A stretch of DNA of 64,000 bases, taken from the NCBI GenBank assembly GCA_028583605.1, contig CM053334.1:20908118-20972117 (forward strand), read 5' to 3'. The first letter of the stretch is position 1. Every line of letters starts with the position of its first letter. Shown here in pieces: positions 1-64,000 of this stretch. Under the pieces are notes generated by a model, which saw nothing but the letters and a program-made list of their open reading frames with translations, searched no databases and was not told the origin of the DNA. The position numbers and the translations under genes were made by a program. Source of the stretch: Dastarcus helophoroides (lineage: Eukaryota; Arthropoda; Insecta; Coleoptera; Bothrideridae).

Positions 1-780
1 AAGTTAAATCTTCGAGAATTTTGAACCAAATATCGACGTCTCAAAAAAGTGGATATTTAAAAAAAAAGTCGAACCTAAAAATACATTTTAAAATTTTCAA
101 ATTTACAAAAAAGTCAATATTTGGGAAAAAAAATTGAATTTTTGAAAAAATGTCGACAGTTTTGTGTTAGAATTTTCAGTAAAGGCCCAATTATGCAAAA
201 GAAAATCTAGAATTTTTCAAAAATAGTCAAAATTTTAAACAAAATATCGACGTTTCAAATAAGTGGATATTTTGAAAAAGTGGACAAAGTAAAAAAAAAT
301 TTTAAATTTGCGAATTTACAAAAAAGTCAAAATTCGAGAAAAAAAAATCGAAATTTTAAAAAATGTCCAAATTTTCAAAAAGAGTCGTAATTTTGAAAAC
401 GATTTCAAGTTTAAAAAAAAAAATCGTCGAAATTTCGTGAAAATTTCAAATTTAAAAAGTCTAAACTTGAAAAATGGAGATTTTCAAAAAAGCGGAAATT
501 CTGAAAAAATTAGTTAATTTAAAAAAATAATAATGAAAGAAGTTCAACTTCTCAAAAATCAATATTTGCGAAAAAAAATCGAATTTTTCAAGTAAAAGTC
601 ACATAAAATCGAGACTTCAAGAAAGAATCAACATTTTTGAGGAAAAAATCAAAATTTACAAAAAAACGTCAAATCCTTGAGAAACAAACTAAAATTTTGA
701 AAAAATATCGACGTTTCAAAAAAATGGATATTTTGAAAAAAGTCGAAGTTAAAAAAACATTTTCGAATTTAAGTACTGTG
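1..780. repeat. Degenerate GTCGAAATTT short-repeat tract
   Basis: AT-rich DNA made of loosely repeated 15-25 bp units of the form AAAAAGTC(G)AAATTTT, with runs of A between units. Units vary in length and sequence, so this is a decayed or diffusely amplified simple repeat and not a clean satellite. Open frames here are Lys/Asn/Phe-rich by-products of the composition. The same family fills other tracts in this window. Confidence 0.8.
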
Positions 781-2040
781 GTGAGTCGAGTTCTACTAAA
801 CTGTTCTATTTCCTCGTTTGTTTTATTTAATTGAATTTTATTCAATATTTTCTTGGAAATATTAAATCTACAAATATTGTACTATATAAAATTTTTTTGT
901 AACATAACGTTTTGCGTGAGAAACAGATTTCTTAGCGTTCACAAATTAGATAAGGGTTATTTGTTAGGCCTGGTTTGTTTCAAGCACAGATACCTAAACT
1001 GAGTAAATTAACATGTTAGTTTTGAAGTACCGCTGAAAAGTAGAGTAATAAATAAGGGTAAAAGTGCCGATAACGTAGCAAATACCTCGGCAAGACCATG
1101 TGGACTGGAGAAATTTGACGTTCAAAAAACGCCCTTATAAACACGTACAATTGTAAGTTATTTAAATTTCAATTATCGAAGTAAAACTTGCAAGATAAAA
1201 GGACGACAGCATTCAAAAGGGGTTTGCAGTTTGATATGCACTTTAAGAATCCTTTTTAAAATTGATTTAAGGGCTAATTTGGATTAGAAATATTTAAATT
1301 AGTAGAAATTCTGCATTCTCATGCCCTCTAGCGAGATACAGAGGATGTCTTTCGGTCCCCAGAAGTTAAGGGTAGGGGGTGTGAACATAAAACACGAAAG
1401 ACCAATTTTAAAATAGTCAGGTACTACACTTCGAGGAAATTAGTTTAAAAATTATAGTCCGGTACTACCCTTCGAGGAAATTAGTTTAAAAATTATAGTC
1501 AAGAACTAAACTTCGATGAAATTAGTTTAGAAATTATGTTCAGCTTCCGGACTTATAAAAACGAGTACGAAATACGGGAGTTTAAAAAAAAAAAACTGCT
1601 TCTGTTTGTGCTAATTAACGTGAATGAACACAAAAAAAAACAACTTCTATTTCTGTTCAACGTGAAGTTTTAGTGCCATTTATGTGATGTTTGCTACGGG
1701 ATAAATAGGCAAGTAAATTTTAAATTGTCCGATGATTTTATTTGATGGTTTTTCGCTCTTATATGATTTAATTAACTTTTTCTAAAATTTGAGAAATACT
1801 TGTTCCTAATTTTGATCAATATGGGGTTGGGGGGCGTACACAAAAAAAAAAGAGAAAGGAATTTAAAACTTCCACAACAAACCGAATGAATGAGAAAGTC
1901 GTTGTTAGAAAATTATTATTGGGCCAAGAACCCTACCGCTGACTGGTGCAACTACCAGTCTCAGTTACAAAAAAAAAGGAGAGAAAAAAAAAACAAAAAC
2001 AAAGAGAGTAGAAAGAAAAAAAAGGACGAAAACCAATAAA
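781..2040. other. Non-coding stretch, no gene seen
   Basis: No homologous reading frame or splice-bounded exon is recognisable on either strand. It holds a short three-copy tandem repeat (annotated separately) and poly-A/poly-C-like simple runs around 1580-2030. The missing 5' exons of the RILP-like gene downstream could lie here, but I could not find them. Confidence 0.5.
1415..1537 (+). repeat. Three tandem copies of a 41-bp unit
   Basis: Three consecutive 41-bp units, each ending in TTAGTTTA(A/G)AAATTAT and each containing a CTTCGA(G/T)GAAATTAG core. Copies 1 and 2 differ at only a couple of positions; copy 3 is more diverged. No coding capacity. Confidence 0.85.
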
Positions 2041-2099
2041 GCAAATTTGCTTCGAAAACCTTCTATTTTCTTAAGGTCGTTTTTCGATGTTCTGCTGTT

Positions 2100-2460
2100 G
2101 GAAGCTAAGTTTCCAGGGGTTCAAAAAATCGATAACACCCATCACCGCAGGCTCGGTAACTGACAGCAGACATCTATATTAGGATTTGCTGATGATGTAC
2201 TGTACGTTCTCGAAACGAAAAAAAAAGGAAAACCGGAACCGGTGTTGTAAGAAGGTTGTCTGAAGAACTTTCCAGACACAGGCAAAACCCCAAACGCAGG
2301 TGAGCTCCTGGCTGCGTCCCCTCGGGATCATACGCCTGAACACACTGGGGGCATAAGTAACCTCTCCTGGCCTCTGTTTTGGCGTATTTGCCCGGCCTGC
2401 CTTATCCGTGGGTCCCCTCATCGGTTACACGTCCGAAAAAAAGGACCCCCTATATAGGCC
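2100..2460 (+). mobile_element. Possible LINE reverse-transcriptase scrap
   Basis: A GC-richer island in AT-rich DNA. From 2179 one plus-strand frame reads LGFADDVLYVL, which resembles the F/YADD catalytic motif of non-LTR reverse transcriptases. The frame is short, has a stop just upstream and runs into low-complexity sequence, and the rest of the RT domain is not recognisable. The minus strand carries an 80-residue frame that I do not recognise. A decayed LINE fragment is the best guess; chance resemblance is possible. Confidence 0.25.
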
Positions 2461-2489
2461 ACGGAGAATTACAACACCGCGCGTCGCGA

Positions 2490-3640
2490 TCGGGAAGCTT
2501 TTGCAAAATTACTAATTTATAGCCGCATGCCTAGATTTACTGACAACATAAATTTACTAACGTAGGCGGACGAGCAGTATCAGCATCAGCTCTCGTTAGG
2601 GAAATGTTTTGACGAAAGAAATGAGAACTTCTTACCAGTTTCTAACTTTAATTTAAATGTTTTTTTTTATGCTAAGTCAAGCTTAGCCACTTTCTAAGCC
2701 AGAAAACGCCCTTCTATTAGAACAGTAGCCGTAGAAGTAGATGTAGTGTTGGAAGGGAAAATTCTGCTCAGAAAGTTTCTATGAAATTTGAACAATATTT
2801 CTAGTCTATTTTATGACACTGGTTTGAGTTCGAGTGATTGAGTTTGGTATGAGAAAAACAGAAAAACAAACAAAGGAACAAGTTAACAAAGGAAAGAAAG
2901 AAAGGGTGAGAGAGAACAAGAGATCTGTAAGATTGAATCAACATTTATGAATTTGATTTATTACGATAAATCACCACTTCATTTCCAAGCTTGAGCTCCA
3001 TTTTCTCGTAGCATTATCCTTTGGATATTGTTAGCTCAAAGCTTTAAACAGGAAACTGTATGCTATGTGAAGTATGCTTGAATTAAGAAGCGATAAAACA
3101 GACACCTGAAAATAGTTTGAGAACCTCTGTGTACAAACTAACCAGCGAACACCCACCGATAATCAGGTACAAAGTTAGCTGCATTTGGTTTGAAAACCTT
3201 CGAGTACAAACTAAATGGTCCAGCTGGGGAAAGCATTGCGATTATTAGGGTTAAAATAAACTTTGGGAAATTAATAACCAACGCACCATATACGAGCGAA
3301 AGAGTTAAACAAAGAATGTCAGATTACTTGTGCTTAATGAATTCTCTTCATTTTCTAAAGAAATATTTCTCTCAGATCTGTGTCCAGCAAATTTAAACAA
3401 GTTGAAACAAACAGGTTCACTTTTATTTGTTGTATTATGTTTAAGAACACTTGAAAATCACAAACTTGAATTTTTGTTGATTTATTTTTTGACCAATTGT
3501 AATAAAACGTTGAGGTCAATTGTTGTTTGGATTTGATAACACTTCCCTGTCGACTCTACGAGCTGGGGTTACAATTTATTGGAATAAAATAATTTTAAAC
3601 ACAACGTAGACAAATTGGGTCCGAAAATCGAAAGTAAGTT
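2490..3640. other. Non-coding stretch, no gene seen
   Basis: No recognisable exon, RNA gene or intact element. A short direct repeat (TTTGA[A/G]AACC...GTACAAACTA) occurs at about 3116 and 3188. The rest is unremarkable AT-rich DNA. Confidence 0.5.
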
Positions 3641-6470
3641 ATTCTTCGAAAATTTTTAAAGATGAGCAAAATTCGACAATTTTGAAAAACTATATACAAT
3701 CACTGGTTTTGGTCGCGCATCACATTTAATCGACTTGGCCTGGATTTAATAATCACGACGGCTCGGCTGGTCGCTCATCACAGTACAAAAAAGTCAAAAT
3801 TCGAGAAATAGAAATGGACATTTTGAAAAAATGTCGCAGTTTTGTGTCAAAATTTTTAATAAACGCCCAATTAAAAGAAAAACTAGAATTTTTCAAAAAT
3901 AGCCAAATCTTCAAGAAAAAGTCAAAATTTTAGTCAAAATATCGACGTTTCAAATAAGTGGATATTTTGAATTTTTTTTCTAAAATTTGCGAATTTTCAA
4001 AATTCGAGAAAAAATCGAAATTTTGAAAAAATATCTCAATTTTGTGTCAAAATTTTTAATAAAGGCAAAATTACAGAGAAACTAAAATTTTTCTAAAAAT
4101 CCAAAGAAACACAAAAGGCTAAATGTCCATAAAAAGTCGAAATTTTGGAAAAATAACCAAATTTCTAGAAAAAGTCAAAATTTTGAAAAAAGTAGAAATG
4201 TGGTGAAAATAGCCGAAATTATTTTTTAAAAAAAGGTCGAAATATTGAAAGAAAATCGAAATTTTGACAAACCGGATTTTGAAAAGGGGTGAAAACGACA
4301 AAAAGCGAATTTTTCCAAAAAAAAAAATGGAAATTCTGAAAAATAACGATATTTTTAAAAAATATTTAAAAAATGTGCAATTACTCAAAATTTCAAATAC
4401 TCAAAAAAAAAGTCAAATTTACATAAAAGTCGAAATTTTGAAAAAAAAATCAAAATTTTGAATATCGGTCGAAATTTTCAAAAAAAAATTAAACACTTGA
4501 ATAGAAGTCGAAATTTTCAAAAAATATCGAAATATTTGAAAGTAAGGTCGAAATTTTCAAAAAAGGCAAAATTAAAAAAAGGCAAAATTAAAAAAATTGA
4601 ATTTTCTAAAAAAAATTTACACAAAATTCAAAATTTTGACCAAAGTCAAAATTTTCAAAAATACTTTTGAAAAATTTTCAAAAAAAAAACAAAAACTTGA
4701 ATAGGGATCGAAATTATCAAAAAAAATCGAAATATTTGAAAGTAAGGTCGAAATTTTCAAAAAAGGCAAAATTAAAAAATAGAATTTTCCAAAAAAAATC
4801 CAAATTGACACAAAATTCAAAATTTTGACCAAAGTCGAAATTTTACAAAATGTCTGAAAAAGGTCAAAGCGAAAAAATCGAAATTTTGATTATAGAAGCT
4901 CGAAAAGTAATAAAAAAGTTAAAATTTTGAACAAGGTCGAAATTTTGCAAAATATCGAATTTTTGAAAAAAGTCGAAATTTTGATTATAAAAGGTCGAAA
5001 TTTCAACAACAAAAAAATGGAAAATTTGAAAAAAAGGTAAATATTTTGAATAAAAGTTTTCAAAAATCCAAATCGTATTTGAAAATAAAGTCGAATTTTT
5101 AAAATAAAAAGCAACTTTATATAAAAGTCGAAATTTCGAAAAAAAAATCTAAAGTTTCGACAGAAAAAGTCGCAATTTTCAAAGAAGTGAAACCTTTAAG
5201 AAAAACTTGAACAATCGTCGAAATTTTCAAAAAAAACGGTCAAACTTTTCAAAAAAAAGTAAATAATTTTTTAAAAAATCGAAATTTTCAAATTTTGTGG
5301 CAACATTTTCAAACAATTCGAAATTTTTTAAAAAGTCACAATTTTCAATAAAGACAAAATAAAAAAAAACCGAATTCAAAAATATCCAAATTAACACAAA
5401 AGTTGAAATTTCCATAAGAAGTCGAAATTTTGAAAAAAAAAATTGAAATTTTCAAAATATGTGAAAATTTGAAAAAAAAAAGGAAATTTTGAAATTCGAA
5501 ATTTTCAAAATAAATCGAAATATTAAAAAAATCGAAATTTTTAATAGGGATCCAAGTCTGATTTCTAAGTCTTTTTTTTTAGAAAGTCTAAATATTGAGA
5601 AAATGTTCTAAATCTTGAATAAAGTCGACATTAAAAAAAACAAAAATTTCAATAATTTAATGTTTTCAAAAGTAAAATTTTCAAAAATTCAAAATAATTA
5701 GAAAAAAGTATATTATTTAAGAGCTTGGAAGTTTCAAAAAAATGTTGGAAAAAGGCAAAAATTTCCAATACAGCCAAATTTTGAACTCAAAATTTTCAAG
5801 AATGGCGAAATTAAAAAATCTAAATTTCGAAAAAAGGACAAAATTGTACAAGTTGAAATTTTCAAAATCGAAATATTAAAAAAAATCAAAATGTTCAATA
5901 AAAATCGAAGCAAGATTTTTTAAACAAGGTATTTTTTTTTCAAAACGTCAAAATGTTAAGAATTTGTTCTAAATCTTGAATAAAATCGAAATTAAAAAAA
6001 CAGTGTTTTCAAAAGTGAAAATTTTCAAAAATTCAAATTGCAAAAATAACTAGAAAAATGTCTAAATTAAAAAAAAGTACAAATTAAAAAAAAGTCCAAA
6101 TTAAAAAAAAGTCCAAATTAAAAAAAAGTCCAAATTAAAAAAAAAGGCGAAATAAGCAAAAGAGGTCGAAATGTTTAAAAAAGGAGTCAAAAGAGTTCGG
6201 AACAACATGGCGGAATTTGGAAGTCAAGATTTTCAAGAATAGATAAATTAAAAAAATTTGAATTTTGAAAAACGTCGAAATTTAAAAAAAAAGTTGACAT
6301 TTTTTAAAAAAGTCGAATATTCAGTAGAAGGCGAAATTTTCAAAAAAAAAGTCGCTAAAAAAAAGTTGACATTTTTTAAAAAAGTCGAATATTCAGTAGA
6401 AGGCGAAATTTTCAAAAAAAAGCCGCTTTATTGAAAAAGATTTTAAATTTTAAAGAATGTCCAGAAAGAT
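3640..6470. repeat. Long GTCGAAATTT short-repeat tract
   Basis: About 2.8 kb of the same degenerate family as at 1-780, mostly in the AAAAGTCGAAATTTT orientation. It contains local re-duplications: roughly five 17-bp AAATTAAAAAAAAGTCC units at about 6065-6150, and two near-identical ~70-bp blocks at about 6286-6352 and 6353-6424. Two ~180-bp blocks at about 4500-4640 and 4695-4830 are also clearly related. It lies just upstream of the first visible RILP-like exon, so it is either intron or 5' flank. Confidence 0.85.
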
Positions 6471-6518
6471 AACAAGGACAACGAATGTAATGTAAGAATT
6501 GTAGTAGAATTAAAAATG

Positions 6519-6604
6519 TTGATCTACGCGATCGGGAATCGAACCCAGAACCTTTCGCGTGGCAGGCAAACTCACCATTGAGCACGTTACCACTTTGATT
6601 CCAC
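6519..6604 (-). pseudogene. tRNA-Gly(GCC)-like relic or SINE head
   Basis: On the minus strand the sequence has a perfect B-box core (GGTTCGATTCC) and a 7-nt CTGCCAC anticodon loop with anticodon GCC on a 5-bp stem, preceded by a D-arm-like GCTCAATGGTGAG. The expected 7-bp acceptor stem does not pair and the T stem is imperfect. I call a tRNA-Gly-derived relic or the head of a tRNA-derived SINE, not a working tRNA gene. Confidence 0.45.
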
Positions 6605-6760
6605 TTATTAACATCTCGTACCCCACTTTTTTCCTAAAAAGCATAATAAAAAAAGTCTGGCCCACGACAAAATCCAATGTTTAAGAGTTATTGCCACTAG
6701 GGTAAGACGTGTTAACCAACGGCGTGTTTTAAAAACACAATTTTTTTTTATTATTCTAAG

Positions 6761-9700
6761 GAATTGGAAGCCATTGAAGAACAATGGCGATCAGAAACCA
6801 AAGATCTAGTCTCGATGGTGTCACGTCTCCAAGAAGAAAACCGAAAACTACTGAAAGAGCAAAGCAGCTCCACACATACCAGCTTCACGCCGGAAGTCAC
6901 AACGGACGGCAGCATACTCCAAAAACTGAAAACGACCCTAGAGAAACAACGCGACGAACTGCGACAGAAAGAGAAAGCGCTGTTAGAAAAATCGACAGAT
7001 GTGGAAAATGTAACATTTCCGCTTGTAACTTGTAAAGTCTAAATATTTATATTTTAGTTGAAATCTCAAATCGAGCGACTGTCCAATTCGAATAGAGAGG
7101 TGAAGAGGAAGCATAAAATACTGCAGACGCAAGTTCGGTCGCTGTGCGATGAAAGGGCGGATTTTTTGGTGCAGTTGCAGGACCAGCAGAGGGATATTAT
7201 AGCGCTGAGGCAACGACTGGGGCTCGCCCAGAAGGAAAACGAGGATTTAGCTAAGGTAGGTTTTGCACTGCGTTTTAGAGTCACAAATCTATACACATTC
7301 ACCAGCAAAATTACGACTATATTTTGCTCTACAATTAGTATTATTATTATTATTATTATAAAGCGAAGTTATTTTTAAAACAATGAAAACATTTTAGTGT
7401 GATATAACTTTCCCAAGCAACAAAGCTATTTACGACTTGGACGATCCAAATAGGCCAAGATTTACAACTCAGGAATTAAAAGATATCCTTAACGAGAGAA
7501 ACGAGCTTAAAGCAAGAGTGAGCGATCTTGAAGATGAATTAGAAACATATCGACCCAAATCTAAAGTTGAGACGTAAGTACTTACTGTTGCAACTTCAAC
7601 GTTCCTATTTTTTTACGTTGTGAATTTTTCAATTTTATTATTATTTTTTCTTTTTTCGATTTTATTTTTAGTTTTGTTTTTTTTTTAATAAATCGTTTTG
7701 TTTCTATTTTATTTTTAGAATTAAAAAATTGATTCCTTTAATGGATAAAATTGAGACAGCTTGCGATCATTTGTTGAATGCGCACAAACCAACCTCTAGT
7801 GACAATTCGTAAGTTTTGTTTATTGTGACGTTTAAAACTAACATGTACTTACGTGACATTCCATTTATCCATCACTAATTCTGCTGTGGTTGAAATACTC
7901 TTGACACTATTCATTCAGCTCGATAGAATTAAAATTTAAATGAAACTTTATAGAAAACTCTAGCATCTAAAAGGGTGAAAAGTAAGATTAAAAACAAAGT
8001 GTACTTACATTATTTTCTTTCCTCGCCTCTTTTGAAGTGAAATTACTAACCTGAAATTATAAAAAATGAAAGTACATCGAAAAATTAAAAGTCGAAATTT
8101 CAGAAAAATTTCTAAAGGCCATAGAACGATAAACATAGTGAATCGGCCCCAGAAAGATATTTGAACCATTTTTTGAGAATGTGTTGCTACTAATGAGATT
8201 CTTTGATTTTGCAAGTTCCAGATCTCTATCTATTTTAGTTTTTGAAAAAATCGAAAAAATTCTAAAAAAAATCGAAAAATAGAAATTTTTTTTTCTCAAA
8301 AATGACTTGACCGATTTAAATAAAATTTTGAAACATTATAGAAATATATATAGGCTATATTCCAAAAAATTGACAGTCTATAATCATTACGTTATTTAGG
8401 AAAAACGGGCAATTTTTTTCAAAATTATTTTTTTTCTTTATGATCACGTTCTAGAACAATTTTGAAACTAATTTCTGTTTATGTCTTTTTTGATGTAGAA
8501 TATCCTTGCAAATTCTGAAACTGATCAAAAAGGTACGCCATATTAAAAAAAAATAAAAACCGACTTTTTCATTAAAAAATTGATTTATATTTCAATTTCA
8601 GGAATATTGGCCTCATCTCAGAGAGTATATTCCTACTAATAGGGTAATTTAACTTTAAAAGTTTCAAGGTTTTATTTATTTATTTTCTTGGAAAAATTCG
8701 AAAAAAATACCCTTGCGACTGTGGTGGCTTCCTGGTTCGGGATGGCATAACCTTCAGATCATTTACTGAACTAATCCGTGGCCACCAGGATGTACTTGTT
8801 GCCATCGTCTGAAGCGGGGAATGGTCCTGCTACATCGACTGCAATTCTTTCAAATGGAGTTCCCACATTATATTGCTTCAGGGCCCCTTTGTACGAGAAC
8901 CCTTGGACGCAGCACAAGTGACACATTTCCGACACCACCGCTCGACGTCCCCCCTGCAGTTAACCCAATAGAACCGTTTTCGAACCTTCTTTAGGGTCTT
9001 GTTCGTCCCTAAATGTCCGCCAGAGGTCCCATCGTGCACCTCCCACAAGACCTGTGGAATCTTTTCCTGAGGCGCCACCAACTCCAAGTTGACACGTTTT
9101 CCATCCGCGCTTTCCCATGGTCTCTTCAGCACCCCGTCCTCGACCTGGAGGGAATTCCATTGGGCCCACAAATTGTTAAGAACTGGACAGGTCTATCCCC
9201 AGCTTCTTTCCGTTCCAATATGGGTCCGATATCAGCGTCGCTCTTCTGTAGCTCCCGAAGACCTTCAACAGTCCATCCGTCTTTGGCTGAACAGACGCGG
9301 CCCTTATATCCACCATGTCCTCATGGTCCTCAACTCGTCTGCAGTGTTTGCAATCCCCACAGGGTCTTCTGGACAAAGCGTCAGCGTTGTTATGCTGTCG
9401 TCCCGGTCGATGATGCACCTTAAAGTGATACTGCTGAAGCCTTTCTAACCATCTAGCCTCTGCGTTCTTCATTCGGAATAACCAAAAAAGTGCCGAATGG
9501 TCTGTTCTGATGAGGAACTCTTGCCCATACAAGTACTTGTGGAAGTGTTCCACGGCCTTCACTATCGCAAGAAGTTCCTTCCTAGTGGTGCAATAGTTCC
9601 TCTCCGGCTTCGTCAGGATCTTGCTGTAATATTCGATCACTCTTTCTTCACCGCCTTGAACTTGGGACAGCTGCCGACGTTGCTGGCATCAGTGTCTAAC

Positions 9701-12700
9701 ACGAACTTCCCATTCTGCTGAGGATACGCCAAGATAGGGCTTATACACAAGGGCGGACTTCAGTTTTGGGAAAGCGGTATCACAATCCGGAGTCCAGACA
9801 TATGGCGTTCTTCCTTCCGTTAGTCGGTGTAATGGCGCAGCGATGTTGGCGAAACCTTTCACAAATCCCCTGTAATAGGTGCATAACCCAAGGAACTTCC
9901 TCAGTTCATGTTTATCTTTGGGTTGTGGCCAGTCACGGATTGCTCGAGTCTCGCGTGCCACAATAACCTTGACGCCTGTGTTCACTGTTGCCTGCACATT
10001 CCTTCCATCCACGCTGGCTTCCACCATCAAACTCTCCTTGGTCCTTTTTATCTGTTTGATTGGAAGAGTTTTGACGACTGGTTTCTTGAGGTTAGCCTCT
10101 TCTCGATGTGTTGTTTTCTTACTGTCATGCTTATCGATTTCTTGGGGATTGACCTGCAGTCCTTCTTGAGGTGCCCCGGTTTGCCACAGCTGTAACATGT
10201 CATGCTTCTGCTGGATCGACCTTTAAGAGCTTCCAGCAGTTCTTGGATGCTCGCGTTTCATTCCCTTCCTTTCTTTCATGTTAGCGCTTATGTTCCTGTT
10301 GATTTCCTTCCTGTTAGCGCTTATGTTTACGAGATCAGGATCATTCACAGTCTCTTTGATGTCGGTCTTCCTTATTCTGCATGACGCTTCTGGCTCCGAA
10401 ACCTTGTAAGCGGCTTCCACCTCCAAAGCTCTAATCAATGCCTCCCTTGATGTTCGGAAGTTTGACAAGCGCATCACTCCCTGGACTTCTGAGTCTCGTA
10501 TTCCTTCTATGAAAATTCTATCTGTGTAAAGTTCCAAAAATTCACTTGGTGCTGTTGAATAAGCGGCGTGAACTAGTCTTTTTACATCAGCCTCGTTCTT
10601 GGATGCCCGCATCAATTTTCTTCAAATTAGTGCTCATGCTCCCGTCCATTTTCTTCGTGTTCCCGATCATTTCCTTTATGTTGGCGTTTATGTTCGCGAG
10701 ATCAGGGTCATTCGTAGCCTCTTCGATGTCGGATTTCCTTATTCTGCGTGACGCCTCTGGCTCTGAAACCTTGTAAGCAGCTTCGACCTCCAAAGCTTTA
10801 ATCAGTGCCTCCCTTGACGTTCGGACGTTTGACAAGCGTATCACCCTCTGGACATCTGGGTCTCTTATTTCTTCTATAAAGATTCTAACTGCCTGAAGTT
10901 CCAGGAAAGTCGGTTGGTGCTGTTGGATAGGCAATATACGCCAGTCTTCTCACGTCAGCCTCGAATTCTTGCAGCGTTTCATCACTTTTCTGCTTCCTTA
11001 CTAGTAGTTGCGACTGGGCTACTTGCGGCAAATGATGATCTCCAAATCTCAGCTCTAAAGCTCTAACTAAATCCTCATAGTTAGCTAGTTCGTGGTTAGA
11101 TAGAGCTCGGAGTAGTTCCTAGAGCTTCTCCGCGCAGGGAAACCACCAATGAGGTCGCCTTTTCGTCTTCCGTCCATCGATTGGCTCTAGCAGCAGCTTC
11201 GAACTGTATTCTGTAGGCCTGGAACGATATTTTTCCATCATAGGTCGAAGGTTTCACCTTTTGGGAAGAAATAGCAGATACACTTTCGGATTCGTGTTGT
11301 ATGACTTGTCCACTTAGCAACTTCTTCATGTTATTTTCGATGTTGCTGATCTCCCTCCTGTGTTGCATTTTCCAAATCAAGAAGCTTGCTATTGAATTTT
11401 TCTTTTACTTCTCCAATTTCTTCCTTGACTTCGCTCATCTCTCCTTTCATTCCCGCAATTTCTCCTTTAACTTCGCCAATCCTCTTCTTGCATTTCTTCT
11501 CTCATTTTTGAAACGTTTTCTCCCATTTTTTTCAGTTATATTTGTTAATAGACTACTGCAATTCTTGTTTGTCTGCATTCCTTCTCTGTTCTTCTTGTCG
11601 TCTTCGTTCTTCTTCCTGTTCTTTTTCCTGTCGTCTTCGTTCTTCTTCCTGTTCTTTTTCTTGTCGTCTTCGTTCTTCTTTCTGTTCCTTTTCTTGTCGT
11701 CTTCGTTCTTCCTCTTGTTCTTTTTCCAGTTTTTTTTTCTTGACGTCTTCGTTCTTTCCCTTGTTGTCTTCGTTCTTTCTCCTGATCTTTTTCTTCTTTG
11801 TCTTTAAACATCGCTAACAACGCTTGCAATTGTTGTTCCATTTTGGCCGATTTTAGTCTCGTTTCCATTAAGCGTAGTAGAATGTTCAAGATTTTACTTG
11901 ACGCGCCTCGTATAAACTATTTAACAGTTTAAAACGTCCGAGATAAAAGTCAACTGCGGCACCTGGTACGAATTTTTTCGAGAAATAACGCTCAATCCAC
12001 AAATAATTCCGCTTCTGACACCAGATGTTACGGGCTTATCGGTTCGAATTGATTACACGTGATGGATTATACCCACTTTATTACTGAACTCAACTTGGAT
12101 CACCGCAATTGAACAATTAACTCACTTATTATTAACTTCTACTAACTCACTAATTACACCGACTCTGACTGACTGACTCGAGGGAAAGCTGACCGCCTTT
12201 TTATAGTTTTGGCCCCCGGCTTCTAGAACTTTTCGGCAGATAAGGCTTATCGTTTGCCGAAATTTCTGGAACGCTTATCTGCCATTTGTTTCGTTATCGC
12301 GGCCGCTTTCCCCTTATCAGATCCTTCTAGAAACTTTTTTTATTTACTAAATTATACAATTCTATTCTAAATTCTATTACATCTACTTACATTGCGTTAC
12401 AATATTTTGTAACAAAAATGAAAATTTTAAAGCTGTCGTAGTATTCAAAAGGTCGAAATTTTCAAAAAAAAAAAAGGGGAGGGAATGTTTAAAAAGGTCC
12501 AAATTTTCAAAAAAGTAAAATTTTTCAAAAAAGTTAAAATTCACCGAAAAATTAAAATTTCGAAGAGAAAATCGAGATTTCCAAAATCAATGAAAATTTT
12601 ATAAAAAGTCTTTGTTTTGTTAAAAAAAATGGAAATCGAAGTAAAATGTTGGGAAAAGGTCAAAACTTTGAAAAAAAAAAGAAATTTTGAAACCGTCGCG

Positions 12701-15149
12701 TCGGCATCGGAATATTCAAAAAGGTCGAAATTTAAAAAGAAGGAAAATATTTTTAAAAAATCGAAATTTTCAAAAGAGTGAAATTTTTCCAAAAAAAAGT
12801 TCTATATTTTTTTCCAAAAGGTAAAAATCAAAATTTTGGGAAAAATTAACGAGATTTTCAAAATCAAAAATTTTGTAAAAAATTGGAATATTTTGCTAAA
12901 AAAAAAATGGAAATTTTGGAACCTTTGAAATATTCAAAAAGTCAAAACTTTCAAAAAAAAACTCAAAATATACCAAAAAAAAAGTCGGAAGTGGATTACG
13001 AATCTGAAAACCAAATTGAGCTTGGAAGAAGAGTTTAAAGTTGCGAAAAAAAACTCAAAATATACCAAAAAAAAAAGTCGGAAGTGGATTACGAATCTGA
13101 AAACCAAATTGAGCTTGGAAGAAGAGTTTAAAGTTGCGAAAAAAAGTTCTTACAAAACTTGAAAAAATTTGCATTTTTCAGAAATGAGTATATCGCATTT
13201 TCATAGTTTTCGGGACGTAGAATAGGAATTTGAAAACCAAATTGAGCTACGACATGCCTCTAAAGTTTCGAAATTTTCAAATTTTCCAAAGTCAAAATTC
13301 AAAAGTTATTATTTTCGATATAAAAATAATAATAGATTTTGTCCCGTAGATTATGAATCTGGAAACCAAATTGAGCTACGACTTTTGGTTTGGAAGATAT
13401 GAGAGTTTAAAGTTACGAAAAAAGTTCAAAGTGGGGACCCTTCTTACAAAACTTGAAAAAATGTGCATTTTTCGAAAATGAGTATATTGCATTTTCATAG
13501 AGTTTTCGGGATGTAGAATAGGAATTTGAAAGTCAAATTGAGCTACGACTATCCGTTCGTGAGATACACTGCCTCAAAGTTTCGAAATTTTCAAAATTAT
13601 ATATAGGTCAAAATTCAAAAGTCATTATTTAGGATTTGAAAGTACCCTATCATAGAGACTTTGATCCGTAGATTACGAATCTGAAAACCAAATTGAGCTA
13701 TGACTTTTGGTTTGGAAGCATTCAAAAGGTGGAATTCCCAAAAAGTTCAAAAAGTCTGAATTTTCAAAAAGGTCGTAATTTACAGAAAAATCAAAATTTT
13801 AAAGAAAAAAATCGAGTTTCAAAATCAAAAATTTTGTAAAAAGTCGGCATGTTTTACTTTAAAAAGAATCGAAATTTTAAAACCGTCGAAATCTTCAAAA
13901 CGTCGAAATTTTCAACAACAAAAAGTGGAAATGTTTAAAAAAAAAGGCGATTTGTTAAAAAAGTAATGTTTTGCAAAAATAGTCAAAAAGTAGAGAAAAA
14001 ATGGAATTTTCAAAATCAATAAAAATTTAATTTGGTAAAAAGTCGGCATATTTTGTTAAAAAAATGATCGAAATTTTTAAATTAACTTAAAATTTAGAGA
14101 AAAAACGAAAATTTTGAAAAAATGGAAATTTTGAAACCATCATAGTATTCAAAAGGTCGAATTTCCAAAAAAAAAAAGAAAAATATTAAGTGGGGATTTT
14201 TGAAAAGGTAATTTTTTTTAAAAAAGTCGAAATCTAAAGAAAAATCGAAATCTCGAGAAAAAGGAGATTTTCAAAATCAATAAAAATTTTGTAAAACAGG
14301 CATATTTCGCAAAAAAAATTGAAATTTTTAAAATAACTTAAAATTTTGAAAAAAAAAACAAAATTTTCCAAAGTGGATATTTTGAAAAAATATTTTAATC
14401 AAAAAAAAAGAGGAAATTTTAAAATATTGAAATTTTCAGTCGAATTTATCAACAAAAAAAAAGTGAAGTCAAAATTTACAAAACCTCAACATGTCGAGAA
14501 AATAATCAAAGTTTTGAGGATCCCGATTTTCAAAAAAGAAAGTAAAACTAGGAATTTTAAAAAAGAATCCAATTTTAAAAGAAACAAAATTTTGTGAGAA
14601 CCTTAAAATGACAAAATATCAAAAAATAAAAAAAAAGTATCCATTTTTTTTTGTTTCTGTTCCTCTTTTAAATTTTCTTCAATTCTTATTTGAAACTTAA
14701 ATCTTAATAATTTTAAATGTTAATTTTATGTTTACTGCTTTTGTTAATGTTAATTTTATGCATGTATTATGCTTTTGTTATCACAGTTGTGGAAAGGGGG
14801 AGATTGAACTCAAAAATCATCGTTCGTCTAATCATTGATTTATTATAATGATAAATAATAGAACTGTTTCGCATGTAGCCCAATAGATGAAGATGCCCCA
14901 GTGCAGGGTCCCCTACCATACGAGCCGGATGATGCACCATGGAAGAGATCCTCAGAATCCGGCATCAGGAAGTTGTAAGTATCTATCTACTTTGCCTAAA
15001 CGCAGCGAGTTGAGAAAATAATGCCAAAATTTTTCAGTTTTCGTAAAATATTTTCCGAAGGTGGCAATGGGGGCAGTTTTCCTAGGCGCAGTCTATCCAC
15101 CCTCTCAAAGATGGCTCTTTCAGCAACTACTGAGCCAGAGTCTGTCTAA
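6761..15149 (+). CDS. Rilpl: RILP-like protein (Rab effector), last six exons
   Basis: Exons read as 6761-7009, 7058-7255, 7398-7573, 7719-7808, 14879-14974 and 15038-15149 (stop TAA). All junctions are GT-AG and the last five exons join in frame, giving about 306 residues. The first two are coiled coil starting ELEAIEEQWR, typical of the middle of RILP-like proteins. The third carries the RH2 region (DPNRPRFTTQELKDIL), which in this family binds phosphorylated Rab GTPases such as Rab8/10/36 and forms a helical dimer. The C-terminal exons give a proline/acid linker and a basic FFRKIFSEGG stretch. The N-terminal RH1 exon (binding of the motor myosin Va/dynein side in the family) is missing: either it is upstream of the window or I failed to see it. 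The 7,070-bp intron at 7809-14878 is enlarged by an antisense gypsy element and short-repeat arrays. The donor of the first visible exon (AAT|GTAACA) is weak. Confidence 0.85.
8718..9171 (-). pseudogene. Gypsy integrase fragment (zinc-binding head)
   Basis: The frame carries the H2C2 integrase zinc-binding module: H...GGHLGTNKTLKKVRKRFYW followed by a CRKCVTC pair. It is followed, beyond a break at about 8878, by the start of the integrase core (a FERIAVDVAGPFP-like stretch, then KYILVATD). The remaining catalytic core is missing because the element ends at about 8718. It lies next to the RNase H piece, as expected for gypsy pol. Confidence 0.8.
9176..9640 (-). pseudogene. Gypsy RNase H domain fragment
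   Basis: A 154-residue frame with the retroelement RNase H layout: YYSKILTKPERNYCTTRKEL, then a FLIRTDHSAL strand-turn, then HHRPGRQHNNADALSRRP, the usual end of gypsy RNase H. This domain normally degrades the RNA strand during reverse transcription. The N-terminal part of the domain is in a different frame. Immediately upstream of the integrase fragment in element orientation. Confidence 0.88.
9689..10198 (-). pseudogene. Gypsy protease/RT remnant with internal deletion
   Basis: The frame begins with a protease-like segment (VDGRNVQATVNTG, where the aspartic protease DTG would be read as NTG). It then jumps directly to the thumb/connection region of reverse transcriptase (WPQPKDKHELRKFLGLCTYYRGF). 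The whole RT finger/palm region, including the YxDD motif, is absent, so a deletion of several hundred bases is inferred. Dead copy. Confidence 0.82.
10223..11889 (-). pseudogene. Gypsy gag region, with internal duplication
   Basis: Several broken frames form a gag-like region. From the 5' side there is a start with a charged coiled-coil segment rich in E/R/Q/K (about 11889-11545), encoded by a 33-bp tandem repeat at about 11600-11760. A capsid-like segment follows (KPSTYDGKISFQAYRIQFEA, about 11380-11096), then two similar blocks at 10934-10587 and 10615-10223. Both blocks share RTSREALI and LEVEAAYKVSEPEAS and lie about 364 bp apart, so this part was duplicated in tandem. Frame changes between blocks make it non-functional. 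Confidence 0.75.
12009..12023 (-). other. Retrotransposon primer-binding site, tRNA-Leu type
   Basis: On the minus strand, two bases inside the LTR, the sequence TGGTGTCAGAAGCGG is complementary to the 3' end of animal tRNA-Leu including its CCA. This fixes the LTR edge and the element orientation. Confidence 0.75.
12026..12401 (-). repeat. 5' LTR of the gypsy element (376 bp)
   Basis: On the plus strand the LTR runs from TGTTACG to CGTTACA, with the TG...CA ends expected of an LTR. It is closely similar along its length to the solo LTR at 33005-33366, including the GGTTCGAATTGAT and CGCGGCCGCTTTCCCC segments, which defines both edges. Confidence 0.85.
12410..14640. repeat. GTCGAAATTT tract with interspersed second repeat
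   Basis: About 2.2 kb of the degenerate family in the RILP-like intron. Between about 12960 and 13720 it is interrupted by copies of another unit containing GATTACGAATCTGAAAACCA and AATTGAGCTACGACT, seen about six times. Two of these copies form a nearly exact tandem duplication of about 92 bp (12954-13145). Confidence 0.8.
12954..13145 (+). repeat. Recent ~92-bp tandem duplication
   Basis: Two adjacent copies, from ACTCAAAATATACC to GTTTAAAGTTGCG, differ essentially by one A in a homopolymer. Much better conserved than the surrounding repeat, so the duplication is young or is an assembly artefact. Confidence 0.85.
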
Positions 15150-16815
15150 TGTAGATCTGGGCGGCGTCAGTTTTCTGCAACCACCCTTTCACATCGACCT
15201 AGCAGGGAATCCATACCATTCTTTGTGATATTTGAAACACTTAGAGATAGAAGAGAAAAACTTGGATGAATTTGTTTGAAATATTGAAGGGTATTATTTT
15301 TTCCTAAGCTCTAAAACAGTTATTAATTTTTCTGAATGACTGATGATAAGTATTTTGTATTACATTATAATTAGGTTATTTATAATTACAGTTGAAATCG
15401 GATATAACGACATTGAAGGGACCATAAACTATGGTAGTTGTTATAAGCAATCCAACTGGCAGTACAGTTAGTTTTTAAAATAATCGGCGGGACTTTGCCA
15501 TTTAGTCGTAATAACCGATGTATCGTTGCAAACGATGTTGTTATATCCGGTTTTGACTGTTTAATGCATTTTATTTATAAATGGTGTGCATCCAATCGTA
15601 TCCAGAAACTATTACAATGGGAACAAGATACAACATATTCATGAACATTTTATACTTTAACCTTTAACATTTTATATGATTTGATATAAATTTACTGTTT
15701 GATATAATATAATATAATTTCACACTTTCAGTAGAACCGAATGTCTGTAGTATTCAACATTTCTTGAGATAAGTTTCAAGATTTCTGTCACATTTCCTTA
15801 TTTTCGACTTTAGTCCCTATTCTATGTTTTTAAACGTCATCAATGAAATCAATTTCGTTATAAACAGGACATCACTTTATTTAACAAAATGGTAACATGT
15901 TCATTATTAATGCTACAAGTGTGCCATAAATTTATTAGAAACAAATTCTTCACTACACGATTCAGTTGTTTTCTTAGCATGACAACTTTATTATTTTCCC
16001 AGAGATTCTATAAGTGAAGTTATTCCCCAAATTACGTTTTAGTTAAAGTTAGAAAGAATAGAAGACAATTTAATAGGTTTCATAACAAATTTAATTTAAG
16101 ACCAAGACAAGACGAAGCTAAAAATCTTCCTTTTTCTGACAATCGTAATACTGGAATAGTACACATAGTTTAGCGAGCCTAAGTAGGCATTTAACATATT
16201 TCATTATTTTTAATAAAAGTATGATTACATCAGCGTCAGCCACAACTAAAATCAGCATCAAACTTTATTTATGATTTTTTTATAAATTTCAATTATTGGA
16301 GGTCAAAAAATACAAAACTTTATAAAATCCGCATCAGCATTTAAATCTTTATTAAAAATGAATTGTGGATTATTAAAATAAACTAATAACTAACAAAATT
16401 TTCACTACCTGAACGAATTTTGGGATTATCTTGGAAGTTTAGACAACTGATTATTGCCTTGATTAAGTGTCTTATGTATCCTTACATTATTGCCATGTAC
16501 TTTTTTGTTTTTGTTCAGTTCTAACATTTTTACTAATGTTGTGCTTGTGAAATGTTAGTATGATTTAGCAAGCAATAGTTCGAATGTATTTCATGATTGT
16601 TGAGGTTTTGTAGCGAACTGCAATTTATAAATAGTTGAAAGTGCACAAATATTAATTAAATATGAGTGCCAAATGTATAAAATTTATTATTTGTAGAATA
16701 TATCACTTGAATTTCATAATTTCTTTTAATTTGTTCCCTCCTTTTTGTCCTTGTGATTTCATCGTCATTGGCAAGATTGTATAGGTCTTATGGTACATTT
16801 ACATCAAACACTATT
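15150..16815. other. 3' UTR/flank of the RILP-like gene
   Basis: No further coding exon is visible. AT-rich with several AATAAA-type signals (for example near 16213 and 16376), so the 3' UTR of the RILP-like transcript probably ends in this stretch. A small pogo-like MITE lies at 15389-15559. Confidence 0.5.
15389..15559. mobile_element. Small pogo/Tc1-like MITE
   Basis: A 171-bp unit with inverted ends: CAGTTGAAATCGGATATAAC at the left, and the complement of GTTATATCCGGTTTTGACTG at the right. A TA precedes the left end; the right flank reads TT, so one side of a TA target duplication has mutated. No coding capacity. Ends starting CAGT next to TA fit pogo/Tigger-type non-autonomous elements. 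Confidence 0.65.
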
Positions 16816-16819
16816 CCAT

Positions 16820-17560
16820 ACATAAAGTCGAAATTTTGAAAAAAAAAAGACGAATTTTTCAAAAAAGTCAATAATAACCAAAAAATCAAAAGTCAAAATT
16901 TCGATAAAATGTCCAAATCTTCAAAGAAAAACAAAATATTGAAATTTACAAAAAAATCAAAACCCAAAATTTCGAGAAAAATTTAAAACGTTAGTCAAAA
17001 CTGAAAAAAGTCTAAATTGTGATTGTCGGAAATTAACAAATCAACAATATTTGCAAAAAAAGAAATCAAGAATATTTAAAAAGTCGAAATAAAAAAATAA
17101 GTAAAACCCCAATTAAAAATTTTCAAAAAAGGTCAATTTTTAAAAATTCGAAGTTTTCAAAAAAAAATATTAAAAAACTAAATTTTGAACAAGAAACTGT
17201 CGAAATTTTGATAAAATTGGAAAAAAGTGGAAATTTTGATAAAACTGGAAAAAGTGGGAATTTTGAAGGCAAAATTAAGAGAAATAGTCAATTTTGATAA
17301 AAAGGAAGTTTGAGAAAAGTTAAAATTTTGAAATCACCAAATTTTCCAAAAAACAAAAACTTCTAACAAACTCCAGCGAAATTTTGATTTTTTTTACAAA
17401 TATAATTTTTTTACATACACTCGAAACTTGAAATTACGACAAAGGTAGATTTTCTTTTTTTTAATTTTAACTAACTTAATATCGAAATTTCAGATTTATA
17501 TTTGTAAAATTGTTGCTGTAAATTTTGAGGAACACATTTCGAGTTTTACTTAAAATTTCG
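16820..17560. repeat. GTCGAAATTT short-repeat tract
   Basis: The same degenerate family between the RILP-like and TRAP-delta genes, with units such as AAAGTCGAAATTTTG up to about 17350, fading into T-rich opposite-orientation copies to about 17560. Confidence 0.7.
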
Positions 17561-17880
17561 ACTTTATTTTTAATTAAGTGGATTTTTATATGCAATTCAG
17601 TTTTTTTATAATTTCAAGGTTTTCTCAAACTAATAATTTATTTACAACTTGCGTTTTTTTTCTTCGAAATTTCAATCTTGATGCTTTTATTATTATTATT
17701 TTGATTTCATCTTTTAAACTAGAAATATCTATTCTTAAAATATTTCCAAAATATCTTCAGAAAAAATTCTCAACTATATTCAAATGTACAAAAGCGTAAT
17801 AAAACGGCAGCTTTACAAACCACATTTATTTATTAAAAGCGTAAAAAGTGTCAAAAATAACAATAAGCCAAACAACTAAG

Positions 17881-18384
17881 CTAAAACTTCCATTTGAAAT
17901 GAAAGGCGTAGTATGCGATGAAAAGGCAAAAAGCACCAGCCAACAATTCGCAACTTATCCACTGGCCCTTGTATATACCAGGATGGTTCACCTTAACCGT
18001 AAAAAACGCCGTAACGTTGCCTAAACTTTCCCCGGACCGGAGAGCTTTCCGCAATTGGGCATAACCCTCGTCATCGAAAATTTTCACGCTAATTTCCCCG
18101 GTCCTGGCGTTCTTCAACTCCTCCGTCCAACTTATTTGGTATTTATTCGGCGCGACGGTGGCCACCGGCGAGATCGTTTCATCCAGAAGGGCATAAAGGT
18201 GCGAAATCGATGCAGAAATTGGGGTACATTTCACGCTAAATTCGCAAATGTAAGCGATATGCGTTAAAATCGTGCCGTCTTGCGTGGTGTACACGTTTGT
18301 CTTAACATCAGGGTTTGTGCACTTTGTGGCTAGCGTCAGGGATAGCAAACAGGCGAAATGGGTGGAAAAATGAAATGATTTCAT
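17881..18384 (-). CDS. SSR4: Translocon-associated protein subunit delta
   Basis: TRAP-delta is a single-pass ER membrane subunit of the TRAP complex that sits beside the Sec61 translocon and assists insertion of some secretory proteins. The frame gives 167 residues if translation starts at 18384; an in-frame ATG five codons upstream (18399) would give 172. I prefer the inner one because MKSFHFSTHFACLLSLTLAT is a clean signal peptide. The lumenal part has the family cysteine pairs (KCTNPDV near the start, FSVKCTP), a YKGQWISCE segment and a C-terminal membrane helix (LLAGAFCLFIAYYAF) ending in the short basic tail KWKF. No intron interrupts it, and the length matches the family. The plus strand at about 17826-17834 gives an AATAAATAA poly(A) signal for this transcript. 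Confidence 0.95.
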   Translation of the reverse strand: MKSFHFSTHFACLLSLTLATKCTNPDVKTNVYTTQDGTILTHIAYICEFSVKCTPISASISHLYALLDETISPVATVAPNKYQISWTEELKNARTGEISVKIFDDEGYAQLRKALRSGESLGNVTAFFTVKVNHPGIYKGQWISCELLAGAFCLFIAYYAFHFKWKF

Positions 18385-18655
18385 TGCGTACTCACGCACG
18401 GTGAACGTCGATCAATTTAAAATTCGCTCGGTTAGCCCGGTATTTTTAGGAGTAAACAAACTATTGATTTTTATACCAACATGACGGATTAAAAATGCTG
18501 CGGTAGGCAAAATCGAGTATAGTTCAAAATGGCGGTAGGGGCAAAGAGTAGTTGAAAGCATAGAATTCTATAGTTTGGAATCCTATTTCAGTGAGCGTAG
18601 ATATCTCTGTATCTTTTTTAGGAAGTTGTGCTAATATGTCGTTGATTAAATATAC

Positions 18656-18994
18656 GGCTATCTACATATATGTAATACTTCTATATGGCCAGCTCCCTAT
18701 TCTCTTCGCGAGTTTGTTTAGACCAAATCCAATAAAGATGAAACATGAATAAATGGCGAATATTGCGCTCATGCGCAATAGTCGCCATATAAAGGAAATG
18801 AACCAATCGCTACGAGCGGATTAAACGGGTCTTTATGTTTGGCCGTACACAACTGACTCTGGCCATGTACAGATGATTTGTAACACCTGCGCTTTGCTAC
18901 TCATTAATGCGTGTGAAGGTCAGCGAGAAAGAGAAGTCTTTCCCATAAGAAACGAGGAACTGGCCATATAGAAGTCTTACATATATGGCTATCT
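18656..18994. mobile_element. MITE with CATATATGTAATACTTC ends
   Basis: About 340 bp between TRAP-delta and GNPTAB, with ~36-bp imperfect inverted ends. The left end includes CATATATGTAATACTTCTAT and TGGCCAGCTCC; the right end is its complement with few changes. Interior non-coding, with a TTGCGCTCATGCGCAA palindrome near 18767. The same family recurs at 22888-23161, and its tips recur as a mini-hairpin at 58397-58442. Confidence 0.75.
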
Positions 18995-19686
18995 AGAAGG
19001 TAAGGTTGCGTTCCGCCTTACTTTTAAAATGGGATTGAAAACCTTCCACTGTTCGCAACGTCACCCATTAATCCGCAAATCATGCACCACAGAATTCTAT
19101 TTTATTGTAGGCCAAACATTGCGAAATGAGTAGATAAAAGGTACACCTAATAGATTGAAATTGTTTCAACTTTAACGGTGAACGCTCCTCCCTGGCTAAA
19201 AGGTGAATAAAGGATGTTCTAGACACGCTTTCCTGGGAAAAGCCCAAGAAAAGATTAACATGACAGTGATTTAACAGATTGGATAAATTGTACCTACGAC
19301 TACCACCATCCACTGTCATCAGTAGATACAATTTAAGGTCTCATTTTACAGTTTTCCACAATACTTACTGGCAATACACAACAGAGGCCGCTGATATCAG
19401 TGGGTGGAAATCAGTCCCATTTTCATTCGACAAATTACATTACCGATGTATCTCCTTCTTGTAGAACTCCCTAATTAAATAATAATATTTATTCCATCAA
19501 TAAAAATGAATAGAATTGGAATTTTGTGGCCATAGAAGTTAAATAGTTCTTAAGGCGCGTAGTCAAAGCCAAGGCCGCTAGTAGCTTATTCATTAACTGT
19601 CATGGCGCCCGGTTTTCAATTTTTGAAAAAATGAATCCAAATTTCGGAAAAATCTCTCATTCTCATGTAAAATGTAAAGTAACAGG

Positions 19687-22600
19687 ATGACTAGACCAAC
19701 GTTGTTAACAGGATGTCTATTTAAGCGCAAAATACTGTACATCGTAGTAGCTCTGGTATTTATTCTATTGAGTGTTCATGTTTTTGAGGTTAGGTCCTAT
19801 TTTGTTTATTAGTCGTTTTTCTGAATTTATTACATTCTTTAGGCCATTTATCACATATTTGGTACAATCTTGTTAAAATGTGATAGCGCAGAACCTATTG
19901 ATGTAGTTTACACTTGGGTCAATGGTTCCGATCATAGGTTTTTAAACAATTTAGATTCATTTCTACGACAAAGTGGAAATGGTGATTCTTCATTTATGAG
20001 AAACCGTTTTGAGGATAAATTAGAGCTAAAATTTTCATTGAGGTAGGTATCTTTTTCTTGAACAAAGTTAAATTTCACTAAATGAGGGAAGTAGGTCGAT
20101 TTTATATATTTTAGATCTTTGGAAAAATTTGCGCCATGGATTAATCACGTATACATAGTGACAAATGGTCAGATTCCGTATTGGCTTAACTTAGACTATG
20201 AAAAAGTAACGATAGTGACCCATGAGGAAATATTTTTAGATAAATCACATTTGCCGACCTTTTCTAGTCCTGCCATAGAGTCACACATACATAGGTTTAT
20301 TCTAATTCGAAAACATTTCATTCAACGCTTATTACCCTTCACTTTGCAGGATACCGGGTCTTTCTAAAAGGTTCCTATATTTTAATGATGATATGCTTCT
20401 CGGAAAACCTGTGTATCTGGAAGATTTTTGGTCCTTTGATTCGGGTGAGTCACAAATTTTGTGCGCATATGGGGACTTTCAGTTTTTACTCTTTGCTTGA
20501 ATTTTTTTACTTTACATCGACTTTAATTTCGAAATTGTCATTTTTTGAATACATCCACTTTAATCTCAAATTTTGATTTACTTTTTTCGAAAATTTCGTT
20601 TTTTTCAACATTTTGACTTTTTTTGAAATGTTGACTTTTTCTTTAATTCTTACTTTATCTTCAAAAATTTTACTTAAAACTTCATCAAGCAAAAAAACAA
20701 AATTTCGACTTTTCAAAATTTCATTTTTTTTCTATATTTTTACTTTAAAAAAAATGATAGCATTTTTTCTAAATCTCGACATTTCTGTTTTAAAAATAAT
20801 AATTACGGAATTAATGCCAAAAATTTGATATTAAATTCGAAATGTCGTTATTAAAGTCGAAATGTTGGGAACAAACTCCGCGATTCCTAAAAAATATTTT
20901 CTAGACGACTCTTTGTGGAAATTTCCAGACTGATTTGATAAATTTTTTTCGAAATTTCGAGTTCAATGACAATTCCCCCTTTAAAAATCTTAAAGTCAAA
21001 CAATGTTAGAGTTTCTAAAAATAATGTTCTGGCAATGTGTCGTTCAAAGTCGAAATGCTAAGAATAAGGTTAAAAAAAATTGGGAATTCCAAAAAAACTC
21101 GAAGTTTCTGTTTTAAAAATAAAAATTTTGTAATGAAAGCTGTAATTTTGATATTAAGTTCAAAATGTAGACATTAAAGTCGAAATTTTGGGAACAAACT
21201 CCACGATTCCTAAAAAAAAAACTTTTTGTCGAAATTTCGAGATTTTATAAAATTTGACCATTTTTGTCATTTTGTCATTCCTAATGACAATTCCGCATTT
21301 AAAGTCTTAAAATCAAAAAATGTCAGAGTTTTTAAAAAATTGATTTTCTCGCAATGTGTCGCTTAAAGTCAAAATGTTTTAAGTTCAAAAAATTGCAAAA
21401 TCCCTAAAGCAATCTCGAAATGTAAGTTTTCAAAATGAAACGAAATTTTTCGAAATTTTGTTATAAAATTTGAAGTCGACATAAAAGTCGAATTTCGGAA
21501 AAAAATTTGAAATGTTTAAAAGAGAATTTCAAAATTTCTAAACAAAATTTCAAAATTTCTTTAAAACAAATCCAAAATTGCAAGTTTGGGCTGACCTGAA
21601 TTAACAAAAAAGAAAAAGAAAGAATTTTGGATTACATTTAATAGGTTTTATTGCTTAACAAAATTGGTTATAAAAGGTTTCTTCAGGTTATAAATTGTAC
21701 TTTGCTTGGCCCCTCCCGATGTGTTCAGATGCTTGTCCCTGGATGTACGTAGCTGACGAGCAATGTGATCAGCCTTGCAATAATGAGGCGTGCCAAATGG
21801 ACGGCGGGGATTGCCAACAAACAGAACTTGAGGTATAGTATTACCTTCTAATATCTTACTTTGGTAACAAAGTTTATCCTAAAAACGAAATTTTACCCCA
21901 ATAATGGAATTTCATTGTAATAACTGAATTTACTTTATAACAAACTTTATCTTAATAATGAGATTTATCGTTATAACCAAATTTCCCTTAATACTGTCCA
22001 TTAGATATTTGAGGGCGAGCAATGGGGAACAGATTGCGCTTCCACGTCCCCTTATGCTGAAATGTGATTATTGCTAGAAGCAAAGAACGGTCAACTTGGT
22101 CAACGGTGCACTCCTACTGCTTGCCATCAAATATCTGTTGAAGTTATTTATTCTTCAACCAGGAAGAATAACCAAATCTAATAAATGAATTTTGTAGCAA
22201 TCTACACCTCCCCAAGAAATTGTATCAATCAGCGTTCCTGCAACAAAAAACTCAACTCAAACGCTACTGGATTTAAGACCAAATTTCCAAAAAAGCGTTA
22301 ATAACTCTGGGCAAGGTCTCATTAAGAGATTAGTCCAATCGTACAACGACAAAGTCCTAATGAACGATAAAATTAGGCGAAATAGGCATAAGAGAAAGCA
22401 GCATTCGTTAAAAATTGGGAAGTTATTATACCAAAATTCTTCATATGTTAGAGTAAGAGCTAATAAAACCAAAGACGCTTATAGTGAGTCGTTGCAATAT
22501 TCAAATAGACTGTTTAATATAAGATACGGGTTTATACCTAGAATGGTGCCATCACATACCCCCCTTCTCATAGATAAAGACGTAATCCGAAGCCTGCAAT

Positions 22601-24134
22601 CCAAATTTGCCACAGAAGTCATTCAAACATCATCCCATAAGATCAGAAGAGGGGACGACTTACAAGTACACATTTACATATTATTATTATCTTCATCAAG
22701 AATCAGTACAAAGATGCTATAGAGGAGATATTTACCGAATTTGATACGGATGGATCAGGGTAAGTGTAAATTTGTAGATGAATAAGAACGAAAGCTACTA
22801 ATAAAATATTTATATTTTTTACTGAAATAATTTATTACTGCAACTTTTTCAATGCTATGTTGAATCAGATTGAAGGCGGGGATGACCATATATGCAATGC
22901 TTCTGTATGGCCAATTCCTTATTCTTTTGGTGGAACGGACTAGTCCTTGGTTATCTTAAAAATTGAAATACAAATCTTGTCCCCTGAAACCAAGAAAGAT
23001 TAAAAAACACAACAAAGATTGCTCTAACTTATCGTAAGATGAGAGCGAATGCACATCTGATTTTAAACTGAAAATCGGCCACCCCAAAAGAATCGGAAAC
23101 AATAGAGAAGTCCCCAAGTAAGAAGTGGAGCCGGCCATATAGGAGTATTAAATATGTGGGGGATGAGAAAGTTGGGTTTTCTATATAAGTTATAAGTAGA
23201 GACTTATAGCTTATATAATTCTAAAGGTAGTTCAGAGCCTTAGCAGTTTTTCTCCCAATCTATAATATTTCTAGTTCATGGTCAGATAGAGAAATACGTT
23301 TACTACTGACAAGATTATACGAACTACCCCTAACTTACTCCGCCGTTGATAAATTTGAATCGCTTTTACTAAACTGTTCAGTAGGAAGAGACGACTCGAA
23401 AATTTCGACACCAAAATATGAGCGATATGCAGACTCGAGACTGGTAAGAATTCTTTCAGATGTTTAATCGAATTATACGCTTCGGTTGATTACAGGGTAC
23501 GATTTCATTTGATTTAGTGAATAAGTGCAAAGCTTTAGTTAGGAAACTCAACGAAAGATTCGGTAGAGTTAAAAAATATAAAACTGTTGTGATCAAGAAT
23601 GCGGAATTCACAGTTGTAGCTTTCAAAATGTTGAATTCCAACGTTAGCGACGTTGTAGGCGATTTGGATGACATTCGAAGTGAACCGAGGTAAATAAAGC
23701 ATATACATATTTAAACTGAAAAGAATAATGATACCCTACGTATTGATCTGTTTTTGAACTCGTTCGAACATGTCCCCAAATTGTCACTATACATTTCTTT
23801 ATTTTTCCGCTGCCAATTCTATAAATGATACCATTTTAGGAAATTCATCTGCCTAAATGATAATACAGATCATGAAAAAGTTGTGGAAAACGAGATGATC
23901 AAATCGATAATATACGATTTTTATCTGACGCTGTTTCCACATCCTAGTAAGTACGAGTTACCTGAAGAATATATGAACAGATTCCTACACGTGGACGAAT
24001 TAAATACTTGGAAAATGCACAACTTTCGCGTGAAAATTCTCATATACTTTTGTATGTCGCTGTTATTTTATATTTTTTGTTTTAACTTTTTTAGAAGAAA
24101 ATGCTGCCAAATCATAAATAAATTATTCTGCTAG
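19687..24134 (+). CDS. GNPTAB: GlcNAc-1-phosphotransferase alpha/beta subunit
   Basis: This Golgi enzyme puts GlcNAc-1-phosphate on lysosomal hydrolases, the first step of the mannose-6-phosphate tag. Exons: 19687-19788, 19843-20042, 20115-20294, 20350-20444, 21687-21832, 22198-22759, 23275-23443, 23496-23689 and 23840-24134 (stop TAG), about 647 residues. Seen in order: an N-terminal membrane anchor ([19 protein letters not shown]); Stealth conserved regions [42 protein letters not shown] and [10 protein letters not shown], which hold the catalytic core; one LNR/Notch-type Cys module (CSDACPW...[17 protein letters not shown]); a Stealth C-terminal segment; an EF-hand loop DTDGSGSWSDRE; and a C-terminal membrane helix ([16 protein letters not shown]). 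Shorter than the vertebrate protein, lacking the long spacer. All junctions are GT-AG and in phase, but exon 6 contains a frame break at about 22670-22690. This is a two-base excess or one-base deficit in an ATT-rich run, possibly an assembly error. Confidence 0.93.
20500..21600. repeat. Short-repeat tract in GNPTAB intron 4
   Basis: Most of the 1.24-kb fourth intron is the same degenerate family, mainly in the inverted TTTCGACTTT orientation up to about 20750, then mixed (for example AAAGTCGAAATG). Frames here are not coding. Confidence 0.75.
22888..23161. mobile_element. MITE in GNPTAB intron 6
   Basis: Same family as the element at 18656-18994: the left end reads CATATATGCAATGCTTCTGT then ATGGCCAATTCC, and the right end is a diverged complement (GGCCATATAGGAGTATTAAA). 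Its left third contains GTCCTTGGTTATCTT and TTGTCCCCTGAAACCAAGAA, which recur as a perfect hairpin at 30779-30856. Confidence 0.7.
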
Positions 24135-24839
24135 ATGACGATTTTTTCTTTCATTGTTTTGCCTCCAGTATGAGCAGAATTTTGATGTTATAAGAATCAC
24201 TACTTTTTATTGCATGTTTCATACTTTATTCCACTACTTTGGACCCTTGAACTTTAGTCCGTCCTTTTTTACCTTTTTGAGATAACGGAATGCTGAAAAT
24301 TATTCAGTAGTTGGCTTAAAACAATGGTTTTGATTTTTTTTATCATTCGTTTATGACTCCATTATCATTTATTATTTTTATATTAAAAAGATAAGCATTT
24401 TAAAATTCTGATACCTTGAACATGCACATGCTACGTCTTTCATTTTTTATAAAATAAACTGATCTAATCAATAATCTAATTATCGGGTTAAAATTCAAAC
24501 ATCTCAATCTATTTTATATGTCTCTGAGCTGGAAAACTTTTGGATGCACTCTAATTGAGAGAAAAATAATTCATCTAAAAGTTGAACCTTTCTATAAATA
24601 AATACAGAAAGCTTTTAAGGAGAAAAAAAGGCATCTTGTTTCCTAGTGCGATTGTACTTTCCATTTCGTTCCGCAGGTTTCGATTATTAAATCAAATTTT
24701 TGACATTCTTAAAATATTTCTTCTTTCAATCTGTAAACATTAAAGTACTATTATTTATCGTTTAATTCGCTTATAACGAACCGATTTCTTCAGTTCCTTG
24801 AGCGGACTTCGTTGTATTTTCAAATATTTCCAATATTCG
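24135..24839. other. 3' flank of GNPTAB
   Basis: AT-rich DNA with no coding exon. Probable 3' UTR and poly(A) signals of GNPTAB (AATAAA-like motifs near 24118 and 24450-24600). Confidence 0.45.
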
Positions 24840-25189
24840 GTATCAATTAGGGATGTCGATTCCTTTTTAAAATAATCGATTTTTGGATCGATTCAAATCG
24901 TGAGCAAAAGCATCGATTCCCGATGAAATTGGGTACTGAAAGATCGATTTCCGATTAATCGCCTTGGTGAAATTTTTAAACATTTCTAATAAAAGAAAAA
25001 TGGAATAATAGTGATAAATTGGCGTAGTTTAATTTTAAAAGTTTTTTCTTGGATTTTAAAGACTAATATTTATATTTTAATTATTTATTCCTAATTAGAA
25101 AAATCCGACACATTTATTTTCTGCTTTGTTTTTTATTTATATTATTTTGAGCATTAATTTATTAAAATATATTTAGAAATATGAAGTTT

Positions 25190-28100
25190 AAACTGGAAAT
25201 TACGAAATTAAAGTGGAAATTTCTACTTTATTTTCCAAATTTCGACTTTTTTGAAAATATTTCATAAAGTTTAAATTTCGGCTCTAATCTCGAAATTTCA
25301 ACTTTTTTTTTCACGAAATTTAAAGATAAGTGGAAATTTCTTATTCTATGGTTAAGTTAGGCAGATGACAGTTAAGCCCCATCAACCCTTAGAATACAAA
25401 ACTATATTCTAAGCACCAACTCTTTTACAATTTAATGTTGACACTTAGCAGTAGGGTACGTTCAGCAAATTCAATTTTTTATTACCCAAAATTTCGACCT
25501 TTTCTTGAAATTTCAAAGTTAAAGTAGAATTTTCGAGAAAAAAGTCGAAATTTCGAGTTCAAAGTCGACATTTTACAAAAGCGTAAAAAGGACATTGATT
25601 TAAAAAAATATTTTTAGAGATTTCGACTTTTTTTTCGAAATTTTCATTTTTTTTCGAAATTTCGACTTTTTCTCTCGAAATGTCGACTTTAATCTCGAAA
25701 TTTTGGATTTAAATTTGAAATTTCTGCTTTAAACTCGAAATTTCGTCTTTACACTTAAAATTTCTACTTTTTTTTCGAAAATTGGGCTTTTTTCTTGAAA
25801 TTTTTACTTTTTCCCTAAAATTCCGAAATTAACGTCGAAATTTCGACTTTAAACTTGGATTTTCGACTTTGATATCGAATTTTTTTCGAAATTTCGAGAA
25901 TAAATTGCTCTATAATAAACACACTCTATGGTTAAATTAGGCAGATGACAGTTACATCCTACTACTCTTCTTCCCCAACAATCTTGATAGTTGGTAGTAG
26001 GGTGCGTTCAATAATTGCTATTTTTAATCAGCAAATATTGGTCTTTTTTTTAGAAATTTCGAGAAAAAAGTTGAAATTTCGAGAAAAAGGTCGAAATTTC
26101 GAGTTTTAAATCGAAATTCCGTGATTAAGATCAAAATTTCGAGAAAAAAGTCGGAATTTGAGAATAAAGTCGAAATTTCGAGAAAATGAGTCGAAATTTA
26201 AGAAAAAAGTCGAAATTCATAGAAAATAATTAAAATTTTGAGTTTAAAGTCGAAATTTCGAGAAAAATATCGAAATTTCGAGAAAAAATTCGGTATTTGA
26301 GAAAAAAGACGTAAATTGAGAGAGAAAAAAAAACGAAATTTCGAGAAAAAAGTTGAACTTTTCAGATTAAGGTAGAAATTTCGAAAAAAAAGTCGAAATT
26401 TGAAAAAAACGTCGAAATTTCGAGAAAAAGTGGAAATTTTGAAATATTTCGAGAAAAAAGTCAAAATTTGAGAAAAAAGTCGAGATTTCGAAAAAAATCG
26501 AAATTTCGAGAAAAAAAGTCGCAATTTTGACTTTAACGTCGAAATTTCCAGAAAAATGTGGAAATTTCGATATTAAGGTCAAAATTTCGAAAAAAAGATG
26601 AAATATGAAGAAAAAAAAAGATATTTCGCGGAAAAGGTCGCAATTTCGAGAACAAAGTCGAAAGTTTGAGAAAAAAAGTCTACATTTCGAGAAAAAGTCG
26701 AAATTTTGAAATATTTCGAGAAAAAGTTGAAATTTTAAAAAATTTTGAGAAAAAAGTCGAAATTTGAGAAAAAAGTCGAGATTTCGAAAATAGTCGAAAT
26801 TTCAAGAAAAAAAGTCGAAATTTCAAGAAAAAAAATGACGAAATTTCGAAAAAAGGTCGAAATTTTGACTTTAAAATCAAAATTTCCAGAAAAATGTCGA
26901 AATTTCGATATTAAAGGTCAAAAATTCGAGAAAAAGTTGAAATTTGAGGAAAAAAAAACGAAATTTCGCGAAAAAGGTCGTAATTTCAAGGAAAGAGTCG
27001 AAAGTTTGAGAAAAAAAGTCGAAATTTGAGAAAAATGTCAAAATTTCAGAAAAAAGTCGAAATTTCGAGATTAAAATTGAAATTTGAGAAAAAGAGTCGA
27101 AATTTCTAAAAAATAACATTATTTTTAATCCATGTCCTTTCTACGCCATTGTAACATTTCGAAAAAGTTGAAATTTCCAGAATATTCGAAATTTAAGAAA
27201 AAAGTCGAAATTTTGAGAAAAAAAGTCGAAATTTGAAGTTTAAAGTCGAAATTTCGACAATATTAATTAATTTCGACGATATTAAGGTCAAAGCTTCGAG
27301 AAAGAAGTCGACAGTTTGAAATATTTCGAGAAAAAAGTCGAAATTTATAGAAAATAATTAAAATTTTAAGATTAAAGTCGAAATTTCGGGAAAAGTGTCC
27401 AAATGTCGATATTCAGGTCAAAATTTCGAGAAAAAAGTCGAAATTTTTGAGAAAAAAAAAACGAAATTTCGAGAAGGTCGAAATTTCGAGGAAAAAAATT
27501 GAAATTTGAGAAAAAAAATCAAAATTTCGAGAACAAAGTTGAAATTTTGAGAAAAAAATTTCAAAAAAGTTGAAATTTTCAGAAAAAGTCGAATTTTGAG
27601 AAAAAAAAGTCGAAATGTAAGAAATAATCGAAATTTTGAGAAAAAAAAGGTCGAAATTTTGAGTTTAAAGTCGACATTTCGAGAAAAATGTCGACATTTC
27701 GAGAAAAATGTCGAAATTTCGATATTAAAGTCAAAATTTTGGGAAAAAAGTCGAAATTTGAAAAAGACGTCGTAATTTCAAGAAAAAAGTCGAGATTTCG
27801 AGAGAAAAAAATCGAAATTTGCGAGAAAAGTCGAAATTTCGAGAAAAAAAGTCGAAATTTTCAGTTTAAAGTCGAAATTTTGAGAAAAATATTGAAATGT
27901 CGATATTTAGTCAAAATTTCGACAATAAAGTTGAAATTTGCAAAAAAAATGAAATTTCGGGAAAAAGGTCGAAATTTCGAGAAAAAATCGAAATTGAGAA
28001 AAAAGTCAAAATTTCAAGAAAAAGTCGAAATTTCGAAATATTTTGAGGAAAAAAACGAAATTTGAGAAAAAAGTCGAAATTTACAGAAAAGTCGAAATTT

Positions 28101-28990
28101 CAGAAAAAAAAGTCAAAATGTTGAGAAAAAACGTCGAAATTTCTAGAAAAAAAAGTCAAAATTTCGCGAAAAAAAGTCGAAATTTTCAGAAAAAAGCCGA
28201 AATTTGCAGAAAAGTCGAAATTTCAGAAAAAAAGTCGAAATTTTGAGAAAAAAAGTCGAAATTTCGAAATATTTCGAGAAAAAATCGAAATTTGCGAGTA
28301 AAGTCGAAATTTCGGAAAAAAAAATCAAAATTTTGAATTTAAAGTCGAAATCTTGAGAAAAGTATCAAAGTGTTGATATTAAGGTCAAAATATCGAAAAA
28401 AAAAAGTAGAAGTTTGAGAAAAAAAAACGAAGTTTCGAGAAAAAGGTCGAAATTGCGAGAAAAAATCGAAATTTGAGAAAAAAGTTAAAATTTTGAGAAA
28501 AAAGTCGAAATTTTGATAAAAAAAGTCGAAATTTCGAAAAAAAAGTCAAAATTTCGAGCTGAAAATTGAAATTTGAAAAAAAAGATCGAAATTTCTAAAG
28601 ATAACATGTTTTTTAATCGATTTCCTTTCTACGCCTTTGTAACATTTTGAAAAAGTTTAAATTTTCAGAAAAAAGTCGAAATTTCCAGAAAAGAGTCGAA
28701 ATTTTGAGAAAAAAGTCGAAATTTGAGAAAAAAAGTCAAAACTTGTAATAAAAGCGGAAGTTTGAGAAAAAAGTCGAAAATTCTAAAAATAACATTTTTT
28801 TTAATCGATGTCCTTTCTACGCCTGTGTAACATTTTTAATTATTATCAATAATTTAAATTTCGATTTAAAAATTGAAATTTCTACCTTTTTCTAGAATTT
28901 TCGACTTTAAACTCCAAATGTCGACTTTTTTTTCGAAATTTTGACATTAAAGTCGAGATTTAGTGGAAGAAAGGTCAACATTCCGTGATA
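25190..28990. repeat. Largest GTCGAAATTTCGAG array, with orientation switch
   Basis: The clearest version of the repeat family: from about 26040 to 28980 units read AAAAAAGTCGAAATTTCGAG, often containing the perfect palindrome TCGAAATTTCGA. From about 25190 to 25880 the units are mostly in the opposite orientation (TTTCGACTTTTTT), so the tract flips polarity at about 25.9 kb. A spacer with CTATGGTTAA and GGCAGATGACAGTTA occurs at about 25348 and 25925. Another with CCTTTCTACGCC recurs at about 27130, 28620, 28805 and (diverged) 29005. Confidence 0.88.
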
Positions 28991-29073
28991 TTTTTTTTTC
29001 AAATTGATGTCCTTTCTAGGCTCTTGTAATTTTTACGCCCAAAAAAGTAAATCAACTTTTTTAAGCTTTGTAG

Positions 29074-30307
29074 CAGTGGCGGCTGGCGCTAATAAAATTT
29101 AGGGGTTGCAAAGAAACATTTGCAAAAATGTGCCGAAACTGGAAATTTTAAATTAAGCTTGAGGAATTAGGAGATATTTAGTATTTTAAATTGATGTATC
29201 TTGTACATATATAGTATATTGCTAAAATTCCCCTTTTTTTATATTCGCAAAAAAACAGAAAAAAAAGAAGAGAAAGTGCATACGACAGACGATCTTTGGC
29301 AGCTGCAAATTTATCAATAAATTTTTACTGAAATCGAGTATTTCTTGGATTAAGTCCTTTTCTTTGAAGACATCGTTAATGAGGATAATCTTTCCTGGCA
29401 TAATGAATTTTTTTTTAAGTATTTAGTCTTTCCAGACTGGAGAAGCACCACTCTGCATCAGCAGAAGCCATTGGGATAGTTATCAGGATTTTTAAAAGAT
29501 TTAGAGTTTCACTAAGCTCACTGTTTTCTGAAATAATGTACAAGTAAATCAAAAGCAGATTTAAACTTTTCTTTTTCGTAGATTACAGTTAGTTCAGTGC
29601 TAAGTTTTTATAAATTAAAAAATGGATAGTGGTTTCTTTAAAATTAGTTAAACTTTTCAAAAAAAAAACTAAGGTTGCTGCAATTAAATGGCCAGTGAAG
29701 CTAATTCGTTCTTTAGCTTAGATAACAATGTCGCATAGGTACTTCTTTAGCTTCGCGAACTACTTCTGTTAAAACTTCGCTTTTTACAAAACACCATCTG
29801 CACAATATTTAAGTCATGTATAGGTCATCCATGTCGCTTAATTTCTAGTTTTTTTTTTTGATACAGATCGGTTAGAGAATGGCTGCGCAATTAAACTTTG
29901 CACCGAATTCATTTTTATTTGTGTTTCAAGACTCGCAACATTGACCGATAACAGATTATAATAGCGTATCGATATTTGGTTTGCATCCACAAGTGCAACC
30001 TAATGCTTGCTTATGGGCAAGTATTTTAAGCGAACAAAATAAGAGTTAAGGCGCAGGTGCATATGTGTAAAGCAAAGTTTGCAGTCTAGCCTGCAAACCT
30101 TGCAAATCATGGACCCAACAATGTCGTCAAACGCTTACGAATCGGCGGAATCCGCTATAGTCATTAGTATGTTTGGTTAATTTGGTAGCTATAAATCTGT
30201 TATCAATAAATAAAATAAACAACACAAAGAACAATTTACTTTCTTTTTTATCCCAGCGTTTTTTGGAGGTTGCGCAAACCTGCAAACCTTAGCACTAGCC
30301 GTCACTG
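29074..30307. mobile_element. Nested hAT element with exact target duplication
   Basis: Ends CAGTGGCGGCTGGCGCTAA (left) and the complement of TTAGCACTAGCCGTCACTG (right) are flanked by an exact 8-bp duplication CTTTGTAG (29066-29073 and 30308-30315). On the minus strand near 29435-29490 a decayed frame reads IPMASADAEWCFSSLERL, which matches the C-terminal dimerisation segment of hAT transposases. So this is a deleted copy of an autonomous hAT. It inserted into the larger hAT-like element. Confidence 0.88.
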
Positions 30308-30778
30308 CTTTGTAGTATATTTATTAATACGTGTGTAACATGTTCAACCACTAAATAAAAAATTTTAAGACCGATAACAGGTAATAAAATAACGTAGGGT
30401 AACTTTTGTGAATATATAGTAATTTTAACTGCGTATGTACGGAATTTTACGTTCAATTATATGGCAACACTGCACCACAGTTATCTTTTCTATTCAGTTA
30501 AGAACATAATGAATGAAGAGAAACGTTAATGCTGCCATCTGTTGGCTTATTAACGCAGCTATTACTAATAGATGGAAGTGGATAATAACATAACGATCTA
30601 AATGCACTTATATAAAAAATAAAAAACTTTGTTATTAAATTTACAGTGACCTGATCTAAGGTAAATCGATCCGATTCTTAGAATTTTTGAATCGTTCATT
30701 AGATCGATCTTATATTTGAGATCGATCTAAAAAATCGTTTTTTTTTGTTATGGAATGGACTGGTCCTTGGTTATCTTC

Positions 30779-30856
30779 AAAAATTGAAATACAGAACTTG
30801 TCCCCTGAAACCAAGAAAGGTTGGTTTCAGGGGACAAGTTCTGTATTTCAATTTTT
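30779..30856. repeat. Perfect 36-bp-arm hairpin
   Basis: A palindrome with arms of about 36 bp and a 6-nt loop (GAAAGG, 30815-30820); the arm includes ACTTGTCCCCTGAAACCAA. A single-copy version of the same arm is present in the MITE at 22888-23161, so this is an inverted duplication of a MITE piece near the right end of the 6-kb element. Transcribed, it would form a long perfect stem. Confidence 0.9.
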
Positions 30857-30932
30857 TTAAAATCGACCTTGAGACTTGAAAAAAATCGATTTTTCGATTA
30901 ATCCATCTCAGATCGACATCCCTAGTATCAAT

Positions 30933-32885
30933 ATTTGCTTTTAAAAATCTGACATAATTTATTTTTATTTCAAGTTGTAAAATTTATATCTTAGAGCTAG
31001 CGCAGACTATCGCATGTTTCGACTAATAAATAAACTATATAAAAATAATTGTTGCTCGCAATGCAGATATACTTGAAGTTCAAACTTATGTTAATAATTC
31101 TAATTTAGAAATTATATAATTTTGATACTGCAATTTGATAATTCAAAAAAACCAGTTGTTATTTCCTAGTTTAAAGTTTTCACATCCATCGGCAGTCCCC
31201 ATGGCGGCCAAATTTTTTTATATGCTTCCCGTTTTCGTCTTTTTTTTTAATAAATTGTTTAAATAATTGAAAGCTACTGATAAGAAAAGAAGTAAAATTA
31301 TTCGACAAATGACAGAATTGATGTAACAAACATGTTTTCATTCAAAACAAGTATTTATTAAATGTGATTCATTCAGTTTTTAATAATTTTAAAACATGCA
31401 TAATTTAATTATTTCGTCATCAACATCCAGAAGACATAGATTATGAGTCATGTCCGGTGATAAGAAAGATTAGTTTATTTAAACTTAATTGTAGTAACGT
31501 TCTTTGACTTATTTGGATAATAATAGTGATGCGACTTGTGTAACTGAACTTTGTACTTATTTGCAATTGCCTCGGAAAAATAAAAACTTATACAATGTGA
31601 CGAATCGAATGAATAATGTTTTCACTAATTATAGGATGGACATATGTAAAATGTCACGATTCGATGTAATGATTTAAATTGTTTTTCAAGTTTCGACTTT
31701 TTCTCTAATTGAACGTTAGTTCCGGCACTGCACGCGATTAGTCTTTTTATACTCATTGTAAATCGAACTTGGAACAATTTTACATACGACGAATCCAAAC
31801 AATTGATTTTGGTATTATAAATTAGGCAAAAGAATGTGGATTATAGTCATATAGGTCAGAATAAACGCTTGTAACGACTCTAGTATATCTAACTTTTCCA
31901 TCAAATGTCATAAATTAAAATTCATACTGGAATATAACCAGAAGAGAACAGAATCTTATTTTACCGAAATGTCATTTAGAAGAAACCAGATATGAAGGAA
32001 GAAATGATTTGTTTTATATTTGAAATAGTATATCTTTGCAAAAATGTCCAAATTCGTACACGTAACTTAACACTATCTGTAAATGATAAACGCGTGATGC
32101 TTTCTATAAACGTGAAATTTAGCTGACAAGAAACAGTAAAGGTCTAAAGAATAAACAATAGCCAAAGTGAAAAACAAAATTTTAAATAAAAAAATAAAAA
32201 ACAATCAATATTGCAAACAGTGTATTAAAAAGTATGGAACTATGCAGATAAATTGAAAACCTCTGAATTTGTAAAAAAAATCCTCGGACAGGTTGATTTT
32301 GATTTTTGAAAACGTATCGTTCTTGATAGTTGTCTTTCGATAGTCTTTTATTTTTACTGCGATAATGACCCTTAGAAAGAAGTCTATTACGTCCAGTGGA
32401 ACACTGTTCTCATGAAAAAGCGCATTGTGGAAAATGGCGCTATTTTCGTAAAAATTGGCAACTATATATATTTAGAAACCGAATGATTTTTCCCGAATAT
32501 ATTGTGCAGGCTCTTCAAATCAATACGGATTATTAGAGCAATGCAAACAAATTGGTACTTGATCCCTTGTTTAACAAACAACTTTCAAGTGCAATTAACT
32601 TTATCTAACGATAATGTTGCAAATCTGCCTTATAGAGTTGTTTAAAATAAAACACTTCACACGAATATTGGGGTAAATTAACATTTTTTAATTTCAAGAG
32701 ATTGAAAAATGATCAGACTAATTGAAATATCCCTCACTTGAAGCGATCTTTGTTTAAATTATAAATTGTGGTACTCTAATTTTGAAGCAAACTTTTCAAA
32801 TTTCGACAATCGCTACTGATTTAGGCAGATATTTTTCAATATTTTATGTATTTATTTCATAAGTATTATATTGGAAAATTTAGTA
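30933..32885. other. Non-coding stretch, no gene seen
   Basis: About 2 kb without recognisable exon, RNA gene or repeat structure on either strand. Plain AT-rich intergenic DNA between two hAT insertions. Confidence 0.5.
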
Positions 32886-33004
32886 GTTCAGTGCAGTGGC
32901 GGACTAAGCCCGTCAGAGGCCCGGGGCGGCAAAGCTGAATTAGGCCCCCCAGCTTTAAAAAAAAATGTAGTTTTACAAGCTTTTTATTCAGTTCACATTT
33001 GTAT

Positions 33005-33366
33005 TGTTACGTGCGTTATCGGTTCGAATTGATACACGTGATGGATTATTCCCACTTTATTACTAAATTAACTTTGATCACCACAATTTACAATTAACTC
33101 ACTTCTACTAACTTACTAATTGCACTGATTCTAACTGACTGACTCGAGGGAAAGCTGACCGCCTTTTTATAGTTTTGGCCGCCGGCTTCCAGAATTTTCG
33201 GCAGATAAGGCTTATCGAATGCCGAAATTTCTGGAACGCTTATCTGGCGTTTGTTTCGTTATCGCGGCCGCTTTCCCCTTATCAGAACCTTCTAGAAACT
33301 TTTTTTATTTACTAAATTCTACAATTCTATTCTAAATCCTATTTCATCTATTTACATTACGTTACA
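33005..33366 (-). mobile_element. Gypsy solo LTR
   Basis: A 362-bp TGTTACG...CGTTACA unit very similar to the LTR at 12026-12401, in the same orientation. No internal retroelement sequence adjoins it, so it is a solo LTR left by recombination between the LTRs of a full element. I could not define a clean target duplication. It sits inside the hAT element, so it is the younger insertion. Confidence 0.85.
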
Positions 33367-33589
33367 CTATGTATAAATAAGGGTTTATGTTTATTTCATC
33401 AAAATCTGGCAAGTGAAATTTAAATTCGACTTAAATTATTTAGGCTAAATAAATATACATACCTACAATATGGAATGGATATGGGCGAGGAAAATAAAAT
33501 ACGAATCGATCGAAAAAAAAAAAAATAGATAAAATAAATCAAAGACAGATTTTTTATTTTTTGTAGCGTGTTATATGTGTTTTCGTTCC

Positions 33590-36110
33590 TTCAATTTACT
33601 GAACTCCTCAATAACTTCTGTGAAATCGATTTCTTTTGAAATTTTTCATTCTATTGAAAGCACGGCTAGATTAACCAGTCGCTCTTGACCCATTGTAGAT
33701 CGAAGATAATTTTTAATTAGTTTAAGTTTCGAAAAACCCCTCTCGCATGATGCAACCGAGATGCAAATGGTCAAGAATTATTGAAGTATAAGCGATATAC
33801 GGGGTAACGATTCACTGAAGTCCCATTTTATTATAAATTGAAGGATTTCTTGGGCTCTCCATTTGGCAGCAACGTCCATACTCGTATCGGTGGCTTTTAC
33901 ATGCCTGCGGTACCTTTTTATTTCTTGGGAAACTTGCTCCTTGTCAAATTCGCCATAAATTTGTATCAGATTGTCAACTGCTACAGCCAGAGTGTCATCT
34001 GAAGCTTCTAGCATAAACTTTGTTTCAATAATTTGGAAAATATTATTGATTTGTTTCATGGCTTCGCATCGTGTCGACAATTCTTGTATAAATCGGTATA
34101 TGCATACATTGACCGACGTATTTCTTCTTGAATTGATAATCCAGCATCATGAGCTGATTCACCCGGCATCGTTCTTTTTACCTTCCTTCTTCCTCGTTTC
34201 TCGATGTTGATGTCCATGTCATCGCATTTTTTTATGCCAAAAGTTACAGCATTGTCTACAATCGTGGTTAGTTCGGTCACTAAATACTCATTCAAGGCGT
34301 TTAGCTTGGTGATTCCTGTATCTCTGAGTCATTTTTGGAAACTGCAAATATTGTTGAACTAAATTTATTTCCTCCAGAAGCCAGAATTGTTTATAGGTTA
34401 GAAAGGTAAAATCACAAACAGCCGGCTCCTGATCTTGTATCTAGATTTGCTTTTGTTGGATCTTGAAAATGTTCCAAACTACTCACAATTGTTTCTATGT
34501 TTTCTTTTACAACTTTTAATGACTCGTTTTGAGCGCTCCAGCGAGTATCCGATAAACGTTTTCAATTTTTTCCAGTTTTCTCTTTCAGAAATTGCCATCT
34601 CTGTGTAGATGACGAAAAGAACGAATATAATATCTCTACTGTTCCAAAACATGTCACACTGGAAGGAACGCATGCAAATACATGAACTCCACAAAGATTC
34701 AAAGAATGATTAGAACAAGGAGTGAACAATGCCTTTGGATTTACTTCTCGGATTTTTCGTTGCACCCCTCCATGGACACCTGACATTGACGCGGCATTGT
34801 CATAACCTTGAGCTCTGCACAACACAATATCCAGTCCATCTTTTTCCAGCTGTTGCTGAATGTCTTTTGACATATCCTCAGCAGTTTTTCCAGACATTAA
34901 AAAAAAAACAAGAAAGATTCTCCTACTTCCATAATGTCATTCTCTATATGAACAAATCTAATGATTTGACTCATTTGGTCTATTTGGTCAAAAATGATTC
35001 CGGAATACTTAGCCTTTTTAATATCTGCAATAATTTTTTGCCTTACATGATCACCCAAACATTAAATTCATTTTGTATTCCTTTTGACAAATAAGATGGT
35101 ACTCTCTTTGACCCACCAGCAGCCTCTTCTAGTTTTAAGCAACGCTCTTTCAACACCGGATCATATTTTGCTAACAGTTGTACTAATTCTAGAAAATTTC
35201 CCCTGTTTGCCGAAGAAATATCTTCACGGTGACCTCGGAAGGTAAGATTTTGTTGGGCTAAGAATAGCGTTACATCTAAAAGGCGATGTAAAATATTTCT
35301 CCATTTCTTAGTTTCATCGTTAATAATCTTCAAATTATCTTTATCAATAATTTTATTAAGTTTCAAGCCCATTGTCAACGTTTTCCATTTTTCTAAGTTT
35401 GATAGATGTTCATGAGACGATTCATGCTGTGATATTCTTGGATTTAATTTCCACCACTGACAAAAACCAGAGACAAATTTATTAGTGTGATTGTCATCCT
35501 CAGATGCAAATAACCGGCAGCAAGTAACAATATAATTTCTTTGTTGATGGAGAGTATAGCATCCATTTCCTTAAATATTTAGTCTCGTTTAAATGTGGGT
35601 AAAACAACGGCAAAGTTAAACAACGATGTGTTCCCTTAGTGCTTTCACATGGTCTTTCTACAGATTTAAAAGATCCGTCCTTGTTTTGAAATATTTCATT
35701 GCCCTTTTTGATAATCGAAATTCTGATTTGCTCTGGGACAGGTATTGGCCAATGTGCAGCATTATTGGATGATAAGAACACTAACTAAGAAGCAACGTAG
35801 TCTTCGGCTTCCTCAGTATTTTTCTTTAATTTATTAGTTTTATAGTCCTGTATTTCAGTGTCAGTCACGTCGGAGTTTTTATTAATATCGCATTTAATAG
35901 ACTTTTCAGCTATGTTTGCTGTTTCAATATCAATGATTTATATATTAGATCCCGATTCAACAGTTTGATTAATTTCTTCGGCAACTCTACTTTTCTTCTC
36001 TTCAGAATTCGAAAGGTATTTGGATAAAGATCCAGCAAGCGATTTTGCCTCTTCAGTCTTCGCTTTTTTAGCTTTCTTTTCTGAGAGCCAGATGGTTGAA
36101 TCCTTTTCAC
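33590..36110 (-). pseudogene. Broken hAT transposase (TTF zinc finger / ZMYM-like)
   Basis: In minus-strand order the pieces are: a Lys/Arg-rich start (about 36110-35910); a TTF-type segment with ...NAAHWPIPVPEQIRISIIKKG (35781-35500); a core piece with NLTFRGHREDISSANRGNFLEL (35378-35043); a catalytic-region piece with CRAQGYDNAASMSGVHGGVQ and CSNHSLNLCG (34897-34562), where hAT transposases carry their second acidic residue; and C-terminal pieces (34295-33778). Frames change several times and stops intervene, so it is a pseudogene. The family resembles the ZMYM1/DUF4371 hAT transposases common in insects. Confidence 0.85.
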
Positions 36111-37476
36111 TAAAAATAATGAAATAAATAAGAAATTTTTATAAAAGATAGCTAAATTACATAGACTAAAAAATTATTATTTGCATAAAAAGACAATATT
36201 TTATGTATTAGTTAAAAGAACATATCTTTAAATTCCCTCATTTTTTTTGCAATCGTTACAACCGCCAAATGCAGCTCATGCATTTTACAAATGCGCCTTA
36301 TCTTAATTATTAGTGCAGTAAATTAACGATGTCATGAGCAGCGATCGGACTAGGTAGACTATTTAGCTAAACTTCTAGAAACAGACATAAATTGGAAACA
36401 TCCTTACAACAATATTTTGATAAGCGGGTGTTCTATTCCCTAATAAACGTGCACTACAAATAAAATAAGGACTACTCGCGAAATGCAAGAACTGAAGCAA
36501 TGTACTCGTAAGTGCATATTGACTAGAAACTACAATTATAATTTCTAGGCTAAATTATACGAAGAATTACTTACTTTTTCTAAATACTCGAAAATACACT
36601 AACTCAACTCTAAACTCATTTACTTTTATACCGCAACAAAAATCAAAAACACTTTTTAATGAAATTACTTTGAACGGATAAGATCGCGTTTATTACTTTA
36701 CAATTTGAAAAAAGGCTTATCCGTTCGCGAAAATATCAGAACACACTAATAAACTATTAAATATCAACGTAATGAAATTTAATATATTTTAAATGAGGCC
36801 AATGTTTATTTTTTGTCGTAAATAGAATGTAAATGTAGGCGTACAAGAGTGAATTATTTGTACTTCATTCATTCAGGGATATCTGGGGAAGTACCCGCTA
36901 CAAAGACGGGAATTCCCCCAGCGTATTGGACGCGTTTAGCAAAGTTAAAAGAATATTAGTACCGCGTAAAAAGTCTAGATGGCTATAGTGTTTTGATCTT
37001 GATGAAATTATGTAGGTACTAAGCACATTTTTAAAGTCTTCCCTGATAGCCAGGCTTTTACTACATAATCTGGGACATCAGTAGTTGCATCAAACTCAAC
37101 ATCAAGTTTATGTTAAGTCGTAATTAAGTAATATTTGCATCTAAGTTAAAGACAATATGCAGTCGTAATTTGAACTCAAGTTAACTACAAGACTTATAGT
37201 GAACTTGTAGCAAAAACTTTTGGTTAGCTTAACGACAATAACTTGCAGACGACTTTTACTTAAATTGTATCAAAATTAACTACCAACTTAACTATTATCA
37301 AAGTCTTTATGTTAACGACTTCAAATTCCGTCTCTAGATTGACGTCAAGTTGAGCATTAAGGTTATCAGGGTTATTTAGGATTTGATCAGCGGAACGCGG
37401 AGGCATTTGCCCCCTTCTCCCAAGACCGGAGGCCCGGGACGGACCGGCCCCCTGGTAGTCCGCCACTGGTTCAGTT

Positions 37477-39717
37477 TGCTCATCATCTTAACAGCAAAGT
37501 TGTTAGAACTCCGCAAGGATAGACAAAAACGGTCATTATTTCACAGCTCGAAACGTCCTAACTTTTAAAAAATATCCATTATATCAACAACAAAAAAATA
37601 ATAAATGTTAAATTTTTCTTTTTTTAAACTATTAATTTATTATACAGGGTGTACCAGTCATAATGACATTACATGAGAAGGTAGATCAAAACTAGTATGA
37701 TCCGAATACGCTGCTATTAAATGTATATTTGTACCGAAAAAAATTTTGAATTATATACGGTTTGAAAATTAAAAAACTATTTTTCTTGTTTTTTTTTTAA
37801 TTTTGACTAAATATTACTTTTTTTTAAATGCCTATTTTGAAAATTATGAATAAATATTTTTTTAAGTGACATGGGATAGTGTTTACTTGTCACGTTATAT
37901 CTATGTATATTAGTTTTAATTGTTACCGCACGATAAAGCAACAACTTATATGTTTATTTAAGTCATTAAAAGGCTGACCTAATTTTATTAATCATTATAA
38001 TTGCACAGGCAAGAATTTATTTTATTTGTAAAATTAATTTCATGTCTTTTTAAAGTCACTTAGATGCAAAGATAGATGCCATCAAAATAAATCGCATAAC
38101 TTCCTAATTATAAACAACAAATATTTACTAATTTATCATGTTTTATTGCACAATTTTTAAACGATTTGAATAAACTATAAGCTAGCACGGTTGCTGAATA
38201 AGGTATACAGTAACTTCTAACCTTGAACGGATTCAACGAAATTAATTAAAAATAAAAACTATTCCTAAACAACTGAATGCAAGGATTATACAGTTGATTA
38301 AGCACTAGCAGTTCTCGTTTTATGGCCAAACTTCTGTATTTTAATCGAAAAAATTCTAATTTTAAAACAAATTCAGGAAAGTAATAAAACCAGAATACGC
38401 GTAATAAGGATCATTTATAACACAAAACAATACATAACAATCAAACGATAATCAGTACATATGTATGTATACATGAAAAGGTTTTCAAATTCGGTTACTA
38501 TTGAATAAAAAAAAAATATGGCGCCAAATTTCAACACTAAAACGTGTCACGTATAATAGTTAACCAAATCTTACGTTATTTATGTTAAAATCTACTGTAT
38601 TACAAAACAGACAATTAGGTCTTTACTTCAGCTAATTCGTAAACTGGACGTGCATTCTTACGCAAGATTCCATCTTCGGCAGAAGCTGACCTACAATTAG
38701 TTTTCAGCTAATCCTTGAAGCATCACTTTTTTAAAACTATTTCTAGAGGTATACTGTAATTGGAACGTCTTCCAGCTCTGAATATATTTTATAATTTGAA
38801 GTTTAAGTATAAATTGATCTCCAGCAATTATTTGCCTTTCTTTGTTACAACAAAGAGATAGATGGAATATGTATATCTATTTTGCGCACTCTTTCTCGGT
38901 ATGTCATCTCTTTCCGCTGCCTCTTACGCTGCTATCTCTCTATGCGTTGTCTCCGAGTGTGAGATGGTGTTTCTCTATCCTTCCCCATGCTCCCCCTCTC
39001 TCGCTCCCTTTCCCCTGCTGTCAGCCCTACATTTGCAAATTAAGTATATAAAAACACATCTTCAGTTTACAAACAGGCCGAAAAGATGACTAATTCTCTG
39101 TTTATAAGTTCTGACTGGTATACGTCATTCACTAAAAAAAAACTAATTTTTAATTTCGATACAAAGTCAATATATTATAAAAGTAAGTTTAACAACAAAT
39201 GGCACCCGATTTCAATATTATGTCTATAGATTGGAGTCTTAATTCGGATTTAATTCTTATCGCAAATGCAGCATGACAAAAATAAACAAACAATAGGATG
39301 CTGCAGCGCAGCGGAACTATTCCGAATTTACTCGAATGACTCCGAATGGGTGTTTCATTTCAGTACCTCACGAATCAAATCATTCACTGCCAAACGTCAA
39401 TTGGTTTTGTCCTTGTCACTGCCTAGTAAAATATGAGTACCCTTAAATATTGCACAGAGGAACAGAAGTAACCAAAGCGAAACACCGCACCCATTTAAAT
39501 TCAACGAAATAACGCTTTATAAAAAATACAGCTTTCCTTACATTAATATCTCATCAAGTATTTGCATCTAAATCTAATTAAATACACGAGTGGCTAAAAT
39601 AATATAAAAGTGGACAAGATTTTCATATCACAGATGATCTGCATTTTTACATGACTGGTGGTTTAGTCACAATTTTATTGCTTAAAAATATTGATACAAG
39701 AATGTGATGTCATAAAG
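37477..39717. other. Non-coding stretch with a CT-rich block
   Basis: No gene recognised. At about 37647 an ACAGGGTGTACCAG motif resembles the start of a transposon, but no partner end was found. A pyrimidine-rich block (about 38875-39010, many CTCTC/TCTCTC steps) ends in TATATAAAA at about 39045 and could be promoter-like, but no convincing transcript follows. Confidence 0.4.
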
Positions 39718-40263
39718 GCCCTACACTAGATGGGATCTGCCTCGAGACTCAAGTCAATCGCATGATATGTAGAGTTGTATCTAGGCAGCGTTAGGTCTCG
39801 CCGTAGATGGTCGCATTAAGACGGACATTGACGAGAAGACCTGTCTCTAAGGCAAATCTTAACGTCTATCAGCGTATGTGCCGCTCTCGCGAGAACCATT
39901 TAAAGCCGAAGAAAATTTTATATTTTGGGAGGATTTTATTTCTTTATACAGAAGCTTTCCTTGTTTATGGGATTTAAAACCCCAATCATGTTTTTTTTTC
40001 TAACAATCAATTTTTGGACCATTTTATTTTCCTTTGTGGTACTGCTTCCTTGTTCTAAATACATAGAGCAGTTGTAAGCGCCAATTGCTCTGTTCTTTTT
40101 CAACGGAAACGGTGACATTTTGTTATTGCAGCTAATTAATAATAACTTGAGACGATCCTATGGGTGTATAGTTCCATGATATTTGAGACTAAGTCTCAAA
40201 CTCCCACTCTTGAGGATCACGTCTCGAGGCCCGCCTCAAGATAAGTATCTACCTGTGTAGGGC
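39718..40263. mobile_element. Candidate MITE with GCCCTACAC ends
   Basis: A 546-bp unit whose left end GCCCTACACTAGAT and right end (complement GCCCTACACAGGTAGAT) are inverted, followed on both sides by a CTCGAGAC motif. No coding frame and no clear target duplication. Family unknown. Confidence 0.5.
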
Positions 40264-40488
40264 AATATATTGACAAGTGTATCGTCAGAAGGGGAAGAAG
40301 GGGGTTGTTCCTTCTGCTGATAGTTGGGAATTTCCAAAAATTCATTTCCCATATGGAAGTTACAAAATTCTTACAGCTATAATTAAGAATTTCTAACTCC
40401 CCCTTCTACGCCGAAGTAAAGACTGCGACACCTCTGCATAGAGGTTATCGCAACCTATACGCTGCGCCCATCACATTCGTATATTTTA

Positions 40489-41157
40489 TACAGAGTGTTT
40501 CAAATCGCTGGTCGATTAAGAAAGTAAATTAGACTCGGACTGACCTTAGGTCGGTCTGGTCGAGACTAGGAGTAGAAAAATACTATATTGAAAAGTTTAC
40601 CTACATATGAGTTTTTAGAAATATTTTTTTTATGATTTTTTTTCGAGATTATCCCCTAAAATCAATATTTTTTTAATAAAACTAGTTTTGTTTTTTGAAC
40701 TTTGGAAAATTATATTTAAAGCAAGTAAAATTACAAATTTTACCTTCTTCTGGGCTTGAAGTAGTCACATACGAGTCTAATGTTGACAAAAAACTTAATC
40801 AATTAAAAAGCCACGATCAGTTACAATTAAAATAGTAGTTAATCTGAATTAGAACGAAATTTTAACTTTTAGTAATCAGATACATTGAGATAATTAGATA
40901 CATTTCGATAAGATTATAATTTAGATAACTTTAAAATTGGAACAAAATAAACTTATATTTTATGAAAAAAAGTTTAAAAAGGAGCATTGAATTATATTTA
41001 AATTAGAATTTAAAAAATTTGCTATGTAGAATGAGGTAGATTACACAAAATTTTTTTCTAGAACAGTACTCATGAAGAAACTGATATTTCAGTTCATACT
41101 TGAAGATTTAAACATTTAATCACCTGATTATTTAATGCAGCTTGAAACACCCGTATA
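40489..41157. mobile_element. Candidate MITE with GTGTTTCAA ends
   Basis: About 670 bp with inverted ends TATACAGAGTGTTTCAA at the left and the complement of TTGAAACACCCGTATA at the right. TATA/TA sits at both outer edges. No coding frame. It lies just downstream of the CD36-family gene and may contain or border its 3' UTR. Confidence 0.5.
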
Positions 41158-41328
41158 AATAGCAAAAATCTTCATTCCATAAATCAAAATGCAATACTAG
41201 CAGCTCCCATTTGAGCAAAGGTGTCCTTCAGTGTTTTACCTAAATTTCTGTGAATTTTTGTTGCTTACCAAAATTGATTTGACAAAACGTACACAATGTC
41301 TATATGAAAAATTTAGTAATGCCTAACA

Positions 41329-42796
41329 CTACGAATGGTCTTTTCCCAGGATTCTTTCTTCTTCGATTTCTTTTCTTCCTCTGCCAACAGATAAATAAAC
41401 AGCTACAGTCGCTAACAGTACACCAAGACCAATACACCCGTACCCAGTGTAGGTCCCAACAGAAGGCATCACAAGCACCAATTTTATTTCAGTGGCCAAA
41501 TCATCAGTCATGTAAGCTGCTTGCTTAAACCACAACATCGGCATCATCAACTGCTTAACATCTTGCAATAAATCAATCCCTGTAATATTCAATAGGTGAA
41601 GGTTCACTTGTATCATCGCTTCAACCTGAAGTGGCACCCCAGTATTTGGTTCCAAATCAATCATAAATTGATGAGTAGAAGCATCCGGTTTCATACCATC
41701 GACATCTTTCCGATAGGAGTCATCCGCCAGATAGAAATGAGGGAAAGACATAAACGCCGGCGCCCCGAATTTACACTGCGACACGTTTCGCACCCCACTG
41801 GGTAACACATCCCCGGGACTAAAGCATGCTTGTTCTTGATAGGTACTGCCATTGTCAAAAACATCAGCCTGCCCAATGTATCTATTACCTTGGATCCCAT
41901 GAGATTCTACGCTTTTGTCCAAATGCAAGGTGATGGTACTGCACGCATCGGGGGTGAACAAGGCGATAGTTTCGTTGTCTTTTGGAGGATACCACAGCTC
42001 GCCACTTGTACCTATAACGCGACCACACTCCCCTGGGTATATATTGGTGTGGTCCAAACCATTCCACAGCGAAAAAAGACCCAATTTCTCTATATCGTCC
42101 GCCCCAGTGTACATAGTCCAATTCCCATCATACTCACTAGAGCTGTTACGGGTTACGAACCAACCAAAGGTTTTAAAAGGTATCTTTAGTCCCTTGATGT
42201 GTAGTTTCTGCACCAAATCCAAAAGCGGATCATCATAGCCATCAAACATAAATTCCCTCACTGTTTTTGTAACAATAAAAGGTGTTTTTTTCTCCTTTAG
42301 GAAGAAATTAACCCCTTTTCTAACCAAGATATGTTTGTGACGAACAATGTAACCGACTGTGGCCAAAATTGGATTCAAAACAGTCACCTTATCATCAATA
42401 CTCCCTTTGGTCAATTCCTTATCCAAATGCCATATCCTCTTTGTCTGGAAGCTAACTGTATCATTATTATTAAACGTAACGTTCTCTCTAATGTGGTGCT
42501 CTCTCCAAACGTAAGGCCCCATTTCCACCAGCTTCGGTTTCACCGTCCACTTCGACGTCAAAACTTCATCAGGATTACTCCAGTTAAACAAATACACTTC
42601 CAAATACATCGGGATCGGAGTCTCCTTCCACATCGAATACAACATAGTTTTATCGTTTCGCAGGGATAATTGCTGCTTCACCACTGTGTTGAATAATCGC
42701 TCCCATAACACGGAAAGCACCGTACCGACTTACAAGGAAGAAAACCGACGTTGATATGATACTCCATTTCTGGCATTTGGGTGAACAACAGGTCAT
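41329..42796 (-). CDS. CD36-family scavenger receptor class B
   Basis: CD36/SCRB receptors are double-membrane-anchored surface or lysosomal proteins that take up lipids, lipoproteins or other ligands. The 463-residue frame carries the family hallmarks: WKETPIPMYLEVYLFNWSNP near the start, LNPILATVGYIVR, NIYPGECGRVIGTSGELW, a Cys-rich ectodomain (SQCKFGAPAFMSFPHFYLAD, then DLEPNTGVPL), several NxS/T sites and a C-terminal membrane helix (GCIGLGVLLATVAVYLSVGR). The expected N-terminus lies upstream from an ATG at 42796 (MTCCSPKCQKW, then a hydrophobic stretch ...SVFFLVSRY), but it is one base out of frame with the rest at about 42720. That is either a sequencing error, a mutation or a very short unspliced feature. 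No introns interrupt it, unusual for this family. Probably emp/croquemort-like, subfamily uncertain. Confidence 0.9.
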
Positions 42797-44285
42797 GTTT
42801 ACGCGAAGAGGAACAAATCCGGACTAAATGATAAAAGCGCCAAACAACTACTACATACGCACAGAAACCAGATGTCGAGATCGGATGCAAATTGTAATCG
42901 CAGTGACCTACGAACGCTGTTTATTTGCAGCAAAAATGCGATAAGCATCGGAGATAATTTACGAATTGGAAGTCATTTTTGTATGTCCTAAACGGAAATA
43001 AATAGCGCGAGGTATTACTTAGTCGACGAGTTAGAAGTAACTGGCAGTGTAGCAAATTGCATCGTGCTGCTTACGGCAATTTAAAGCGATCATCCTCGTT
43101 AAATTATCGAATATTTATGGTAATTTAACGATGTCCTTGCAGAAGCACATTAATGCACAATAACAATAAAAACTGTATTTACTAGGTTATGGTTACGTTA
43201 TAATTATAACAATTGGACATTTGGATTCCACAATATCGCATACGCACTAACAATTTTTGAACCATTTTAACAAAAACTTTAAATTCGACACACTTGTTTT
43301 TATAACCTAACTTGACATACATATAGTTCCACCTACGCCATCTATTAGACAGTGGCCGAATTAGCTAACATTTTAACTGCAGAAAACAATTTTAGAATTT
43401 ACGGTAACTAGCGAATCATAAAGAAAGGTGCGAAATTTATGAGCCACAGACATTTTTGTTATAAACGCAGGAAATAAATGCATTATGTATATTTCACATA
43501 CATTGGTATAAAAGCATCATATTAAACGACACTAATTTGAAAACAAAATAAAAACCAATAAAATTTTTGTCGTGCCTCAACAGAGATGGCACAAGCTCTC
43601 TCGAGTAGGAGGAGCCTAAATATATTGTTAACTAGTAAATATTATGTTAAACAAAGAACGTGTTCTTTATATCGCGAAATTACTTAATTAATACAAAAAA
43701 AATCGATAGCCTTCAACGGACGCCACAGCGTTCTTAAAATTCTGCGTTAACTTCAACGTAAAAATAAAATAAAACCCATCCAATATAAAGCGCATGTGTA
43801 AAACGAACGAAAATATTAAATAATATCTCCCTATATGTACTTAATTTGTCATACCTTTTGACCAAATTAATCGCGGAATGAATCGACTCGTGGAAATTAG
43901 AAAAATCTCCGACAGATTCCCGCTCGTATTTGAATTATCCCGTAATTGGTGTTATGCTGGGCGTGTTTACGAAGCCTCCATCAACGACCTACGCATGATG
44001 GATCTCTGGCGCACTCGAGAGCGACAACATGAGATATGATCACAAACGTCCGTCTGAGATTGAAAATTAAAGGCGTAGCCATTTTGATTTTGACGAATAT
44101 TGACATACGTCTTGCAGTCTAGACAGAAACTCATTTGTTACGGGCAAAGTGACATGTAAACACTTTAAAATTCACACAAAAATAGACAGTCACATGTTTT
44201 AATAGTAATAACCTTAATTTCTGTTATTTTGACGATCGGGTCGTATTATTTGCACGCGCTTTTGTTGTTTTCTCGCGTGTTTTTT
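42797..44285. other. Divergent intergenic region
   Basis: Separates the CD36-family gene (-) from the probable PKNOX first exon (+), so it should contain both promoters. No TATA box at a convincing spacing and no coding exon seen. Confidence 0.5.
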
Positions 44286-44289
44286 GTGT

Positions 44290-44412
44290 ATCCAAGTTAA
44301 CCTTGTCTTCGTCTCATTAGGCATCGGAGGGCCGGTGTTTTTTCGATTGTTCGGAGTGCCCCATGGCTTCGGGGCTTAAAAAACAGCCCTGTCGGTTATA
44401 AGGAGGAACAAT
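44290..44412 (+). other. PKNOX: Probable 5' non-coding exon of PKNOX
   Basis: A GC-richer segment after a run of TTTGTTGTTTTCTCGCG ends in a strong donor (ACAAT|GTAAGTA at 44412/44413). The next suitable acceptor in front of a coding exon is 53426/53427, so I infer that this is the first exon of PKNOX, with a 9-kb intron. It contains a 12-codon upstream ORF (ATG at 44363, stop at 44399-44401). Joining it to 53427 would create ATG TGA, a start directly followed by a stop, two codons before the PKNOX start. The left edge is a guess, and the pairing is inferred. Confidence 0.45.
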
Positions 44413-45289
44413 GTAAGTATTTTTTCGTGTTTGTTGGTGTTTTGGAATCGTTCAGATCGTGTTTGCTGGTTTAAGTTAGTTAACACATTGGTTATAATCA
44501 GTGTAAATTGATATGCCCTTCTATACACACATACCATCGAGTTGTGGACTTTTTGTTAGCCTTTGCCACTTAAGTTTAAGTACATTAGTATCAATTTTCG
44601 AGTAGTACATACATTTCTACATTTAGCAATTATCGCGCAGTCTTGTCTGGTTATGTGGTAATGGATTTGATTTTTTATCGTCTGCAATGTTTATATTTAA
44701 TTAGGCATCCGATGTGGAAGCAATTATAATTCACTATGCAAACTATTTGTTTGATTTATTAATTGATTGCATAATTTGATAATAAATTATGATAATGATT
44801 TGTAACTCCTGAATTAGATATCCATATTTTGCGGAACAGGGAACAATTTATTTTGGAATTAAATGTTTACAAACTAACCAAAATATTTTTTGTTTGGTCG
44901 ATTATTAGAGGAATAATTATTACTAATTCGGTTTTCCGAGTTTTCTAATTTGGTATATTTTATTCGTTTCATTTACGACTTTTTCTAAAATTAGTTGCCA
45001 GTTTTTTATTTTATGTCATCAGGGCCGGATTTAGGAAAAATTAGCATTTAAATGTCAAAGAGGGGGAAATTTAAAACGTTTTTTCTCGACAGTTTCTATT
45101 CATGTACGATGTTTTCTTAAATTATTTGTCAATTTTATAATTCAGTCATCACTTTTTTTTAGAAAACATTCGAATTTTCTAGAAAAAACCGAATTATTTT
45201 CCGAACTTCTCAAATTTGTGATTCTAAAAACTATTTAGTTGGGATTTAAAAAATAAATTTTTTTAGAGGAATATAAAAATATGCAAAAA

Positions 45290-47130
45290 AAGCCAAAATA
45301 CTGAAAATAAAGGATCGAAATTAAAAAAAAAGGAAAAATGCTGTAATTAGCCGAAAATTTTTAAATTCTCAACTTAAAAATTTTCGAGAAGACAAATTTT
45401 TAAAATCTCGAATTTACAAAAATTTCGAATTTCGAGTCAAAATTTTTAAAAAAGGTCAATGTTTTCAAATAGGGCCAACATTACGGGAAATAAATTAAAT
45501 TCTGAAAAAAGTGAAAACATAGATAAAAAGTCTAAATTTTTATGATAAAAGATAGAAATCTTTTAAAGAAAAGGGAAATTCTGAGAAAAAATCGAGAATT
45601 TCAAAAAAGTAAAAGGTGGAAATTTTGAAAAATTTGCTTTTTTCAAAAATGTTGAAATTGTCAAAAAAAAGCTAATTTTCCAAAAAAAAGGTCAAATTTA
45701 CATTAAAGTAGAAACCATGAGAAAAAGTCGAGATTTCTAAATAAAAAAGTCGAGAGTTTCAAAAAGGTCGAAAGGCAGGCAAATTTTTGTATAAAATTCG
45801 AAATTTCCAAAAAAAATGGAAACTTTGAAACAAGGTCGAAGTTTTCAATAAAATAACAAATATTTCAGGATAATTGAATATACAAAAAAATCTAAAATTT
45901 TCGGAAAAAGTTGAAATTTTGAGAAAAGTCGAAATTTTTTATAAAAATTTTCAGAAAAATTTGAATTTTTAAAAAATCAAAATTTTCTACAAAGGCAAAA
46001 TTAAAAAAAGGCAAAATGTCCAGAAAGTCGAAATTTTTAAAAAAGCAAAATTGTAAATAAATCAAAATTTGGAAAAATGGACATTTTCAAAAAAATGGAA
46101 AAGTGGACATTTTCAAAAAAATGGAAAATTTAAAATTCAAAATTTTTAAAGCAAATCGCAATATTAAAAATTCGAAACCAGACTTTTCGTAAAAAATTCA
46201 AAAAGAAACAAAATTTTAAATAAAAATCGAAATTTTCAAAAAAAGAAAACAAGTGAAATTTGAAACAAGATCTAAGTTTAAAAAAAATATCGTAAAATAA
46301 TTGAGTTTGCAAAAACAGGTCAGTTTTCAAAAAAAATTAAAACTTGAAAAATTTGAAATTTTCAACAAATGCAAATTAACACCAAAGTCAAAATTTCCAG
46401 ACACTTTTAAAAAACCAAAATTGTGAAAATTGATATTCTCAAAATAAATCAAAATTTGGAAAAGTGGACATTTTGAGAAAACGGGAAAATTTAAAACAAA
46501 AAATTGTTAAAGTAAATCCAAATATTAAAAAAGTCGCAACCAGATTTTTCGAGAAAAAGTCGAAATAAAAAAAAATCAAAAATTTTAAATCAGTGGTTTT
46601 AAAATTTTTTTTTAAAGTCGCATTTATAGTCAGATTTACAAAAAAAAAAAAAAATGAAAATTAGAGTTAAAGTTAGGTACAAGAAAAAGGTATACATTTT
46701 CAGTAAGGGGAATTTTGACTTTTCAAAAATAAGTCCAAAATATGAAAAATGCTGAAATATTTCAAAAAATTCGAAATTTCGAGATAGTCAGAACTTTTTT
46801 AAAAAATCGAAATTTTGATAAGGCGCCGATATTTTCAAAAAAAAAATAATTTAATAGACAAATTTTCAACAAAAAAAGTTTAAAAATAAGCTCAAAAGTT
46901 TGAGGAAAAAAATCGAAATTTTTGGTAGGAGCCGAAATTTTCAAACTGAAATTTTCAAAAAAAGACGAAATTTTCAGAATAATTCAAGTTGTTCGAAGAA
47001 GGTCTAAATTAAAAAGTGGTCGAAATTTCCGAGAAAAGACGAAAAAAGGAAATTTTCAAAAATGTCCAATTTGAAAAAGGCGGGTATTTAAAGTGGGAAT
47101 TTTTAAAGAAAGTCAATTTTTTTATAAAAC
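45290..47130. repeat. GTCGAAATTT short-repeat tract in PKNOX intron 1
   Basis: About 1.8 kb of the degenerate family with AAAAGTCGAAATTT-type units in mostly one orientation, plus a local duplication of a GGAAAAGTGGACATTTTCAA-type unit at about 46075-46130. Frames here are not coding. Confidence 0.8.
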
Positions 47131-47139
47131 AGATTTTTC

Positions 47140-50100
47140 TTCAGTCGCCAAGACGAAAATTATGAAATGAACTTGTTTTTTTATTTTTTATCGTCAAAAG
47201 TCAAATTGTAGATTTTTTGCTTTTTCTGCTTATCAAATTATTCTTCCCCCGGGGCCTGGACCTCACAAGAAATAACAAGCAACAGCAAAGTAATTTTAAA
47301 TGGTGTAATAACCGAAAAAAGCTACTAGAAAAACGAAGAAAACCCATTTTTCATATCCATAGGTATAGTAAATTGAAAACCTTTAAGATATCAGTCGTTT
47401 ATTTGTACTCTTGGAATTTTTAATAAGCTTGCGGTTCCTGTGCCTCGTTAAATCTCGCAAACATGCACACAATCGTAATTCAAGAATAAAACAAAACTAA
47501 GCGCAAGCTAAGTTGTAGCGAGTCGCGTAAAGACTCCTCTCCGATTTTATATTCACAAATGCATGCCGTCGTCTTCGTCTTTTTGCTGAAAATTCACCAC
47601 TATATTGCTTTATATATCACAGTTCTACATGCTTAAAATGTTTATGACTGCTTATGAGATATTTAAATGTCTTGTTTGCTGTTCCTCTGCTTTAATTTCA
47701 CGCGAAATGGGGACTTTTGTTTCTTGCAGGTTTGTCTTTGCATACATAAACAACGACCCTTCGGCGGAAACCGTCGAAAGAAATTCGTGTGTCGAAAACA
47801 AATTGTATGTAGAATAAAAATAGCATTCAGTTCCTTCCTATCACACCTGATTTTTGTCCGGATGCTGCTTCGTGCTTGAAGAACTCGTCGGTTACTTGTA
47901 CCGAAGAAGGGGACGTCGCGCACGAAATTCGCATCCGGGTAAAAATGTGGCTACTATTGGTCGCCTGAGTTTAGCTCCTGAAATACGTCAGACTAAAAAC
48001 GCTTATGCTGGTAAATAATCCAATTTTTTTTTCGATTCAGATACATTCCAGATCAAAAATGTACCAACGACTGGCCCTTTAAATGGACAAAATCTGCTTC
48101 TGATTTTAAAAAGGGACCACCGCTTCAGTAACCTGATTGTTAAAAATGCAAATTGAAATCCAAACGATTGTTCGAGCGGATTTTCTGAATAAAATGCCTT
48201 CCGTGTCCAATTCGAGCTTTCTTCCAGAATCGTTGCCGCAGTAGCAGCAGCTTCCCCATTACAATTTAAATAAGTAATAAATTACAAGATGGACTTTTTA
48301 ACGAGCAATTACTTAGAGGCAATAACATGTAATTTTACTTGTTATTGCCATTGAGAGCGGGCCATTAAGCATTTAAAAAGAATACAACCCGGTCGCGTGT
48401 CTGGGAAAGCTCGACGCTATGTCGAAAAGTCCCTACCCACGATCGGCGTCCCTGTTCTGCGGCCTTCGAGCGGGGCCGTCTTTGACGTATGAAACATTTA
48501 TATAAGTTCACAAATCGCTCGTCGCGGCTTCATCCGAGGCGAAAGAGCGCGCCTCGACGTGTTCTTTTATTAATTTTAACCAAATATTGCCGGACCAGCT
48601 GTTTTTTACTGGCTTCTCTCTCGAGATGCCGTTTTCTTATTTAAGATTTTCGGTGCGATTCCGGTCGATCGACTCCGCCGAGAGGGGATTAAAATTTTTG
48701 TTTTATAACCTTTCGGAACACGGATATCCAGTTTGTCTTCCCACTTTTTATATTGAAAGAAAAACTAAATACATATATCATTGACATAAGGCGTTTTAGA
48801 ACAGACAATTGTTTTGTTATACGAGGTTGCTCGAGATTAAAATTCTTTTTTGTAACTTTTCGGGCTGTTGGTTTCAACAACGCCCAGCTTTGGTATTGAA
48901 CACTACTCAGAATTAAAATGTGTTTTATGCCCGCGGATTTGTCTTCTCGACTAAGATACGGAAAAGTACCTTTCTTCCCAACTTTTCGAGTTTTCCGATT
49001 ATTTTATCTTACGTGCAGAGTAAGGGGTTTCCCTTACCTCAGTTGTAATTTATCATGTGTAGTGTCTCGGTGGGAGTAGTTTATACCACTTTTGAATGCA
49101 GCCACGGTGACACATGCCCGAGTGTGAAGGTATCACTTATGGTTAAGATTCTCATAACGTATCTGCATTATATTAGCGGGACTTTTTATTCTTATTGTTG
49201 AAATTTCCTGAAAAAAGGAAAATTTTGAGATTATATTGCAATTCGCAGAAAAAGGGTAGATTTTAAATATAAAGTCGATGGCAAATTTTTTTTGAAATCC
49301 AAAAATGATTTGGTGTGAATAAATGGAAAAAGAAAAATAAGAAAAGCAACTACTTTTAAATGTTATAAAAACGTACATGTAAAAATACAGTGACACATAC
49401 TCGAGCGTGCCCGCAGACTTTAGGTTAAGAACTCTCATAACTTATCTACTTTTATAAGACGTAGCCTCTTATTGCTTAAATTTCCAAAAAAATAAAATTT
49501 TTAGATTTCATTCTTAACATTTCGACGTTTTCTTGATATTTAATATATATATATTTTTTATTAAAATAGCGGATTTTTATTAAAATTAGTACAATTTAAA
49601 AAACTATAAATTTCAAAATTAAACACAGTGTAATGTACCTACCCTACCCACTTGGGTCCAGATCCTTTTAAGTTCCAAAGTTGGTACATCTGTTTCATCT
49701 AAATTACTTATTCTTATTGTGCGTTACACGTTTCCGCCACTTGTAAGATCTAACTGAAGAACAAGCGGAAACCCCGTTGCGAAAAAGGATCAGGGTGTAA
49801 AATGTATGTATTGTATTTAGAATTAGAATGGTCAGTCTGGTCAAACCTTTGTTAGAAGTAAGTTTATTATAAGGATCATTTAAAAGTATTAATATATTAT
49901 AGTAAACAAAATCAATCTTTTTAATAATATTTACTAAATCACGTCCGAGGTATCTACGACGGAAAATCCATTACAACAGAATTTTAAGGTAAAAAAATCG
50001 ATTTTTCGACGAGGAAATGGAAATTTTTAAACTGATTTCCATTCTCTATCCATTCGTGTTAATACTTACCTAGCAAAATAAACAAGATGTTTTATTCAAA

Positions 50101-50420
50101 TGTAAATATTTTCCTCAAAGAACGTTATGTATTTTTTGGAGAATCATTAGATAAAATTAGTTTAAAAAAATATTGGTTAAATAATGAGTCAGGTTCTCTC
50201 TATACTGTTTTTCAGTGCTTTCTAAAATTTAATATTTACAGAGTACAGAGAAAAGTATAAAGACAAAATATGAACATGGCAAGTTTTACACTCAACTGAT
50301 AGCAGTCAGAAGCATAGAAAAGACAAAACTTTGAAAATAATATTAAATGTCAACACAAAGCATTGACATACCGAGTTACCGTGCTCTTTTGTCTAAACTT
50401 TCTTATCCTTTGTACCAATT
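47140..50420. other. PKNOX intron 1 interior, GC-rich patch
   Basis: No exon recognised. A patch at about 48390-48570 (GCTCGACGCTATG..., CGTCGCGGCTTCATCC, GCGCGCCTCGACG) is much richer in CpG than its surroundings and may be a promoter or enhancer. The stretch 49130-49560 holds faint traces of the short-repeat family. Confidence 0.4.
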
Positions 50421-50425
50421 TTTAA

Positions 50426-50647
50426 TTCAGAAGAGTTTCGCCTCTGGTATGATGGACATACTGAGTTACCGTGCTCTGATGTTTTGAAATTGGCCTTTTT
50501 ATTTTTGCATATTCCCTTATATTTCCCTTTTTATTTATTGTTTTTTCCCTTTGTTCCTGAAGAAGCCCCCTACGATGGTGGGCGAAACGTCGAACACTGT
50601 TAGTAGTTCTTTGACACGGTCCAATCCCGGAAGAAGAATATCCTGTA
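50426..50647 (+). mobile_element. Penelope-like/foldback repeat, copy A
   Basis: A 222-bp unit beginning TTCAGAAGAGTTTCGCC and ending CGGAAGAA(G/T)ATATCCTG. It holds CTGAAGA, a GCCC...GGGC stem and GAAACGTC at about 50557-50592, the layout seen in the hammerhead-like pseudo-LTR motif of Penelope-like elements. No reverse transcriptase is present. Closely similar to copy B at 52279-52508. Seen in intron 1 of PKNOX. Confidence 0.55.
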
Positions 50648-50879
50648 AAGTATAAAGACGATAAAACTGGGGAAAACAAAAATGATTAATTAAATTAACA
50701 CAGTAATTTCTTCATCATTGATAACATATTCACTTTTTTTTATAATCAAGTGAATTTTAGAATAAAATAGAAAAAAATTTAGGAATAAGTCGTTTTATCC
50801 TAAGAGCACGCCACTGGACGAATATGTTTAATTCATTCTATTTCGAGCGTAGGAACACAATTATTGTACTTCAGAATCT

Positions 50880-51160
50880 CTCCCCGGGTGACACTTGTTC
50901 ATAATGACTCTCTGCTTCTATCCCTTTCCGAGCCATCGGTTCCGCTATGCGCTCGTCGCATTCTCCACAACTTCGTCTTCTGCAGTGCAGACGCCGTCCT
51001 TGTCTATCGCGCGGAAAATCCGCCACGAGACCGGGGAAATGCATACAAGAACGTTTCGGGTACGTGGTCGGAGACGGGAAGAGCTAGTCCCCGGGATGTC
51101 TGCGAGACACTTCTGATGTTTATCCAAGACGAGAGATTTTGCACCTAGACCGAGCTTTAT
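50880..51160. other. CpG-rich island in PKNOX intron 1
   Basis: About 280 bp with many CG dinucleotides (CGCGCGGAAAATCCGCC, GGTACGTGGTCGGAGACGG) in otherwise AT-rich DNA. Open frames overlap on both strands and none resembles a known protein. Possible alternative promoter, first exon or conserved enhancer. Confidence 0.35.
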
Positions 51161-52174
51161 GGCGGTTTTTCAGCAGTTAGCGGAAACTCGTTTATGTAGG
51201 TCATTGCGGATTTGGAAAATTCATCGGCGTTTCCATTTACATTTATTTACATAGCTGGAATCCGCTTTAACGGGGTTTTCTTTTATAAGGGAGGTGTGGA
51301 AAATTGTTCAATAGGACCGTCCTACGACTGTTATGTGCAGAAGAGAACAATCAACCGTTAATTTTATTTATATGAATTTGAATAAGTTTATGGAAAAAAA
51401 ATGTAATCTATACGGAACATTTTTAATAAGAAACACCCACTTTTAAGCGATGAAATTGTCCACTTGTCCCACTTCTGAACAAAATTGACCAAGTTTTAGG
51501 ATTTTTTCCAAAAGATCCTTTTCCAATTTCCAACACTATCTGGCATGGTTTCAATGAACACACGATGGCAGACCTTTTTAAAATGTATGAATTGTTTCAA
51601 TTGAATTATTTTTTCTTCGTGGCGGTTATCCTATACGAGAATTTATTTTGAATATCGATTTTCCAGGCCACTTTGGGGAACGCTGGTAATCATAATGTCA
51701 TTAGAGAAAACAATTTAGGGAACATTTGCCCGTCAGTAAGAATTAGCTAAATTAAGTTTTGAAAGAAGAAAAACACTTCATTCGAGTCGTTCCTATTAGA
51801 GGTTGTTCCGGAATTTAACATTATTAAGATGGCAAAATGGATTTTCGTAAACTTTACTCTTTTGTTAATTAGAAGTGAGGGCGAAAGAAAAACGAATTTC
51901 CATCGAATTTTACTCGAGTCTGCTTCAGTTAATTGAGCCGGAATGTTATTATGTCGACAAAAAAAACGTGATCTCTTGATTATTGCTGTTAAAAGAATAA
52001 AGAGGAACAGGCTGTCTGCTGCATTACTTAAATATTTCTTGTTCAATTTTTCCCACTTTGGACAACCTTACTTAACAAGTCTTAATTGTATCTTAAATAG
52101 GTCTAGGAAAACGACAGATATTTTTTACCTGCAAATAGAATACTACTTGGACCGCAATAATGCAATCCCTCTGA

Positions 52175-52508
52175 CAGGATATACTTCTTCCGGGATTGGA
52201 CTGTGTCAAAGAACTACTACTACTACTACTACTTCGACGTTTCGCCCACCATCGTAGCAACAACTCTTCAGACTTTTCTTCAGAAGAGTTTCGCCTCTGG
52301 TATGGTGGACATACTGAGTTACCGTGCTCTGATGTTTTGAAATTGGCCTTTTCATTCTTTCATTTTTGCATATTCCCTCATATTCCTCTTTTCACTTATT
52401 GTTTCTTTTCTTTGTTCCTGAAGAAGTCCCCTACGATGGTGGGCGAAACGTCGAACACTTTTAGTAGTTCTTTGACACGGTCCAATCCCGGAAGAAGTAT
52501 ATCCTGTA
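52175..52508. mobile_element. Penelope-like/foldback repeat, copy B with inverted arm
   Basis: The right part (52279-52508) matches copy A. The left part (52175-52256) is the complement of its last ~75 bp (52432-52506), with a (TAC)n expansion at about 52214-52233. The unit is therefore bounded by ~75-bp inverted arms with CAGGATATACTTCTTCCGGG at the edge. Each arm contains the GGTGGGCGAAACGTCGAA motif. Non-coding. Confidence 0.65.
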
Positions 52509-52639
52509 CTGACTCTGGCCGTGGAAAGCCTTCGTTATCACAACCCTCTGACAGTTTAACATAAACGGTCACTCTGGGAAAGCCCTAAACACTTCATTCT
52601 AATCCACTGATCAATAATAGGGGGGAATCGAGATAAAAC

Positions 52640-53345
52640 AAAAACGGATCAGAAGTGAGAAAACAGATCGAATATGGGAAGAAATAGGTCAATGATCAGG
52701 AAAACAAATCAAAACACACCAAAGATAGCAAAATTGGACAAGTGTGAAAATTCTACTGATCAGGAGTGAAAAATTGAAATGGTATCGAAAGCACATCATA
52801 GTTGGTTGAAACACATCGAATATAATAAAATTGGTCAAAAATTACAAAAAAAAACATATCAGAACTAAGAAAAACGTATCAAAGATAGCATCAAAGGTAT
52901 TAAAACACATTAAAAGTAACAACATTCGTGAATGATAAAAAAATAGATTAGAAATGGGAAAAATATATCAAACATAGTCAAAATAAGTTGAAAGTGGAAA
53001 AACCGGATCAGAAGTGGAAAAACAGAGCAAGAAATGGCTCAAGGGTGAGAAAAATGAATCAAAACACATTAAAGATAACAAAATTGGACAAGTGTGAAAA
53101 TTTTACAACTTATGAGCGGGAAAGGGAAGTGGTACTGAAAGCACACTAAATTTGACAAAATTGCCCAAAAGTTACATATCAAAAGTGAGAGGAAACATAT
53201 CAAAGATGGCATCAAAAGTGTTGAAACAAAACATAATAAAGGTGACAAATTTGTCAATGATAAAAAACGGTTCAGAAGTGGGAAAAATATATCGAACAAA
53301 GTCGGGATAGGTCAAAAGTGGGAAAAAAAAATAGCAAATACAAAT
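52640..53345 (+). repeat. Two ~350-bp tandem copies of a purine-rich repeat
   Basis: Blocks starting around 52640 and 52990 share long landmarks such as AAATTGGACAAGTGTGAAAA (52725 and 53079) and GAAGTG(A/G)GA-type short units. Spacing is about 349 bp, with moderate divergence. It ends about 80 bp before the first PKNOX coding exon. No coding capacity. Confidence 0.8.
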
Positions 53346-53436
53346 TAAATGTGGTAAAGCACATGAAACCTAACGAAAACGTATAAAAGGGCGACGGTAT
53401 TCTTTTAACGTTCAATTTGTTTCTAGGTGAAACGGC

Positions 53437-55321
53437 ATGGAGTGCGGAGTCCAGAGCGCCATGCTGAGCGTACCTCCTGGACCCGACGTGGGACCTCAGG
53501 CACTGACGACGACAGTTTTTGCCCCTCCAGACACAGATCAAGCTCAGTTCGAGGCAGATAAGCGATCGGTTTACAAGTAAACCACTCCTTAATTTATTTC
53601 AAATTTGCGTCTGATCGAATGCTCGTTTTTAGGCACCCTTTGTTCCCTCTGTTGGCCTTATTGTTTGAAAGATGCGAGCTCGCCACACAATCCTCGGATT
53701 CCCAATCGAGCGAAGCTTTCAATTTGGACATACAGGCGTTCGTTCAACATCAGGAGCGAGATAGGAAACCGTTTTTGGCCAATGAACCTGAAATAGATGG
53801 ACTGGTAATAATTACCTAATTTTAAGTTATATAAATAGGCACATAAGACTTACCTCATTATATATGAATGTGGATGATTTGAAATATATTTTTGTCCATC
53901 AGACGCATCTCTCTCAAGTTGGTACCAAACTAGTGATTTTGGGAAATTGGAGCTAGTTTGTGTTTTTGGAAATCTTACATGAGATTTGGGGGAAAAGGGG
54001 ACCGCGTCTGTAATTTAAAATTTAATTGTCTTCGTTTTGTAGATGATTAAAGCTATACAAGTTCTAAGGATACATTTATTAGAATTGGAGAAGGTACAAG
54101 AGTTGTGCAAAGATTTCTGTAATCGATACATAACATGTCTCAAGGGAAAAATGCAATCAGAAAACCTATTGAGGTCGGATTACCCTCAAGGTATTACCTT
54201 ATAAATCTGTTTTGTTACCACAATTAACTCAATTAACTTCAGGTGGGGGTATGATGACGGGTTTGGAAAACAATAACAACATGATGAACCACGCGAATTC
54301 CGAGAGTGGTTCCGCCTCTAATAGTCCAGTGCAATATACAATTAGTCCAACGCAGGTACTATGACATATCAACCAAATAACTACAAATACCAAACAAGTC
54401 ATTTTTAGAATGTGCCATCGCAAAATAACCAAACGCCAATGGAGCGACACCTCGAGAACCCTCACTACCCCGGGAACGGCCCCGTGATCCCACCGCACTA
54501 CCCAGGAGGTGGGACCGCCGGCGGCCCTTCACCTCCTCTGCAACCGCTTCAGTCTCCCTGTGCCGAAAATTTAGTAGTTCACGGGTCGACCCCGCTCTCC
54601 CAAATAGGCGTCAACATGTGTTCCGTTCCTCCAAGTGATAGTTCAGGCCCTTTGTCGCCAGCCCCCACAACTCCGGGAGGATCAGCAGATGATTGCGACA
54701 GCGACTTCACGAGTAGGGGAGGTCGGAAACAGAAGAGAGGCGTCTTGCCTAAACAAGCTACTAGCGTGATGAGATCGTGGCTGTTCCAACATTTGGTGGT
54801 GAGAAAATATTAGCCTTTGATTGTTCCCCTAGTAAAACGACGTTTTAGCATCCGTACCCGACGGAGGATGAAAAAAGACACATCGCTGCCCAAACCAATT
54901 TGACGCTGCTCCAAGTGAACAATTGGTTCATTAACGCTCGGCGGAGGATCTTGCAACCGATGTTGGACGCCAGCGCCCCAAGTGATAACGGTAGTGCAAC
55001 GAATTCACCTAATCATAAGAAGAAAAAGACCCAAAATAACAATAGGAGGTTTTGGCCGCAGGATTTCGCCAATATGCATCCTCAAATCGAAAGTGGTATT
55101 TGTTCTTCAAAATTTTACTAATTTGGTTTTTAACTTGTGTATGTTGCGTAGGTATGTTATCGAGTTCGGAGGACGAAGCTGATGGGGATTTGTACAGTAG
55201 CGACGGTGAAGAGGGAAGTTTAGTGATTGACGCCACAGTTTCCAACCCAGAAGTTAACCAAAACGGTCATCAGGTCGATCCCATGTCGTACGCCAATGGG
55301 TCAGACACTGAAAGACAGTGA
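53437..55321 (+). CDS. PKNOX: PKNOX/Prep TALE homeodomain transcription factor
   Basis: PKNOX (Prep) is a nuclear DNA-binding cofactor that pairs with PBC/Exd proteins. Coding exons: 53437-53576, 53633-53804, 54043-54190, 54243-54355, 54409-54798, 54849-55095 and 55152-55321 (stop TGA). They join in frame into 459 residues. An in-frame TGA just upstream supports the start. Residues 48-62 [15 protein letters not shown] and 105-141 ([20 protein letters not shown]) are the two MEIS/PKNOX N-terminal blocks that bind Exd/PBX. 155-321 is a Pro/Ser/Asn-rich linker. About 300-362 is the TALE homeodomain, with the PYP loop at 323-325 and [10 protein letters not shown] from 347. The intron between 321 and 322 splits the homeodomain in phase 0. 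The C-terminus is acidic ([10 protein letters not shown]). The MEIS blocks resemble vertebrate PKNOX1/2 more than Meis/Hth. A second TALE gene lies 5 kb downstream. Confidence 0.95.
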
Positions 55322-57480
55322 ACAATCGCCAAATAGATGTATGTTCCTTAAAAGGTAATTTAATCACCACATTTTGACATTTCTAAAATTCCACTTTTTC
55401 TAAATTTTGACTTTTTTTCTGAAAATTTCGTCTTCAAAATTTCTAGGTTTTTTTAGAAATTCAGAATTAAATTTCGATATTTCAACATTTCTACTTTTTT
55501 TTTCCAAAATTTTGAGGTTTTTATCAAACTATTTAGTTTGAAATTTTGCAAAGTTTATTCTACGCTGACATGCACACATTACTGGAGTAATAATATTAAT
55601 ACTTTTTTTCATTTCAGCTTGTAGTTTAAACAGATAAAGAAGGCAAGGAGTATTTGATTTCATTTTGTTACCTGCAACGGAATGACAATTTGACTTTTAC
55701 ATTACACTTATACCAAGTTGAGATCTTTCATTTGAAGAAATGAAGTCAAATAACTTAAACATTGATTATAAGGCTGATTTTAAACTCGTAGGTTTATTTT
55801 GAGTATTTTTATTACTAAGAAACCTGTATACGTAAGAATACCTCAATTCCATTCAACAGTACGTCGAGTAAGCAAAAGCATTTCAACAATTTGACAAAAT
55901 TAAATTTAGATAGGGAACGTTCAGAAATGTTCTTTGCTTACAGAAATGTACATGTTTATATTTAAATGTATACGCATTATGAAGTTTTTTGAAAGCTCAT
56001 TCCAGTATTATATAATATACAACAGTGTACGTAATTTTTTTATTAATTTATGCGACTTTCAATGCAAGTTTTGGTTTTGTCAGCTATAAAAACCAGATTT
56101 AAATAATCTGAATATTAGATTGTAAGGAATATTGAAATTTTTTGCTCAGAGAACAATCTTCACCGTTTTGGTTTTCTTTCCCACACAGAATGATTTGTTT
56201 AATATCACATAAGCAGCACTTGAGAAGTTGAACGTTAAAACCAAACAAATCACTCTGTGCTTCTAATAATATGAAAATTGAGCAATAAAATTAGCTTGTC
56301 ATGACAAAATTTCATTTTGAATTCCACGAACAAAGTGATTGTTTTTTGAGTAACATTGAAGTATACTATTTGAAACTTATATACGTAATTAATACAATAA
56401 TAGGGATAAGTATCAAAAAAAATACATTTCCATCCAATTCATATTATAGAAAATTATTGTTAGAAAAGTGACAATTTTTGATTGTTGTTTTTGAAAGTAA
56501 CCACATCGAGGCAAGAAAAGAAACAACTTTCTGTAGTGTTTACTTGCTGTGTTTTAAAACATAAAGTAATCTGAAAGCTTTTCTTGTGTCTTTGTCAATT
56601 TTTCCATGTATACGTAAATAATGCGATGTATATACTTTTTTATAGTTGCTCTAGTGCGTACATTTTTTATAAGTTACAACATTGAACGGATGATTTAATA
56701 AGACGACACGATAATATAAAATTAGTGTAACAAAAAATGTATTTTGTTAATACCCAAAACCCCTAAATTAAATCATCTGTTCGATTTAGGTATATATTTT
56801 GTTTGCTATTACAGTCTGTGATAATAATAATTGCTCGAAAGTCATTACAAGAAGAGAAGCATCTTAGAATGGCAAAAATTCTATTCTGCCATTTTTATAT
56901 TTCTCTAAAAGTACACAGAGCCAGTGTTGACATAAGAGACAACTCAAATTTCATCTCGCTATAAAAATGTCAGAATATCCTCAATATTTTGAAAAATATA
57001 GGTTTTGCTTCTTGTGACTATATGTATACGCAAATACTCAATATGTATGGTTATAACGAATCTACAATAGACCTGCTATAAAACCATATCTTTGATTTCC
57101 CATTACTTGAAAATTCCAATAAATTAATAACCAAATAAGACTCTCTTATGGAAGATATGCTTTTATGGTAAAACAAATTAATTTGTCATGAATACTTTTT
57201 ACAAAAATAATTAAAAATATATTGCAATTCATCAAATTCAGTTTCTCTATTTTTGTTATTTTATTGTTTAAATTATTAATGTGAGTTGCAAAATATTTTT
57301 ATGATAGATTTACAATTTACAAAAAGCAAGTATTTTTTAATGCAATATTTCCTCTTTAAGCTATGTGTAACTTTGATTGTATCATAAAATAAATGAACTG
57401 ACATGATATTTCTCTCTTTATTATTCATCTGTATTCAAATTTATCGGAAAATTCCGTATTAGTGTTTAGTTTCATTCAAA
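55322..57480 (+). other. PKNOX 3' UTR and flank
   Basis: No coding exon. Several AATAAA signals (for example near 56283 and 57387) fit a 2-kb 3' UTR. A short tract at about 55370-55550 belongs to the GTCGAAATTT family in inverted orientation. Confidence 0.5.
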
Positions 57481-57704
57481 AGTTAAAATGATCTACGTTG
57501 ACCACTTCGTGTGTTTATAATAAAAATGATGACAATCAACGCCATCTGCCGTGAGCTGTTAAGACTTTTGGGCAGTCCCTCGTACCGCTAACCCAATTAT
57601 AAGCGCAACTGATATATTCAGTCGAAGCTAAAGCCGGAAAAAATTAAGCTTTACATCACACTGAATTATTCAATATTCGTAAATCTAGATGTAAATTGCA
57701 GTGG

Positions 57705-58380
57705 TTACTGGGAAATATGGAAAATCCTACCTGTATCCGATGGCATCAGTTTCGGGGGGACGCCAACCGAAAATCGTCCATAAAATACAAGTCTTTAACC
57801 AAGCGCACAAAATTGTCATATCACAGGTATCGCGCAACACGGGAGTAACACTTGGCGTTCACTTGCCCAATTCTTATCAAAGTTTTCCCGAATTATTATA
57901 CTTATATTTTCCAAAGTTGAAAAAACGGACGCGACCGAAGACGCTATTTTTGTACTAAAGGAGCATGCGTGAACTCACAGCCAACTTTACTGAGAAACTT
58001 GAAAACGAGCCCATAGATCTAATTCTATGATAGCCGCACATCGATAGATCTAATTCTGATTTTTTGGAAGCCGTAATCTCGTATAAGGTTATTGAAAACA
58101 ATCTTACCGTAAAATATAAAAATTAAGAAAATGCAGCTTCAAAACATTTAAAATCCTACCCGCATCCCCCTCTAGTTTTCTTATAAACTCCAACCAGGAA
58201 CGGTCCACAAAACACAAGCACTTTACCTAAGTAGCGCCCGTACATCATTCGATTAAATTCAACGACGTTCTGTGATTAAACGGTTAATACGTTCCGGAGG
58301 GCGTTTCACATTTTTCACGAATAATTAATTGCATTTGATTTCCGAAAATGTTGAAAAACTGAACGCATGCGAATGACGTT
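57705..58380. repeat. Diverged ~430-bp direct duplication
   Basis: Two related segments begin at about 57717 (AAATATGGAAAATCCTACCTG) and 58145 (AAAATCCTACCCGCATCC). Both continue through an ACCAA/ACCAGGAA block, a TCCA(T/C)AAAA(T/C)ACAAG block and a GTTGAAAAA(A/C)(C/T)G end. An 85-codon frame in the first copy (57701-57958) is not preserved in the second, so I do not call a gene. Origin unknown. Confidence 0.6.
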
Positions 58381-58396
58381 TTGATGACTACGTGAA

Positions 58397-58442
58397 TCAT
58401 ATATGTAATACTTACTAACTTACTTTAGTATTACATATATGA
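58397..58442. repeat. Mini-hairpin of MITE tips
   Basis: Perfect 16-bp inverted arms TCATATATGTAATACT (58397-58412 and 58427-58442) with a 14-nt loop. The arm matches the terminal sequence of the MITEs at 18656 and 22888, so this looks like a collapsed copy containing only the tips. Confidence 0.85.
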
Positions 58443-60440
58443 CTTGAATAGGTGCCCCATCAGTGTTGCCAACCCTGTCACAGATAAATTCTAATGCACG
58501 AAAAAATTGTAAACGTTAAAAACACAAATTATTAATCTATTTTTTATTTTGTCATTTAAATAATTGTTATTTCTGCGGTGAAATAAAATTTATGACTAAA
58601 AAGAAACTTTTTACTGCGTCATTGTAGAACAAATTGGCGAGACTTTTATTGTTGCCTGATGGATTACTGCAAAAAGGCGCCTCACGACAAATTGAGTGAA
58701 CAAGACGAAGTTTACTAAGGTCATAGCAGGGCTAATAAAAACTGCAGATTGTCAGATTTTGTTTTAAAACCTTTGTAAAAAACGAAAAATCTACATTTAA
58801 AATTGTAGGATTGTCAACAGTGCGCCCCCACAGAAAAATATAATGCGGGGTCCCTGATGCATCCACAGATTTAATACTAACCTTGTTGCCCGATGGGTTA
58901 AACTTTCGCAAAAGGTGATTAAATAGTAAGATCGCACAGGAACGGAATCCTGATTAGATGTTCGCATCAGAAATTCAAATTCAGAATTCTGGTACTAGCC
59001 GTGCACGCATGGATTCCTGACTAGGTTTGACGTTTCATAGAAATGTATGCTCCAAGCTGAATTTCAGAATCGGAAACCTAACCGGGGAGCCCTGTGTATA
59101 GGTCGACCTATTAATAAATGGTAAACACTATTTTGTCGAGTATGTCGACTCAGGAATTTGCTTTAAATCAGAAAATACATAAATGAATTTGTCAAGATCT
59201 GTAATCACAGATCACAGATTCATAAAGATAAAGGGGAAACATAGAAGAACAAACAGGAGGAAGCAAACCGAAATGTCTATTTATGGCTCAATTTTGAGCG
59301 ACACCTATCTTTATTGGAAGTACTATGATAATAACCGCGGACGTTGATTGAATAAATTCACGACGAACCATGTATTAAGAAACGTGCATATTTAGGAAGA
59401 TAGAAAATCAGAAAGTTTCAGTTAAAAATTTCAAGATTAAATAATTAAAACTTGAATTCTAATATTAAATTGTTGGCAAAAGACAGAAAATTTGGAGTAA
59501 AAATTCAAGAAGTTTGAACTTGAATTATCGTGATTAAAGTTGAAATATTTAGCTTCTAAATAATAAAAAATTTGAATTTGAAGCTTCAAATTGCGTAAAA
59601 ATTTTTGTTTTTAAATTTCGAGTTCAAAATTTCGACTTTAAAATAAAAATTTAGACTTTTTTTGATATTGGAATTTTGAGATCCATTTTAGGAAAAAATA
59701 TTTAAGAGAAAAGGGCAAATTTCTAGAAAATACAAAAAATGTCTTAAATATTTTTGTTTTCGAAACCTCTTTTTTTAATTTCACTTTTTTGTCGAGATTT
59801 GAAGTCCTAAATTTTTTCCGCTTAAATTTTCAGCTTTCAAGTTGACTTTTTCCAGAAATTTTGAGGTTAAAATCTTGTTATGATCACAATCTACTAGTCT
59901 ACTAGGTTTAAGAAATAAACATTAGTAAATAAACCATTTGCGCTTAGTTGTCTATATTTACAAAACATTTTTTTGCATTACTTTACGGATAGACTACAAA
60001 ATGGTGGCCGAGAAAATACATTTATTGCACTAATTATGGCATCCTCTTTAACTGCTATTCTGTGCCTTTCTATGTTTTCTGTTCTTTTTAGAGAAATATA
60101 CTCTATGACTATCGCACCATATTGTACTTCTTTTCGAGCATTCGATCTCTATTATTAAAATTTGGATTGAGGTATGCTGGATTGAATAAGCACTCAGAGA
60201 GAAATCACCTGATAAAGATCTCTCTACAAGATTTCTGAAAATGTCAAAATTGTCTGTGGTTGATGCTAGTGCCCTAGTGAATTTGTGGTTCACTTCGCGT
60301 TGCCAACCGGTAAAAAATCACCGACTGGAAAGTTTGAAAAAATGGTGTCATGTCATTGACATTTTTTAGGTGACATTTGACATTTATGTGACATTTTGTT
60401 GAAATTTATTATTAAAAATCAAAATGTCAATTCTCGGAGC
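58443..60440. other. Intergenic, no gene seen
   Basis: Between PKNOX and the ZAD-TALE gene. Two weakly similar segments with TTGTTGCC(T/C)GATGG(A/G)TTA lie at about 58651 and 58886. A GTCGAAATTT-family remnant occupies roughly 59400-59880. The promoter of the next gene should be in the last few hundred bases. Confidence 0.45.
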
Positions 60441-60501
60441 GTTCAAGAAAACTTTGTAGGTCGTCGAATCGTGGCTAAATTCCCCGCGTTAAACAGCTCA
60501 A

Positions 60502-62209
60502 ATGGCTATAAAAGTTTGCCGCCTTTGTTTACAAACAATCCAGGGCAAATATTTTGACGTAAACACAGTCGAACCAAGCACTGGGTTTATGCCTTACAGA
60601 GATCAAATTACTACATGTATACCAGAAATGGCAAGTTTTTCGATGGTGTAAAGGGTTTGGTTGTTATTGTGTGTCCTGTTTTAGGCTGTAGATCTTATAC
60701 CTGATTCTCTTATTTGTGCATCTTGTGTGGTATCGTTGAAAGCAGCTTATGATTTTAAAACAAAATGCCTTCAGGTGGAAGAACGAATTCGGTCGCATTT
60801 CGAAAACAAACCACTTGATTCAGAGTATGATTTGTCAGAGTTGGTTATTGATCCTATAATAGTTAAACAGGAGAAAACGGAAGAGGTCGATCTTGGTATA
60901 TTCGAGGGCGAGGAGCCTGAATTGTGTATTGTGAAAAAAGAAAGTGAAGCGCTTGAATGCGATCCTCTTAGCACCGATACTTTGCTTAAGAGGGTTTTGG
61001 AGAGGCCGATACTGTGTTTACATGACAAGGCACATTTGACAAATAGTTCAAATGGACAAAATCATGGTAGCTCAGAATATATTTGTAATTTTTGTAATCA
61101 AACATTTTTAAGTTTGCAAGTTTTAAGAAGACACAATTCCTCATGTAATAAAGCTAGAGGTAAGGCTTCTGCACTAATGTTCCTCATATTTAGCTTTAAT
61201 CCTGACCAAGGGCAAAAAAATACAAGTTTTTGGACAGGGAGCAACATATTTGAGCAAAATCTCAAGAGTCTGAGTATATTGGGAACAGTACCAATACTAG
61301 CGGTTTTTTGAACACTTTATAGTTGTCAGAATTTTTAATTTTTTGTAAAGTTGTAAACATGAGAATTTAACATTTTTTTGATTATTTTAAAGTTTTTTTT
61401 TTTTAAATTAATAACAGTTTCGAATTTAATATCAAAATTTCCAGGTATTTTTATTTTGTTATTTTTAAAAAAAAACCCTCGTTTTTCCGGGTTTATTTTA
61501 ATTTTTCTTTTTTTCTTAAAGAATCGATTTGGACTTTCAAAAAATTTCGATCTTAGTTTTAAAATTTCTTGACTCTTTTGTACAAATTGCGAGTTTTTTG
61601 ATTCGTTTGAGATCGAAATTTCCAATAAAAAATGGAAACTGTTTCAAAGTCCAAAATTCAAATGGAAACTCAAAATTTCTAAAAAAAAAGTCCAATCGCT
61701 TAAAAGAAATCGAATTTTCGAGTTTAAAATCGAACTGTCGAGTTAAAAATCCAACTGTCGAGTGCAAAATCGAACTTTCGAGTTCAAAATCGAAATTTCT
61801 AGTTTTAAATTGAGATTTCAACAGCGAAGCGTATATGAACACTTTGATTATAGGTAAACCTTCGCAACAAATCTTAACAAGAAGGCCTCATCTACCATTA
61901 AAAGCGAAAAACCACTTGACACAGTGGTTGTTCAACCATAGCGATGTAAGTCATTGTGACTGCATTCATTTTTCCAAGCTAGAAAAGAATGTTAACTTTC
62001 AGCACCCCTACCCGACAGAGTATGAGAAACAAACACTTATGAAGGAAACCAATCTTACGCTGCTACAAGTGGAAAATTGGTTTATAAATGCGAGAAGAAG
62101 AATTTTGCAGGATTTTAACAACAGAAGGAAGAAATATTCAAGGACAAAAGTAGCCACGAAATCTGAACCTCAAGTTGTCGATTCCGTCAGCCTCACTTAC
62201 ACAGGATAA
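60502..62209 (+). CDS. ZAD + C2HC finger + TALE homeodomain protein
   Basis: Four exons, 60502-60630, 60685-61159, 61854-61945 and 62003-62209 (stop TAA), join in frame into 300 residues. Residues 3-85 form a ZAD dimerisation domain (KVCRLCLQTI with C6/C9; LICASC with C54/C57, then VSLKAAYDFKTKC). 96-129 is acidic with two sumoylation-type motifs (VKQE 103-106, VKKE 126-129). One C2HC finger uses C177, C180, H193 and C197. About 211-269 is a TALE homeodomain with HPYP at 233-236 and [12 protein letters not shown] (256-267). Closest in sequence to PKNOX ([28 protein letters not shown]). An intron splits the homeodomain between D232 and H233 in phase 0, exactly as in PKNOX upstream. Intron 1 (54 bp) uses a GC donor (ATG|GCAAGT); a GT alternative would leave only 36 bp. 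No MEIS blocks remain. Likely a nuclear DNA-binding factor; targets unknown. The exon 2/3 join is inferred from phase and splice sites. Confidence 0.82.
61340..61825. repeat. Short-repeat tract in ZAD-TALE intron 2
   Basis: The 694-bp intron between finger and homeodomain exons (61160-61853) is mostly T-rich then GTCGAAATTT-family units (repeated TCGAGTT(C/T)AAAATCGAA at 61715-61800). Confidence 0.7.
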
Positions 62210-63335
62210 TTACGACAGTTTTGGGCAGTTTAATTGTGGAATTTGCCGTATTTGTGTATTCTTATTATTGTACAAATGTTGTTACATTGAAGGTATTTTT
62301 ATGACAAATTGACTTGCATAGCAACGAAAAATTTAATTTATTTTTTATTTTTACACCTTTTTTTTTTATTTATGTGGAAGCTTTATGAATTCAAATTATT
62401 TGAGTAAAACGTATTTTTCATGATTTGGTGCTACAAATCAATTTCAGTTAGTCTGTATCTATCTGCAAGTCTAACTTTAATCTCAATTGTAAAATTACTG
62501 AATTTTTAACTTTTTAAGAAATTTCTTGTATCGTTTTATATCTTAAGCAATTCCAATTGAAGCCAACTGTGTAATCTGGTTGTTGGTTAAAGTTTTGTAC
62601 AAATTATAAATGTAATTTCTAATTTAGATATGATTTACACTACATTATATGTACTAGTTAGTTTTATTCTGATTTTGAGGTTGAAACCTCGTTTTGTGTA
62701 AACAAGTAAAGTGTTGTAATTTTAAGAATTTTCTAAATAATTTTATTGAATTTTAGTTTATTTACATTTATATTATTGTTTTTTAATTATTATATATTTA
62801 TTTTTAGTTATAAAATATTTCTAAGTGAAGATGTTTTATTTGCCATTTCTAATGAAAATGATAGCAAAATTGGCATAGACATAAACTGCTGTTAAGTAAG
62901 TTTGATTTTGGAGAACAATTAATATTTCGAGATTAAGACCGAACTTTGAAGGAACAAAATAAAATATCTATAATTAGAAAAAGTCAAAAAAACTCGAATG
63001 TATGAGATCAAAATTAAAAAAAGGAAGCAAAACCTAGTTTGGATATTTTGAAACAAAGTGACATTAGTATAAAAACTTCTCAAACTTGTGAGATAATACG
63101 TTACGTTTAGAAACATAAAATATTGAAAATTATTAGAAAAAGATATCCAAGCTTGAAATGAAAATTCTATAAATTATTCTCATTTGCAGAAGTCTCAATT
63201 TAGGTAGAAATTGAAAATAAACATGCTGATGCGGTGGTTATATTTTTTATTAATTTTTTCAAACCTGACCAGAGAGATAACTAAAATTCGATACACGTAT
63301 TTAAATAATATAAAACTGGTTGATATTTTAATTGA
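62210..63335 (+). other. 3' UTR and flank of the ZAD-TALE gene
   Basis: No further exon. Very AT-rich, with several near-consensus poly(A) signals. Weak GTCGAAATTT-family traces at about 62930-63030. Confidence 0.45.
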
Positions 63336-63337
63336 TA

Positions 63338-63593
63338 CAGTAGACTCCCGCTAAAGTTGCGCTCACCGTACTGGATCGACCGTTAAAGTTGCTACTCTCC
63401 GTTATTCCAACCATTGTCGAAAAACATGTACGTTTTATTGCTCCTTGCGCGGTTCAGTGGGTTATTCAAAAGTGGCGCTAAAACTCGGAACTACAAATCA
63501 TTGTTCGAATATTAGAGTGGGAGAATATCCGCGCAACTTCAATGATCGTATTCTGACAATTTTAACGGGCGCAACTTTAACGGGAGTCGACTG
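63338..63593. mobile_element. Pogo-like MITE with TA target duplication
   Basis: A 256-bp unit with 25-bp inverted ends differing at two positions: CAGTAGACTCCCGCTAAAGT at the left against CAGTCGACTCCCGTTAAAGT read inward from the right. TA flanks both ends (63336-63337 and 63594-63595). Ends and duplication fit pogo/Tigger-type non-autonomous elements. Non-coding. Confidence 0.85.
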
Positions 63594-63604
63594 TACCTTG
63601 TAAA

Positions 63605-64000
63605 AATAAGAAGAAATGCCACCTCGAACTATCACCTGTTACGCATTTCTGTGTACCCAAAACTTTTCTCAATAAATATGCTCTGTAGTCTTTACAAATT
63701 CGTGATTTAGCAGGAAGAAGAAGAATCTATGATCAATAAACGTGATGTTGCCAGAAAATTCGACACATCTATTTAGTTAATATAAAAATATTAATTAATA
63801 CGTTATAAGAATAGATACCAACCTGAACTGTCACCTGTTAGGTATTTTTGAGTACCTACAACTTTTATTTCCCAGTAAAATGTGCTCTATGGTCTTCACA
63901 GAATTGTAATCTGGAAAGAGTAAGAGAAATCTATGAGTTATAGATTAGTGTATGATTAAGAAATGTGGCATTGTCAGAGAATTAGACTTACTTATTTAGA
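63605..64000 (+). repeat. ~195-bp diverged tandem repeat, runs off the window
   Basis: Two related units start at about 63620 and 63820. Both contain GAACT(A/G)TCACCTGTTA, a GAGTACC/GTGTACCC...ACTTTT segment, (A/T)TGCTCT(G/A)T(A/G)GTCTT and an AAATCTATGA/GAATCTATGA segment. The second copy is cut by the window end, so the array may continue. Non-coding. Confidence 0.7.

Follow-up and report, generated by a model that had tools for sequence, protein, structure and literature searches.

A probable beetle transcription factor that joins a ZAD to a PKNOX-like TALE homeodomain

Results

The locus and its surroundings

The window, a 64-kb stretch of Dastarcus helophoroides DNA, harbors on its forward strand an intact PKNOX gene (53437-55321; seven coding exons, 459 residues plus stop) and, 5.2 kb downstream of it, a second homeobox gene at positions 60502-62209, hereafter the fusion gene. 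The four exons of the fusion gene join in frame into 300 codons followed by TAA, in line with the preliminary description of this DNA. Exon 1 (60502-60630) carries the start codon and the first half of a ZAD with one CxxC pair, and exon 2 (60685-61159) contains the second half of the ZAD with another CxxC pair, an acidic linker and a C2HC finger, ending in phase 1 at G/GTAAGG. Exon 3 (61854-61945) encodes the arm and helix 1 of the homeodomain up to WLFNHSD, and exon 4 (62003-62209) runs from HPYPTE through the remainder of the TALE homeodomain and a basic tail to the stop codon.

The donor of exon 1 is of the GC type (GAAATG/GCAAGT). A GT donor lies 15 nucleotides further downstream (after 60645) in the same frame and would extend the protein to 305 residues, with a Pfam zf-AD score of 34.7 bits versus 33.2 bits for the GC donor. 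We favor the GC-AG intron, because 27 of 28 aligned orthologues add no residues at the exon 1/2 boundary. The single exception, Euwallacea P0026, carries five additional residues there, and therefore both donors may be used. The GC/GT donor pair at 60631-60645 may represent an ancient alternative splice. The remaining two introns have GT...AG ends. The reading frame of exon 2 stays open beyond its donor, to 61311, and an in-frame ATG within intron 2 opens a frame (61835-61945, forward strand) that could start a hypothetical homeodomain-only product. The end of intron 2 (61707-61819) is occupied by a 20-base tandem repeat (AAATCGAAATTTCGAGTTCA), whose unit is like that of the 2.5-kb array at 26053-28595; other short repeats of this kind are dispersed through the window.

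The neighboring PKNOX protein matches Meis_PKNOX_N (PF16493) with 151.3 bits and Homeobox_KN with 69.8 bits in Pfam. Its identity to the PKNOX of a number of beetles, among them ladybirds, Anoplophora and Tribolium, is 77-78%; two other records reach 81-82%. Upstream of the gene lie two copies of a dispersed repeat (50440-50650 and 52260-52510) with the common text GGCGAAACGTCGAACAC. Elsewhere in the window we find retroelement-like frames on the reverse strand (8881-10949), one with a reverse transcriptase RNase H at 9179-9688, a reverse-strand TRAP-delta reading frame (17884-18411; E 8.8e-56), and forward-strand domain matches to Stealth CR2 and CR3 pieces (20095-22719), presumably as in GNPTAB-type phosphotransferases. 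Further reverse-strand frames span 33781-35784, one of them with a domain match to DUF4371 (35046-35570), which we take to be transposase-derived, and an uninterrupted CD36-family frame of 466 codons lies at 41332-42729 (reverse strand; CD36 E 2.9e-147).

Domains of the fusion protein

Pfam profiles place a zf-AD domain (PF07776; cut-off 28 bits) at residues 5-80 (60514-60795, split by the intron 60631-60684) and a Homeobox_KN domain at residues 226-265 (70.3 bits, cut-off 24, E 1e-19); the Homeodomain profile scores 24.1 bits against a cut-off of 22.9. Between them, at residues 177-197 (61084-61146), lies the finger CNFC-x12-H-x3-C, whose spacing, C-x2-C-x12-H-x3-C, is that of a C2HC finger; the C2H2-type finger profile reaches 17.6 bits at residues 175-196, below its cut-off of 25. 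Counting Dastarcus together with the 30 orthologous records described below, this finger pattern is present in 30 of 31 rows and absent from P0022, and the pattern of the ZAD cysteine pairs (C6/C9 and C54/C57) is likewise present in 30 of 31, missing only in P0027. The N-terminus of P0027 carries a THAP domain, probably as the result of a mis-join. In the orthologue alignment C9, C54 and C57 are invariant, C6 is nearly so, and the homeodomain helix NWFINARRR is invariant; the three-residue loop extension of the TALE class is present. With both zf-AD and Homeobox_KN above their cut-offs, ZAD, C2HC finger and TALE homeodomain indeed reside in one protein, as first described.

The same description had noted missing MEIS blocks, and this holds beyond Dastarcus: the MEIS/PKNOX N-terminal domain (PF16493) finds no Pfam match in the Dastarcus fusion protein, in any of the 29 alignment members (E <= 0.001), or in P0159 and P0160. 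A C-terminal cluster of C2H2 fingers is also absent from the Dastarcus protein, the C-terminus being formed by the homeodomain. For the orthologue from Cryptolaemus, AlphaFold2 yields a weak model, with a mean pLDDT of 65.5 and with ZAD residues 17-19 and 24-51 under 50. Its best Foldseek match is PKNOX1 (1x2n, E 5.7e-5), and no ZAD structure appears among the best 50 of 478 matches. The predicted structure hence supports the homeodomain, not the ZAD.

Orthologues in other beetles

A protein database search, the route by which the preliminary description had suggested looking for the same architecture, returns 39 proteins, 28 of which are complete or almost complete orthologues (E 3.2e-74 to 8.2e-57). 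Of these, 24 rows cover 85-98% of the query at 39-49% identity, and another four cover 32-35% of it at 63-73%. A profile search adds two more, from Cylas (P0159) and Aromia (P0160), bringing the total to 30 orthologues, which come from 26 named species of beetle and three further assemblies (P0011, P0013 and P0016). Leaf and seed beetles, longhorns, weevils and bark beetles, ladybirds and nitidulids all carry the fusion, families that to our understanding all belong to Cucujiformia. A fusion private to the Dastarcus genome is ruled out by the orthologues in 26 named species, and an artificial mis-join by the 28 orthologues with E <= 8.2e-57. In the homeodomain tree the Dastarcus fusion is nearest to the ladybirds among named species (fork 97/94).

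In the databases these proteins are labeled uncharacterized, hypothetical or unnamed, or carry a bare domain name. The Sitophilus oryzae orthologue (P0021) is misnamed 'BEL1-like homeodomain protein 1', which we take to be a plant-type name. When Dastarcus and the 28 orthologues are rescanned against Pfam at E <= 0.001, zf-AD is found in 28 of 29 and Homeobox_KN in all 29. The zf-AD match is weak in many of them: in four of the rescanned orthologues it reaches 20.7-27.1 bits, short of the required 28, and the precomputed Pfam annotation gives zf-AD for 16 of 30 rows. Most of the records are gene predictions, and some are faulty (P0022, P0025, P0027, P0028 and P0160). A predicted isoform X2 of Aethina tumida (P0028) lacks the central part of its homeodomain, HPYPT to LLQ; judged by its sequence, such an isoform should be severely impaired in binding DNA and could serve as a natural antagonist.

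At the sensitivity of the protein and profile searches, which restrict candidates by length, no fusion is listed for Tribolium, the scarabs Onthophagus and Trypoxylus, Agrilus, the fireflies Photinus, Pyrocoelia and Lamprigera, or Nicrophorus, all of which have a listed PKNOX. Harmonia, Diabrotica virgifera, Dendroctonus and Ceutorhynchus also have no fusion among the listed proteins, although relatives carry one; clustering at 90% or annotation gaps may account for these four.

Evidence for a single gene

Two contigs of 1677 and 1641 bp contain uninterrupted fusion reading frames of 1434 and 1428 bp, filling 86-87% of the contig. They look cDNA-like, as would be expected from an intron-containing gene. 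On other contigs, nine short reading frames (P0032 and P0161-P0168) end 6 to 33 residues past the last cysteine of the finger, with stop positions determined by eye. These ends fall near the point where Dastarcus intron 2 starts, consistent with an intron there. Several named orthologue records are numbered isoforms, which in such annotation usually implies transcript support.

The open frame of exon 2 beyond its donor and the in-frame ATG at 61835 could also be read as a ZAD/finger gene ending by read-through into intron 2 and a separate homeodomain gene, wrongly joined by eye. We consider this highly improbable, as 28 of 28 orthologue records combine ZAD and homeodomain sequence in one protein, and the two cDNA-like contigs hold the whole reading frame. 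Pieces are faulty or missing in three of the 28, namely the finger in P0022, the first cysteine pair in P0027 and the middle of the homeodomain in P0028.

Conservation and finger number

The mean identity between Dastarcus and its orthologues is 64% for the ZAD, 16% for the linker, 54% for the finger, 81% for the homeodomain and 10% for the tail, as calculated from 24 of the 28 orthologues, with P0022, P0025, P0027 and P0028 dropped as gene-prediction errors or partial isoforms. On these alignments, the pattern is one of strongly constrained domains joined by a free linker. One homeodomain residue sets the fusion proteins apart. At the site that we number as homeodomain position 46, all 29 motif-bearing fusion proteins have Glu, and all 134 other motif-bearing proteins that we fetched have Asn; the residue is Cys in human TGIF1 and Ser in PBX1.

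In 23 of the 31 rows the C2HC finger is preceded by one or more additional C2H2 fingers, so that the single finger of Dastarcus is probably a secondary state. The eight rows with no extra finger are Dastarcus, two Diorhabda, Diabrotica, Psylliodes, Phyllotreta, Callosobruchus maculatus, where one cysteine is changed, and Rhamnusium, where the finger region looks mispredicted.

Synteny with PKNOX and a shared intron

Both homeobox genes of the window are interrupted by a phase-0 intron at the same codon, WLFQHLV/HPYPTE in PKNOX and WLFNHSD/HPYPTE in the fusion, as the preliminary description had pointed out. Retention of this intron in both genes speaks for duplication at the DNA level rather than retroposition. 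Two proteins, the Exocentrus fusion P0025 and the TALE protein P0039, carry extra residues at this codon that resemble intron read-through.

Among the matches listed, fusion and PKNOX are both found in 19 named species; the PKNOX listing comprises the best 120 of 3042 matches, in which seven fusion species have no PKNOX. Callosobruchus analis, with no contig given, falls outside the comparison of the other 18, and in 17 of these, again among the matches listed, the two genes lie on contigs of equal size. The label compared is the size of the longest contig bearing each protein, a criterion that is weak for chromosome-scale contigs; of the 17 shared contigs, eight stay below 3 Mb, down to 232,782 bases, and nine exceed it. 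The exception is Rhynchophorus, with two different sizes, where two assemblies seem to be mixed. Locus tags, as taken from database records, follow directly on each other for the two genes in Gonioctena (012168/012169) and in Hypothenemus (006256/006257). They differ by 6 in both Henosepilachna and Rhamnusium, by 16-25 in Aromia, Molorchus and Exocentrus, and by 211 in Cryptolaemus. The occurrence of orthologues in many other beetles, mostly near PKNOX, makes the fusion look like a genuine, old regulator.

Source of the homeodomain and of the ZAD

The homeodomain of the Dastarcus fusion is identical to that of its own PKNOX at 35 of 58 positions and to human PKNOX1 at 36 of 58, compared with 31 for MEIS, 29 for TGIF1 and 20 for PBX1. 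Across 19 fusion homeodomains 40 columns are invariant; PKNOX agrees with 29 of these, and MEIS and TGIF1 with 26 each. The solved structure that best matches the Dastarcus protein by sequence is PKNOX1. In the homeodomain phylogeny that had been proposed earlier, the fusion homeodomains fall on one side of a long branch (support 98/100 and 99/100, with the bootstrap not settled), and PKNOX is not singled out as their source. In AU tests on 64-column homeodomain trees, neither a sister relation to MEIS (p 0.33) nor one to TGIF (p 0.19) is rejected, and a constraint joining fusion and PKNOX, 3.6 log units worse (p 0.134), is likewise unrejected.

These tests leave room for a homeodomain taken from another TALE gene, hth/MEIS or TGIF, with the position beside PKNOX acquired secondarily. 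Such a source appears improbable to us given the higher identity to PKNOX, the recovery of PKNOX1 as best structure both by sequence (Dastarcus) and by fold (orthologue), the contigs common to fusion and PKNOX, and the same homeobox intron. As the 64-column trees leave the source undecided, the PKNOX origin rests on adjacency, intron and identity taken together. The earlier proposal of a tandem PKNOX copy captured by a ZAD gene is, on the basis of synteny in 17 of 18 species and the common intron, well supported as to the tandem copy, with the qualification that the homeodomain alone is not proof of PKNOX as its source.

For the ZAD, the nearest non-fusion relatives among the fetched proteins are beetle double-ZAD proteins, P0194 (Anoplophora LOC108906118) and P0175 (Euwallacea), with 29-34% identity. 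By this similarity they are candidate relatives of the ZAD donor.

Discussion

Proposed history and mode of action

We conclude that the fusion is, with good probability, a genuine and conserved beetle transcription-factor gene of the order ZAD, variable linker, C2H2 finger where present, C2HC finger and TALE homeodomain, whose product would be PKNOX-derived, ZAD-dimerising and independent of Exd. Its history most probably started in an early cucujiform beetle with a tandem duplication of PKNOX. The copy would have retained the homeobox exons with their intron, lost the MEIS exons, and then been spliced to an adjoining ZAD/finger gene. PMC9933525 assigns a single MEIS and a single PKNOX gene to most insects, counts one PKNOX in Tribolium, and reports that the gene has been lost in Drosophila.

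PKNOX, MEIS and TGIF read TGACA-type sites, and the MEIS domain binds PBX/Exd. The fusion homeodomain would be expected to read a TGACA-type core, since the recognition helix shared by these proteins (WFINARRR) is kept. Lacking the MEIS domain, the protein would not recruit Exd by that route, and the ZAD might supply homodimerisation in its place. Such dimers could bind paired sites, bridge distant sites, or compete with PKNOX and Hth at common sites. The ZADs of Pita, ZIPIC and Zw5 homodimerise and are thought to set specific long-range contacts, and the ZAD homodimers reported in the accessible text are those of fly proteins only (PMC5509000). From its sequence, the simplest mechanism for the fusion would be a ZAD-linked, Exd-independent dimer of PKNOX-like homeodomains.

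A loss of the MEIS domain combined with a retained recognition helix would also fit a dominant-negative or decoy, which sits on PKNOX/Hth sites without Exd and represses, the ZAD serving recruitment to chromatin rather than dimerisation. The predicted isoform P0028, devoid of part of the homeodomain, points in the same direction. Glu46 and the altered arm may however change the binding specificity, and we hold this role to be possible but rather unlikely. We also advance a broader proposal, with somewhat less assurance than the gene itself: a beetle-lineage family of factors in which a duplicated Hox-cofactor homeodomain has likely been released from its tie to Exd/PBX and come to be governed by a ZAD, as a homodimeric TALE factor.

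Hox cofactors of the PKNOX/MEIS type are seen as tied to PBX/Exd via their MEIS domain. In the fusion, a homeodomain probably copied from such a cofactor has parted from the MEIS domain, gained a dimerisation module of insects, and been retained in chrysomelid, cerambycid, weevil, ladybird and nitidulid beetles. If this is true, a homodimeric TALE factor has been kept over much of the very large beetle radiation, offering a testable case of domain shuffling from which a putative developmental regulator has newly arisen. Some fusion-bearing species, such as Leptinotarsa, are amenable to RNAi, which makes knock-down, ChIP and SELEX feasible.

Comparison with known systems

The preliminary description knew of no ZAD-homeodomain protein, and we too found no description of one among the open-access papers listed by our literature searches. 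The fusion is not described in the accessible parts of PMC5509000, PMC4327956 and PMC9933525. As far as could be found, the fusion would be the first ZAD protein to read DNA through a homeodomain.

The fusion resembles the PKNOX/PREP (MEINOX) proteins in the HPYPT loop and the WFINARRR helix of its TALE homeodomain, in the homeobox intron and in the neighboring locus. It differs from them in lacking the MEIS/PKNOX N-terminal domain, in possessing a ZAD and a finger, in having Glu for Asn at position 46, and in a homeodomain identical at only 35 of 58 positions to that of the PKNOX next to it. TGIF is also a TALE homeodomain protein without a MEIS domain, but the fusion shares only 29 of 58 homeodomain positions with it, has HPYPT where TGIF has an NAYPS loop, and carries a ZAD. 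With the double-ZAD proteins P0194 and P0175 the fusion has the PEM/NPVIC motifs partly in common, whereas these proteins contain two ZADs and no homeodomain, and P0175 a C2H2 array. The N-terminal ZAD with two cysteine pairs, followed by a linker and one or more fingers, is what the fusion shares with the insect ZAD-C2H2 proteins, such as Grauzone, Pita, ZIPIC and Zw5, which are named in PMC5509000. In contrast to those proteins, the fusion has no C-terminal C2H2 array; it has one C2HC finger, accompanied by one or more C2H2 fingers in 23 of 31 rows, and the homeodomain is its likely reader of DNA.
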